Origin: Clavelina lepadiformis
Taxonomy: Eukaryota > Chordata > Ascidiacea > Aplousobranchia > Clavelinidae
Direction: 5' to 3'
Length of the DNA: 64,000 nucleotides
NCBI RefSeq assembly: GCF_947623445.1
Contig: NC_135242.1
Span: 6,634,001 to 6,698,000, forward strand
In this document: positions 1-64,000 of the stretch, piece by piece
Layout of the letters: each line of letters opens with the position of its first letter
How positions within the stretch are numbered: the stretch's first letter is position 1
Made by a program: the position numbers and the translations under genes
Notes under the pieces: model-generated
Told to the model about the DNA's origin: nothing
The model's input: only the letters and a program-made list of their open reading frames with translations
Databases searched by the model: none

Positions 1-309
1 TTTTTACAATTATTTTGGACTACGAGTATCATTTATCATAACTTACCCTTTACTAAATTGACCTAAAATATGTGCATCGCAAATTTTGGCAATGTTCTTA
101 CTTACTGTTTGTCCTACCCAAAGTTTTTTTGCTATTAGCTGTTGAAAGCAACATTAGTATATGCTTTGTAATGCAGGGTTACTGCCAAACTGCTTTTATA
201 TGTATACTTACCAAAATTTCGTAAAATTGAACATCTTTATTGTCTGAACATTTTCAGCATTGTAGATATCAAGGATATTTTAAGCCATTAACATATTTTA
301 AAGTTGGCA
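1..309. other. 5' flank of the DNLZ-like gene
   Basis: AT-rich, with no coding exon that I can support. A pyrimidine-rich acceptor-like site (ending in TTTTCAG near 255) lies about 55 bases before the first in-frame ATG. It could be a 5'-UTR splice acceptor or, if this is a tunicate, a spliced-leader acceptor; the sequence alone does not decide. Confidence 0.3.
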
Positions 310-903
310 ATGTATAAAATAATTTTGCCATTTCGGCAATTTGTTAATATGTTGATGCCAGTCTGTGAGTGGTGTCCTGTGTTGAGCCAATATGCTCTAT
401 TCATGCCACCTAGAAGATTGATCCACATGCATGCGACAAGATCTTATTATTCTTTAAGATACAGTGATGGCGTATCATCCTGCGCAATTCGACTTACTGA
501 CAACAGGAAGAATTTCTGCACAAAATCGAATCACAACTCCACAAAAGCTCAAGCGGAAACACCTGATCACCAAGAAGCTTCAGATAAAAAGAATAAAAGG
601 AACACAGGACAAATGAAACTCCCTGAATCTACTCACTACCAACTTGTTTATACATGCACTGTGTGTAATGAGAGAAGTGCGAAGCATGTTTCCAAGAAGG
701 CTTATCATCATGGTGTTGTAATTGTTCAGTGTCCTGGATGCAAAAATCACCACATAATTGCTGATAACTTGGGCTGGTTTAGTGACTTAGAGGGAAAGAG
801 GAATATTGAAGAGATTTTAGCTGAGAAGGGGGAGAAGGTTGTGCGCATCACGACTGCCAGCAATGATGTTGTTATTGAGCCAAAAGATGACAAGAGTCCC
901 TAA
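310..903 (+). CDS. DNLZ: DNL-type zinc finger protein, mitochondrial (DNLZ/Zim17/Tim15-like)
   Basis: Single-exon frame of 197 residues. Known role of the family: an intramitochondrial zinc protein that keeps mitochondrial Hsp70 soluble and supports import and Fe-S biogenesis. Seen here: a DNL zinc-finger domain at about residues 105-175, with CTVC and CPGC as the two zinc ligand pairs, followed by the family signature [13 protein letters not shown]. The first ~60 residues are rich in Arg, Ser and aromatic residues with few acids, as expected of a mitochondrial presequence. Human DNLZ is about 178 residues, so length fits. The start is the first ATG in frame (310); ATG codons near 350 would give a shorter leader. 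A polyadenylation-like AATAAA lies near 1191. Downstream it faces the minus-strand C6orf89-like gene tail to tail. Confidence 0.9.
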
Positions 904-1382
904 GACAAAGAGAGGTAGATAATCGCAGTGTGTTTCCAAATATCTTACCTCCGAACCTATAAATCTGCCGTTTATAACACTATAATGTATGATTAGCAAT
1001 TATGCAAATAGACAGGTTTATTTCATAATCTCTTTTAAACTACAAAGACTGCAAGTATTTTTTCTGCAATAGAAACAAATTCGAAATTCTTAGCACGATA
1101 TAAAATCCTATTAGCAACAATGACAGCATGCAATTATTGAAGAAATGAAAAATTGTGCATATTTACATATTATTTCAAAGTTGGCTTGTATAATAAACTA
1201 AAGATAAAACATAATCTCTCTGCAACAGTTAAACACAGCTAACATTACTACAAATTCTTGTTAAAAATACAAAAGCAATAAGCGTCTACAAAACAAATTA
1301 AGCGTGGCAGGAACAATGATTTCTTGTTATACAGTTATTGATATTGATTGCAGCCAAGCATAAGGAACAGTCAAATTATGTT
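904..1382. other. Convergent intergenic region / 3' UTRs
   Basis: AT-rich sequence between two converging genes. I see only probable 3' UTR, including an AATAAA near 1191, and no other gene or repeat. Confidence 0.4.
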
Positions 1383-3432
1383 TTAACCATGAGTATAGCT
1401 TGTTCCAATGGCCACTGCGTCTTTACTGTGTGGACGGAAAGCAACCAAGTACAGCCTTTCATTGGGAACATTTACTGTTAAATAAAAAACCAGTTTAAAA
1501 TTTAATGACATTTTTATTACCTTTTATGACTCATTACCCAAAATTGTCTCATACAAACACCTGAATCTTAACTGAGGCCAAGACAGCAAGAATATACCAA
1601 TTTGATGGCAGTATCACATGTATCTGAAATTAATACTGTTACAAAAGCCACTATGTTTGTTGTCAGTTAACTTACAAATTTGTCCTTTCTGCAGATAAAC
1701 TTCGAGTCTGGGACAGATATCCTTGCAGGTATCTTGTGCTTTGAGGATAAAGTGCATTGAACCATGCAGCTGAGCAAACCAACTTCCAGCATTCTCACCA
1801 TCATACGTTTTAAACTGTTTAGACACTTCAATTTATAACAACCATTTTTATTCTTTGTGTGGTGCAGTTCAGTTAATTATAAATTCCATTAAAACAAGGC
1901 CAAACATCATCATTTAACTCTGCGCGTTACTTACAGCTAATATCTTGGACGTGTTAGCTGCTTTTCTTCCAAGTAATAGAAAATTTCTGTTTTGCACTGG
2001 TTCACACATACCGGGCAAGAAATATGGTGTATAGTACAACTTGTGCATTTCCTTTGCCGAATCTTTGTGACATGTTGTCCTGTATAATTACATACATGTT
2101 TTAATCATGGTGCCTGCAGGTAGTTTTCTGTCACTATAAGTTAAACTATCCTTTCTAATTTTATTATTCTATTGTTGTATACATCGCCAAAATACCAATA
2201 TGAAGTGAAGTTTCCATGTTCTCCGTCTTTCATCTTTGCATGGACTTTTTCAATCAGATCCAGAATTGTAGCGTTGTCTAACTGCAGCCCTTTGGATACA
2301 CGTAGACCACAAAGCTTCTCGTTGCTCAGTGTTTCAGTATTGGTTTTGTAGATCTAATAGAATATATTTTGAAATTGGTGTTGGCACGTTATATATATAT
2401 ACATTTTAAGTACAGTAAAAGCAACATGTTTGATGATGTCATGGAAATCAAATGACAGTGTCATCCGGAATTCTTCATATTAATCACACTTGAAAGAGTG
2501 ATGTATAGAAATAACCCAATAGAACACTTCCACTTACTTCAAAAATGTCATTTAATGTGACTGATTGATGCATTGATTTCCAATCATGCATTGCATCACC
2601 GACCAATGCTGGTTCCATTCTGAATATAAGATCTTCCATGTATGACATATTGACATTATGCAACTCTGTCAGGTTTTTTAGGTTCTTGCACACCTTTTGG
2701 TTACAAAATAGTAAGTAAGTATTTTGGTAAATATTGGACAATTTTAATGAATTCCCACACACCTGGATATTGCCAGTTAAATGAAAGTAGGATGTGAAAT
2801 GTACTGCATTCTTAGTTTTGTTTCAATCTCAGTTTGCAAAATAGTAATATACATTTGTCATAAATCATACCTCACATTCTTCTGGAAGAAGACCCTGGTA
2901 GTCAGATTTGTAATATGGATTGTATAGAAAGCAGTCATCATACCAACTGGTCCAGTCATAGTAAGGAAGGATCTAGATGAATTCAAATAATAACAACACA
3001 AAACAGGACTGAGTCACAATAGCTAGGAGATCTTGAGTTTTAAGCAAAAGATTTTGTTAAAAGATGTTTAAATTACAACTTAATATTTTCAATTGCATCT
3101 GATAAATTCTAGAGATGGGATTAAATCTCTTTAGTACTTACATAGTTGACCATAAATTTTCTTGTTACAACTTTGGTAGCATAGTTGGTAGGGCTCCAAC
3201 ACAGAAATCCAAAAATAACACTGCATATCACTGCCCACTTTACACATTTATGGCGAAATCTTTTTTGACTTCCTTGTTGTGCAGCATGAATAATTGGCTG
3301 GGCTAATTCTTTGATTCTTTCTGCAGAATAACCAGAATCCTTGCATGCAACATATAACTTATGTATTTCTTTGTCAATAATTTTTAACTTTTTCTTCTTT
3401 GACAAAGAATGAGCTTCTTTGATAGGGTCCAT
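1383..3432 (-). CDS. C6orf89 (BRAP)-like type II membrane protein with cupin-like lumenal domain
   Basis: Seven-exon model on the minus strand: 3432-3142, 2972-2871, 2693-2538, 2353-2196, 2079-1935, 1814-1676 and 1474-1383. All introns are GT-AG, all phases agree, and the product is 360 residues. Order of parts: a helical charged cytoplasmic head, one membrane segment (about residues 62-82), then a lumenal region with PYYDWTSWYDDC, a C..C pair and TSYWTTC. The C-terminal third (YYTPYFLPGM ... GSWFAQLHGS ... YLQKGQILNVPNERLYLV) has the spacing of a JmjC/cupin-like fold. Human C6orf89 (about 347 residues) shows the same topology and similar segments from memory, so I name that family, but identity is low and function is unassigned. 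The Met start is the only one upstream of the membrane helix. The 158-base fourth exon uses the donor that restores phase (TG|GTATTT). Confidence 0.65.
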
Positions 3433-3968
3433 TTTAAGACTTATTTATATACCAAGTCTACAAAATAAAAAGCACTTCACTGATTAAAATATGTTACAAG
3501 TTACAATTCTGTAAAAATCTCATTGTAGAATTTGTAAGATGGACTACAGCTAAGTCACAACACATTTTTCAATAATATATGCACAGATGGAATATTTAAA
3601 ACGAATTCAACAGCGATAGTGCTGACAACTGCTGGAAGGAAGTGGAAATCTGATGCTTATAGACAAACATACCACCCACTTGAGGGTTTTCTAAGACTTA
3701 GACTTAGAGGAAGTAAAATCACACATAGGCACTAACATGCAAATATTATGAAGCACATCTTCATTGTAAAGTTCACAAGTATTTGGTAAATACAAAAACG
3801 ATATATTTTATTGCGTTAATATAAGAAAAATGGTTGTATGTATATAGTCAGGTGAAACGAATTAAAAAAAAACATTGCAAATATGATTATGAGACACTGC
3901 CTGCAGTAACGAACCAATAGCTCTAAGCAAATTAAGCTTGCTCCAAATCATCCAAGTGACTTTTTTAA
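3433..3968. other. Intergenic region between two minus-strand genes
   Basis: AT-rich spacer holding the promoter and 5' UTR of the C6orf89-like gene and the 3' UTR of the upstream minus-strand gene. No other feature seen. Confidence 0.4.
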
Positions 3969-4967
3969 TCAGATTTCTTGATCTTGTTTCGTTTTAGCTC
4001 TTTTTGATGGTGGGGGAGATGTTGCTGCTTTTGAAGATACCCCAGCCAGGTCATAAAAAAAATTTGATGCCTTCTTACCATCCTTTGCGTAGTTACTACT
4101 GTGGTATTTCCAATAATACTTTTTTTTCTCTAGAGAAAGTATATCAGCTAATTTCATCAGAACTTCCACCCGATCTTCTTCGCTGCAATAAATAACGGCC
4201 ACACCTTGGCTAAAGTTTGAAGCATTTGGATTAGGACGGCGCGTTGATACTTTGAAAGGTACATTTAGCAGTTGAACATTATCTCGTAATCGTTGATAAC
4301 AAACGTCAAGGTCGGTCAGGCCATCTTCATTTTCCTTGAGTTTATTGAAAAATAGAGTCCATTTTCCTGTCTTAGTGGGCCTACCACTTTCTGTTCTTGA
4401 TGATTCAGGTGGAAATAACCAATAATCTAGCACTATTTTGCTCGGCTGGCCAAGGCCTTTGTAGTGTTCGTCGGCTTCAGTATTGTCCAGGAATTTCTTT
4501 CTTACTTTCAGGGCACAGTTAACAATTTCAGGTTTGAGGTAATAACATACATTGTTGGTAAAATCTAATGAAACGGTGAAACTCAGGTCACCAGCATATT
4601 GACTGGATAAATCTTTATCCAATAACAATAAATACTTGTGAGGGTCAACATCATCTTCTTTGCCATAAGTCATATCAAGTGTAATTCTATTGTTAAAGGA
4701 AATGCTACGAAGGTTTGGAGTTAATCCATAATCTACAAGCATTTTTGCTTGTGGATCTGTGTACCAGGCAGTTTTAAGTACGGGATCTTTTGTCAGATCT
4801 GGCTCTTTCAAATGCTCAATCAAAAACTCCAAAAAATCTTCCTGGGCTTTTCCACGCGCGTTTTTGGAAAAGGTGTTGAAAGCCCATCGTGCATATCCTG
4901 GGTCAGTATCTAAAACGTACTGAAAGGTGTGACCTCTATACTTGCCAAAATCCATGACTTGTGACAT
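3969..4967 (-). CDS. ExoX C-terminal-like plus UPF0696/C11orf68-like protein
   Basis: Single exon, 332 residues. The first ~30 residues (MDFGKYRGHTFQYVL, then DPGYARWA) match the small 'GKyrGktf..v...DpgYlrWa' module found at the C-terminus of exodeoxyribonuclease X-like proteins; here it is N-terminal and lacks an attached nuclease domain. Residues about 180-310 (LDYWLFPPES, GKWTLFF, FKVSTRRPNPNASN, VAVIYCSEEDRVEV, YYWKYHSSNYA) resemble the UPF0696 (BLES03/C11orf68) fold, related to eIF4E in structure and of unknown function. The C-terminus is Ser/Pro/Lys-rich with a possible nuclear localisation run (SKRAKTKQ). The middle part has no family I recognise. No intron is needed. Both domain calls rest on motif memory, the first being the stronger. 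Confidence 0.65.
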   Translation of the reverse strand: MSQVMDFGKYRGHTFQYVLDTDPGYARWAFNTFSKNARGKAQEDFLEFLIEHLKEPDLTKDPVLKTAWYTDPQAKMLVDYGLTPNLRSISFNNRITLDMTYGKEDDVDPHKYLLLLDKDLSSQYAGDLSFTVSLDFTNNVCYYLKPEIVNCALKVRKKFLDNTEADEHYKGLGQPSKIVLDYWLFPPESSRTESGRPTKTGKWTLFFNKLKENEDGLTDLDVCYQRLRDNVQLLNVPFKVSTRRPNPNASNFSQGVAVIYCSEEDRVEVLMKLADILSLEKKKYYWKYHSSNYAKDGKKASNFFYDLAGVSSKAATSPPPSKRAKTKQDQEI

Positions 4968-5179
4968 TTTATTCAGCCGTACATAAACAACTTAGATATC
5001 TGCTGTATATTGGGATTGTTTGCTTTAAATATCACTGCACATAAAATTGATTTCTGTATTAAAACAACACAATAAAAATAATTAAAAGTCAATGTTTCAA
5101 GTTATTATATTAACAGAATACACTGGCATATAAAATATTTAAAAACCGATTGTTGTTGAAAATTAGGCACATAGTATTT

Positions 5180-5262
5180 GGTCATTATGAGGTTTGAACT
5201 GACAACGGACAGATGTCAATTTCATTTGATTACAAAACAGCAGCCATGCCAGAAAACCTAAC
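5180..5262 (-). repeat. tRNA-like relic, probable SINE head
   Basis: On the minus strand a box-A-like stretch (TGGCATGGCTGC) is followed 45-50 bases later by a box-B-like stretch (AGTTCAAACCT), the spacing of a Pol III tRNA promoter. Stems do not close well enough for a functional tRNA. Most likely the 5' part of an old tRNA-derived SINE. Confidence 0.35.
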
Positions 5263-7109
5263 AACTGCTAAGACTAAGTTGCTAATTACCAAACAAAAGT
5301 CTGATAACAGCAAACCTGGCTACATTAACTACATATTATACATTTAATTTTTGATATTCTCTAACTTTGTTACTGTGTGTTTTTTTGTTCTAGTTAATGG
5401 TGAAGTCAATAATTTTGTTTTGTCAACGTAAGTATTTATTGGGATTAATGACCTTGTTAACCCTCCAACGTCATTACATGTTTTAAGCTTCTGGGCTTTG
5501 TCGTATTTTTCCCGCTGGTTGATTGTTTGTGACCGTATTTCTTGATATGTTTTGCTGCACCAAGGTTAACACCAATATTTTTGCTCCCCATAAACAGCAG
5601 CGAAAAAAAAATATTATAAAAATAAATAAATAGGCTAAACGTTTTATTCTCAAATGAATGAAACTAAAACATTACATAACCCTTCATTGCAACATCATTT
5701 GTATATCCATAGCACTTTTTACCTTTAATAAAGTGCACTATCGTTGTGTTCTTCTTAACAGATTAACATGTTTGAGAGCACCAAACACTGAAAAACCAGT
5801 AGACTGTCATAAGTAAAGAATAAACGCTACTAAAAGCCTAAGCCATACATAAGAATAGAAGTGCTCTAAGATAGGATGGTAAAACTACCATAATTAATAC
5901 TACATTTTATGGTGTTTCTGGCTACATACTGACATATGGCAATAAACAGACACATGAATATAGCCTACACAGCGTATGTCCCTGTCAATTTTTAAATCTT
6001 GTACCAAGCATTTCCGTTGTTTACAGACTAACCAATACTAACATGGTAGAGTTAATCTATCACCACGTTTGTTTAAATAGATGAAGACATTTCCTGGTCT
6101 CGCTCTACTTTTGTACACATTTCACCGTTTTGTGCGTAAACATGATTTACCAGTAAGTATACATGCAGTTACCAAAAATAAGAAATAAGTCGATATTTAC
6201 ATCTAATAATGAAACCACAAATTCCTTTTGAAACCACGGTACCAGGCATTCGAAGTTTAACTAAATCAAATGCTTTCACTCTGTTTGTTTTCCAAATACG
6301 AGCAGAGCAAATATCATAAATTTACTTGGAAAGTCACTCAACATGTTTACATTTCAAACCGTGAATCTTTGACTCCAGTTGGGACGTCCCCTATACTATT
6401 ACCGATATAAAACCAACCAAGAAAAGAAATTAATTCTTTGAAAGGACCTGAACTTTTAGATGTTCAAACAAAACTACTTGTAAATTTATAAAATTTACCT
6501 ATTAGGTGTCTATAGAAAAAGATAGACATTGCTTACACAGAAATACGTCTACAAAAATATTTTTATTGAAAAGCTATATAAGATGTGAGTGTATGTCATG
6601 ATGATTATGTAAGATATTTATAGCCGTATGTTTGTTTTTATATGCAAAGTGGAGGGCTGGAGCCTGGACGTCGAGGCTGAAAACTCATCTTCCGAAATTT
6701 TACGCATACCAAGGATGCATTTCGAAACGCCAGAAATTAATATGACCCATAGTAGAAAGTGTGTTACATGCACATGACTCACTAACAGCCACAAAGCTAA
6801 ATACATGAACACAAACCACACTTTTCTATTTTTACCCCAATTTGTACTACCGGTAACTAAGCAAAGAGTTAAGTCTCCAGTGCGTGCTGTATCCAGTGTT
6901 ATGTTCTATATATGCACGTATACATGATTTTTCGTCAAAAATAACCATAGGCTGTGTTTTCCAGGCACTGCATTCAGGAACATAATTTTGTAACCATCGT
7001 ATAGAATTAAAACATATACCGATAATTGCTAGATTAGGTTAAATTTCATATGGATTTTCTTCCAATAGTAATGGATGTGGTATCTCTTTTTCCTTGATGT
7101 GAGCCTTAC

Positions 7110-7780
7110 ATGCTAATGTTGTAATGACTTGACTTTAGTCGACTTGAGTCACATTTTTTCATATCTTGAGTTGACTCGAGTCAGCCTGATTTGAAAGTTT
7201 GCTTAGAGCGCAGGGGATAAAAATTGATTGCACGTATAATGGCTATTGTTTCATTTTGATTGTGCTGGGTATTTCTGACTCAAAAACAGAAAACCTACCA
7301 ACATTGGAGTCAAGAGTCCAAAATTATTCGAGTTTTATGACAGTCATCATAACAAATTAGGAGCTTCAGGTAAGAGGATCGAGTATTTTTCAAAAACAAA
7401 TTACATTTACGTTATGATACCAGTATAACAACACTAAACGTGATGTAAGGAAAATTTTTAACTTGACTGCCTTGACTTTGGTTACAGTTTAAATTGACTT
7501 GATATACAACTTAAATTGACTTCTGATTCACAGTTTGTTTGCATTTAGCTATGTCAAATTTTTCAGTAGGTTTTTTTATTGCAGACGCAGTGTGACTAGC
7601 CTATATATGACACGTTAAAATGGTTTTGATAGATTTACCCTACTACCCAGATAGGAAAGTTTGCAAGTGCGCAGAGGATCAATATTAATTGCGCATGCAA
7701 TGGCTATTGTTTCACCTTATTTTGAGAGGGATTTCTCACCTAAAAACAGCAAATTTTAGAACAATCTGAGTTTAAAAATT
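7110..7780. repeat. Tandemly duplicated block rich in CTTGA motifs
   Basis: Two diverged copies (about 7110-7320 and 7455-7780). Each starts with a run of CTTGACT/GAGTC pentamers and continues into a shared segment with ATGGCTATTGTTTCA and CAAAAACAG landmarks. I estimate 70-75% identity by eye. No coding potential. Confidence 0.6.
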
Positions 7781-7976
7781 TTTGAAATTTGGTTATCCAG
7801 TGATGAGCTGATGGCAATTAGCAAATATGTTTTAAAGAATTTTTGCAGAATTTCATTGTTTGAAATAAGTAAGAGCGAAATATAACATATGATTTTAATA
7901 TAACCTACTTACACCAACTTTTAGCTTTAAACGTACGATAGATCCAGACTTATATACCGTATAAACCTGTAGCAAC

Positions 7977-10280
7977 ATGACACCTAAAAATGGGAGAAAT
8001 AGAAGGAAACATGCTACAACTATGGGTGATTTATTGTCAATGTCAACTCATGAACCAAGTTTCAGACAAGGCCATGTTGGAGATTTTAGTACAAAAAGCA
8101 AGGAAGATTTGTTGGAGTTATTGGAAAGGCAGGAAAAGCTACTTGCCAACAGGTAATCGAAATAGTAATTATCTACTTCAGATAATATTGTTAAATTTTA
8201 ATAATTTTAATTTTATTTGTTAAATTGTCTTTGTGGTTCATACTCCTGGCTCATAACTTTGTTGGTGCATTTGTTTTACCAGGGGATTCTTGTCGAAATT
8301 GCCAGATCAAGGTGAGAAGATATCCTCTTTTGCAAATACGCTGCGAGAAAGAATTGCACATTTGAATTCAGTGGAATCTCACATCAAGGATGTTGATATA
8401 ACAGAGCAGGAATTTGTACGCTAAATTTCATTATACGCTAAATGAGTCTTGTAGTATTTTGGTAATTTCAAGTATTTTTAATACCTAGTCACTTTAATCA
8501 TTCCTTTTACACTATATGTATTATATTCTTTCAATACTATTGTTTATTTTTTCATTTCGTATGAATTTGGCTAAATTCTTTGATGTTCAGATGACTTCCT
8601 CACATGCAAAAGATACTGCAGTAGAAATAGTAGACGATGTAAAAGCAATGCAGTCTGAAAATGAGAGCGCCAAACTTGAGGTATGCGCAGCATTGATGGT
8701 GATGCATCACCACAAGTTGCAATTTCTTTTGATTCTTTAAAATTTCTTTAAAAAGCATTAGACTAGTCAAAATTTTCGATAAATGTACAATGAACTATGA
8801 TATATACCGGTAATACATTTTGTTTCTGTAATTATGATATATGCCTAATTCTACTTCTAAAGCATAATATCAATATTATACAGTATATTGAATAGTTTGT
8901 AGTCAATATCACGCTTTTGCCTCTCGGAGCGTGAACACAGCTAATTTGTGTAATTGCCTAAAGTTGTGTATGAATTTAAGTACAGTTGTACGTAACCTAA
9001 CTGTAGTGTAGTAACGCAAATGCACCACCTTATCTGATGTGATCTTTCTCAAACACTAAAGTCTATTTACAATTTCTCCACTCCCTAGAGTCATCCTACT
9101 CAAGAACCAAGCATAGAAAACAAACTTGCAGTGGTTGAGAAAAGTTTTACAAACTTAGCCATTCATGAGGGTCCTCATTATGATGTGGTAAAACGAGCAG
9201 CTGCAAAACAAAAAAGATCAAAATTTTCTCTACATCGGTAAGATGCTAGCATATTTTCGACTTATCACATTGCAAAATCAATTAACTTTGTCATAAAATT
9301 ATTATGTTGCAATGACTATTTGGTAGTGGAATAACATTATTGGTGACCTGTAGCCTTATATACAATCCTTTTGTTGTTGTATTATCCATGTGTTGTATGT
9401 GTTGCACATGTTGTAATTTTCTGGCTTTTGGATGTAACGGCAGACTTAGTGAATTAAGCATTTTGTGCAGACAGCAAGAAAAGGATTTACTTAAGGAGAG
9501 TAAATCATCAACTGCTTCTGGGGAAATGTTTCCAGCAACAACCAAAGCAAAGTCAAGTTCTCACAACAGTAATGGTATGTATTGGTTGTGTTGATGTTTC
9601 AAAATTTTGGGTTTCGGTTACCAGTTTCTACTTATCCAATTTTGAGCAAAATATCCAAATTTTGTTTTTCATTTAATTATAAAATGTTTTTTTATTTATC
9701 AGTCCATTCCAATTTAGAGCTGTCTGCTGCTACTATGAAAGATGTAAAGCACCCAGCAATGTTGATATCTATTGAAGAATGTCGACAGTTACACACAACG
9801 CAGCAAGCTTTTATAAAGGTGCCATTTTGATTGTTGGACATTAGTTATGTTTCAAACATTCAAAGTTGTTTTGATGAGTTTTAAATTTTAATTTAAAATA
9901 TTTACATTACAATATATGGTCACTAGTAGTGTTATTCATTAATTGTTCAAATAGTTTGACAGGATGACAGTTCTTGAGTAGAAACTGCAAACAAAAGTAA
10001 CTGCAACTGTTCCTTCACTTCCTTTTCCTAATGACATGATATTAAATTATTAACGGCTTGCATCTCACAGCAACAACAAGCTCGTCTCACAGCAGAGAGA
10101 ATGATGGCAAAATATGGTATGGGTGAATGTTCTGGATTGTCAGGAATAGAAGACTTTCACCCAGAAGGGATCGCAATGCAAGATGATGATAATGATGACC
10201 CTGAGGGTAATAACGAAGAGATTCAACATGTTGGCCCCACTCTTGATGGTTTTAGTGGAGATCTCAATGGAGTTGATTGA
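7977..10280 (+). CDS. POLR2M: RNA polymerase II subunit M / Gdown1 homologue
   Basis: Seven exons: 7977-8152, 8283-8415, 8591-8680, 9089-9237, 9471-9574, 9703-9818 and 10071-10280. All borders are GT-AG and phases close to 325 residues (human about 368). Known role: Gdown1 binds Pol II, blocks TFIIF, and makes the polymerase Mediator-dependent. Seen: the N-terminal LLELLERQEKLLANRGF.SKLPDQGEKI block, equivalent to human LREMLKRQERLL...F.CKLPDKGKKI; a central EGPHYDVV block like human KPHYMEVL; and the C-terminal HPAMLISIEECRQL...QQ block like LLSIEESLALQKQQ, followed by an acidic tail. The start could also be the in-frame ATG at 8022, whose product begins MGDLLSMS. A putative alternative acceptor at exon 5 (three bases earlier or later) would break phase, supporting the one chosen. 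Confidence 0.9.
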
Positions 10281-11528
10281 TCCTAACCGGGATTTTTAAG
10301 GAGAAAGAGTTTAATTCGTACCTCATTTTTCCATTTATTTGCTTAAAACTGATATCACTAGTGCAGTTCCACCATGTCAGGTCCGACAGGTTATTATTGA
10401 AGTTATTTACAAGATCTTCACATGATGCTTATGCAGGAATATAAGTGTCAGAAGGCAAATTGTCAGACAATTTACTGCCATCAACTTTTGAAGATTATAA
10501 CCTTTGCTCTGTTACAGTGTTAGACTGTGTTTACTGATTAAGTCATTTATGATTTAATTTTGTTGCTATAGACTCATAATGTTCAATTGAGAGTGTTGCA
10601 GGACATGTGAAATTACAGTTCAGTTGGTTTCTTGTTGCTTCACAGACTAAACATTTTTTGTATAGAATGTGTGGGTATAATGTTGTTGAAATGTATGAAC
10701 TTTTTAAATACAATAACAATGTGTATTTATGGTAGTGTTTCAACTCAAGCCTATTTAGAATTTAGTTTGGGATTACATGACAATAAGAAATCAAAACTAG
10801 CATATTTATTCAAAGTGGAGTTGTTTATTCAGTATACTGTTTCATTGTTCTATATATTCTTTTTCTTATATTTGTTAAATATTTTGGCAGATATTTGTAG
10901 GGTATGTTACCATTTTATATTTGAAATAAATTGAGCATAAAGTATTTAATGTGTGCGAAGCGTCTAGAAAAGATCATATTTCAAAATTGGTGAGTATTTA
11001 TCGTGCTTTATCAGGTTTTGTCTCACGTTTTATTAATCTTTGATTTCAGTTAGTAAAAAACTAGTACAAATTTTCTGATCTGTTGGTGGAAAGTAATCAC
11101 TAAATTGAATGGAAAATCTATTTAACATGTTTATTTAAGTATGGTATTACTAATGCAGAACTGTATCGCATGGAAGATTCAATACTTTACCTGACCTTAT
11201 AAATCAACTTGTAAGTTGTAGTATCTTTTGTTTTTTTGTTCTTCCTGTACGCCAGCTATTATTCGCTTGTGCTTTACTTAGGATCCATTTTTTACATTGT
11301 TACCAAACAACTCACGTAAATTTGCGTTATGTTTAAAGTATTACAGCATACTACCAGCTGTGCAGTGTAGACGTTGCCAATACGTTACAGCTTTGCTAAC
11401 TACTGGCATTGTGATTTATTCACCTTTGATTATTGCTTTAATTGTACAGATTAAGCCTTTGCAGAAAAGAGAGAGGACTAATATATTATTTTGGATTTTA
11501 AATTATCTTGACACACAACTTTGGCGAA
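10281..11528. other. POLR2M 3' region and TMEM254 upstream region
   Basis: AT-rich, with no supported exon. The reading frame at 10632-10934 is low-complexity and unsupported. Splice-acceptor-like sites near 11470 could belong to the 5' UTR of the first TMEM254 copy. Confidence 0.35.
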
Positions 11529-11900
11529 ATGCCAACACCGGAACCAAACAATTCCACATACTTTCGAAAGCCAAATATTGTTGTGGCAGTTCTACTTCTT
11601 GCTGGTATGACTATGTTGCACTTTGGATCGTTTAGTCCAAATTCAGTTCCTCATGCATATTTGGGACCCATCGGGTTGCTTTATACATTTTTGGCTTTCA
11701 CCCATCCGTGGGCAATTCGATCCATCTACGGATTTGCAGTAACAGGTCATATTGTGGGAGCAATTTCAACCCTATATTTGACAAAGAAGAAAGGGATCAT
11801 TGATTCTACAACAAGATTTAAATGGTTCATACAGACCCTTATATTTGGTATTGGATCATCTTCTTTGCTGATGGCATATTCCCCAAAAAAATCCAATTAA
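11529..11900 (+). CDS. TMEM254: TMEM254 family membrane protein, copy 1
   Basis: Uninterrupted frame of 123 residues, the length of human TMEM254, when started at MPTPEPNN; an in-frame ATG at 11508 would add seven residues. Family features: N-terminal STYFR, three to four hydrophobic segments, YLGPIGLL, H..GA IH-type helix, KKKGI.D.TTRFKWF.QT.IFG, and the C-terminal AYSPKKSN. The function of the family is not established; it is a small multi-pass membrane protein. It forms a tandem pair with the next gene (about 710 bases apart), sharing length and core motifs. No intron is present in either copy's coding part. Confidence 0.8.
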   Translation: MPTPEPNNSTYFRKPNIVVAVLLLAGMTMLHFGSFSPNSVPHAYLGPIGLLYTFLAFTHPWAIRSIYGFAVTGHIVGAISTLYLTKKKGIIDSTTRFKWFIQTLIFGIGSSSLLMAYSPKKSN

Positions 11901-12612
11901 TCATGTAGATATCGTATTTGAATTGACCAGCTATTCGTAATTTACAGTTTAGCTGGGAAACTCAACTATTATTATAACAAAAGTCCACTAAGGTACCAAC
12001 AATGAAAAAGATGATTGCATGAACTTATGGTACATACTATGAGTAGAATGTGCATTTGTGACATGTTTGTGCAATGAATTTGAAATCTATGGAGACTGCA
12101 GTAAACCCAAAAAATAATTTTAACTTTATTATTGTTAGTTTTCTGCACACCTTTTTTTAAATTTTTTGTCTCTGTTTTATTTCCCGCTTTGAGATATTCT
12201 TTGTAAATTTAGTGTGTTGTCTGAAAATTTAGAGCATTGCACATAACTTTGCAAACTTAACTTCTATCACAAAAAAATTGTATTGAATGCGTTCAGTACT
12301 GCTACAAACCTTTGTTAGACCTCTCACTGCATTTGGTTCAGCAAAGTAAAGAAACTTGTCACAGCAGTTTTTTGTTGTATTATATAAAAATTTTAACTAC
12401 TCTGTAATTGCTAGTTGTTGGTAACAAAATTTACTGATTTGTGTTATTTCATGTTAACATACTGAAAATGTGTGTTTGTATTACTGACATACTTTTCATT
12501 TTTACCCACAGGTTTTGGCTTAATAAATTTAGTTGTGCTAAACGTATAGGTTCACGTATTGGAAAGTTGGAGTTCTATCGTTCTAAGTGGTACTAGGAAG
12601 CACCTGTTAAAA
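11901..12612. other. Spacer between TMEM254 copies
   Basis: AT-rich, no gene. A strong acceptor (pyrimidine tract then CCCACAG ending at 12511) lies about 100 bases before the second start with no upstream coding exon. It implies either a 5'-UTR intron or a trans-splice site. Confidence 0.35.
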
Positions 12613-12984
12613 ATGCAGAGCTCCAGCTTGGATAACTCTACATACTTCAAAAGAACAAATTTATATTTGGCAATTGCTGTGCTTATTGGCATGACTATGT
12701 GCCACATGGGATGTTACAGTCCACAAACAGTTCCGTACCAGTATTTGGGACCAATTGGATTGCTTTACAAGTTTTTGGTCTTTACCCATCCATGGGCAAT
12801 TCAAGTTATCTACCATGCAGCTGTGGCAGTTCATATCTTGGAAGGTATTATAGCTGTACATTTGACTAAGAAGAAAGGTATTACTGATCCAACAACAAGA
12901 TTTAAGTGGTTTGTACAGACTTCTCTCTTTGGATTTGGATCACTGATGCTGCTCACGGCATATTCACCAAAAAAATCAAAATGA
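12613..12984 (+). CDS. TMEM254: TMEM254 family membrane protein, copy 2
   Basis: Single exon, 123 residues from MQSSSLDNSTYF, exactly the length of copy 1. It has the same landmarks (STYFKRTN, YLGPIGLLYKFL, FTHPWAIQ, LTKKKGITDPTTRFKWF, AYSPKKSK). An in-frame upstream ATG at 12559 would add 18 residues that have no counterpart in the family, so the shorter start is preferred. Copies 1 and 2 agree at roughly two thirds of positions, so the duplication is not recent, and both frames are intact, so both are probably expressed. Confidence 0.8.
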   Translation: MQSSSLDNSTYFKRTNLYLAIAVLIGMTMCHMGCYSPQTVPYQYLGPIGLLYKFLVFTHPWAIQVIYHAAVAVHILEGIIAVHLTKKKGITDPTTRFKWFVQTSLFGFGSLMLLTAYSPKKSK

Positions 12985-13456
12985 ATTTTTCATAAACAGT
13001 TTTATTTTTATTAGATACTTATCATTACATATCACTGTCTTCATAAAATTAAAACAGCTTTTTTTCAGTTTATTCTATAGTTAAAAGGATACTTTTAGAA
13101 GTTTATTATTTTGTGTTGCATGTTACACCTTTGCTGTCTTCATGTTACTGCTTAATGTAAAATGTGTCTGCAAATACTCATACATCTATACGTTGTTAGC
13201 ACTTCCTGCTTTGAAGTGCTTATAATTTATTCTAAACAGTTGCAAATATATTTCAAAAAGGGAGAATAGCATTACTTTAATCCTGTATGTTTAAAAAATA
13301 TTTTGCAGTTAGTTTAATGATACTGTATTCGTGTTATGGAATAGCGATACTATTTATAAATGTTTTGCTGTGATTTACAAAATGTTTGTGATGTATTCAA
13401 TCAAGGTTGCTGTTTTAAATGTAACAAAATGAGTTAAAAAGAAATTGGAAACTATA

Positions 13457-15297
13457 ATGTCTATTAACAAATTTCAAACTGAACACTTACATATATGTTT
13501 ATTCAGACATTACTTACAGGTAGGTACATATATAGGATGGCATATATACAATCAACATGCAGATTGCAAGATCCTGACTGTTGTGACTCCACTTAGTTTA
13601 AATGTCGAAGCAGTCTGCATTTTGTTACTTCTATTGTTATTCCATGTTTTGTGGTAATGGACGTTGCATACCTAACACCTTCACCAGGTCATGTGTCTGC
13701 AGGACCCTAATACTGTACAAATAATATGGGTTAAGTTCTCACTTGATTTGCAATCTATCAGCTGGGATGATGGATATTTTGATGATGACACATATTTTAA
13801 GCATACCAATGCTAAGGAAATAATGTTTCAGGTATAACATTTGAAGTGGTAGAGATCTTTGTGTAAAATTGGAAAAGTTTGTTGTATTCATAGCATGCAG
13901 TAAGTTGTTATCTCTGAGATTAGACAGGCGTCACCAAACCTTTTTCATAAAGGGCCAGATAATAATAAAAACTGACAATCACGGGACAAATCCCCACTTT
14001 TTTCTATAGGCTACCATACAATAAGCTCATTTGTGATTCAGTGAGGCGGGCCAGACAAATTAATCTTGCTGGCCGTAGTTTGGTGACCCCTGGATTAGAA
14101 CAACATGCAGTTTTCTTATAAATAGGATGTCAGTTTTGTCAAATTGAGTTTTTTATCTAAGGTTCCATGACGTCATCATAAAGCAAATTCATGCTGTACG
14201 AAGAACATGAAAAGTGTATCTCTGTTGAGAAGGTGCTTTCTTTTCTTGTTGCCTTGACCTTAGGCTTCTTTATTGGTGATCTAACTACACAGTATTTTAG
14301 CGATGAAAATTTAAAATTAATTGTTTCTTAAATGATTTAAGTTTCATAACTTATTAACATTTCTTGCAGAAATGAAGAAATATTTGTCAAAGCAAAACAA
14401 AAGTTCAACTCCACATTTTTGAATATCTTTTGATGACAACATTTTCTGGCAAGTATGTTCGATAAATATTGTTATGGTTCATTAGCGTTTCAATTTTTAT
14501 ACTAGATATTCAACAAATTGTGGTGTCAAATCGTCAGGTTTATGCATACTATTGCATACCTTTTCCTGGTTTGATTATATTTGGAACTTTATTGGAATAA
14601 AAGCCATGATCCATTTTTTATAAGATCGAAAGATCATTTTGTTAATTTATTAAATTTTGTCTACATTAGCTAGTTATTGTAATCAAAAAGCAATCCATCA
14701 CACATAAATCAGCATGTAGGGGATTGTCAGCTTCTCATATTCGAAGTTTGCAATGAACAATATTCAATTTAAGTTAGGGATTTTTATGCTTGTGCTAACC
14801 ATTTGGTTACTACCTTTTTGACCTATTTGAACCACCTTTTTAAAAAGGATACGTTCATCAAAAGTTAATAGCTTATAAATAGCAACTCAATTAGCATATT
14901 AGCGTTTTATTTAGTTTACGAAAAAATCAGAAACATCTGCAAAGGAACAAAACTAATGTTTATACAATAATGATAACTTTCTTATTTCTTTACATTTTTA
15001 GTGGAAAAAATTGGGATAAATTGATTATTGTAAACGTAATTGCATCATCAATTGTTATTTTCTAAGTTGACATACCTTCTTATATAAAGCGTTAATTACA
15101 CCGTACGTCACTGTATTGGAAGATCAAACTCTGCCTCAAATTGAAACTAAATCATTCACTCCAATAGCGTCTACTGTATATTATATGCCCCTATGTCGTT
15201 ATCGGTTTTTGAATTTTATTCTAAAGTGATGTCTTGATTTCAGGGCTACAGAGTTGATGTTGATGGCTACAGTTTTCATTGGTTGACATCAGCTTGA
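13457..15297 (+). CDS. Tentative small three-exon gene, unrecognised
   Basis: Exons 13457-13519, 13703-13831 and 15244-15297 are each flanked by good splice sites (CAG|GTAGGT, CTGCAG|GAC, CAG|GTATAA, TTTCAG|GGC). All are in phase 0 and join into an 81-residue frame that starts MSINKFQTEHLH and ends GYSFHWLTSA with a stop. The middle exon (SLDLQSISWDDGYFDDD) is rich in Asp, Tyr and Trp and reads like real protein, not low-complexity sequence. I do not recognise the family. A hAT-type MITE sits in the second intron. Extra exons may be missing. If the ATG at 13457 is not the start, an upstream exon must exist. Confidence 0.4.
13925..14092. mobile_element. hAT-type MITE
   Basis: A 168-base element with 15-base terminal inverted repeats (CAGGCGTCACCAAAC at the left; GTTTGGTGACCCCTG at the right, one mismatch) and a flanking GATTAGA direct repeat on both sides (13918-13924 and 14093-14099). 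The CAGGxGTC...CCAAAC termini and 7-8 bp target duplication are typical of hAT non-autonomous elements. No coding capacity. Confidence 0.8.
14191..14331 (+). CDS. Possible 46-residue membrane microprotein
   Basis: A short frame MLYEEHEKC... with one hydrophobic helix (VLSFLVALTLGFFIG) and a polar tail ending KLIVS, preceded by an in-frame stop. It lies in the second intron of the tentative gene above. No family recognised. It may be chance. Confidence 0.2.
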   Translation: MLYEEHEKCISVEKVLSFLVALTLGFFIGDLTTQYFSDENLKLIVS

Positions 15298-16464
15298 TTC
15301 TTTCAGATGAAAACTCTCCCGCTCGTCAAACTAAATTGATAAAAAGATGCGAGCAGTAAAGGCAAAACGATGGATTCGAGTGATAGAGTTACTGGTTTTC
15401 AGCTGCAAGACAAAAATGGCCGTGCCCCTGACTGCGCAGTATTGCAAATTTACTTATGCAGAACCTCTACGAAAAGTTTTGGTTTCTTCTTCATCTATAG
15501 GTAACTATAGCTACTAAAGTTTGTATCGATTTAAAGACGGCAACTTGCGTTTTTTCGTTGGAGTTGGTGTGTGATCTGATAACGTGTGTTTTTATATCGC
15601 TTTGCTTGCAAGTTTTGGTTGGTCTTCTCTCATTTCATTTTTGTCACGTAAACTATAGCGGGATAACAGATTATTGGCGAAAATATAAAACTGGGATTAC
15701 GTGGTTAGAAGGATACATCTGTCGTTTTCCTAAAGCTCATGTTTGTTTTGAAACGGCCGTGGAAAGTTTTTGAATGTTTGTCTTTAACGCGAAAAAGAGT
15801 TGGCAATACTCAAAGTTTCTATTTTAAGCCAATGTGATAATGACCATATGATTCCTTATTTTACTAAGTAACCACAGACCCACCATCTGACTTTCTTCTC
15901 AAGATGCACACCGTCAACAAAAGGGAGATGGAACAAGTTTTGTCGGAAACAAAAATATAAGAGGTAATTAAAAACAAGTGGTTTTTATCAGTATAACCTG
16001 ATAAGCCTTGTTAATGCGCACACTGGCAGACGCCAAAATTTTCCGGAATAAAGTTGAGTGAACACGTTTATTAAACTAACTCTATTCCCATCGTATATTA
16101 CCTTAGATAAAAATTAACTTGTGGTTTGCGACAGGACAGAAATTGGTGCATAAAAGCGAACGCGCACGATATTATTTTTTTACAGAATGACAACTAAGTG
16201 TTATCTAAGTAACTGCAGTTTTCTTCCACCTCGGAAAGTGAACATTACAACTTTAAATTGGTGGCTGGAATTCACATGCGTGGTTGCATTCTTACAAGTT
16301 TGTAGCGTGTTGATCTCTGTTGCTTTGTCAGTATATATTTTTAACTTTGCCGCAGAAGCACTATAAATTAATTCTCTTTGGCGTGCGTGAAACACGACAG
16401 GTTTTGATCAAGCCCGATTATTATTAGAATTTTATTTGAGTTGTGTTTTGACAGATTTAGAGCG
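15298..16464. other. Upstream region of the first VIT-CUB gene
   Basis: No supported exon. The last ~55 bases before the start (TTGAGTTGTGTTTTGACAGA, then TTAGAGCG before ATG) recur almost unchanged before the second paralogue (25215-25248), so proximal promoter and 5' UTR were duplicated with the gene. Confidence 0.4.
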
Positions 16465-19400
16465 ATGTTGCTTAAAGTTACGTTGGTTTTATTTTTGGCC
16501 TGGAAGTTGGATGCCGCAATCTCTTCCTCAGCGGATGATGTTTACGCCATTGGTCTCTTTCCTGAACCAGTTTATGAAGCGGTAGGTTGTATATATAGGC
16601 AGTCATGTCACAAAATATAGATCTAAAAATATACTAAAGTAACTTGCAAAACGTAAGTTGGTTTATTTAACTATATTGTTCGTTATCCCTTGCTCATGCA
16701 GGTATGAATTCAACTTAAAAAACTCAGAAAACAAAATTTGCTTTTGCAAATAGAGTTTAATAAAAAAAAATTCCGAAATAAATTATAATGGTGTGAGAAT
16801 TCTTTGTTTGTTGTTTACCAAAATTGGCGTATTTTTTTGGTGAAGATTTATTTGTGTATTATGTCTTTGCAGGGACAATTATCTGATGATCCTTTATCAG
16901 CTTTGGATCAACAATCTTTGCAAGTAAAAGTTTCTAATCCCGGATTCGCAGCCGAGGACATCGGTTTCCACGCCTACCTCCCCAAAAATGCTGAAATGTC
17001 GTCGTTCTCTATGCACACCGAAGGTGTTCGTTACAATGCAAAGAAAGGCAGTCGGGAGATGGCGCACGAGGTGTTGAAAAAAGCTAAAGCTGAAGACCAT
17101 AATGCAGCAATTTACATCCCAAAACCGCTGTTGGGTAAGCCAATAATTTATTTACCGTTAACTATATATATCTAATCTATTTATTGTATTTTATTTCCTA
17201 ACATCCTGACGTTGGATAGAAAATAAAATTTGTTTGCAATTACTTTGTAGCAAAATCTTTCAGTTTTGATATGATATGTTTTGAACTGAAATTAGAAATT
17301 CAAATCTGTGAGATCAATAACTGCTTAAGCCTAATTTCAAAACACTTTTATAGGCGACTTGCAACGTTGTCACATTTTGATGTTTTTTGCTGTTTTTCTT
17401 TTAGTCCAACAGTTAACTTTGGCTGCTATGCTACGTGTCTGTCGTATCTGGTGATAGCTTTAACCTTAGGCCCTGAAACGGCGGTTGTTAAAAATTGATT
17501 GTAATGGTTGTAAATGCGCACATTTTTGCGTTACCGTCCAGCGTTGACGTTTGCGGTGTTCTTTGGTTCCAAACTTAAAATAATAATGCGATTCATCTTG
17601 AGTAATTTTTGTTTTCTGTACCGATTGATTATTGTTATTGTCAACGGTATTATGAAAGCATTCAATATTCTTGTCCACATATGGCGGAAGTTTTGCGTTA
17701 TGTTTACGAATTTAGCTTATATTTTATAGCTATATATTGGTGTTTCGAGGAGGGTTCATTTGTTTTTTGGCACTGTCTAATTAGAATTAGCACGTCGGTG
17801 GTTTTTTATACATTTGCCGCAAAACGTTTAACTGCGTCCCGTCCAACTTTGGACGTAGCGCGTAGCAAAAAAAATTATCTAAGAATCCTTTCAAAACCGT
17901 GACATGCAGTAGATAATTTTGGGTTACGAGTTCCATTTCATCTTGAAGTTGTCTGTTGAAATTAAAAATTTTAAAAGATTTCGAAAAAGTTGTGTTCAAA
18001 TTTTCTTGTTCTTGTTGGCTTTATATAGATTTTGCAAATTTGTCTATTCAGTCAGCTTTTCAAGAGATATTGGTCGGGTTTGACCAGATATTGGTCAGGT
18101 GTAAGCTTAGAGGAAAGTAATGGAAGATCAGATATTTTAATGCCTGTCGCCATTTTCAGTCACGTACGAAGGACGTGCCGCATAAAAAGCAGCTGCGCTA
18201 ATAACAATACATTGTAAATTACTCGTCAACACTACCGTTACGTAAGCAGCTTGATTGGCAGTGACAATGCATAAAATTAAAACTTCATCTTTTATAACTG
18301 CATAGTTGTTTATTAATTGTTCGTGACATCACGTTTCACACAGAATTTTCTTCGAACCACTTGGCAAATATAAGTTTACTGTTACGTCGTTTTGGTTCAA
18401 TGGTCTTATCTCGGTTACCTGTGTTAGACCTTTAGGGCCATTATTTTTAAAAAAAGGATTAATAATAACGTAACATTCACATATAGATCTACATTCATCG
18501 TGCTTAATAATTGCTTCGCAACTCTCTTCGTTCGTTTCATTTCATGACGATCTTTTAGTCAGCAAATATAACGTCTTTTGCGCATTACGCTAGGAAAATG
18601 CGATATATCCAACTATACATGTTTGCTTAGAATTAGATGATTTTCAAGTAGGTTTACATTGACTTCAACTATTTCGTGTAAAAGATCTGGCTTCGTTTGG
18701 TTATTAAGTGTTTGCTCACTCTAACGATCTTCTTGGTCAACAAACACAGCACGGTATCGAAGCGACTTAAACAGTATCAAATATTACTAACACCATAACC
18801 AAATGCCTCTGTGAACGATTTTTGCACATTGCAAAATTTGATACCAAAAGAACACCAAAGACTATAGTCACTATACGAAATATTGTTTTCAAGCAATTGT
18901 TGTTTTAGCGCACACGCGCTCAAACAAATTGGTGCCAATTGAGTCAGTGTTTCAAAAATCCAGGGTTTGCCTTTGCGAGTTTAATCTGGTGAACAAATCA
19001 GATTATGTTCGTTGAAAAATCAGTAATAATATTGCTGCATGCCTTTTCGCCTATATAATTATGAAGACGCTAAACTGAAAATGGCATTGAGGATGGAAAT
19101 ACCGTGTCTGCTTATTTTAGGTTTATTCGAAATATCTGAGACCGGTAAGAAGTTGATCTGGCATCACCGTAAAATTGATTTGCTCGTAGATATTAAATTT
19201 TTGACGTTTTTTATCATCATTAGTCGTCCTTCACAACAGGAATTTTTTTGTGGATCGAAATTACTATTTTTGGCGTTTTATATGATGAACTTTATTACAA
19301 ACCAAACTACAGAACATCAAACAAAGATGATATTACAAGCCATTGCTTTTTTAATAAAGCTATTCGGAGAGCTTGTGGTAAAGAAATGCATGTATACAGA

Positions 19401-22169
19401 GGAAGTTTGTTAAATCGTATTTGTTTAACAGAGTACAAAATTTCAGATAACACGAAGCAACTTCATCGATGTTGTCCACTGTACTGTATTTAACTATTTT
19501 AAGTTGAAGTGATTTGATCCCTTCAGCATAAAGTTAAGAGGCTTCCACTGTAATTGTTTTTGCCAAAAAAATTTATGTAAGTATAATATTGCTTTTCAGA
19601 CGCATACGACAAGGAGATTCAAAGTGCTGAAAACACGGTTCACATCAAAGCTGGAAATGAAATGATCTTTAACATCCAATACAAGGAATCTTTGGCTGAA
19701 CTGATAGCGAATGGTGAGAAACCTCTAAACAGAGCTCGCGTTTCACTTGATCTTTACGGCGTACAAGTTGAAGACTTAAACGCTGAGATTTCTTCACCCA
19801 ATTACCCCAACGATTACCCAAACAACGCTGATACAACCTGGTGGGTGAGGGCACCTGAAGATAAAACCGTTTCTTTTCGTTTGTTTGACATAGACATGGA
19901 AGAATGTTGTGATCGTTTGACCATCTACGACGGTTTATCTATCCACGATGATATTCTCGGTGAAATAACAGGCAGCAGTTCATCTATAAATTCAACATCT
20001 CCAATTAAAACTTATCAATCCTCCACCAACAGCATGTTTCTTCGACTTGCATCGGATTGCACTTCCACAGCTCGTGGATTTAGAGCTTTGATGCGAGCTA
20101 CTGCTCCTTCTCCAAGCAGCACAAAAGAGCCTGAGACCACAACTCCTCATCGAACCACAATTCCCAGTTATGAACGAACCACAGTTCCCAGTTATGAACG
20201 AACCACTTATCCAGTCAGTACATGTTCAGGAACAACTGAATTGTATGCACATACTCATGCACATACGTTTAGTTCTCCTGGATATCCGAATGGTTATTCC
20301 AATAACTTGGATTGCTCTTGGAGAATTTACAGCAGCTCCAGTGGTTACGTAGTAAAGCTTGATGTACTGGACATGAATATAGAAGAAAACTATGACGTCG
20401 TTTACGTTTACGACGGCTACTCTTCCAGTTTTCCTAGATTGGCTTCTTTAACCGGTAATGGAACGAATCAAATATTTCATTCCACTGGCAGTTACATGTT
20501 CATCGACTTCAGAACTGATTCTTCCGTGACAGGCCTAGGATTTCAGTTCCAATATATTGAATCATATACATCTGCGGTAACAACTGCTTATCCCGAAATC
20601 ACAACTGTCAGTAATAATTACCAAAACATAAGCGCTTGTATGGGAGGTGATCACATAGAATTGTATTCATATTCTTCTGGTTTCATCATATCACCAAATT
20701 ATCCTAACTACTATGCAAGCAATGCACACTGTACTTGGTTGATTCATGGCCAGTCTTACGACTACATTGTCTTGTTAACTGTAACTGATTTAGCCTTGTC
20801 GTCCAACGACAAAGTGACGGTATATGATGGTACCTCGCAGTATTATCCAATAATTGCAAACTTTACTTCATATTCTTGGACTGGGCAAGTTTTATCCACT
20901 GGTTCTTCAATGTATATCGAGTTTGAATCTGATAATTACTATGAAAATAGAGGCTTCAACATGACTTATTCAGCCTACTACACTTACTGTTCTTCAACGC
21001 AATACATTTCTACATATCCAAGTAGCAACTACACCCTCTACTCTCCAGGATATCCAAACTCGTATTACGATAATTTGGGCTGTACTTGGCAAGTTCGTTC
21101 TATATATTATGGCTACGTCATAAAGCTCACAGTTGTTGACATGCAGCTTGAACCATGCTGCGATTATGTTTATCTGTACGATGGAAGCACGGCTAGTTCT
21201 GCTCTTCTGGCTACCTTAGGAAATCAACAAAGTGGAACATTCTATTCAACCGGTAGTTACATGTATGTAAAATTTCAGACGGATGGATCAGTAACCTACA
21301 AAGGCTTTCAGTTTGTTGTCACCGCCGCTAGTCCTCCAGCTACAACTGTCGCTTATCCCGACTTCACCACAAATGTAATTAGTCAACCAAGCGCATGTAC
21401 AGGAGGGGATCACATCGACCTTTACTCAGGTTCGGGTTCCATTTATTCACCCGGCTACCCATCTAACTATTACAGCAATGCCCATTGCAGCTGGTACATC
21501 CACGGCCATTACTCGTACTACGTGGTAAAGCTGTCGATTTACGATTTATATTTGTCCTATGGCGACTATTTAGAAGTTTATGACGGGTCATCGCAAAACT
21601 CCCCACTTCTGCAAAATATAACTTCCAATTACTATGGCAACCCGATTTATTCCAATGGATTGAGCATGTATCTTGTATTCTCATCGGATAATTACTACGA
21701 AAGTCGCGGTTTTCAGCTCTACTATGAAGCTTCTTATTCTAGTGCAACGACAGCGCAAGCACCAAGTTTTACAGAAGCTACCACGGGAACGGCGATTGAT
21801 CAATCAAATTGTACAAGCGTTTATTACATCTACGAATCGAATAATCCATCAGGGGGAAACATAACATCGCCCAACTATCCATATAACTACCCGAACAATC
21901 TTGATATTTGCTGGTTCTTTATGCTCGAGCCCTCTCCTTCTCACGGTCATCTATATCTGACCTTCGACGACTTTAACACGGAATCTGGAGATGATGTGCT
22001 GTATGTGTTCAGTGATTATTACAACTTAATATACTCATATTCTGGTTTTTATTCCGGCGGATACTATGTTAACTTGTGGACCTACCAGTCACCGTATATT
22101 CGTTTCCGTACAAACGAGTGGAACAACAACAGAGGCTTCAAAATCACTTACTCTTACGGCCACCACTAG
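16465..22169 (+). CDS. Secreted VIT-like plus six-CUB protein, copy A
   Basis: Three exons: 16465-16581, 16873-17134 and 19600-22169; 982 residues. Residues 1-17 form a signal peptide (MLLKVTLVLFLAWKL). Residues about 45-165 resemble a VIT domain of inter-alpha-trypsin inhibitor heavy chains (GFHAYLPKNAEMSSFSM, REMAHEVLKKAKAEDHNAAIY, TVHIKAGNEMIFNIQYKESLAE). No VWA domain follows; instead six CUB domains start near residues 188, 335, 473, 590, 726 and 864, each with SPNYP/SPGYP, a YDG turn and a terminal GF. CUB1 lacks the usual first Cys. Between CUB1 and CUB2 is a Thr/Pro linker containing a tandem PSYERTT repeat. The CUB array lies in one large exon and is very Tyr/Ser-rich. Role inferred: extracellular matrix, tunic or recognition; substrate unknown. 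Paralogue B lies 3 kb downstream. Confidence 0.85.
17135..19599 (+). other. Long intron of copy A
   Basis: About 2.5 kb of AT-rich intron. Short open frames on both strands (e.g. 19039-19413) have no domains. A 13-15 base direct repeat with AGATATTGGTC occurs twice near 18066-18097. Nothing else seen. Confidence 0.4.
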
Positions 22170-25100
22170 TAGTTACTTTTCTACATAAGGATATGAATAG
22201 TTCATTTATTTTCCTGACCTTCCTACCAATCTTAAAAGAATAATTTTGGTTTAAGAACTGGTGTAAAATTTATGTTAAATAAACTGAAGTTTTCTTTCAA
22301 AGGTTGGATTTACTTTGACTCATTAGTTAGATCCTTCGTAGGCCTTTGCCAAGCTATTTGCTGCAAATGCCATAACTGTGTAGAACAAATAGATGTCATG
22401 GACAAAGTTTTTTTGTCAACACATTCGTTTAGGGGAAAACCAAGGCAATAATTCATACACAGTTTAAGGTGCAATAGCATTAGTAACAAAGCCACAAAAG
22501 TATTGGATCTTTCAGCCAAGGTTAAAAACTCTGACTCCAACTATTATTATAGTTTCTGTCAAAGCAGTCTGTCACTGTCAGAGAGTGTTCAACACATTTC
22601 TGTTGTGACATGTCTTGCGTTTAATGGTTTTTAATATAAGGATAACAACCCGCAGATACAAAAGAATAAATGCGCTGACTGGTGTATGTAAGACTAGCTG
22701 AACAATTATTTGGTGAAATAAATACAATAGGCCTATTTACATCAATCAAAACCCCCCAAAAAGGACAAAGAGAATATAAATGCATATTTGATTAATAGGT
22801 GCATGAAATAACATACTAAAAAGTTATCGTACTGAAATACCGAACTGTTCTATTTGGAATGTGAAAAAAAGCAAATATTGAATTTTGCAACATTTAGACT
22901 AAATGTCAAACAAACTAATAACTTCATTGATCGAACAAACAACAAAACATAACAATCTAAAAATCTGTGTGGCCATTTCTTTCCAGCGTTTGTTGTCCAA
23001 AATAAAATGTAATTTTATTTCTTGGTTACATGTGGTAGACAAGCATTCTTAAATTTTGCGTTGTATGTGGGCCACGTAACGTCAAATATTTAGTTTCCAT
23101 TTCAAGTATATTCTCCGTAGATTACCTACTAATTTTAAAACAAGTGTTAATTTGATAATGCTGCCAAAATGCTTTTTGATTGCCTTGCATACAGTCCTTT
23201 TTTTGGTTAATTCACCTTCATTTTAGAAGAAGATTTTTAACTTATTTTAAGCGCGTAATGGTTTGCTGATAAACAAATGTTCCATCTAATATTTCCCATA
23301 ACAAGCTGAAGATTATATTTGTTCTCTGTACCTCTACGCTTTTTGTATTTTTGTTCGGGCTGTACTAATTTTTGATAAATTTGTATTGAACCTGTTGAAA
23401 TATAAAGCTTTTCAGACCAACTAAGATATAGTAATCAGACTCAATACTATAGAGGTTTTAAGCTATAGTTACTCTAATCGGGACAATGTGTCCTATCTCA
23501 GAGTAGATATTACGGTGTCCTGAAATAAACTGAAAGACAAACCGCTATCTCTCGCAATTATTAAGTTATCACACATTGACTCATGTCTTTTGATTGTTAG
23601 TACAGTAAAAGAAAATCAACTGCAATCGAGTTTGAATCCGATAATTACTATGAAAATGGAGGTTTCAGCATGACTTATTCAGCCTACTAGAACTATTACG
23701 TCGGCTGTTCTTCAACACAATACATTTCTTCATATCGAAATAGCAACCACTACTTTTCATCTCGAGAATATTCAAACTCCTATAACGACAATAGGAGTTG
23801 TACTTGGCAAGTTGGTTTTAGTTATTATGGTTATGTCATAAAGCTCACATCCAATAATTGTTACGAAAGTCGCGGTATAGTAGGAGAGTTTTGCTACTTT
23901 CATTTATCAATTAACATTCAGTGAGTAAGTTATAGACCTATAATAAAAAAAAAATCCTTTTCAAAGCAGTGTCCATTATGAATCTTGTGTTCTTATCACG
24001 TTTGCATAAAGGACGAGCTTACCAAAACCATTACGCGTCTCTGTATCCCTAAAATGGTACCTATCAAAAATGAAATAGCCTACACATTTCTATGCAAATA
24101 TTAGCTTCGAGTACTTTTCATTTTTCAACATAAATGGTCACGACTAACTAACAGTTTAATGTGTGAGAGATAACTTGATTATTCAAATACGTGTCCTTTT
24201 CAGTCGTAAACAATATTTCTGTTTGGTATCGGGCGTAGATTTATGTTCGGTATAGATAGTACGTTGAAAAAACTTTTTATCATCATATTTTCATAGAAAA
24301 AAAACCCATGCAAGAGCGCAGTAAGTTATATAGTCTGTGGTGCAAGTGCAACAATTGAGCGTGGTCGTTTAGTAATTAATAGTGGTTTAACTTTTCTAAA
24401 CAGATTTATTTTTCTACTGTAGATATGTTGTATTGACTTCCAAGACTGTTTTTGTTGTGCTGATTTTTCGCAATTATATGTTGAGATTAATCGTAACTTG
24501 ACTTAGCAGATAACGATAACAATGAAGAGATATTTGAATAGCAATTACAATGGACAAATTGTCACGACATGCATGGTTATTTTGTTATTTGTTCACAAGG
24601 TTTCTATTTTATGCCAGTGTGTGATAGCAAACATATGGTTCCTTGTTTACTAAGCACATGCAGATATATCACTCACCTACTTTTCAAACACTATCCAGTG
24701 TTTAGTGACAAATCCAGTTTATTCCGGAAAAACCAAATAGATGAGATAAATGGAAATATGAGGTATAGGAACAGCAGGCGTTAAGAATCGTTTGTCAGCA
24801 AGGTGGAATGCACCTTCTGAAACAACATCGCTGTGACATATGTTTCAAGCTCATTGTTTTCCCATCGTTATATGTTCTAAATATACCGTTTTAGTTTGTA
24901 AGACTTAAATAGCAGCTGTGCTTAAAAGCGCGCAAACAAGATGTTATTTCATGCAGAAAGACAAATGTTAGTCACAGGGCAATTGTTTTCAAAATACTTG
25001 GGTGTAAACCATATAGAGAACAACGTAACTACTGATGATTCGACATTACAAGCGTGATTGCATTATCTCTTAATTACGGAATAAAATCAATAGCTTAGTG

Positions 25101-25248
25101 AAATCATTATGTTGTTTGCAACATAGCAGAAAGCAGCGGAGATAGCAGAAAGTTTTGCTGTTTTATTCAACGCTCATAAAATGCGTTTGGAATTTGATCA
25201 TGTTTAATTTTAAATTTTATTGAGTTGTGTTTTGACAAACTTAGAGCG
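22170..25248. other. Spacer between the VIT-CUB paralogues
   Basis: 3' UTR of copy A (AATAAACTGAAG near 22276), a CUB gene relic (23625-23876, listed separately) and the copy B promoter. No intact gene. Confidence 0.45.
23625..23876 (+). pseudogene. CUB-domain relic of the VIT-CUB family
   Basis: The sequence aligns with the end of CUB3 and the start of CUB4 of copy A (coding for FESDNYYEN, then MTYSAYY, then SSTQYIS, then CTWQV, GYVIKLT), then jumps to a piece resembling the end of CUB5 (NNCYESRG). An in-frame stop follows the SAY of CUB3 and an insertion of several codons separates it from CUB4; the CUB4 piece is cut off in mid-domain. No splice signals or remainder are visible. It is a decayed duplicate of the host gene array, most similar to copy A, which has those CUBs, whereas copy B does not. 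Confidence 0.8.
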
Positions 25249-28200
25249 ATGTTGCTGAAAGTTGGGTTAATTTTGTTTCTTGCCTGGAGGTTGGATGCCG
25301 CCATCTCTTCCACAGAAGATGATGTTTATGCCATTGGTCTCTTCCTTGAACCAGTTTATGAAGAGGTAGGTTTTATATCGCAGTAGTAGTATGTAGTATG
25401 GGGGTGCTAGGACAATTTAGAATTTTTAAAGTTAAATGAGTTCAAATTAAGCCACGTGACTTTATGAGATTAAAGGAGTTACTTGGATCTGTGGTCAAGT
25501 GACTTTAAGGAGGTCATTAAAATTTTAAAAGTGTTAGGAATCTCATCTGTAAGACATTTTTTAACTTTAAGACTTTTTATTTGTTACAAAAATCATTTCC
25601 TTTTGATAATATATCATGCGATAGCTTAGACCGCTCATGTTTATAAGTTGGATTCATAACTGAATTAACATTTTGAGAATGTGTTAATTCTAAACAGTGT
25701 CCAATTTCATGAACAGCTACAGCAAATAAATTATTCCCAGGAGGTGTCTCTTTATCAGTCCAATTCTCATCACTATCAAAATGTAAATCACCACCAGAAA
25801 CAGAACCTGGATAAAAACCATGAGTTAAAACACCACCTGAACCATTAAATGGACTTCTTTCATCATGTTCGTTTTGACAAAAACTAATTTTAAAAATCTT
25901 TTCTTCTTCATTTTCTCGTTTAACCTTTTTAAATTTAAGTTTACTACGTTTACTCTAAACTTTAAAAGCGGAATCGATTTTCTGATGTATTGAATCTTAA
26001 GCAAGTTAATTTAATGCCCAGATTAAACTTATTATGTTCTGCACCTCTGTATTTTCCTGTTACATGACAGTGGTCTCTTACTTTTTTTATCAGGTTCTTC
26101 GAATTTTCTATTACACATATGGCAATTTATTGCTGCTTTAACGTTTTCTTTGTCATCATCTGTTAAATTCATAGGTTGATTGAACTACCCTTTTTTTAAG
26201 TTTTGACAATATTCAACCTCTTCTAACATAGCTTCAAAAAATTTATAAGCAGAATTTTCAGTCGAAGAGCAATCCGTGATACCTGAAGGGTGCTCCGCGT
26301 TACCCTTATATAATTAAATTGATTTACTGATTTTATTACCATAACAACAAAATAGTTTATAAGCAGCAAGAAAAATTTTCAGATGATTTAATACTTCTGA
26401 TCATGCAAATCTTTTGAAAAGTAATATTATGATTACTTTTAAGAATTTAACTGAAGAGGAGGAAATTTTTCTATATGATTTATTTTTTGAACATTTTTAT
26501 AATAATGCTTTGATAAAAGTGCTTCTGATGGCGAACAATATTTAACTCCAATATATCCAGGTAATCAATATAATGATTTTGAAATTGAAACTTTTAATGT
26601 CACTGTACAATATAGTTATACAATTACTGTAGTATAGAAAAAAGGTTGATATTTCATCAATTTAAAATATATTTTCCAGGTACTTGTTAATTATATGAAA
26701 AATATGATGATGATTGTGAAACAATAGTATATTTTTAACCAGATTTGTCTAGACATAAATTAGATATTTTAGAATTTTTTTTACAAGATTACTATGGTAT
26801 TATTGACCATGCGATTGAAATTCCAAATCTTGACATTCCATTTCATGATGAGGCAGAAGAATTTATTCGAAACTTTATTCAACAAGATGATAATGATTCT
26901 GGTTATGAAAATTTAGAAGAAAAATCATAATTGTCTTCACGTTAACTTGTGTAAAGTTATTAATAATATTTTAAGTTACTTATTTAAAGTTAATACTTAT
27001 TTTTATTTCATGTCGACCTCATTTTATCCCTTAAAAGTCACGTGACTCCAGATCCAATGAACTCATTTAACCACATAACGTCACGTAACCTAATTTGAAC
27101 TCATTTAATCCTCAACATCCTAAATTGTCCTTGCATTCCCATATTACATACTACTCGCAGTCATGCGAAAATGTGAAAAAAGTACAGTTTATTTCTGATG
27201 TTCTCTTTTTTTCTCAATCTCAAAAAATAAAGAGACATTTCGTTTTTCAGGGACAATTATCTGATGATCCTTTATCAGCTTTGGATCAACAATCTTTGCA
27301 AGTAAAAGTGTCTAATCCCGGATTCGCAGCCGAGGACATTGGTTTCCACGCCTACCTCCCCGAAAATGCTGAAATGTCGTCTTTCTCTATGCATACCGAA
27401 GGTGTTCGTTATAATGCAAAGAAAGGCAGTCGGCAGATGGCGCACGAGGTGTTGAAAAAAGCAAAAACTGAAGACCATAATGCAGCAATTTACATCCCAA
27501 AACCACTGTTGGGTAAGTTGATGATGTTGTATCCGTTGGTTGGCAACTAAGCTAAACTATTCTCTAAAGTTTAGAGTTTAAACTCTCATTTACATTCTGA
27601 AATAGTAACCTATAAAAATAAATAAGCTCGCAAAGGTAGTCTTTTCGAATGTAAATTGATTTCACAAATTGCCCATGATGAAAATTTATAGCTTAGCTTG
27701 TAACTTTGTATTCATTATTTTAGGTCATGTTAAACGCTTAATCGTTACTGAACTATATAATGTTAAAGATTGAAACATTTCTTATCCATAAGTTCCTGCA
27801 CTATCCTGAGAAGAATGTTGATTGCGCAGATTGTTAAGCCTATGGTTAGTTCCATGAGAGTATAGTCAATAGCGTGGAAATTGTTAGTTCCAGGTTCAAA
27901 TCTAACGTTGTAAAGACTTCGAGAAAAGTTCTCTCGCCATCAGGCAGGCTGTAACAACATTGGTTTAAGCTAAGGATTGTCATTTGAGACACTTTTCCTA
28001 ATCCCGGGATTTTGGGAAAAGGTCAGTGTTTGCCCGGGATCTCGAGAAATTCCATGATTTTATAAAAAAAGATATTTTGTATTTAAGGAATGATACACCT
28101 TACACTTTTGTGACGAGTTAAGACATTACGTTATACCCGTTTGGACCTCTTTACATGTCGGGCTATTACAGCCCAGACGTTCGGACTAATAAAACAACTG

Positions 28201-30304
28201 GAAATTAATATGTGTTTATCTGACCGTATTTAAGTAATTCCTAGGACTATTTAACTAGCAATTATTTACGCCTTAAGATGAGATTCGTCAGTATCGAGGA
28301 ATATAGTCGCGAAACAGCATTAACTTCACCATCTAACTCACTTGATTAAAGAATGATAGCTCCAAGTCGGCATGTTACATTGTCGGATGTTGCTGTTATA
28401 CGAGCGCAATATGCATTAACAGTTAATTACACGTTTAGAACAATAAGTAATAGGTACACTTCTCCTAAGGCAATAGCTGCTAATTATTGAAGCTGTTTTT
28501 TTGTTTGCACATATTTAAAAAAAAACGAAATTTCCCTGGAAGAAAAATAAAATCTTGGGAATTTTTTTGGACAAAAACGCAACGAGATCCTGGAAAACAA
28601 TTGTTAGTTTAAGCATAATGTCAAAGAAAAATGGCGACGGTCAAGAGAAAAAACTGTGACAATAAATCAACACAATTAGTTCTTACACACGTATTACGTA
28701 TCGAAACTTGCTGTTTCAGGCTTTCTTTTTCTATAAATATGTTTCGACAAACCAAAGAAAGTTAAAGAAAAATTAAGCCTACATTGTAAAGTTTACTCTT
28801 GAAACGATAACTCATTTACATTTTTTTGAAAACGCCATGCACATGAAGTAATCTTCCACGCAAGTTATTAAAGTTTGACGTTGTGTTTTCAGACGCATAC
28901 GACAAGGAGATTCAAAGTGCTGAAAACACGGTCCACATCAAAGCTGGAAACGAAATGATCTTTAACATCCAATACAAGGAATCTTTGGCTGAACTGATAG
29001 CGAATGGGGAAAAACCGCTGAACAGAGCTCGAGTTTCACTTGATCTCTACGGCGTACAAGTTGAAGACTTAAACGCTGAGATTTCTTCACCCAATTACCC
29101 CAACGATTACCCAAACAACGCTGATACAACCTGGTGGGTGAGGGCACCTGAAGATAAAACCGTTTCTTTTGATTTGTTTGACATAGACATGGAAGAATGT
29201 TGTGATCGTTTGACCATCTACGACGGTTTATCTATCCACGATGATATTCTCGGTGAAATAACAGGCAGCAGTTCATCTATAAATTCAACATCTCCAATTA
29301 AAACTTATCAATCCTCCACCAACAGCATGTTTCTTCGACTTGCATCGGATTGCACTTCCACAGCTCGTGGATTTAGAGCTTTGATGCGAGCTGCTGCTCC
29401 TTCTCCAAGCAGCACAAAAGAGCCTGAGACCACAACTCCTCATCGAACCACAACTACCACTTATGAACAAACCACAGTTCCCAGTTATGAAGGAACCACT
29501 AATGCAGTTAGTACATGTTCAGGAACAACTGAATTGTATGCACATACTAATGCACTTACATTTAGTTCTCCTGGATATCCAAATGGTTATTCCAACAACT
29601 TGGATTGCTCTTGGAGAATATACAGCATCTACAGTGGATACGTGGTAAAGCTTGATGTACTGGGCATGGATATAGAAGAAAACTATGACGTCGTTTACGT
29701 TTACGACGGCTACTCCTCTAGTTATCCTCGACTGGAATCTTTAACTGGCTACGGAACGAATCAATCATTTTCCTCCACTAGCAGTTACATGTTCATCAAC
29801 TTCAGATCAGACGGATCTGTTACAAAAAAAGGATTTAAGTTTAGTTACGCTGCTGTTTTGCCGACAATTGTAACAACCGAGGTTATGACGACGGAAGAAA
29901 TTCCCACTGGCTCGGGCTCGGGCTCGGGTTCAGATGAATCCGACTGTACAATTCACCATTACATCTACGAATCCAGCGATCCATCGGGTGGTTACATCAC
30001 ATCGCCTAACTACCCATACTACTATCCAAATAATCTTGATGTTTGCTGGTTCTTTATGCTCGAGCCCTCTCCTTCTCATGGTATTCTACATCTGACCTTC
30101 GACGACTTTTACACGGAATCTGGAGATGATATGCTCTATATTTTCAGTGATTATTACAGCGAAATATACTCATATTCTGGTTTTTATCCGGGCGGAACCT
30201 ATGCTAACGTGAGGACCAACCAGTCACCATATATTCGTTTTCGTACAAACGAGTGGAATACCTACACTGGCTTCAAAATCACTTACTCTTACGACCACCA
30301 TTAA
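25249..30304 (+). CDS. Secreted VIT-like plus three-CUB protein, copy B
   Basis: Three exons at 25249-25365, 27251-27512 and 28893-30304; 596 residues. Exon sizes 117 and 262 equal those of copy A. The signal peptide, VIT-like region, CUB1 and CUB2 are nearly identical to copy A. CUB2 is followed directly by a linker with a GSGSGSGS run (from a GGCTCG microsatellite) and a final CUB (residues about 478-596) equivalent to CUB6 of copy A. Thus the middle three CUBs are absent here or were gained in A. Intron 1 holds a 1.77 kb Polinton-type fossil and intron 2 a SINE, yet the exons stay open and splice signals are intact. Role as for copy A: secreted, probably matrix or recognition. Confidence 0.85.
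25385..25525 (+). repeat. Left terminal inverted repeat of the Polinton-type element
   Basis: Pairs with 27012-27155 in inverted orientation. Shared landmarks include GGACAATTTAG, AAATGAGTTCAAATTA, TTGGATCTG and GTGACTTT. The right end is approximate. Confidence 0.8.
25577..25930 (-). mobile_element. Matrixin (matrix metalloprotease)-like segment of the fossil element
   Basis: A reading frame of roughly 115 codons with the matrixin zinc signature HEIGHCLELTHS and the downstream SVMNPTY Met-turn. Before it lie the calcium/zinc-site landmarks of MMP catalytic domains (DERSPFNG.GG.L.HGF.PG and GGDLHFDSDENWT). It lies wholly between the element's inverted ends. It is a part of a broken element and not counted as a host gene. 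Confidence 0.75.
26005..26290 (-). mobile_element. Protein-primed DNA polymerase B fragment of the fossil element
   Basis: The minus strand encodes a Cys/His cluster typical of Polinton and related virus-like polymerases: CHMCNRKF followed by RDHCHVTGKYRGAEHN. Upstream it reads FFEAMLEEVEYCQN, like the segment that precedes this cluster in the family. Only a fragment of a ~1,000-residue polymerase remains; broken. Confidence 0.8.
27012..27155 (-). repeat. Right terminal inverted repeat of the Polinton-type element
   Basis: Inverted partner of 25385-25525, followed immediately by the right copy of the CGCAGT target duplication. Confidence 0.8.
27812..27940 (+). repeat. tRNA-derived SINE in copy B intron 2
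   Basis: Box-A-like GCGCAGATTGTTAAGCC and box-B-like GGTTCAAATCTAACG lie about 70 bases apart, with a tRNA-unrelated tail (GACTTCGAGAAAAG). The tail resembles the element at 37840-38010 (GACTTTGAGAAAAAG), suggesting one SINE family. Confidence 0.5.
29909..29930 (+). repeat. Coding GGCTCG microsatellite
   Basis: Three to four CTCGGG/GGCTCG units encode the GSGSGSGS linker before the last CUB of copy B. It is absent from copy A and probably length-variable. Confidence 0.8.
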
Positions 30305-33300
30305 ACACCTTTCTGTGTATACAGGGGACAATTTGTGTATACAATTACGTGATCTTTTTAATTTTAAACAGGATTTTGGTTTTAGTAACTGGTGTAAAAT
30401 AGATCATAAATAAATTGAAATCTTTCTTCAATTTTGGTTATATTTTTCTTTATTGTATCAGACGGGAGGACTTTTACTGGCGGATTTCAATTCAATATTC
30501 AGTCGTCGTAATTCGTCATAAGATTAGTTTCAACAGCCCCATGTATTACATATCATGAGAAGAAATTATAATAAATTAAAGAATGAATGAATACTAAGGT
30601 AGCTGCAGCAAATAAAGCCTATAAGGTAATAACTCCCGCTCCTCGTAGTTTTTTACTTAGAGCTGGCTAGATTTTTATTGCGGGTGACTTTTGATGTCAC
30701 AGTAAATTGAAATTGATTGGTGCAGTTTCGGCTATTTTGGTCCGGTAATTTTGAAAAGAAGGCTTGAAAATTTTTATTAGGGTACACATTTTATCAAAAT
30801 CAAACTGTTTGGTTTTAGAATTTCGTTACATACCTCCACTTTTTTGGGTTTTCAACTATTTTGTAACAACTTTAGCCTTTTAAAACGAGATGTAAATGAT
30901 AATTTTGGGAAAAGGTTTATTATACTCTCATTAGTCTTGTTTATTTAAGTATAACCAGTGTTGATAGGCCCACCATGTAATTTAAATCTCCAAAAAATTG
31001 CTAAAGAAATATTTTCAAATCTTAAATTCTTCAAAACTTTCAAGAATTAATTTGAATTTTAAACTTCTATCTAAAAATCCCTTTATCTTTATCTCTTTAA
31101 ATATATCTCATTATCTAGGACAATGGTTTTCAATTGAGGGAGCATTTACTCCCCCTCCTCCCGCCGGAGGTTTTAAGACCAAATTTGTTAGAATGCAAGT
31201 ATTGTTTCTAAGAGTATAAACATCTTTCTCCTATATTTTTCATCATATTACCTGTATTTTATACGACTACGACAAGATATTGTCGCTTTTTGTTTTAATT
31301 TGTTTGTATCTTGCAAAATTATGACACTTTTAGCACAAAATTTTGTTGTCGTTTCTAGGCTTTTGTGCCGACACTTAATTAGCTGTGTAAGCAAGAAACT
31401 ATATTTACTGCGGCTGGTTGTACAAAAATAGTTTTCCTGTAAAAGTTGTACGAGCAGTAGGACGAATTGAGTATCTTTTATCTAAAAATAAAGTTAAACA
31501 CTAAATCGTTTTGAGTGCTTATCAATAAGCACGATTGCATGTGTTGTCATACAATTCTATGTTGAGCAAGCTGTAGCCTAAAGTAACTTCATTTTCATAA
31601 TGTTGTTAACCACTTATGATTTTGAGTAGCCTATTTTTGATGTATCTTGCGTATGTTTTAGAAATATAAACATTTGCGTGCATTTGTTCTTTGGCCCTTG
31701 TTACCTTCGATGCTGGTAATACGGATAATAGTTACATCTATACTTGCCATTAAAAAAATGCAGTTTATCGTTTAAAAGTGGTCAACGAACGAACGCCAAA
31801 TACAAAATTATATCATCCCGTAAACCTAAACATGTTGGCCATAACACACACCAGACTTATCATGATCATCACCATCTAATCATATATACGGAATACTGCA
31901 ACAAAAAACTGATTTATTCAAATTTTTAAATCGTAAGCTAGTGTTTTAAGCCTCTTTCACAAAACTGGTTTAAATGAAAAAAGCATTTTTGTCTTTTTAA
32001 ACAGTTTTCGGTTTGATTTCATCTTGCTTTAAACTTTACTTACTTGAACTTTTCCAAGCGCAATATATCAGGGTGGGTTGCCTTGGCATTTAATGTTTAA
32101 ACTTTGTGTCGCTCCAAAAAAGTTCACAACCATTACTTTACATACATCGCAAGCCACATCGCCCCGCTACCTGGGTATATGTTGCTGATACTGAATACGT
32201 TTTCACTGTGTCGCATTCACAGTACTAGGCCTATACAGCTTTTAAATGTTAAAGAATAAACGTGGTCTATTTTGTCACTAAATTCACTTAGCATAACCCC
32301 GACGGGTATTCTTACTTATACTTATAGGCTTATAATGTGTGTTGCAACAGCACAAATAAACGAAAGCAAGAAAAGTATTAGATTTTTTGGAAAAGTTTAA
32401 AAACTCTAAATCCAAAGTATAATTAGCATTCATGCAGGCAGACGATCAGAGAGTGTCCTACATATTTCTGTGGCATATTTTAATTTGACTGAAATCACTA
32501 GATTCCGAAAAGATTGTTTTTCTTCCTATTTTCTGTAATCCTTCATCAGCCAATCATCCAAACTTACTGGTAACTAATCTTTGATTTAAGGCCAACTTAT
32601 TTCCGGACTTGCCGGTCACTTTAAGGTGTAAAACGCTGAATCAGACTTTTACATCGGACTTCTACAAGTTTTTTTTTGGACACTTTCGGTTTCGGAGCTT
32701 ACGCAAATCCTATTCTTTCTTTATCCAACTAGAATTATCGTAGATTTCAACCGAATTATGAAGCTTGTCGTCACCCATGTGTCATTCCCAGTGTGCCTTA
32801 CAAGTATAAATGTGAATACACTGTAATTTTGATTGAATTATGCTATAATTGGCGGAAAAAGAAGCATCATGCTCATGTCCACATTGTTAATCCATATTTT
32901 CGGGTTTCGCATTATTATAATATAAATATAGGCTACAGTATATAGCCTACGTGGTTGGAAGTTCATATCGATTTACCACAGTAGGCCTATAAAGTATATG
33001 TCATCTCCCTTCGACCAGTTGAGGAATTAAATAAGTAGCCAACATAAAAACGGGACGGGAATATAGCTGGTAATTGGAAAAAGTATTGAACGAGCTTTAA
33101 TTTTTTTAATTAGTTAATAGACCAGCAGAGTTCGCGATACCATACTGAGTTAACAATACAAAGCAGCGAGCGACCTTAACAAATTTTTCAGATTGCTTGT
33201 TGCATCACATTTCGATCTTCTCACACCACGCTTTTCAACACAAGTGACCGCTTATTTATTAATTTTTTGCAACGTATGTGGGTTAGTGCAGAGATTATTA

Positions 33301-34891
33301 CTGGCGAAATATACTTTACATGAAGCAGGAATTATACTTTTATCATCCAGTGGTTTTAAATCTTTTTTCGTTTAGTATAGGCCTACTCGCAGCACTCAAT
33401 ACGTGTAAACTTAGCGATATTTTTTCAGATTACTTCATAACACAATTATTCGTTACTGCTTTTTCTACAATTTCAGAATTCCTTTCCTTTGGTACATGCC
33501 GCCTTCCACACGCGTCATTTTGGTTTTGTGGTCTCCGGTCCAAAAGATTGGAAACCGCTGCTGTAAACAACAGCAATGAATTTACTCCCTGAAAATTTAA
33601 AAGGAAAATTAAATTGTCGCTTGAAAATTAATGAACAACAGTGAAATGACAAAAGACAAAAATGGTTTTCGCGGCTAAGCCCTCCTTTAACTGTGCTCGA
33701 CTTCGATGAGAATAAATTATTCAAGTAGTTAAACTGTGCTGATGTATAAGCTATATTAGAGTAAACGTATGTATATGGGCATGAAGTCAAATGAAACTGA
33801 AGAAGACAACTGGGTCAGCTCAGAAGCTTATTATATTCAAGTGTAAAGTTTCAGGCAACTATTTAAATAATTTTGTAACAAGGACAAAAATGCTGGATGC
33901 TGGAAAACACTTTCATAGACAAAGAGTGGGCAATGACGTTGTTTACAGGAAATATGAAATATTTATGCAAAGACCGCTGGCGACAGATAAGATTTCAACA
34001 CGACACCAACAGTAAGGTTGAGGTCATTGCTAGAAAATTACAGCAGTAGGTTTGTGCTTTCAAAATGAGAGTCTCAATTTTTCAGCAGAGCTATATTAGA
34101 AAATTCTAACTTCAGAGAATTAAGCAATTAAACTGAGATACAGGTTTGATTTATTCGCTTCTTTGCGTCTGTATCAAGTAAGTTTATTTGATAAAGTCAT
34201 ATCCGATTTAGAATTAGACTTTTGGGAAAGCCTATTGATATTTCGTGTGTGTCAGCATGCTGGTGCCTCTTTGGCTACAAAAACTGGATGTTGACGGAAA
34301 TAACGTATTCCAAGTAACGTTATTAGCGACAAATGACGCTAAGTGCACATCTGTGTCAAACTTTGAAAGGTTAGGTATTTTTATTTTCTCATTCAATTTT
34401 AAATCAACGCTTCTCAAAAACTCTTATGGTGGAATCCGATTAATTAAGACGTGCTTTGTTCCATGGAAAAATTATAAGAGAACGGGAGAAAACACTAAAT
34501 TATTTAAAAGGCAAGTTGTATAAATGTCAGACTGTAATGGTCCATTCAATCAACTTCCAACACACAAGACTTTAGTTCTAAAGTTAAACTATAGTCAGAA
34601 CATGACGAGAATATTAATAATGCAAAGTGCAATTTCTGAAAACATAAGTAAGTTCAAATTAAACTAGATGTTAATCCACATTAAAATTACGTGGACTGTT
34701 TTCATAAACCTTTGTCTCTGTGCTCAACAGTAAAATATGCGAAAATATTGGTATATTTCAAAATTACAGCAAGATAGGTATCATTATCGACGTAGCGTTT
34801 AATCTGATGCTAAAAACAATGTAGTAATGTTACAGGTTATTACGCTGCTTGATTTTCGTCAGGTAAAACAAGAAATATACAGTATATAACT

Positions 34892-34912
34892 TACTGTACT
34901 GTACTGTACTGC
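34892..34912. repeat. TACTG pentamer microsatellite
   Basis: About four consecutive ACTGT/TACTG units. Confidence 0.7.
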
Positions 34913-35008
34913 ACTTACTCGTATATATAAGGTGCTATTCCAAAAAACATTTCTTGTTGTTTGTTGTAAATTTAAATTCAAAGACGCAATAACGAGCAAT
35001 GTATACAC

Positions 35009-35198
35009 CAGGGGTGGGCAAACTTGCTCAATGAAAGAGTCAATTGCGGAAAACTGCAAACACCAGCGAGCCGTAAGATCAGTAGTGTCAATACAAGTAC
35101 GGTAAACAATGCATGGATAATGAACAATAATGGATATTACTATTCGGCTAGAAGAGTCACTAAAAACATGTCGGCGAACCGCAGTTTGCCAATCTTTG
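35009..35198. mobile_element. Degraded hAT-type MITE
   Basis: The left end CAGGGGTGGGCAAAC is a canonical hAT terminus. The likely right end, GTTTGCCAATCTTTG, matches its inverse at about 10-11 of 15 positions and is preceded by the typical GAACCGCA. The flanks (GTATACAC / CTATATAC) are only partly alike. The left end is secure, the right end tentative. Confidence 0.5.
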
Positions 35199-35813
35199 CT
35201 ATATACTGATGTACCAAGAAGAAAGTTGCTTCTTGATTTTATGGACCAGCTGGATTAAAAACGGAAAAGCTGAATCGATACGTAGTTAATCAATTATCTG
35301 AGCGACTTTTAGACTTGACTGAAAAAAACTATTAAGGATGAAGTTTTTTGAGATGATACTTTCAGTTCAAAAAAGTTTGGCCAGTTTTATTGATTGTTAT
35401 ATTTTCTAAGACGTTTGTTACAGGCAAAAGACACGACTTAAATAATTTTGGAGCATATGTTGTTGAAGCATTAAGGCTAGGGTTATGTGGTTGCCTTTAT
35501 ATGTAACAGATAAACATGTCTGCTTCAAAACCAGGTTCTGATAAGAAAATCAAGAATAAGAGTGACGACCTTATAAGCGAATAAGATTGAAGATTTACGT
35601 GCAAGCAACATAAAAAGAGCGCTATAAGAACAAAAGTAAACTAACACAACGCAAACAGCAATTAACACACAATGATATAGATTATAGAATATAGCAACGT
35701 GCAATAAAAAGAAGCAAGAAATATGATAGTGCAACATTACAAGATATGATAGGCAAACAATTTATATGATATAACCTCATTTCATTTCAACTAGCTAAAA
35801 AGGATGTCGGAAC

Positions 35814-35852
35814 TTATACCATAAAACTCACATTATACCATAAAACTCACCA
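35814..35852. repeat. Two-copy tandem repeat
   Basis: The unit TTATACCATAAAACTCAC occurs twice in direct succession. No function seen. Confidence 0.7.
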
Positions 35853-37839
35853 TAAATTAAACATATATCCTTAATCCTATGGGTGAAATATGACCCATGT
35901 AAATGAATGATATCTTAGACCTTTCGCTCACAGACATAATGCTAGTAAATATTTCAAACCAACTATACGATTACACGATGTCGCTGCTCAAAACAACAGC
36001 TTTAAATCACTCTCACCTACTTTAAAGAAAGGTTTGGATAAAAAAATATATTTTTTGAACCGATCTTGACATTCTGCTCTTTTATTGAAAGATTAGAATG
36101 TATACAACCGTTTCATGGCACGATATGCGTTGTTAAAGATATAGGCCGTTTAGTGAGGAGAAAGTATTTTCAAAATGTTGGTATTACGTTTTGGTATTAA
36201 GTTTTGATTGGTACAAAGGTGATGAAATGTAGATGGAACTAACTGTAGATTAAAGAATGGAGTTGGGATATGGACTTTGATAGTATGCGGTTAGCAAAAA
36301 AGAATATAGCTTCAAACGCATGCGTGAAATGCAAACACTCCAAGTTACTAAACATTTTCAATCAAATATATCGAATCTTCGCTTAAAGGTGCTGTCAATT
36401 AAGCGAGCTTGCAAGAGCTAACAAAAAATCGATAAATGTATTATGCATTTCCGCAAGTTCATTAAAACCCGAGAAAGGACTGCTCAATGAAAGCAGTGTT
36501 TCTGTGAGCCATGTTGATCTCTTTGTTTGTTAAGACATGTCATTCAAAATAAGTAATAGCCTGGTGCTTAACCGAATCATCATGGGGTTAAACATAATTA
36601 GAAATGTGAAGCAAAGGGATGTTAAGTCAACAGATAAGGTCAGAGCCAGGGTACATCAGCTCGGTACAACGTTGTACTAAGAACTTTTGACTATGTTGTT
36701 TTGAGGTAGAAACATGTAGTTTGGTGACTTGACTACTCAGAAGCGACCCACCAATACTTGTTTTATAAACGTAGCTACATATGTTATGCTTTTTGAGACA
36801 TCAATATATATTCATATGCAAATTATAAATGCATTATTGCTCTCCGCGGCCATTCATAAACACGTCATGTAATCACATTTGCTTGTCATGATTGTAGTTT
36901 AAATTTCACATGAAAAAGTAAAAAAGCTGCCGAAAAGCTCTTTTCTTCATCAATAGTGGCTCGTGTGAGTAGGAGCCTGCAGGCCAATCGTGCATTAAAA
37001 GTAATTAAAAGACGCAACAAGAGAGTGGCAAGTCAAAGAAAAATCTTGATAATTGTGCTGTTTTATGCATCCTGCAAAAAGGGAAGTTTTTGCCAAGTAT
37101 TTGTTTGGCACCAGCATTTCTTATCCCGCGAACCGAAAGCCCAAGAGCATTGCAGTGAACGTGTGAGAACCTGATTTTTCTACGAACTGTAGTTTGTATT
37201 CAGTTGACAGTTGAAGATGGTGGATCAATGTGTCGGTTCGATGTCGGCGAGATTAGTGTGTCTGACTCGTGAATATGCGAGCTGGGCTCGGTTCACAGTT
37301 CCGCTCTTGTTGTAATACTCTTGAGCAAGGTATGAACCACGCTTGCTTCTGTTCAGTGGCCTTGGTGAGCAAGTTCCAAATATGGGCGATATAGCAATAT
37401 GTAAACCTCCCCAAAAACAACTAAAAATTTTGTTTTAATCGGAACTTGTACAAATTCAAGCTCGGTGGTAACTGAGGCTAGAACGGTTAGGAATCATCGC
37501 CGACCTTAAATCGTGCAAAGACTTTCTCATTCCTAAGATAGAAATTGTGATACCTAATTATACACCATACCATACCATCTTTCGAAATACATTCTATCCT
37601 TTACCGCAAAAGTGATGAGCCTTCTTGTTGGAATAGCCTTAAATGTTGATTTTAACTCAAAAAGAATGGGCTGGAGTTTATGCTGTAATGAGTTACAAGG
37701 CGATTAATTAATTATGAGATGCACCAAAAGCGATACTTTAATGGAGCTGGTTCAATAGCTCAACAGTGCTGTTTATAAACAGCATGCGGTGTAGAGGAAA
37801 ACTTTTATGGTAAGTGGAATGCTGTAATTGCAGGCTGCA

Positions 37840-38010
37840 TGCTTTTTCTCAAAGTCGAGTACCTTAACAAGGTCGTTAAGACCCGAAGCAGAATATCGTA
37901 ACAGTGAGGAATCGAATTGATTTTATTTCAACAAGTGACGTCGTTGCATGGCGGTAGCCTACCACTCTAATTTCTTCAAGATTGCAAGCACGACGCCTTA
38001 GACTCTTAGA
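37840..38010 (-). repeat. Probable tRNA-derived SINE
   Basis: On the minus strand a box-A-like stretch near 38000 (GTCTAAGGCGTCGTGC) is followed by a box-B-like AATTCGATTCC near 37915. A tail with GACTTTGAGAAAAAG is shared with the SINE at 27812-27940. Stems do not form a good tRNA. Confidence 0.4.
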
Positions 38011-41000
38011 GCGTATATCTAGTTTTCTTATATTGCGCTCAGAGCAAGCAAAGCAAGTGACGACAGCTTTTTATCTCTAGAGTCTATCAATAGATAGACA
38101 TATACCTCGCACCTTTTTTGCTTTGACAAGAAAGCTATACGCAAGGGCAGAGTGAATGTAAAAGTCAACTTGTCAATTTCGTTGCGTATGGTCGTTCATG
38201 ACAGGGGCCTCACTGGTTTTTAGTAAAAGGACACACTGTTTCACTAAATGAGCAGGGTTAATTAGTGCTTAATCCTAAAGCGATTGATAAAATTGAACTT
38301 TAATTTAGACTATAGTGTTAATATGCATGATGTGTTAGACGTTATAAGTTGCTGTTTTATGAATTGTGGAAGCGGAACAATTTGCGATTTGTGTTAGGTT
38401 GAAAGTTGCTGCATAGTTAGTTCGCTAGTTCGACATCATTAGAACTTTCTAAATGGACGCGTATCAGCAGCATCATTTTTTCTGACTGTAGAAACTTGTA
38501 GTAAACTATGAAAAGAAACATGAACACTTTTAAACTATACTACTACTGCAGCTTGATTTTATTCTTGTAAGTCGTAGCTCCATATAGCTGATATTTTTAT
38601 CAAGGTGATATTTATTCAAACACATCGTTGTTTTTCAGACAGTTGTGTAGGCTACTGTTATCTCAATATAGGCAGCGGTAGTTGAACTATAAAATTTTAT
38701 ATGTGCTGTTGCAACGACTCCTGCTGGATCACCGTTGCAGTCATCGCCTTTTGAAGGACAACCATAAACATTGACGCTGGTGTTGGAATGCAACATAGCT
38801 GCTTTATCAGAAGAAAGTAAGAATCAATCAACCAGTTTACAGACCTCACAGGCTTTGGTGAGTACTCATGTTAATTCAATTTATCTTCATTTTTGTTAAA
38901 GTACATGATTTGATTTTATTGTTGATATCTTTCAACGAAAATGCATTTTTATACCGGAATATATTACTGTATTGTTATTAGAAGCTTTGTTCGATTTAGT
39001 TTATTTAGTTATTTTCTGATGTGCTATCCGACTGATCCAGTGTTTGGTAATAATAAACAGATCTAGTTGCCTGTTACACTTTAAAGTGTATTGAAACGCT
39101 TCTTCGTTAATTTTTCCGGGTTGATGATGTCATCAATTTTGTGTTCCGTTTGCAATCGAAGAACATCTTCTTATAGAAAAATTGTCCTGGTTTGCTCATA
39201 TGGATAGGCTTTGAGCGTCACAGTAAGCTATGTGAATGGTACCGAATGCTTCACTGCTTTATTAATCGCAATCTAATTAGTAATTACCTAGTATCCTAGC
39301 CCTTATCTTTGCCCAATGAAGCTGGAATTTACGTCACACTCTATTTTTGACTGAACAAGTCTCGTTGTCCATATCATGTGATACCGGGGTTGCGCCGAAG
39401 ATCACTGTACATTAAATGGATCATGCTGCCATGCTGCAGTTTATTTTCATGACGCCATTTCTTTGTTGGATGCTGTTAAACTTTGAGTTAATTTTGGCCG
39501 ATTGCCGTCCTAAGAACATTTCTGAAACCAACAGTTTACATTGATCAGTAGTTAAACAGTTTTTTCCACAACGATTAGAAAATCTCTGTCAACGTTTTTT
39601 GATATATTGTATACACTTTATGTTTTGAATGGGTTTCTGCAATCTTTTCTATCTTTAAAGGCAAAGCTTAAATCTCAGTACAATATAAGTAGTGGTATGT
39701 ATTGACTCCTATGATTTGTGAAGTTTGATCATGTGTATTTTTTAGTGTGACTTTGCTTTCGAATAGTGGCCCACGATCTTACGTAACCCTTATTTTTTAC
39801 GTTTTTGGAAACTTTGTCTGGTTTATGCATTCGCTTTTAAACCCATTGCACTGGAAAATTGAGTCTAAGAAAAAAATGGAAGAAATGTTGAAAACAAACA
39901 GTAGTGCATTTGAAAAGAAAAAGCATTAAATTACGGTTGGAATAGCAGCAGAAATAGCATAAGATTTTAAAAACTTCCAAATTGAGTTTGAATTGTTTTC
40001 CAGGGCTCGGTAAAATGCGAATTTATGAGCTTAAAAATTATTTGGTGAAAGGTGCTGTACAATTTGAACTTGGAGCTTAATTTAATGAAAATCGCTTTTT
40101 CATGATAACTTAGTTTTTCAAAACTTACTAACTTAGAATGCGTTACGTCAATTTTGTATCTTTAATTTCAGCTATTCCAAGCAATTTTTTCTCGTATATG
40201 CTGAAATAACAGGATATTGTTGAATCAGTCATAAACCTCATACTTGATAGTCTCTGCTTGGACTTAAGCAATAAGCAACAGTGACAAGGTGGTTAAAGTA
40301 ATTTTTACTGCTTTACCTTATTGGCCTTTTCTATTCGCCTGCATAATGCAGAAAACATGTTTATCTGTTACGCTAAAAATAACTTTGTTTTCAATGGAAA
40401 ATTCTGCTGTCTATTTTTTTAATACCCAACTAAAAATAACGTTTACCGCAGGTTGTCGCAATGGAACCAACTATAGGTAGGCATAAAATTACGCCGTTCT
40501 TTGTTACTTTTTATGTGGTATAACGTAAGGTTTGTCGTAGGAAAAGTGCTACTTATCAGAACCGAAGTTTCAAGTAATCAAAAGCAGATTTTCAAATACC
40601 TTTAGATATTTTCCGCTTAGCATATGAGTATTGGTTCCGCAACAATTTTAAGGCGTCTTCCGAAGACGTAGTCACTGCACAGTGTACAACTGTTCATGAT
40701 GAATCGTTATTTGAATCGATTATATCTGACTTGCATTGCTTTAACACGTGTTTTATCGCTTGGACGCACTGATGACTAATGTCGTACTGCTCATTGGTTC
40801 TTGTTTTTTGAACTTTCTTAACTATGTTTACATTTGAGCCGAAAGGTTTTAGGAAGCAGATATTTCTTGATTTTTGTAAAGTTTATCAACTAATAATCTG
40901 GCAAATTGTAAGTTTTACCACTTATGTGCGTATCGCTTATGGAGATAATGACTGTGATGAATTGATAAGATTGAATTTAAAGATAGGGTTAAAATTTAGC

Positions 41001-41870
41001 TACCTGGTCTGAAAAACATGAGGAAAGCAAATGTGATCTTGGCACCACTCGCCATACTTGAAGTTTAGCAAAGGTTCTATACGTTTTGCAAGCAGTGTGT
41101 TTTCAAGCTTTCAATCTAGTTTGCCAGCGAGATTCTTCGATCTTATTGAATGGAGACTTTTATTTCTTGCGTAGCCCTGCTCCTATTGACTAGGATACAA
41201 ATTTAAAAGTTATAATCATGACTTGACAATAATAATAACCTGTTACAAAAGCGGTTCTATGCCTCCCTTGCTCAGGAATTGATCTTTAGTTTTTTTTCGC
41301 TATCCAGCTTTGAGACACTTGATCGACCACACGGCAATTTTTTGTTGGCCTTTATCACCGTTTAGGCTCTTGCTGACGCAGCCTTGGCGTAATCGTAAAC
41401 AAATGAGACGTCTGACTCCGCGTATTATATGTTTAGTTCAGCGAAAACTTCCAGATTCCGAATTCTTTACGATAAGAGGGCGACAGGTAGTAAAGGTCGT
41501 GTAAGATTTGCGAAACTTTCGCCTAATGCTGGTACAGTATTTTATGCTATTGTCACAGGTGGGTGTTTATATGCAGCGTATATAGGATGTTGATGTTTAT
41601 ATTAAAATAGACTCCCTTTACGTTTCCTTGTTCTCTATGCTTATTCTGTATTTTCGTTGTTCTATCTATAGGAATGCTAATGTGCTATTATAATAAGAAT
41701 AGTTAAAAAGTTGTGTATTATAGAGCATGTAATGCCGTGCAGTTGCGAAACTTTTACAAAGACTCCGATACCGCGTAAAGCACCTTGAATGCTTTCAACT
41801 CTTGACGAAACAGTCAATTGGATGGTCATGGTGGATGGTTACGTTTCAAATACACTTCAACTACCCCACT

Positions 41871-41893
41871 GTTGTTGCTGTTGTTGTTGTTGA
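41871..41893. repeat. TTG microsatellite
   Basis: GTTGTTGCTGTTGTTGTTGTT, then a GATGATG run. Simple repeat. Confidence 0.75.
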
Positions 41894-44795
41894 TGATGGG
41901 GTAAACAGAGTGTGTGTTGAAACTTTAAATGGTTTTCTTCCCCGAGTTAAATTCGAGTCGCTAGGGTCTGCTTTGTGTAAAGAAGAAAGGTTTAGATTTA
42001 CGTCGTCACAATAATTTCAAATACCGTGGGATTTAAGTCTGTAGGGCATTACGGTTAAGCATTCATTTAATTTGATTGCCATGCGACTATCCACAAGGAA
42101 AATCATGATTGCCGAGTGATAGTTTTATATCACCCTTGTTGCCCAAAACCAAATGAAAATTCTATTGTAATGGCTTATCAGCAGGCTTTGTTTGTTTAAA
42201 CAAGGAAAAAATAAGGCACAAAAAATCAATTTATTGAATTTTAATCAGACGCCTGCTTATTCATTCTTATTCTTGATCACGTGGCTGCGACACGCTAATC
42301 TCAGTTCATTTCAAAACGTTAAGATCGAATATTTTGTAATCTGCTAGAATCTTGTCAGATGGTCTTTTTCTATTTTTAGCGACTTCTTTAGATTTGTTTC
42401 CTTATCAACATGCTGCTATGGCATATAGGTATAACGGTGTTTTAAAGCAACTAGTTTTGCTTTCGGCGTTTAAATCTATCTGTAAAAGATATGCAAGGAT
42501 CTCACCAGTAAGAGTAAGACAGTTTTGGCATGTTCTATTTGAATGAGAGCCATGCTTGGCCATGCCAACTCATGCTTAGCAAATAGATTACGGAATATTT
42601 ACAGATCCGCAATCGCTGACCTGTCAAGAATTTTTTCGTATAAAATGCAGTGTCTTTCTAAGGCAACGGAATTCCTAATGCATTATGATTTCCCTTTTTT
42701 CAAGTGTCTTATAACTACACGTTTTGATTTCACTTGTTATAGCCTATAGGGCTAGCTATCCTATTGTACAGTATGAGATGAAAGTCAAACGATTTACTTC
42801 TGCCAAATCAAATTGTGTATCTTGTCCACAGGGAAAAAAGAGATTGTGTTTTATTTACGTAGTTTCCCTAGATTTGCCTGGCTGGCATATTGATTAAGCG
42901 AAGATTTATCGCGACGTTCGTCACTGTTGCCCCGGGCAAAATAGCTAGCTATTGGGTATTGAATATTCGTACTTGAAAATATGTGCCCATAATGTGTGGT
43001 GGAAATGGATGTAGGTTTGCAATCAAGAGTTTATATAAACTTATTTGCTATTCTTGTCAAATTGGAGTTCAATTTTTGTTGGCGAGAGAGCGTTCAGTAA
43101 AAGGTGCAGTCAGTGATTGTAAAGTGCAATGTTTTTGTGGTAAGTGCGTTTTTTCCCAAACTAAAAACTTCCGCTGAGTATATAACACGAAATTGCCACA
43201 GTAAAGACGATAGCACGTTGTTACTTTTCTGTGCTCTTTTCAATACAGTACTTACTTAGATACACTCGACGTATTGCGTTTATTCAGCATTCTGCTTGGT
43301 TCACTGAAATCTTGAGGTGATTATAAAGCGCGAGAAACCATTGTACAAATCGCTGGCGTTGTTTCTTTGTGTGTATGCTGTGTTGTTTATGTAGCACATT
43401 GTCCTTTCCAGACGAGCCCAATAATTTTTCACAGAAACATTGTAAGTAGACTTGTCTAAATATTCCAAGCTCGAATAAATCATTTAAAATAAGGAATCTC
43501 AGGATTTGTTTGTAAATCGCGCAAAGCAAAAACTGACTACTGTCAACATGCTTGAAAATTAGTAAATACATCCCAGTGTTTACGTATAGCCCACTGTGTT
43601 TTAGCTGTGTTTTTGGATAATATTTTGATACATGCTGTTTACGATCAATAACTTAATTGGCAATTCTTATTTTACATTAAGCGCCTGATGTTGATACGAT
43701 CATCCATCTTAATGCATTTGTACTTAAATGAACTTTATCGAAAAAAAAACGTATGTATTGGACTATCTTATGTCCAGACGCTAGGATCTCTTGTCGCTGT
43801 CGCTTGTAGAATGGTTGTTACTTGCCCATTTTGTTTTATTTTTAATTTAAGGTTCGTGAAGGGACGTAATGATCACTGACAGGTATGTAGATAAGTGCTT
43901 ATCTATATATTACATTTTATAGCGTTGAAAGAAATTTGGTTATCATAAAAACAAAATTATTGAAAAACGGTCTGGGTAAAACATTGGAGCGATAAGTGAT
44001 AATCCCCTTTATCTTGGTATACTGAGTTCATGAACATCGATGTGGTATTACAGTATTTCAAAAACAATTGACTTCGTTAGCCTGTTGTACGTTTCAAACA
44101 AGTTGTTACTGAACACAGTGAGTGTCATTTATTTGCCGTATAAGAGCTCAAATATAATTTTCACAGGAGTAAAATGCACTGGCTGCATGGGTTAAATTTC
44201 ACTTTCCGATTCCGAGGTGTTTATTTACTGCACACAGTGTGTGGATGTAGTTTACCGCACTATAGTTTGCATGTAGACACCAGACAGGTTAAAAGATTCA
44301 TCAGAACATCTATAAATAACGACGGAAAACAGCGGGTTTTTACCCGACATCTTCCATCGACAACACAAGCGAATTCGCCAGTTGTCAATTTTATTGATTG
44401 GTTTTTGCAAGCTTTCCCCCAGATTAACTTAGCTAACGTGTACAGGATTAATTAAGAAGATTTGACTCATGCCACGCAAGCGTTTTGTCTGAAAGGTAAA
44501 ACGTATAGCCACGTGGTCAACATATGAGCATAGGTAGACGTAAAAGTGGTCTACTTGTAGAGTGAGCGGTTGTGCTTACACTTGGTTTCAAGTTTTCATT
44601 GGAACTTCTAAGCTTGGCAAGGAAAAGATTTCAAACAGTTTAAATTATCTTAAATTTGCTGTTGAACAAAAAATGTGTGGCTCTGTTTAGAATGTGGATA
44701 TTTGATTTCTAAATTTTCGGCTTATTGCCGACTGTCAGTGATGGAAAATATTCTTCGTGAATAAACACAATAACTGCTAACACCTCCGAAAAAAC

Positions 44796-47700
44796 ATGAG
44801 TGTTACAAATGCGAAGCAATTGTCTACTCCAAACGGATCGTGTCCAGCATCGCCACAAGGACGAACTTTAACTAAATCTGACATAAGCACAATTGACGAT
44901 GATGAGGGAAATTTTAACAAAAGCTCGAACTGTTATCAAAAGGCTCAGATTAATTCGTTGGAAAGCGAACAAACGACATTACTCGAGCAACCTCCGGTTG
45001 GCAAGTATAAATATCAAGCGAAATTTAAGAAAGCTTATAGTAAGAGGAGATGCCAATCAGAGGCCGATGTGTTGCCTAGCTCTCATCCGATTTTTGCTTC
45101 CCCGTATTCTTCACCTGAACGCGGCTACAAAAGTGAGAGTAAAAAATCGAGCAGAGCAAATGTTAGAAGACTTTCCACTTTTTCAGCCGTTTTTCACAGA
45201 CTTCAACAAACCATGTAAGTATTTTCTAGCACTACTTTAATTTTCTCAAGCCTACTGTAGTTTGAACTACATTGCATTAATATCTTTAATTTATAACCTT
45301 TAACCACGCAATGTGTTAGTTATGGTGATAACAATAAGTATAACTTTTTTGCAATGTGGTTGGTGTCCAAAATGTGCTAACCTTTTACCCATACTTGACT
45401 TTCGCCGCGGTATGCTTTGAATATCGTACTTACTGCTGGAGTGCTGGACACAGTCGTTCCTCGACCCACGGGAGAAATGTTGTCACAGTCGACATCACAT
45501 AGCGTGTGGTAACTCACAGATCAAACGATGACAACTTTCAAATAAAACTTTGTTTTTCAGTTCAATGCCTAGTCTAGATGCCTACAGTATATCACCTCGC
45601 GAAATTTACTTTTTTCTGAACCTAGTTCTAAAGCTTCATAATCAAAAGTCGCTTTGAGATCTCAAAATTATGTCACCGAATATTTTCGGTCCAACCTTCA
45701 AATGTTAATGATATAAACAAATTGTCTTTCTCTGATTGCCACATCTTTGTTACTTCCATCTTCACTCTGGCTATTGATTCCGATAACATGTTTATTGTTT
45801 GTTATTGACTTATACATCTTATTGTTGTAGTTATTTTTACTACGTTGTAGGATTATGGTTAACTGTTTTCGTATAAATGAATAGTACACAGATACTATAG
45901 ACAGTGGTGCTAAAAGACATATAGTTATTTTTGGTATATGCGCGTAATGAATGTGTACATTATAATTCGGAGATTGGGCGCTTCAGTTTTACAAAAATTT
46001 GCTGAAATTAGATTTATGATTAAAAGAAAATGAAACGTGATGAAAAAATATGATATAAATTGTATAACCCGCCGATTATCTGGTTTTTTAGACTGGAACG
46101 GTCGTGTTTTCAGCTTTGACTTATATTATCAAAATTTGATCGGGTGCGATTTTTCGAAAGATTAAGATCGAGACCCAGTGAGACCCGCTGAGTAAAGCGC
46201 CTTAGTTATCAAAACAAGCTTTATCCTCACTCTCCCGTTCAGTGTGTTGTGTGCATATACTTCGTAAGGCAAGTCTTCTTCGAGCGAAAAGTAAACGACT
46301 TTTAATAGAACTTTTAGTTTTGATTTGCAGTGCGGATTTTTTACGACAATGTGAATTGTGGAAATTTAGCTTTCGGGATTCTTCCTAAAACTTACGCTCG
46401 TTTAAAGTTGAATTGATTTTAAGAATGAACGTCCCCGCTACAATTCGCTATATGACTTTTCTCACGGCATAAGACATCTTTTTAAGAAAATATGATGCTA
46501 CAAAGTCATATCAGCACTTTACACAACTGTCATCGTCCAATGTTTCCATTTAGGCGGAGAAAGAAAATGCCTGGTGGCGGGAAACAGAAACGACTAAAAA
46601 GCTCTGATGAAGATGGAGAACATTGTCAGAAGAGGCGAACAAGATTGAATGTTGGCGGAGTTGTACACGAGGTAGCCTATAGCTTGTTTTGCATTACAAA
46701 ACATGGCATTTTTGATCAAGCATTTTTTGGTTTTATTATTTTTTTAGTTTTCCGTTGAACGTTACAGTATTTCTTGCAAAAGCAAATTTCTTAATCCCGA
46801 TAGTAACCAGTAACACTCTCCATAAAATCGATAAATTACATGCCTTGCAAGGCATGTGCCGCTAATGTTTCACGTTGTCGCGCCTGTTTTTAATAAAAAC
46901 GACTTACGAGCTATTTTCCAACTTATTGGAAAGTTGATTGACGACCCAGATGACTTTCAATTATATCGTAAAGTTTGTGCAATTTTTCATCAGCGCAAAA
47001 GGTCTTTCGTTATTCTTCAGCAAAAGAAGGCATTTACTTAAATTATTCATTTGAGCAGCGATGGGCAAGAGGCCACGTATTTTAGCGGTGTTGTTATTGA
47101 TTCAATTGCTGTTATGGAATATTCTTAATTTTAAAAACTATATACAGCTTTACATGCCTATAGATTTTCTGCTTGGTGTTGTATTTATTTAGGCTATTAT
47201 TGATAAGACTTTTGTTTCGTTTTTTTTTTCTTTTTTTTTATATAAAACTCAACGTTTTTATGACATTTGAAACGTTTCCGAAAATGTGCCATATATAGAA
47301 GCATTCTCTGATCGAAGCAAATATATTGAAATCTAATGATGAATCTTCAGGCTCGATGGCTTACCTTGGAAAAATTGCCTCGCACCCGACTTGGTCGTTT
47401 GCAGAACTGTGAGACCACTGCCGAGATATTGGAGCACGTCGATGATTATGATCCTAATACACAGGAATACTTCTTTGACAGACACCCTGGAGCATTCGTG
47501 CCAGTGCTGAATTTTTACCGGTGAAAAATTATGAAGTAACAATATTAGTACAAACTCTTTAGAAGTCCTTTCAGAAGTCGCTATCTTATATAGGCCTATA
47601 TCTTGTATATTTTACTGTTTAATCCTTTTTCTGCGTGATAATTCACAACACAATGTTTTCTGTTGAAATCTGGTAATTGTAAACGTATAGTCATTTTTCT

Positions 47701-50700
47701 ATCCACGGGGAATTAGTGTTTGTTCGGTGAAAAATCATTAGGACTGGTATGTTCATTAGTCACCAATTTGATACTTAATTAAATCCAGGCTTTTTTGGTC
47801 AATTGTCGATTGCTTAGCACTGTTTCAATACCAAACCTTATGGCATGATACCAGCAACATAACTTGATATCTATGCTTTCGTCTTTCAGGACCGGTAAGC
47901 TTCACATGCCAGAAGATATCTGTGCGTTGGCATTCAGTACTGAACTTGACTACTGGGAAATCGACGACATTTACATTGAGTCTTGCTGCCAAGGTACCTT
48001 GACGGCGGGAGAGTAATAACTAATAACGCATAATTTGTACCGTTTCAATCAACCTCCATGTTCATTTTTTATGTCCTTCCTATTTATTGCTTGTAAAATT
48101 GCACCCTGTAAGCTTTGGTATTTAATCTTCTAATGCATTTACATTATGGGGTCTATTTTGAAAAACCGGAAATATCTAAACTTCAGCCTAATTTACTTTC
48201 AGCAAAATACCATCAGAAGAAAGAGCAAATTCAGGAAGAATTAAGGTGAAAAAATTGGCAAGTTATTTTAACATGTTACAACATATTACGCGTAATGCAT
48301 TGCAATGCGTATGCATTGCAATGCGTATGCATTGGCTGACCGACACCATAGCGTCCCATTTCATTATTATATCATATGTCTTATGTTATAACCTCCTTGC
48401 ATTAATTATTGGCTACTGCAGGTAGAGTCCCAGTTTGGTATTGATACGTTCATTGAACTGCAAGCTACGTTTTAATGACGTAAGAAAAGGAAACGTTTCC
48501 AAATAAAACCAAAGCCGATGAATTTAAGCGTTCACGTGTTCAAGTTAAAAAAATTGTAACATACGCAGTAAAAAATCTTATCATTAGCATTTTTTCTGTT
48601 CGCAGACGCGAAGCCGACGCAATTCGTGAACGACAGGGTGACGATTTCAGAGGCATGTGCTGTGCAGAGAGAAGAAGGCAAATTTGGGATTTAATGGAGA
48701 AACCAAACTCGTCTATGGCCGCAAAGGTGAGTTCTTTGTTCAGGTCATCATTCTTTTCCTCGGTCAATTAGCTTTCGCATAAAAATGTGAAAATAGCGTC
48801 GCATGACGTGGGTTATCGTGTCCTATCTCGGTAAAATACTAATAGGTTTATTAACTACTGTGTTATACTTCTTTAACTGGTGTATAGGGCTACATAAGTT
48901 TGTTTTATTTGTTCTTGCAGGTCATTGCAATCTTATCAGTACTGTTTATCGTTTTATCGACAATTGCTCTGACTTTAAACACAATGCCAGAGTTGGTTGT
49001 GAAAAAAGGTATGTAAATTACCACATTATATATCAAAGTTTATTGCATAAACAACACACGTTCAGTTTCTTGAATAAAGTTGAAAACCCACGACTTTATT
49101 GCTTATTTTAAGACAATTTTCCATTTGTATAGGTAACGATACTCACGACAATCCTCAATTAACTCATGTTGAGAGTGTGTGCATAGCCTGGTTTACTTTC
49201 GAGTACGCACTTCGTTTTATGTCATCTCCTAACAAATGGAAGTTTTTTAAAGGACCACTCAATATAATTGACTTGTTAGGTGAGTGTGGCGTCAATTTAT
49301 ATTTATACTGATATTGTCTGTTTACAAGTTTCAAGTTAGACGGTCGATCTCGCTTACTAACGTGAGTTGCGTGGGCTGCGTGGTATGCGTGGCAGATTGT
49401 GTGCGACAAGCGCATGCTTTCGTTTACATGTGAATACTTTCGTTTCACGGTTGAATGCATTTGATAAGTAATTGAATGGTTCCTGGTGCCAAGAAGAACC
49501 TAGATTCGAAAAAATGACGTCGTACAATCAATCGGCCCGGAAATACCTGGATAGTTACTGCGAAATTTCTGCCACTTCAATTAAATAATAGTTAGAGAAC
49601 ATGTGATATCAGTTTTGCAAGGTTCCACAAACATAAAACTTTTTAAATGTTTTAACTTATACAGCTTCGTCTGTGTCCGGTAAGATCATACTTTTAGGGA
49701 TCATTTCTATAGTGTGTTTCTTGAAAACGTCATTCAAGCATGACAAAACTCCAACTGCGATGACGAGTTGTAGAGTTTCTTCCTGAGCATGAAGCTTGTT
49801 CGAAGAGCATCATTTGAAGCTCTTCGAATATTGAGGAATGTTCTATTCTGCCTTTACGGTGGTTTGGAGGGAAGGAACTCATTCCGAGTGGTTGCGCTTA
49901 AAGTATTAAATCATTTCAAATAAAGGACGACAAATTGCATTTAATAGCTTGTTCGTTACTTAATTCAACGTTGTCAAAGCCGTAGAACCACCTTGTCGAG
50001 AACAAAGTTTTCACATCTTTGCACCAGGTTAGAGTAAGCGTTTTTAAATGTACGTTCTTTCAGCTATTCTGCCCTATTACATCACAATTTTCCTGACTAC
50101 GTCCAACAGTGAAATTTTGGAATTCCGGAACGTCCGTCGAGTAGTGCAAATTTTTCGTATCATGAGAATCATGCGAATTCTGAAGCTGGCTCGACATTCT
50201 ACCGGGTTGCAGTCTCTTGGATTTACCGTGAGAAGGAGCTACAACGAACTCGGCCTCCTGATGCTCTTTTTAGCGATCGGAATAATGATGTTTTCGAGGT
50301 ACGAGATAACTTATTTGCACTTTCGTAAATTTTTCACTAATGAAACACCTAAGTTCTTCTTATTGCAAATTATTACAGTATAGAGTTAAGCCTACGCTGA
50401 CAACGCACTAGTGTAATTAACAGACTATAATGATTAGATATAGGTTATTATTATTAACTTATTTATCTATACTATTAACTTATCATTAGCTTATTTTTGA
50501 TAACTTTTTAAAGCTTGGTGTACTTTGTCGAGAAGAATGAAAACGGCGAACAGTTCAGCAGTATCCCCGCCTCATTCTGGTGGGCTACAATTACCATGAC
50601 CACAGTAGGTTATGGAGATATGTATCCTAAAACACTGCTAGGTCAGTACATGCTACAATACAACATTAAAAAACGACGTCAAAAACAACATTTCATGTTT

Positions 50701-53157
50701 AGTTAAAATTGCTGAAAATACTTTTGAGACGCAGAAAGGAGATATTACTAAATATTTTGTATCCTTAACTTTCAAGGCAAGATTATAGGAGGAATTTGCT
50801 GCATCACTGGAGTGCTCGTCATCGCTCTTCCGATCCCAATTATCGTCAATAATTTTTCGGAATTTTACAAAGAACAAAAGCGGCAAGAAAAGGCGTTGAA
50901 GCGAAGAGAAGCTCTTGAAAACGCCAAACGAAATGGAAGCATCGTCACCATAAACTTGAGGGATGAATTTGCAAAAGTTAGTCTTTCGAGGAAAGCTAAT
51001 TATTTAATTGGTTATGTGATTAATTTATTGTATCTTTTATTGATTAGTTAATTTCACTAATAACTGTAAGGTAATCTTGTCTTTTAATTATAATCTTTTA
51101 GTATTTAAATGCATTGATTTTTAAATTGCTTTTCTGGAAAGATTTTGTTTATTTCTTTGCTAAACTTTTTAGTCAGTTGATACGTTTAGCCACGCGGCTA
51201 GTATCCATGAAGATGGCAATGGAAAAAAGAATACCTCTTTCAAGTACGTGGTGTTGCAGGAATTAATTTTGATACAGCAATCGTATCACTAAAAGCGCTG
51301 ATTCAATCGGGTGGAATGTAACAAAAATTTGAAATTTCTCTCAAAAAATGACAACTTTCCATTAACAGTGATCAGTCCTCGCTTAGTTCCCCACAGCACG
51401 TGTTGGTCAGGGCTGCTGATGGTAATGCACCGTATTCCCCAGCAAATGGGGCCTCTCGCGACAATGGTTTGTGCGTAGTCGATTTGGACACGTCCATCAG
51501 TGACGTGAAGCCTCCGAATTATGAGACCGCTCTCAATATCCTTCAAGAGGGTTCGGAAAAACATCTAACACCCCTACCTAATCAGTGTGAGGAATCATTG
51601 CACCGAAACGTGAATCAAAATAACCGTCGTGTTGGTTAGTCCTTATAGTGAAAATAACTAGAGTGTTGATATACATTCTTTTCAAAGAAAGATAAATTGT
51701 GTTTTTAGGCACAACGCTTGCCACGTCACGCGAATCACAAAATAGTTACGAAGCAGTTTCATCATCGTTGAAGCAAGACTTGCCATCAACATCAAGTCAG
51801 AGTGAAAGATCTGTCCTTTTCCTTTCCGCACATCGACCTGATTTCGACTCCGGATACCAACTTTGTGATATTCCCAATGAAACTGCATTCAATCTGGCAG
51901 ATAGTTCAAACACGTTTCCACACTCTAATCATCAACACATGGTGTGTCCTACAGAACCCCATGAGCCCTACAATACCCGTCAGAATCGTTTCCGATCGTG
52001 TACGGTGGCTGACGACTCTATAGACTCTTTTGCCAGTTTTGATGGAACCGGTATCAGCACTGCCTCTGATGACACTGGTGTCGTTCTCAGCACAAATGGT
52101 GGTAAGGCGAAATACGTTTGGCTTTTATAAAACATTGTTTTGTGGCCACTATGTGTTATCATAAATAAAATTTACCAAATAGCTTAATTGACAAAATGTT
52201 TTTGCCATTTAATCTTCTTGTATTGAAAAACGTTGGGTTTCATTATCTGGCTATTTCACATGTTCAGGCTGCAATGAAGATGCGCAAAGTACCGGATCCA
52301 GTTACAAAGATTTGCTTTCACCTGGTTTTGAACCCGGACCCTCGACTGCTGCATATCACCAGACACTTACCACATGTTCGTCAAAAGCACCAATGCTTGC
52401 TATCATAAAGGAACGCAGCTTTGATTCCCAAACCTCCCCAGAGAGCATACAATCTCCATCTCTCAGGGATCATGGTAAAGACAGCGCTGTAAATCCGTTG
52501 GTTGACGAAAATTCCAGCACTTCTACCGTTACCGGTGACGTTCTCCCACTGATTACGACAAACCAGCATTCCAACAAAGTTATTCCTTCTACAATTGTCA
52601 TTGCAAAAGAAATAAAGCCCGATGACGATTTCTCTTTTACGAATAAAAATGACAAAACCGCTGATAAAGTGTCGGCAAGTTTCGTCCAGCTCAATGAAAG
52701 TAATTTAAAGTACGATCAAAGACAGAAGGTCCCCACTGCTGGCGCGATCCTGGATCGACTACGTTTTTCAGCTGACCTAGGCACCGGTGAGGTCGATGGC
52801 CTAACTTGCGGAGTCTCTTTCGACGAAACAAAGCCGTTGCTGATTTCAAAAGGCACAAATTTTAATGAAGAAACTGCAGGCCATGATTCAGCTGACTACA
52901 AGCAAAACACATCTTTGGTAAACTCGACAGCGTCATCGCGCGGTTGTAACAAAATCGCTATACAGCCTAAACTTGAACTGACCACATTTCGCGAAACACG
53001 CGACAATGCATCAGTTCATTCGCCCAGTCGTGTTTTTGATATCGATGATGTAATTCAAGATACAAGCGAGGCAATACGCGACATAATTAATACAAGTGAC
53101 GTCATAGATCTTGTTATGAAAACTGCAGGTGACGCAATCGATAATGCATTGGATTGA
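44796..53157 (+). CDS. KCNB: Voltage-gated potassium channel, Kv2 (Shab/KCNB) type
   Basis: Fifteen exons: 44796-45214, 46554-46671, 47351-47520, 47890-47993, 48203-48245, 48606-48726, 48921-49008, 49133-49279, 50064-50298, 50514-50641, 50777-50976, 51173-51243, 51369-51634, 51709-52101, 52268-53157. Phases close to 1,130 residues. T1 domain about 167-300 ([13 protein letters not shown] ... [28 protein letters not shown]). S1 about 326-352. S4 [20 protein letters not shown]. Selectivity filter TVGYGD. S6 gate PIPIIV, then [21 protein letters not shown], all diagnostic of Kv2. The ~540-residue tail carries [15 protein letters not shown] (about residues 800-815), like the proximal restriction/clustering (FFAT-like) motif of vertebrate Kv2.1. 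Odd: the first exon adds ~140 residues before the usual N-terminus, and its junction recreates a Met codon (AT|G), so an alternative start in exon 2 is possible. Delayed-rectifier role is inferred from the family. Confidence 0.95.
48296..48334. repeat. Self-complementary 16-bp tandem repeat in a Kv2 intron
   Basis: The unit TGCATTGCAATGCGTA is repeated about 2.4 times. Each unit contains the palindromic core ATTGCAAT and an ATGCAT, so the stretch can pair with itself. It lies in the intron after the fifth exon. It could be an enhancer-like cluster or a simple repeat. Confidence 0.6.
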
Positions 53158-54472
53158 AGACATATAGTTCATTTTATCGTCATAGCTTGCTGTAAATACA
53201 TGTTCCTAGTGTTAAAACGTTTTCATTTCTAACGTTGTAAGTATACGTTCAGTAATGTTCAGTTTACTTGACAAGAATTCACAGGCACCTCCAATTTTGC
53301 ACGTATCTCTGTCTTCTCAAACATGTACTGGGAAATACGGCAACGCTGAAATTTTCTGTTGTGGATTCTTGTTTCAAAATTTCCATTTTGCGGCACAGTT
53401 ATGATTCATCACTCTGGAACGTTTTGTCATTGACTTTTATCAATCCGTATACTCGAGCAAGAGCTGTCTCAGTTACCGCTTTGTGCGTTCATTACAGACA
53501 CCGACTGAAAAATGTTTTGGCTGGATTTGGTTCTTCCGGATCATTTATTTCTAGAACAAATTAATGCGCTGTCTGACTTGTAAATCGGTTCCTTGGTTTC
53601 TTCGGTAAAATAAAAAAGCTGTCGAGATTAAACTTGTATCTTTATGAAAAGGTGAGCTTTGTGTCTGATTTTCATGACTAATGCATTTTACTCCACTGTG
53701 ACCTGGCATAATTTGCATTGTGTTCCTTCTCAAGTATTGCTTTTAAGCACTTGCTTGCACTCGCCATTTATACTTTGCACATTTCCTTGCTGCTTTTAGT
53801 CAGTAGGGTGTTTTCCTGTTTTATGTTCAATGCAAATTATTATGAACGAAGTCTTACACCGATTGTTTTGTTTTCTTAAAATCTTACTGCACATGTACGG
53901 TAGGTCACTAATTTCGAAAGGAATGCAAGTCGTAATGAACGAATGCGTTTAGTTTCTTTTTCGTATCGGTGATATAGCGATTTTATTCGCATACGAAAAT
54001 GTTGATGTTAATAATGTTATAGTTGTGATCTGTTGTAGTAATGTTGTTTTCATTTAGAAGACCTCAGGAAGAGAAAATATGTGCAGGCTGAACTCAACAC
54101 GCAATGGCATTAATACACTCAACACATTTTTAGCTTGACTATCTACATGTTTCTATTAAAACATCTTTCATTAAAACATTGTATCGGGTCTCACTGACGA
54201 AAGTGAAGAAAATAGAAAATTAATGCAAACATATCGGTGTTATAGCTAATTTCGTTGATAATTATGTATAACGACTGAGATGAAATCAAAACTCTTTCAA
54301 TATTAGTGTGTTTTTATATAATTACTAAGCTAAACTGACAAGGTAAAAATGTCTCAATGTTACAGGATCGCTCATCGCAATCAAAACAAAACAGTTTAAA
54401 TTATATTGCAAAAATAAATGCCCGTTTACATGTCTGTAATGATAAATGCGTTTGTCTTCTTTTTCAACATTT
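53158..54472. other. Convergent spacer between Kv2 and the minus-strand receptor
   Basis: 3' UTRs and AT-rich sequence. The open frame 53268-53564 has no domain. Nothing else seen. Confidence 0.4.
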
Positions 54473-56371
54473 TCAAATGTTTTCAGAAAACGAACGGTAA
54501 AGAGCATTCTCCACACACATTTTCTCGTCGGTAGTTTTGCCGTCAATTGTATGGGCAACTTCATCACACGATTGATAAAGTGCGTTATCTACAACCTCAG
54601 AATCCTTGACAACATCTGTAGCCAACTGGTAGTTTTCTTTAACTCTTGTGCTGGAGTTAGTGCCCTTTGGTTTTTCAATGCTAAATCCAGCATCAAAAGT
54701 TGGACTTGGGTTGGCATGGAAAAGTACATTGTAAACTCCGGTGTCGTCTTGGGAGCTTGAAAGACTCACTTCCAAGCTCTGGAACTGTGACGAAGCTACT
54801 TGAGTGTTTTCTTGGAATTCCTCTCTAACGATCTCACTTTCTACAAAAGGTCGATAAAGAACATTGTCGACAACACTGCTATTTTCGACCACAGTTTTAT
54901 CGTTCTCATTTTTCTCGTTGGACACTTCATAAGATTTGCCAAACTCTTCCTCAGCTGTTTCATTTTGCGCAGGACTAACTGAATCTGCATCGGTCTCCTC
55001 CCAGGTAGGGTTTCCGGGAAATACCACGTATGGATCGGAGATTGTTGGCGTGGCGCGAGCATGGCTGCTTGCCATGTTGTAAGTATTTTCCTGTGACCGG
55101 CACTCGCGTTCTGACGTAAGATGTGGAAACGATTTGCTTCCGCTTGAGCGGCTGAAGTAAGAAACAAAATGGTGTGAAACTCATGCAAAAAAGTTTCAAT
55201 ACATGATTTCTGGGGGATAAGTTCACTTACGTAATTTTTACGCAGAGAACCACATCCACAAAAATGCTGAAAACGAGAAACACCGCCAACACCACGATCC
55301 AGTTCAGCAGTTGCACTTGTTGATTGTATCCTGCCAAAAGTAGCCGAAAACAAGTATTGTAGTATTTTTCTATGAAAGACTTTTGACATTAACGCTCATC
55401 ATAAACCAGTTTTCTTGCATTTACCTGAATAAGCTGAAGTCTTCATTTCCGTTGTTGTTGTAGGAGATGGTCTAGTTTTGGTTGTTGGGCGGTTAACAGG
55501 GGTTGACAACTTGAAAGCGGTTGTTTGAAATGCCATGTCACTTGAAACTGAATTCAAAAACAAAATCACATTAGATGTGAAAAACTATAGCAGTTGCAGG
55601 TTGCATATCGGTTATAACATTGAAAACCTACTTTATTGAAAACCTACTTTTGACTATATATAATGTTTCACCATATTTTGTCGCATATATAAACATCGTT
55701 ACAATTTTGTGTTGATATCAATATTAATAAACGTTTTGCTAAAGTAGATATACTTACTAGGACAATACGTTCCATCTGGAGTTATTAAACGATTGTTGGC
55801 AAAAGTTTGATAGCTCGCTGTTTGATTATATCCAGGTTTACATTTGCATTGGACGAAACCAAGTAATTCAAAAACATCGATGCAAGTTGCGTTTGGATGG
55901 CATGGATGAAGAGAAGTAGAACAAGCGTATTCAACTGACAATAACACATTTATTGCTAATACATGCAAGACTCGATAGTTTCAACAAAGCTTCACTTACT
56001 GCTTGGTTGATTAGTTTTAACTTCTTGTGATGTGTTAAAATATGTTTTAAACGCAGTTATTGCATCTGAAAAAACTTGGTATTGTGTAGCGATATGAACA
56101 CGTTTGCCGTTGACGTCATAGGTCAAGTTATGAATCCAAAAAACTAAACGGAATGAAGGCAAAGATAAAGTAAGATTTAGAATTTAACCACAGCTTACGC
56201 TTTTTTATTATCTAAACATTAAGCGTGAAATCACTATACCATGTTTATCTAAACACACTTTTCATAAGAATCATTTTGCTTGTAACCTGCGTCTGGTGTA
56301 AAAGTTGCTCCAATTGAAATGCTGATACACGCTGATATCAACAGCAAAAAAAAATAATGCTTGCACTTCAT
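54473..56371 (-). CDS. Single-pass EGF-like receptor with N-x-L-Y tail, paired receptor 1
   Basis: Six exons on the minus strand: 56371-56287, 56143-56000, 55934-55758, 55547-55425, 55330-55231 and 55151-54473; 435 residues. Signal peptide about 1-20 (FFLLLISACISISIG), then a module VFWIHNLTYDVNGKR... reminiscent of a short SEA domain, then a six-Cys EGF-like domain (CSTSLHPCHPNATC ... CKCKPGYNQT ... GTYC). A Thr/Pro stalk (RPTTKTRPSPTTTTEM) leads to a membrane helix LLNWIVVLAVFLVFSIFVD and a ~235-residue cytoplasmic tail. The tail holds four related motifs: VVDNVLYRPF, GVYNVLFHAN, EVVDNALYQS and CVENALYRSF, plus ENTYNM and DPYVVF. These look like phosphotyrosine docking sites (inference). 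Exons 1-3 are almost the same as those of the divergent plus-strand gene at 58252; the rest is unrelated. Confidence 0.75.
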
Positions 56372-56556
56372 GCCAAACTATTGATTCGTATTTATCTGAA
56401 ATCAATACATTAGCAATGCTTTCACAATGCACACCTTCTTTGAAAATTATTTAGTATCTCCGGCTACCATTAGTGCTTAGCTGCTTGTACTTAACGAGGA
56501 ATTGGTAGCAGGCGGAAGACTTTAGCGTCATCTGAGTGGGCTAGTTTTTATGATGA
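55758..56556 (-). repeat. Left arm of an inverted gene duplication
   Basis: Covers upstream region, exons 1-3 and introns 1-2 of the minus-strand receptor. Its inverted partner is 58036-58891. Exons 2 and 3 and intron 2 differ at only a handful of bases; intron 1 and the upstream part are clearly related but diverged (shared CATCATAAAAACTAGCC, AAGTCTTCCGC and GTGCATTGTG landmarks). Confidence 0.85.
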
Positions 56557-58251
56557 TTAGAAGTTAATCGATGATATAGAAAGTACATTATGTTGCTTGG
56601 AACATCACCGCCCACTTTTAGTTTTTAACGAAATCTATTTCTTGACGCCTCGTCTGTTCACTACAGGAAATCCCCACGCATAGCTCCTCTCGCATACTGC
56701 TGCTTATATTTATACCCACCTACGAATGCGTAAACCAAATCTTCGATTTACAGTAAACCCATATTAGAAAACCGTGGATGTGTCACATAGAAGTATCATT
56801 AGAAAAGAAAGATATAACTGCACTCACTAATCTCGATTTACTAAAAGGCAGACGAAATAGGATTAAGATTTGGTTACTAAAGATGAAGTTTTTGTATTTC
56901 ATTGCACTATCATTCCTGGACTTCTCTATAATCTCGTTCGAGGCAGAAAATTTACGCTGAAGACAGTTCAGTTGTTTTACACTTTTTCAATTGCAAATAG
57001 AAAATATTTATGATTATCAAAGTGATAATACCGAAGTGCTTGAAAGTGAACTTTTTTGTGGTAATGACAATGAACTACCATCCTATACCACACCGTTCCC
57101 ATAGGTTTCAAACAATTCAACATAAAACAGCGTTAGCATTTCCACAAGTATGCACAACGGCTGTATAACGGTGTATTTGGCAAATATGCAGACAGCATTA
57201 TTTATCCTTTGTCTATATAAGACGACTATTTTTACAATGCTTTACGCAGAGCAGTGAATTAAAGGAATAAACGGGAAGCGTTTATCATCTTTATCAGCTT
57301 TGAAAAACGCTTTTGTATATTATACGTGTATGGTTTTAGTCCTGTCCAAGCTATGCACTGACGGTATGTGAAAATTTGTCCCGCTTGCCATGAATTGATA
57401 ACAACTGCCATTGAAATTTGTTGAAAATTGCTGATCGAAATCTTATAATTTTGGTCGTTCTATCATATCTACTTAATCTCCATCTGTACAAACAATTAAA
57501 GACATCAAAATTAAATACATCAATTAAGTCACATGATCCAGGGATTACATCATAAAATCAGACAGGACCAAAACTTTTGAAATTTAAGTAAATTTTTGTA
57601 TTTTCTACTGAGATTGTAATTTGAGTCAAAATAGACTTTAACAAATGCACGTCGTGCTGCTGCCTTGAACAAAATTCGGAAAGTCCAGGGTTGAGAATGT
57701 AATGAAGCACAAAAATATTTTCTCAAGTAAACCTTTACCTTCTGAAAGAGTAAGTCTAGCTTAGTGAAAACAAACTATATACCATGTTTTTCTAATAATA
57801 CTGTTACGTGGCAGTTTCATTCGTTTCCAACATTGGTCTTACTGCAAACTAAAAGTTTGCTTTACACGTTTGTAAGTGAGTAGGAATGTATGCGTAGACT
57901 ATTACGAATGTAAGCGTGGGTTTGTTGCGTGAATAAGACAAGCGTTTTAAAAAAAGTTCATTTAAAAAATGAAATAAGTGGGCAAGTGTGATGCAAGAGT
58001 TATGCTGTAATTTTATATTTGGGTTTAACCACCTGTCATCATAAAAACTAGCCTTCTGGGGTTGACCCTGAAAATTAAGTCTTCCGCTTGCTACCTACTC
58101 CCGTTAAGTAGGTTACAAATTGGTAACACTTATGATAGTGGGTGATACTTATCAACAAACAAAGAAGATGTGCATTGTGCAAGTATTGCTAATGTTGTTC
58201 GTTTTGGTTTAGAGGAATACAAATCAATGGGCCTTACACTACCAGTTTGGC
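56372..58251. other. Bidirectional upstream region between paired receptors
   Basis: Both 5' flanks belong to the inverted arms. The centre (about 56560-58030) is unique AT-rich DNA. It holds a ~245-base stretch with GTTTTAGTCCTGTCC at 57333 and its near-inverse at 57559-57574 (possible small inverted-repeat element), and a 55-base segment at 57370-57430 resembling 59865-59927 beyond the plus-strand gene. No gene is supported. Confidence 0.45.
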
Positions 58252-58891
58252 ATGAAGTGCAAGGTTTGTGTTTTTCTGCTGTTGATATCAGCGTGTATCA
58301 GCATTTCAATTGGAGCAACTTTTACACCAGACGCAGGTTTATTGTACAAACAAGTATGACTTTAATTGAAAGTCTATTGTAAGAGGCATAAACTTGTTAT
58401 TCGGTGTTTCCGAAATTAGTTTATATAGAAAATTAAAAAGCGTACTTTGGGCTTAAATGTCAGATTTTAATTTATCTTTGCCTTCATTCCAATTAGTTTT
58501 TTGGATTCATAACTTGACCTATGACGTCAACGGCAAACGTGTTCATATCGCAACACAATACCAAGTTTATCCAGATGCAATAACTGCGTTTAAAACATAT
58601 TTTAACACATCACAAGAAGTTAAAACTAATCAACCAAGTAGTAATTGAAGCTTTGTTGAAACTATCGAGTCTTGCATGTATTAGCAATGAATGTGTTATT
58701 GTCAGTTGAATACGCTTGTTCTACTTCTCTTCATCCATGCCATCCAAACGCAACTTGCATCGATGTTTTTGGATTACTTGGTTTCGTCCAATGCAAATGT
58801 AAACCCGGATATAATCAAACAGCGAGCTATCAAACTTTTGCCAACAATCGTTTAATAACTCCAGATGGAACGTATTGCCCATTGCCTGCAG
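58036..58891 (+). repeat. Right arm of an inverted gene duplication
   Basis: Inverted partner of 55758-56556, containing the upstream region and exons 1-3 of the plus-strand receptor. The similarity ends abruptly at the exon 3 donor: TGTCCTA|GTAAGT in the minus gene, TGCCCATTGCCTGCAG|GTACTT here. Confidence 0.85.
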
Positions 58892-59797
58892 GTACTTTCA
58901 TCTTTGTCATAAAATCTGATCAGAACTTTAGCACGAATACAAACTCGATTCGGTCGAAACAAATCGATACAAACAATTTTAGTAGAACTTAATCAAAGTA
59001 ATCACGTGTCATTATAGAAAAAGTCTAAGTGTGAAATAAAGCATACATATAATATAATTATATTAACAATATAAAATAATAATAATTTTTGCTTTGACAA
59101 GATTTTGATTAATTATATAATAATATAGATATATTATTTTTACAGCAGATTTATTACTACTGACCTCAACCAAAGAAAATATTGAAAGCATAACTAATCC
59201 AGTGATTACCAAAAATCCAACTACAGAAAAAGTCACAAGTTTTCAAACTGACAAACAAAACAATTTTAAATTCGATTTTTTTACCGGATTTATCATTTTT
59301 GGAGTACTATTGTTTGCTTCTTTAATAACCATCGTTTTGCTAGTTTGTCAAATAAGGTATAAGCTATAAATATAAGTTTACTCTTTCAAGTGCTGGCATG
59401 AAATGAAATACCTGTGTAATTTAATTACGTACTAGATATTATTTAAGTGATGTGTTTGCAAAATTATTACGTCTTAATCAGGAAAAATGGAAAAACGACC
59501 GAAAGCAATCAAGCGACTTCCGATAAACAATCCAAATCGCATAATTCGGTTCCTTCAAAGTTGTCAGTCATTCGAGAGAAAACATGCGATGCTCCAAATT
59601 ACGTCACAATGGAAGGAAAGACTTCCAACTCCAAACACCATCAAGCTCCTCCCTGTAAACCATCCAAACCGTCTTCTTCAGAGCTGTCAATCATTCGTGA
59701 AAAGGCAGAAGGTACTTCGGATTACGTCACAATGGCAGATCAACCACAAGCAGAGAATATTTATGAGAATCAAGCTACTCATTCCTGGAGTGATTGA
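58252..59797 (+). CDS. Single-pass EGF-like receptor with YVTM tail, paired receptor 2
   Basis: Five exons: 58252-58336, 58497-58640, 58706-58891, 59146-59356 and 59482-59797; 313 residues. Exons 1 and 2 equal the paralogue's in length (85 and 144). Signal peptide VCVFLLLISACISISIG, the SEA-like VFWIHNLTYDVNGKR module and the EGF-like domain are almost the same as receptor 1. Beyond the EGF everything differs: a Thr/Asn stalk, membrane helix FIIFGVLLFASLITIVLLV, and a ~110-residue tail with a twice-repeated unit (SVIREK...NYVTME and SIIREK...DYVTMA) plus IYENQ. YxxM is the known PI3K p85 SH2 site and YxN a Grb2 SH2 site, so a signalling role is inferred. The exon 4 acceptor is a CAGCAG tandem, so one residue may be optional. 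Confidence 0.75.
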
Positions 59798-61199
59798 AAA
59801 TGAACGTTTACTTTTGTTGATGTCAAAATCTGTTCAATGTTTGAACACCTTCCGTATTTGTACAGATAAAAATTGTGCCGCCAGGCATAGGCTGATAACA
59901 GTTGCCTTTGAAATTCGTTAAAGTTGTTTGCAAAACTTCACAACAACGTGAATCGAACATGGGAGCCGAGGTCTAATGCTGTAATAAGACGAAGTAGCAA
60001 TCTATTGCTTTTCAAAGGAATCATACGAGATACAGTTATTTGTTATTTTTGGTAGCATGCTGACAGGCAGTGTTGAATAGTAATAAGCCTTCCACTAATA
60101 TTTTTATCGAGGAATAAAAAATTCCCCAAACGTCAAACCATAATGACAGGCAGGCAAGAAATGAGTAGTCGGAATGTACTTCTTCTACAATGGCAAATCG
60201 TCAGTAAAAATATTCATGAAAGTTTTCTGGACACCTTGCAAATTATATGGTAGCCTACTTGTGCCGACTTAACATAGGCCTATTAAAAATGTAGTCAGTT
60301 CCCTCAGAATAACGGGGACTATTTAAAAGTAAATCATATACATACACAGAAAGCAGTGTTGAGTAGTGTACAGACATTTATTAGATAATGAGTATACAGA
60401 AATGTTTTGAATAGTTAAAGCAGGGGTGACGAACCTATTCGCTGTCGCGGGCCACTTTGTCAGTTACAGCTGAGTAAACGGGAAGCACAACTGTTTAGTC
60501 ATACATATTAAAACCTGTAAAATTTTGCATAATAATTAGCAGTCAAGTGCAATCGCTTCATTTGGCAGGTTTTTAGTTGCGCCCGCGGCCGCAATCCGCA
60601 TCGGTTGAGTGCGACAATCTATTGAAGACATACTGCTGCGACTCAATTGTGCTATCAGCTTTTGATATCGCATTGCGCAAAGATTAGAAACAGGTCAAAG
60701 AAAGTTCATGACTGCTGGTCTCGCCGGAATGCTTCGCCATACAAGAGCGATTGTTAAACCGATTTGCGGGCAGCATAAAATTCTTTTGCGGGCCGCATGT
60801 TCGTCACCTCTGAGTTAAAGGATTAAAGCACAGTTCATGAGAGCACAGATACAGATGGCGGAAATGAAACGATAACTAAGTTACGAGAAACTCCATCACA
60901 AATTCCTCGAAACGTTGCATGGGTAAGCGCAAATTATTTCGTTAGTATATGAAAGCTTGTTGATAGGCAAGATAGGTTGTTACAACGCTTTGTGCCAGCA
61001 TAAGATAGAATTCTGCAAACCTCATTAACAATAATGTGAATGCCGTGAATTGTATGCGTTTGGTTGTCCATGATTGATTTTTCGTGAAACGAGATATTAT
61101 GACCACAGCGCTGTAACAAATTAATATAATAAAAGCATTATCTTCAATACAGAGAACTGATTAAAAGTAAAAATTATTTTACATAACGGACGTGAAAAC
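59798..61199. other. Intergenic region with a MITE
   Basis: 3' flank of receptor 2, a hAT MITE (60421-60812) and the promoter of the collagen-like gene. No gene seen. Confidence 0.45.
60421..60812. mobile_element. hAT-type MITE with perfect target duplication
   Basis: A 392-base element starting CAGGGGTGACGAAC and ending GTTCGTCACCTCTG (14-base inverted repeat, one mismatch). It is flanked on both sides by the 8-bp duplication AGTTAAAG (60413-60420 and 60813-60820). Subterminal GCGGGCC motifs are typical. Non-autonomous; the intact duplication suggests it is fairly young. Confidence 0.9.
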
Positions 61200-63549
61200 A
61201 TGGGATTGGCCGAGTTGCTCTTGGCAAGTATATTTATTTTATTCTGCATTCGTGCCAACGCCAATCTGCAAGCTACTTGCGAAATTGACGGTGATCGTAG
61301 CATGGGCCCACCTGGGCCAGTTGGTAAGCGGGGTCCTGTAGGTGCACCGGGGATTCAAGGTACCAAGGGAGACCCCGGCGACTGTAACTCATGGATGGAA
61401 GCGGTGCAGCGCTTGGAAGAACGCGTAAATCAACTGGAAAATCAACTTGAACTGAGAGGTGGTTATAGCATTGCCGTTTATATTTTGGCGAATACCGGTT
61501 TTATTAAATGAAATCAACATTAACGTATTAGCTGAAACGTGACTTGCTTGGTAATCGTAAAACCCATGATTGTTTTCATTCTTTGCTTTGTTCATGCTAG
61601 TTTTTGTAAGTTATGACGTCACTTTTTGTTTACACAAACGCAAAAATTTCTTTTCAGATTGGTCCGTGTGGAGTGCTTGGAGTGATTGCGTCACCGAGAG
61701 AAACTGCGGAAGCGGCGAGAGATCAAGACGGAGAACTTGTTTATTTTCACCGACAGGAGACTCTTGTGTTGGCAGTGAAATAGAAACCGGAATTTGTAGC
61801 CTGCCCTCATGTGAAGGTAATTGGGTTTTACAAGCACCAAAATCACTTCGGAGTTTTCATCTTTTGTTGACATTGCATTGCTTGAGAGGAAGTCATTTAA
61901 CTTATGATTTGATCTTTTCGATTTCAGCTCCTTTGATGCTTTCAAACCAAATCTCTGGAGCGGTTTTTCTTTATGACGACACCGACGAGACAAATCCTTG
62001 GAAAGGAGTGTGCGAGGTGAAACTGTTTGCTGTATAGATGTTAACTTTACTTCTCAAAGTCAGGCGGACTACGGCAATAGACGGCAGTAAACAGCAGTTT
62101 TGCCAAATATACTATTTGTCAATAAGTTTATCACAATAACAAAGTAATGATTTTCAGGGAAACCAGTTGACTGAACCAAATAAAGTGAAAATTATGAAGA
62201 CCGTTTGCAAACAAAACAACCTCACATTGGCATATGTTCGTGATTTCCCAAAGAAAACATTCACTAATCATGTAAGCGGAAAGATGAATGAGTTTTCTTG
62301 TTTACCACTCTGTTCTTAATCTTGTATTCATATTTTGACCTAAATATATAATGTGTTTTAAAATAACAGTTATGATATTATTAACAGAATTATAGATAGG
62401 CGTATACTATAATATATTTATGCATTTCCACCTTCATTATACAGTCATATGCATATAACTATAAGTGCCGTGTCGAAAGCAACCGCAAAATCACTTTAGC
62501 TAAATTTTCTGCTTTTGTCCTGTGACGATTGATTCAAACGTTTTCGCAACTGTCTGCCTGTTAGTCAATCAAGCATTTTGTGTAAACACATATACAGTAG
62601 TTCATGGCAAGGCACTTTTTTGTTCGAATTTTATTTAAGTCTGTTATTTCCATACGAGCACCATCAGTAAGTCAAATAAGAAGAATCCCGCACTCCCGTT
62701 ACTCGGGCAGCCCCAGTCCAATTTGCTGATTATGGTTGATTGCGGATACTACATAGTAGTTAAGTGTTTTGTTATAAGTGTTAAACACCTATAACATCTT
62801 TTGGATAAACTATAGATAAATTATTTTTGCTTACCCCATGTATTTAGGCCATACTTATTGTGGCTTGAAAAACATTTCCAGGTGTACTTTCAACCTTCTG
62901 ATTGTAATGATGACGAACAGTATTTGATGCAATGCCAAAGTGATGGTTGGAAACTTCACGCCACTTGTGAAAAGCAGTTGCAGGTTTTATGCACCGGTAT
63001 AGGCTACATACCTAAAATAAGATCTTCGCAGATTGTTTACATATTTTCCTTTCGTTTTATATGTCATTTCCTGTAGACGTTATGCATTTCCGGCTTCCCA
63101 GCAATCAAATCACGTGGACCATAGTGAAGCGATTCTGTGAAGGAATAGGTCGGCAGATGTGCTCTTTTGGAGATATTTTCCCTTATAATGACAATGTTCC
63201 TATCATTACTGGCGTGTTACACGGCGATTATTGGGTTCCGATCAGGTCATTTAGCGGATTATCTTAAACGATATATATGACGTTACACACATAAACTGTT
63301 TTAAACAATTCGCGTTATTTAAAGTGTCTGGTTCAAATTGTTCTTAAACTGTAACCGACAGTTGTGTAGACTATAAGTAAATATAATTAGTTTGTTATTT
63401 TCAGGGGTCCTGGAAAGGACTGGGTACAAATTGGAAACAGTCCCCATAGAACCGGCTTGAAGCTTGTAGCCCTTGGACCAGCTAGTTGGGGCGAAACAAT
63501 AACAACCAACGCTTTTAAGGAACATTTTTTCTGTTGTCAACAGTTGTAG
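61200..63549 (+). CDS. Secreted collagen-TSP1-SRCR-like protein
   Basis: Exons 61200-61458, 61658-61816, 61928-62016, 62158-62271, 62848-62996, 63077-63245 and 63405-63549. A 20-base micro-exon at 62445-62464 is proposed because the phases at 62271 and 62848 do not meet without a piece of length 2 mod 3; its donor (GTGCCG) is weak. The product would be about 367 residues. Signal peptide LLLASIFILFCIRANA; nine Gly-X-Y triplets (GPPGPVGKRGPVGAPGIQG onward); a short coiled coil (WMEAVQRLEERVNQLENQL); a thrombospondin type-1 repeat DWSVWSAWSDC with six Cys; an SRCR-like region (WKGVCE ... VCKQNN ... CEKQLQVLC). Last comes an unrecognised ~95-residue domain (TWTIVKRFCEGIG..MCSF, WVPIRGPGKDWVQIG, ending CCQQL). 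A trimeric pattern-recognition or matrix role is inferred. Confidence 0.7.
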
Positions 63550-64000
63550 CCTAAATGCAATCCTTGAAGAAATATTGACAAGAACTAACAATTGCAATTT
63601 AAAACTAAATATGACTTTAATAATAAAAATCTAAATTATTAAGGCAAATGTGCATAAATTCATTTCAATTTGTTTAACTTTTTTCGAATTTATTAAAACT
63701 TTACTTACGCTTGAATGAACATAAAGGAAATGATTTTAAATCCAGTGTTTTAGGAAAAACAAAAGCTAATTTAACAAATACCTGACTTGGAATAAGTAGC
63801 TACTTAAGAAATCAAAAACCAGTAATTGTAAGTTTATGTAGGCTAAGTATGAACATTCCATTCAGTCAATGTCATCAAATATCTGTTGAAAGATCATTAC
63901 CGGTATGCAATTCTACTATACAAACTAGGATTCGTCACCAACGCCCAATGAACATGACCACCAGAAACGGGCTTATGCTGTGTTTCTTTTTCTGTCTGAT
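63550..64000. other. 3' flank of the collagen-like gene to window end
   Basis: An AATAAA near 63622 can end the gene upstream. The last ~100 bases are open on the minus strand but with no recognisable motif. Nothing else seen. Confidence 0.4.

Follow-up and report, generated by a model that had tools for sequence, protein, structure and literature searches.

Within a 64,000-nucleotide stretch of the genome of the sea squirt Clavelina lepadiformis (the window), two predicted receptor genes, A on the minus and B on the plus strand, lie head to head with their start codons 1.9 kb apart, and a third gene, C, begins 1.8 kb past the window end. We consider it probable that these genes form a three-gene cluster of small single-pass receptors in which a common EGF-type recognition head is joined to different signalling tails and kept alike by gene conversion, with a history and working as proposed below. 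A first-pass annotation had described A and B as a pair; the pair is real, but it belongs to a trio, and gene C, the conversion signature and the fossil exons between A and B go beyond that account.

All gene models were read from the DNA of one assembly. Gene A (minus strand, 6 exons, 435 aa) starts with a signal-peptide exon (56287-56371; weak donor gttaca), followed by an N-terminal module of ~48 aa without Pfam match in exon 2 (56000-56143), an EGF-like module in exon 3 (55758-55934), a Thr/Pro-rich stalk in exon 4 (55425-55547), a membrane helix containing Asp in exon 5 (55231-55330) and the tail in exon 6 (54473-55151). Gene B (plus strand, 5 exons, 313 aa) encodes the signal peptide (58252-58336; weak donor gtttat), the N-terminal module (58497-58640; weak donor gtaatt) and the EGF-like module (58706-58891) in exons 1-3, the stalk together with the membrane helix in exon 4 (59146-59356) and the tail in exon 5 (59482-59797), the last two exons being homologous to gene C; an out-of-frame ATG stands 25 nt 5′ of its start. 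Open frames and GT-AG junctions in both multi-exon genes bear out the head-to-head arrangement, the frames are open through all exons of C as well, and none of 20000 shuffles of the gene A tail exon left its frame open. Exons 1-3 exist separately in each of the two genes, which are oriented in opposite directions, so a single gene that splices shared exons to two tails is ruled out in cis.

The EGF-like domain reported earlier is a real match, under the Pfam cut-off (EGF_3; E 1.7e-5 in A and 4.7e-6 in B). The SEA-like module assigned to the same heads did not hold up: at thresholds up to E=1, Pfam listed SEA for none of A, B, C and a related head on C6, and we reject this assignment, a very diverged SEA piece being conceivable at most. 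Pfam likewise matched no Ig, sushi or EMI domain in A, B and C, and there is just one EGF-like module. The best 19-residue hydrophobic windows of the three proteins contain no basic residue that could serve an ITAM adaptor.

Near identity of exons 1-3 had been claimed for A and B, and it stands: the heads share 129 of 135 residues, with 80/85 identical nucleotides in exon 1 and, in an ungapped comparison, 140/144 in exon 2, 63/65 in intron 2 and 172/175 over the first 175 nt of exon 3. Thus, exon 2, intron 2 and exon 3 are 97-98% identical. The upstream arms, in contrast, agree in 321 of 466 columns (69%; 77% of the 417 ungapped columns), so that the promoter-side sequence is shared as stated but not at near identity, and the intron 1 core is unalignable (score 23; 200-shuffle maximum 28). 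Differences number 9/384 from exon 2 to exon 3 and 96/417 upstream (Fisher p 3e-20). Per-segment identities that omit gaps reach ~80% even between unrelated segments, and the tract was therefore counted without gaps; in the gap-counting identity profile the shuffled baseline is 36%. A-B similarity stops at the 3′ end of exon 3. Beyond it, neither intron 3 (score 20; 200-shuffle maximum 33) nor the DNA from exon 4 to the end (score 22, below the shuffle maximum of 35) resembles its counterpart more than shuffles do, as had been noted for stalk, membrane helix and tail. We read a weak protein score past the EGF module (55, reached by 9/500 shuffles) as probably reflecting Thr/Pro and hydrophobic residue content, not common descent. 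The shuffles behind the alignment scores, the motif counts and the tail-frame count retain the composition of bases or residues but not their neighbour order.

All three genes have nearly the same EGF exon. Between B and C, codons for the same residue differ at 1/55 positions in the EGF module, at 12/32 before it (p 1e-5) and at 21/96 from the juxtamembrane segment onward (p 5e-4 vs EGF; stalk excluded). Because the A-B identity falls from the head to the upstream arms and vanishes in the intron 1 core, a simple recent duplication of a single age is contradicted. Gene conversion fits the uneven identity of both gene pairs; within approximate limits, it would have acted on an A-B tract reaching from the last part of intron 1 to the 3′ boundary of exon 3 (58476-58885 on the B side, plus strand) and on a B-C tract covering the EGF exon and the start of intron 3 (58695-58935, plus strand). 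This signature strengthens the idea of one head with different outputs, since the head appears to have been re-copied while its flanks drifted.

The gene A tail carries the four N-x-L-[YF] motifs seen in the first pass (shuffle mean 0.05; 0/5000 shuffles reach four), each in the form V-x-N-x-L-Y/F (54854-54874, 54719-54739, 54575-54595 and 54497-54517, minus strand). They are without the Pro of NPxY, and Phe replaces Tyr in one. Four YxxPhi motifs in gene A are not clearly above chance (p 0.06). The two YVTM motifs of the B tail (59600-59611 and 59723-59734, plus strand) exceed expectation for YxxM (shuffle mean 0.06, p 0.0002), as do the three YxxM of the homologous C tail (0/5000 shuffles). 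The YEN motif, starting at 59762 in B, is present in both tails, but a single YxN is not above chance in either B (p 0.20) or C (p 0.27). Judged by consensus motif, the A motifs would be of the PTB-adaptor type, and YxxM and YEN of the PI3K and Grb2 types; for PTB, p85 and Grb2 alike this reading assumes general consensus motifs. Regular expressions for ITIM, ITAM, ITSM and hemITAM, readings that we accordingly reject, gave 0 matches in the A, B and C tails, as did NPxY, so the tails do not indicate activating versus inhibitory output. A literature search for phospho-independent NxxY binding returned nothing.

An inverted repeat has one arm on the A side (55760-56842) and one on the B side (57749-58880), alike at 78% across 1146 columns. 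Between A and B, two C-type first exons survive as dead copies that mirror each other: a fossil upstream region with first exon and in-frame stop at 56525-57018 (plus strand) and its mirrored equivalent at 57658-58017 (minus strand). A further remnant at 56988-57205 (plus strand; pieces 56988-57029, 56999-57070 and 57110-57205) matches the end of a B/C-type last exon and its 3′ flank. In gene C itself, a B-type tail is combined with an EGF exon that hardly differs and with exons 1-2 that have diverged, and its helix and tail differ from those of B with dN 0.25 and dS 0.59 over 103 codons.

On the basis of the mirrored dead exons, we propose that A-type and C-type genes formerly stood head to head. 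In the order of events that we infer, this unit would then have been duplicated into an inverted repeat, with decay of the C-type copies left inside it, and gene B would now consist of an A-type head with stalk, helix and tail of B/C type; later conversion would have acted between A and B on exons 2-3 and across all three genes on the EGF exon. As to working, we infer expression, ligand, adaptors and signalling direction: all three receptors would bind one ligand, phosphorylated YxxM and YEN of B and C may recruit PI3-kinase p85 and Grb2, and the NxLY/F motifs of A may engage PTB-domain adaptors, leading to ligand uptake or to a different pathway.

A narrower form of this model makes A a scavenger or uptake receptor that internalises the ligand through PTB/clathrin adaptors and thereby limits or feeds the B/C signal. 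Its four V-x-N-x-L-Y/F and four YxxPhi motifs and the precedent of MEGF10/CED-1, with an EGF head and a PTB-bound NPxY (PMC1762421), make this version quite possible, if short of probable, as A has no NPxY, a single EGF module and no EMI domain, and its YxxPhi number is not clearly beyond chance. We regard as unlikely a classical activating/inhibitory immune pair, in which phosphatases recruited by the A tail would inhibit, and PI3K and Grb2 would mediate activation by B and C. The layout and conversion resemble SIGLEC11/SIGLEC16 (PMC5701461) and the B/C motifs are of the PI3K type; against this stand the three tails devoid of ITIM, ITSM, ITAM and hemITAM, and the A motif with Phe, which is not phosphorylatable. 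The earlier design claim of a paired immune receptor thus survives at the sequence level as one head on different tails, not as an ITIM/ITAM-type system or as a mere pair.

The weak donors of A exon 1 and of B exons 1 and 2, together with the upstream ATG in B, count against our preferred model, as do the Pro missing from the A motifs, the Phe in one of them and the chance-level YxN of B and C. The donors and the ATG would suit an incidental product of a palindrome that is young or unstable, with neutral conversion and with A and/or B poorly expressed or dying like the decayed C-type copies nearby. We hold this to be rather doubtful: frames stay open in every exon of the three genes, the helix and tail of B and C show a dN lower than dS, and the EGF exon is also common to C, which lies outside the palindrome. 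That the inverted arms stem from a haplotype misjoin is highly improbable; a single assembly was examined, but it is a long-read assembly of QV 67.4 (PMC10884593), and A and B are unlike in their tails, from intron 3 onward and in the upstream arms.

Tails with YxxM and YxN motifs for PI3K and Grb2 are known from CD28, ICOS and DAP10, where a short tail with a proline motif is borne by an Ig head or an adaptor; B and C share YxxM, YxN, a proline motif and a short tail, a likeness by motif only. In CEACAM1/CEACAM3-type receptors, Ig domains are combined with ITIM/ITSM or ITAM-like tails. Such paired receptors have similar ligand-binding ends and cytoplasmic domains of differing function (PMC5112662, PMC2832619), as A and B appear to have, without Ig domains, ITIM, ITSM or ITAM. 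By analogy, the closest parallel to A/B is SIGLEC11/SIGLEC16 of primates, which stand head to head ~9 kb apart, with ectodomain exons homogenised by repeated gene conversion; they have Ig-type sialic-acid-binding heads, one being inhibitory and the other using an ITAM adaptor, and same-cell expression and similar ligand binding have been shown (PMC5701461). A and B likewise lie head to head within a few kb, with like ectodomain exons and different signalling ends; unlike the primate genes, they have an EGF head, no ITIM/ITAM and a third gene, and are known here from sequence. Botryllus fester and FcoR proteins also form sea-squirt receptor families with clustered genes and varied tail tyrosine motifs (PMC12065747), but they carry Ig and sushi domains (FcoRs 520-610 aa) and ITIM, hemITAM or YxxI/L/V tails, and their pairs consist of two different proteins, thought heterodimeric, rather than one head on two tails without Ig/sushi (Pfam) or ITIM/hemITAM. 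The engulfment receptors CED-1/MEGF10/LRP1 share with gene A an EGF-type ectodomain and an N-x-x-Y-type tail motif, but have many EGF domains plus EMI, and their motif, bound by a PTB adaptor, is an NPxY; the excerpt of PMC1762421 describes for them no partner whose tail is of the PI3K type.

With paired receptors, A and B thus have in common homologous extracellular domains, linked genes with different membrane and tail regions and, judging by the uneven identity, the frequent but not obligatory ectodomain conversion; an ITIM member, and an ITAM member or basic membrane residue, are absent from A, B and C. YxxM beyond chance, expected of PI3K-recruiting receptors, was found in B and C. The layout is that of vertebrate paired immune receptors, here apparently made of different parts. 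The one-head, different-output receptors found in our literature search were, as excerpted, vertebrate immune receptors with Ig-type heads (PMC5701461, PMC5112662, PMC2832619); A, B and C were not described in titles or abstract starts among the matches listed, with subscription journals mostly outside. If our model is right, such receptors in a sea squirt, with EGF heads and tails of PTB/PI3K type, would mark the design as convergent and independent of ITIM/ITAM logic, reached through the genomic steps also taken by SIGLEC11/16 (copies placed head to head, conversion of recognition exons), and would offer a compact locus for studying head-tail re-pairing. More tentatively, and with considerable doubt, this may be an independently evolved paired-receptor system of a tunicate that uses neither Ig nor C-type-lectin folds, in which palindrome conversion, reaching a third gene, keeps one EGF module on PTB-adaptor and PI3K/Grb2 outputs, and whose locus would still record how such a pair comes about, through decay of a gene that once adjoined head to head and the present union of that gene's type of tail with the head of its partner.

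Genome searches, in which exons were read regardless of introns and the best candidates only were scored, returned for the gene A tail two scored candidates, one of which passed E 1, gene A itself. With the B/C tail, 4 of 6 candidates passed E 1, all of them exons of B or C and two from each gene. Among marker genes, cellulose synthase gave one match, on C9, which scores below the family cut-off (106 of 699 bits) but itself matches PDB cellulose synthases; GH6 gave 0 matches, with no hits among its controls, and COX1 gave 0 although 8 of 14 controls were hit, so the mitochondrial contig is apparently not among the sequences searched. The head search gave 11 of 28 candidates passing E 0.001; eight are exons of A, B and C, and the other matches fall at one place on C6, one on C7 and a weak one on C2.

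In models drawn from sequence, A and B, the two head-to-head receptor genes, have start codons 1.9 kb apart and comprise six exons encoding 435 residues (A, minus strand) and five exons encoding 313 residues (B, plus strand); all junctions are GT-AG and both frames are open. Each protein consists of a signal peptide, a module of about 48 residues, one EGF-like module, a stalk containing Thr, Ser and Pro, one membrane helix and a cytoplasmic tail. Of the shared head that the first-pass annotation had proposed, the signal peptide and the EGF-like module stand, the latter as an EGF_3 similarity (E 1.7e-5 in A, 4.7e-6 in B) under Pfam's cut-off in both. The SEA-like module lacks such support: the N-terminal module has no Pfam match, and Pfam lists SEA in neither protein. 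Splice donors are weak at exon 1 of A and at exons 1 and 2 of B, an out-of-frame ATG lies 25 nt upstream of the B start, and the models of A, B and the related gene C rest on one assembly. An Asp is located within the predicted membrane helix of A (window 55231-55330, minus strand).

Gene C (L009 2818-4637, a flanking stretch; start 1.8 kb past the window end) has five exons, the plan of B and 377 residues. From the juxtamembrane region on, 98 of 143 aligned residues are identical to B, the helix and tail being of B's kind. Before the first EGF cysteine C has diverged (34/80 residues identical to B, 33/80 to A), and its EGF is nearly identical to both (55/57 and 52/55, respectively).

Identity between A and B is also uneven. 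Across an alignment of 1146 columns, the inverted arms (55760-56842 and 58880-57749) agree at 78%, with the matches unevenly spread. The tract from exon 2 to nucleotide 175 of exon 3 contains 9 differences in 384 sites (4 in exon 2, 2 in intron 2 and 3 in the exon 3 part) versus 96 in 417 ungapped sites of the best upstream alignment (Fisher p 3e-20). The near identity claimed for exons 1-3 and the promoter side is thus found over exons 2-3, whereas the promoter side is shared but less alike; the intron 1 core aligns no better than shuffles. Such a step is not expected from a single-age duplication, and protein constraint does not account for the 63/65 identity of intron 2, which is non-coding. 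For the B-C pair, dS falls from 0.92 before the EGF to 0.027 within it, and then stands at 0.36 (stalk), 0.28 (helix region) and 0.59 (tail); codons for the same residue differ in 12/32 cases before the EGF, 1/55 inside and 21/96 after it (stalk left out). We read the stepwise A-B identity and the low B-C divergence in the EGF as probable gene conversion between A and B over exons 2-3, and among all three genes over the EGF exon. In the A-B head, 12 codons still differ, 6 of them changing the residue (dN 0.022, dS 0.072).

The interval separating A from B holds two dead C-type first exons together with upstream sequence. The first (56525-57018, plus strand; score 222, where 200 shuffles reached at most 51) carries an in-frame stop, and after it come remnants of a last exon and 3′ flank of B/C type (56988-57205); the other is mirrored (58017-57658, minus strand). 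These fossils suggest that a C-type and an A-type gene were once arranged head to head. From the sequence we infer an order of events in which this arrangement would have existed before or at the inverted duplication, present-day B being an A-type head joined to a B/C-type tail. Upstream of C, blastn comparison found no A-type first exon.

Genome searches covered the 209-Mb assembly of 95 contigs; the genome report gives 210.1 Mb in 102 scaffolds for kaClaLepa1.1 (PMC10884593). Among the candidates scored, the A tail matched A alone and the B/C tail only B and C. The head matched A, B, C, the N-termini of two multi-EGF genes on contigs C6 and C7 (44% and 38% identity to A) and, weakly, a site on C2. 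In the multi-EGF genes (L014 198-5901, minus strand; L013 4924-7580, plus strand), the N-terminal module and first EGF are distantly related to the receptor head; near the C7 gene, the final part of a frame in the same orientation resembles a membrane helix with a short tail. Given these relatives and this frame, the receptors look like a shortened multi-EGF N-terminus placed on new tails.

The tail motifs of the first-pass annotation were all recovered. The A tail holds four N-x-L-[YF] motifs (0/5000 shuffles reached four), each with Val at -5, and four YxxPhi (p 0.06); ITIM, ITAM, ITSM, hemITAM, NPxY and YxxM each number 0. In the B tail YxxM occurs twice (p 0.0002), and YxN (p 0.20) and PxxPxK (p 0.047) once each; the C tail contains three YxxM (0/5000 shuffles) plus a single YxN (p 0.27) and a single PxxPxK (p 0.037). 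We take YxxM, YxN and V-x-N-x-x-Y to be p85, Grb2 and PTB motifs, respectively. Since one A motif ends in Phe, its sequence points to a binder that needs no phosphate, and thus to a possible adaptor or uptake role. Repeats of one unit (L009 4200-4547; 132 nt spacing, 71-76% identical) make up the C tail; B shows two such units, and YxxM number may therefore vary through gain or loss of units.

SIGLEC11 and SIGLEC16 are likewise arranged head to head, with about 9 kb between them, and conversion over their recognition exons keeps ligand preference alike (PMC5701461); the genomic logic is the same as in A/B, whereas folds and motifs differ. Botryllus FcoR receptors combine Ig and sushi domains with ITIM/hemITAM tails (PMC12065747), both motifs being absent from the tails of A, B and C, and MEGF10 binds GULP via NPxY (PMC1762421), a motif missing from the A tail. 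At the level of sequence the locus works like the paired-receptor design proposed for it; as the ITIM and ITAM features tested were not found, we do not assign A and B to the immune family of paired receptors. Among the literature matches listed, no title or abstract start describes these genes.

Elsewhere in the window, all on the plus strand unless stated, two adjacent open frames alike by eye (11502-11900 and 12550-12984, the latter with a Pfam TMEM254 match at E 4e-25) are a tandem copy. Two tandem multi-CUB genes (16789-22169, six matched CUB stretches; 27089-30304, three) have N-terminal modules that look almost alike by eye and flank a Matrixin (M10 peptidase) frame (25577-25954, minus strand). 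A U3 small nucleolar RNA gene (49682-49892) spans the full model at 150 bits. Frames at 50512-51051 read like a voltage-gated potassium channel, with a TVGYGD pore motif and then an S6-like segment, and the second frame contains a match to Rfam K_chan_RES slightly over cut-off; frames up to 53157 lacking a Pfam match may be the channel's C-terminal tail. Between B and C, a gene at 61200-63549 starts like a signal peptide and also contains a TSP1 domain and a collagen-like stretch that scores under Pfam's cut-off; frames with no assigned domain follow. The assembly search returned 0 matches each for GH6 and COX1. To our knowledge, the animals with a cellulose-synthase gene are the tunicates; a cellulose-synthase-like frame on contig C9 matches TIGR03030 (E 5e-29, below the family cut-off) and PDB cellulose synthases (best E 7e-22).
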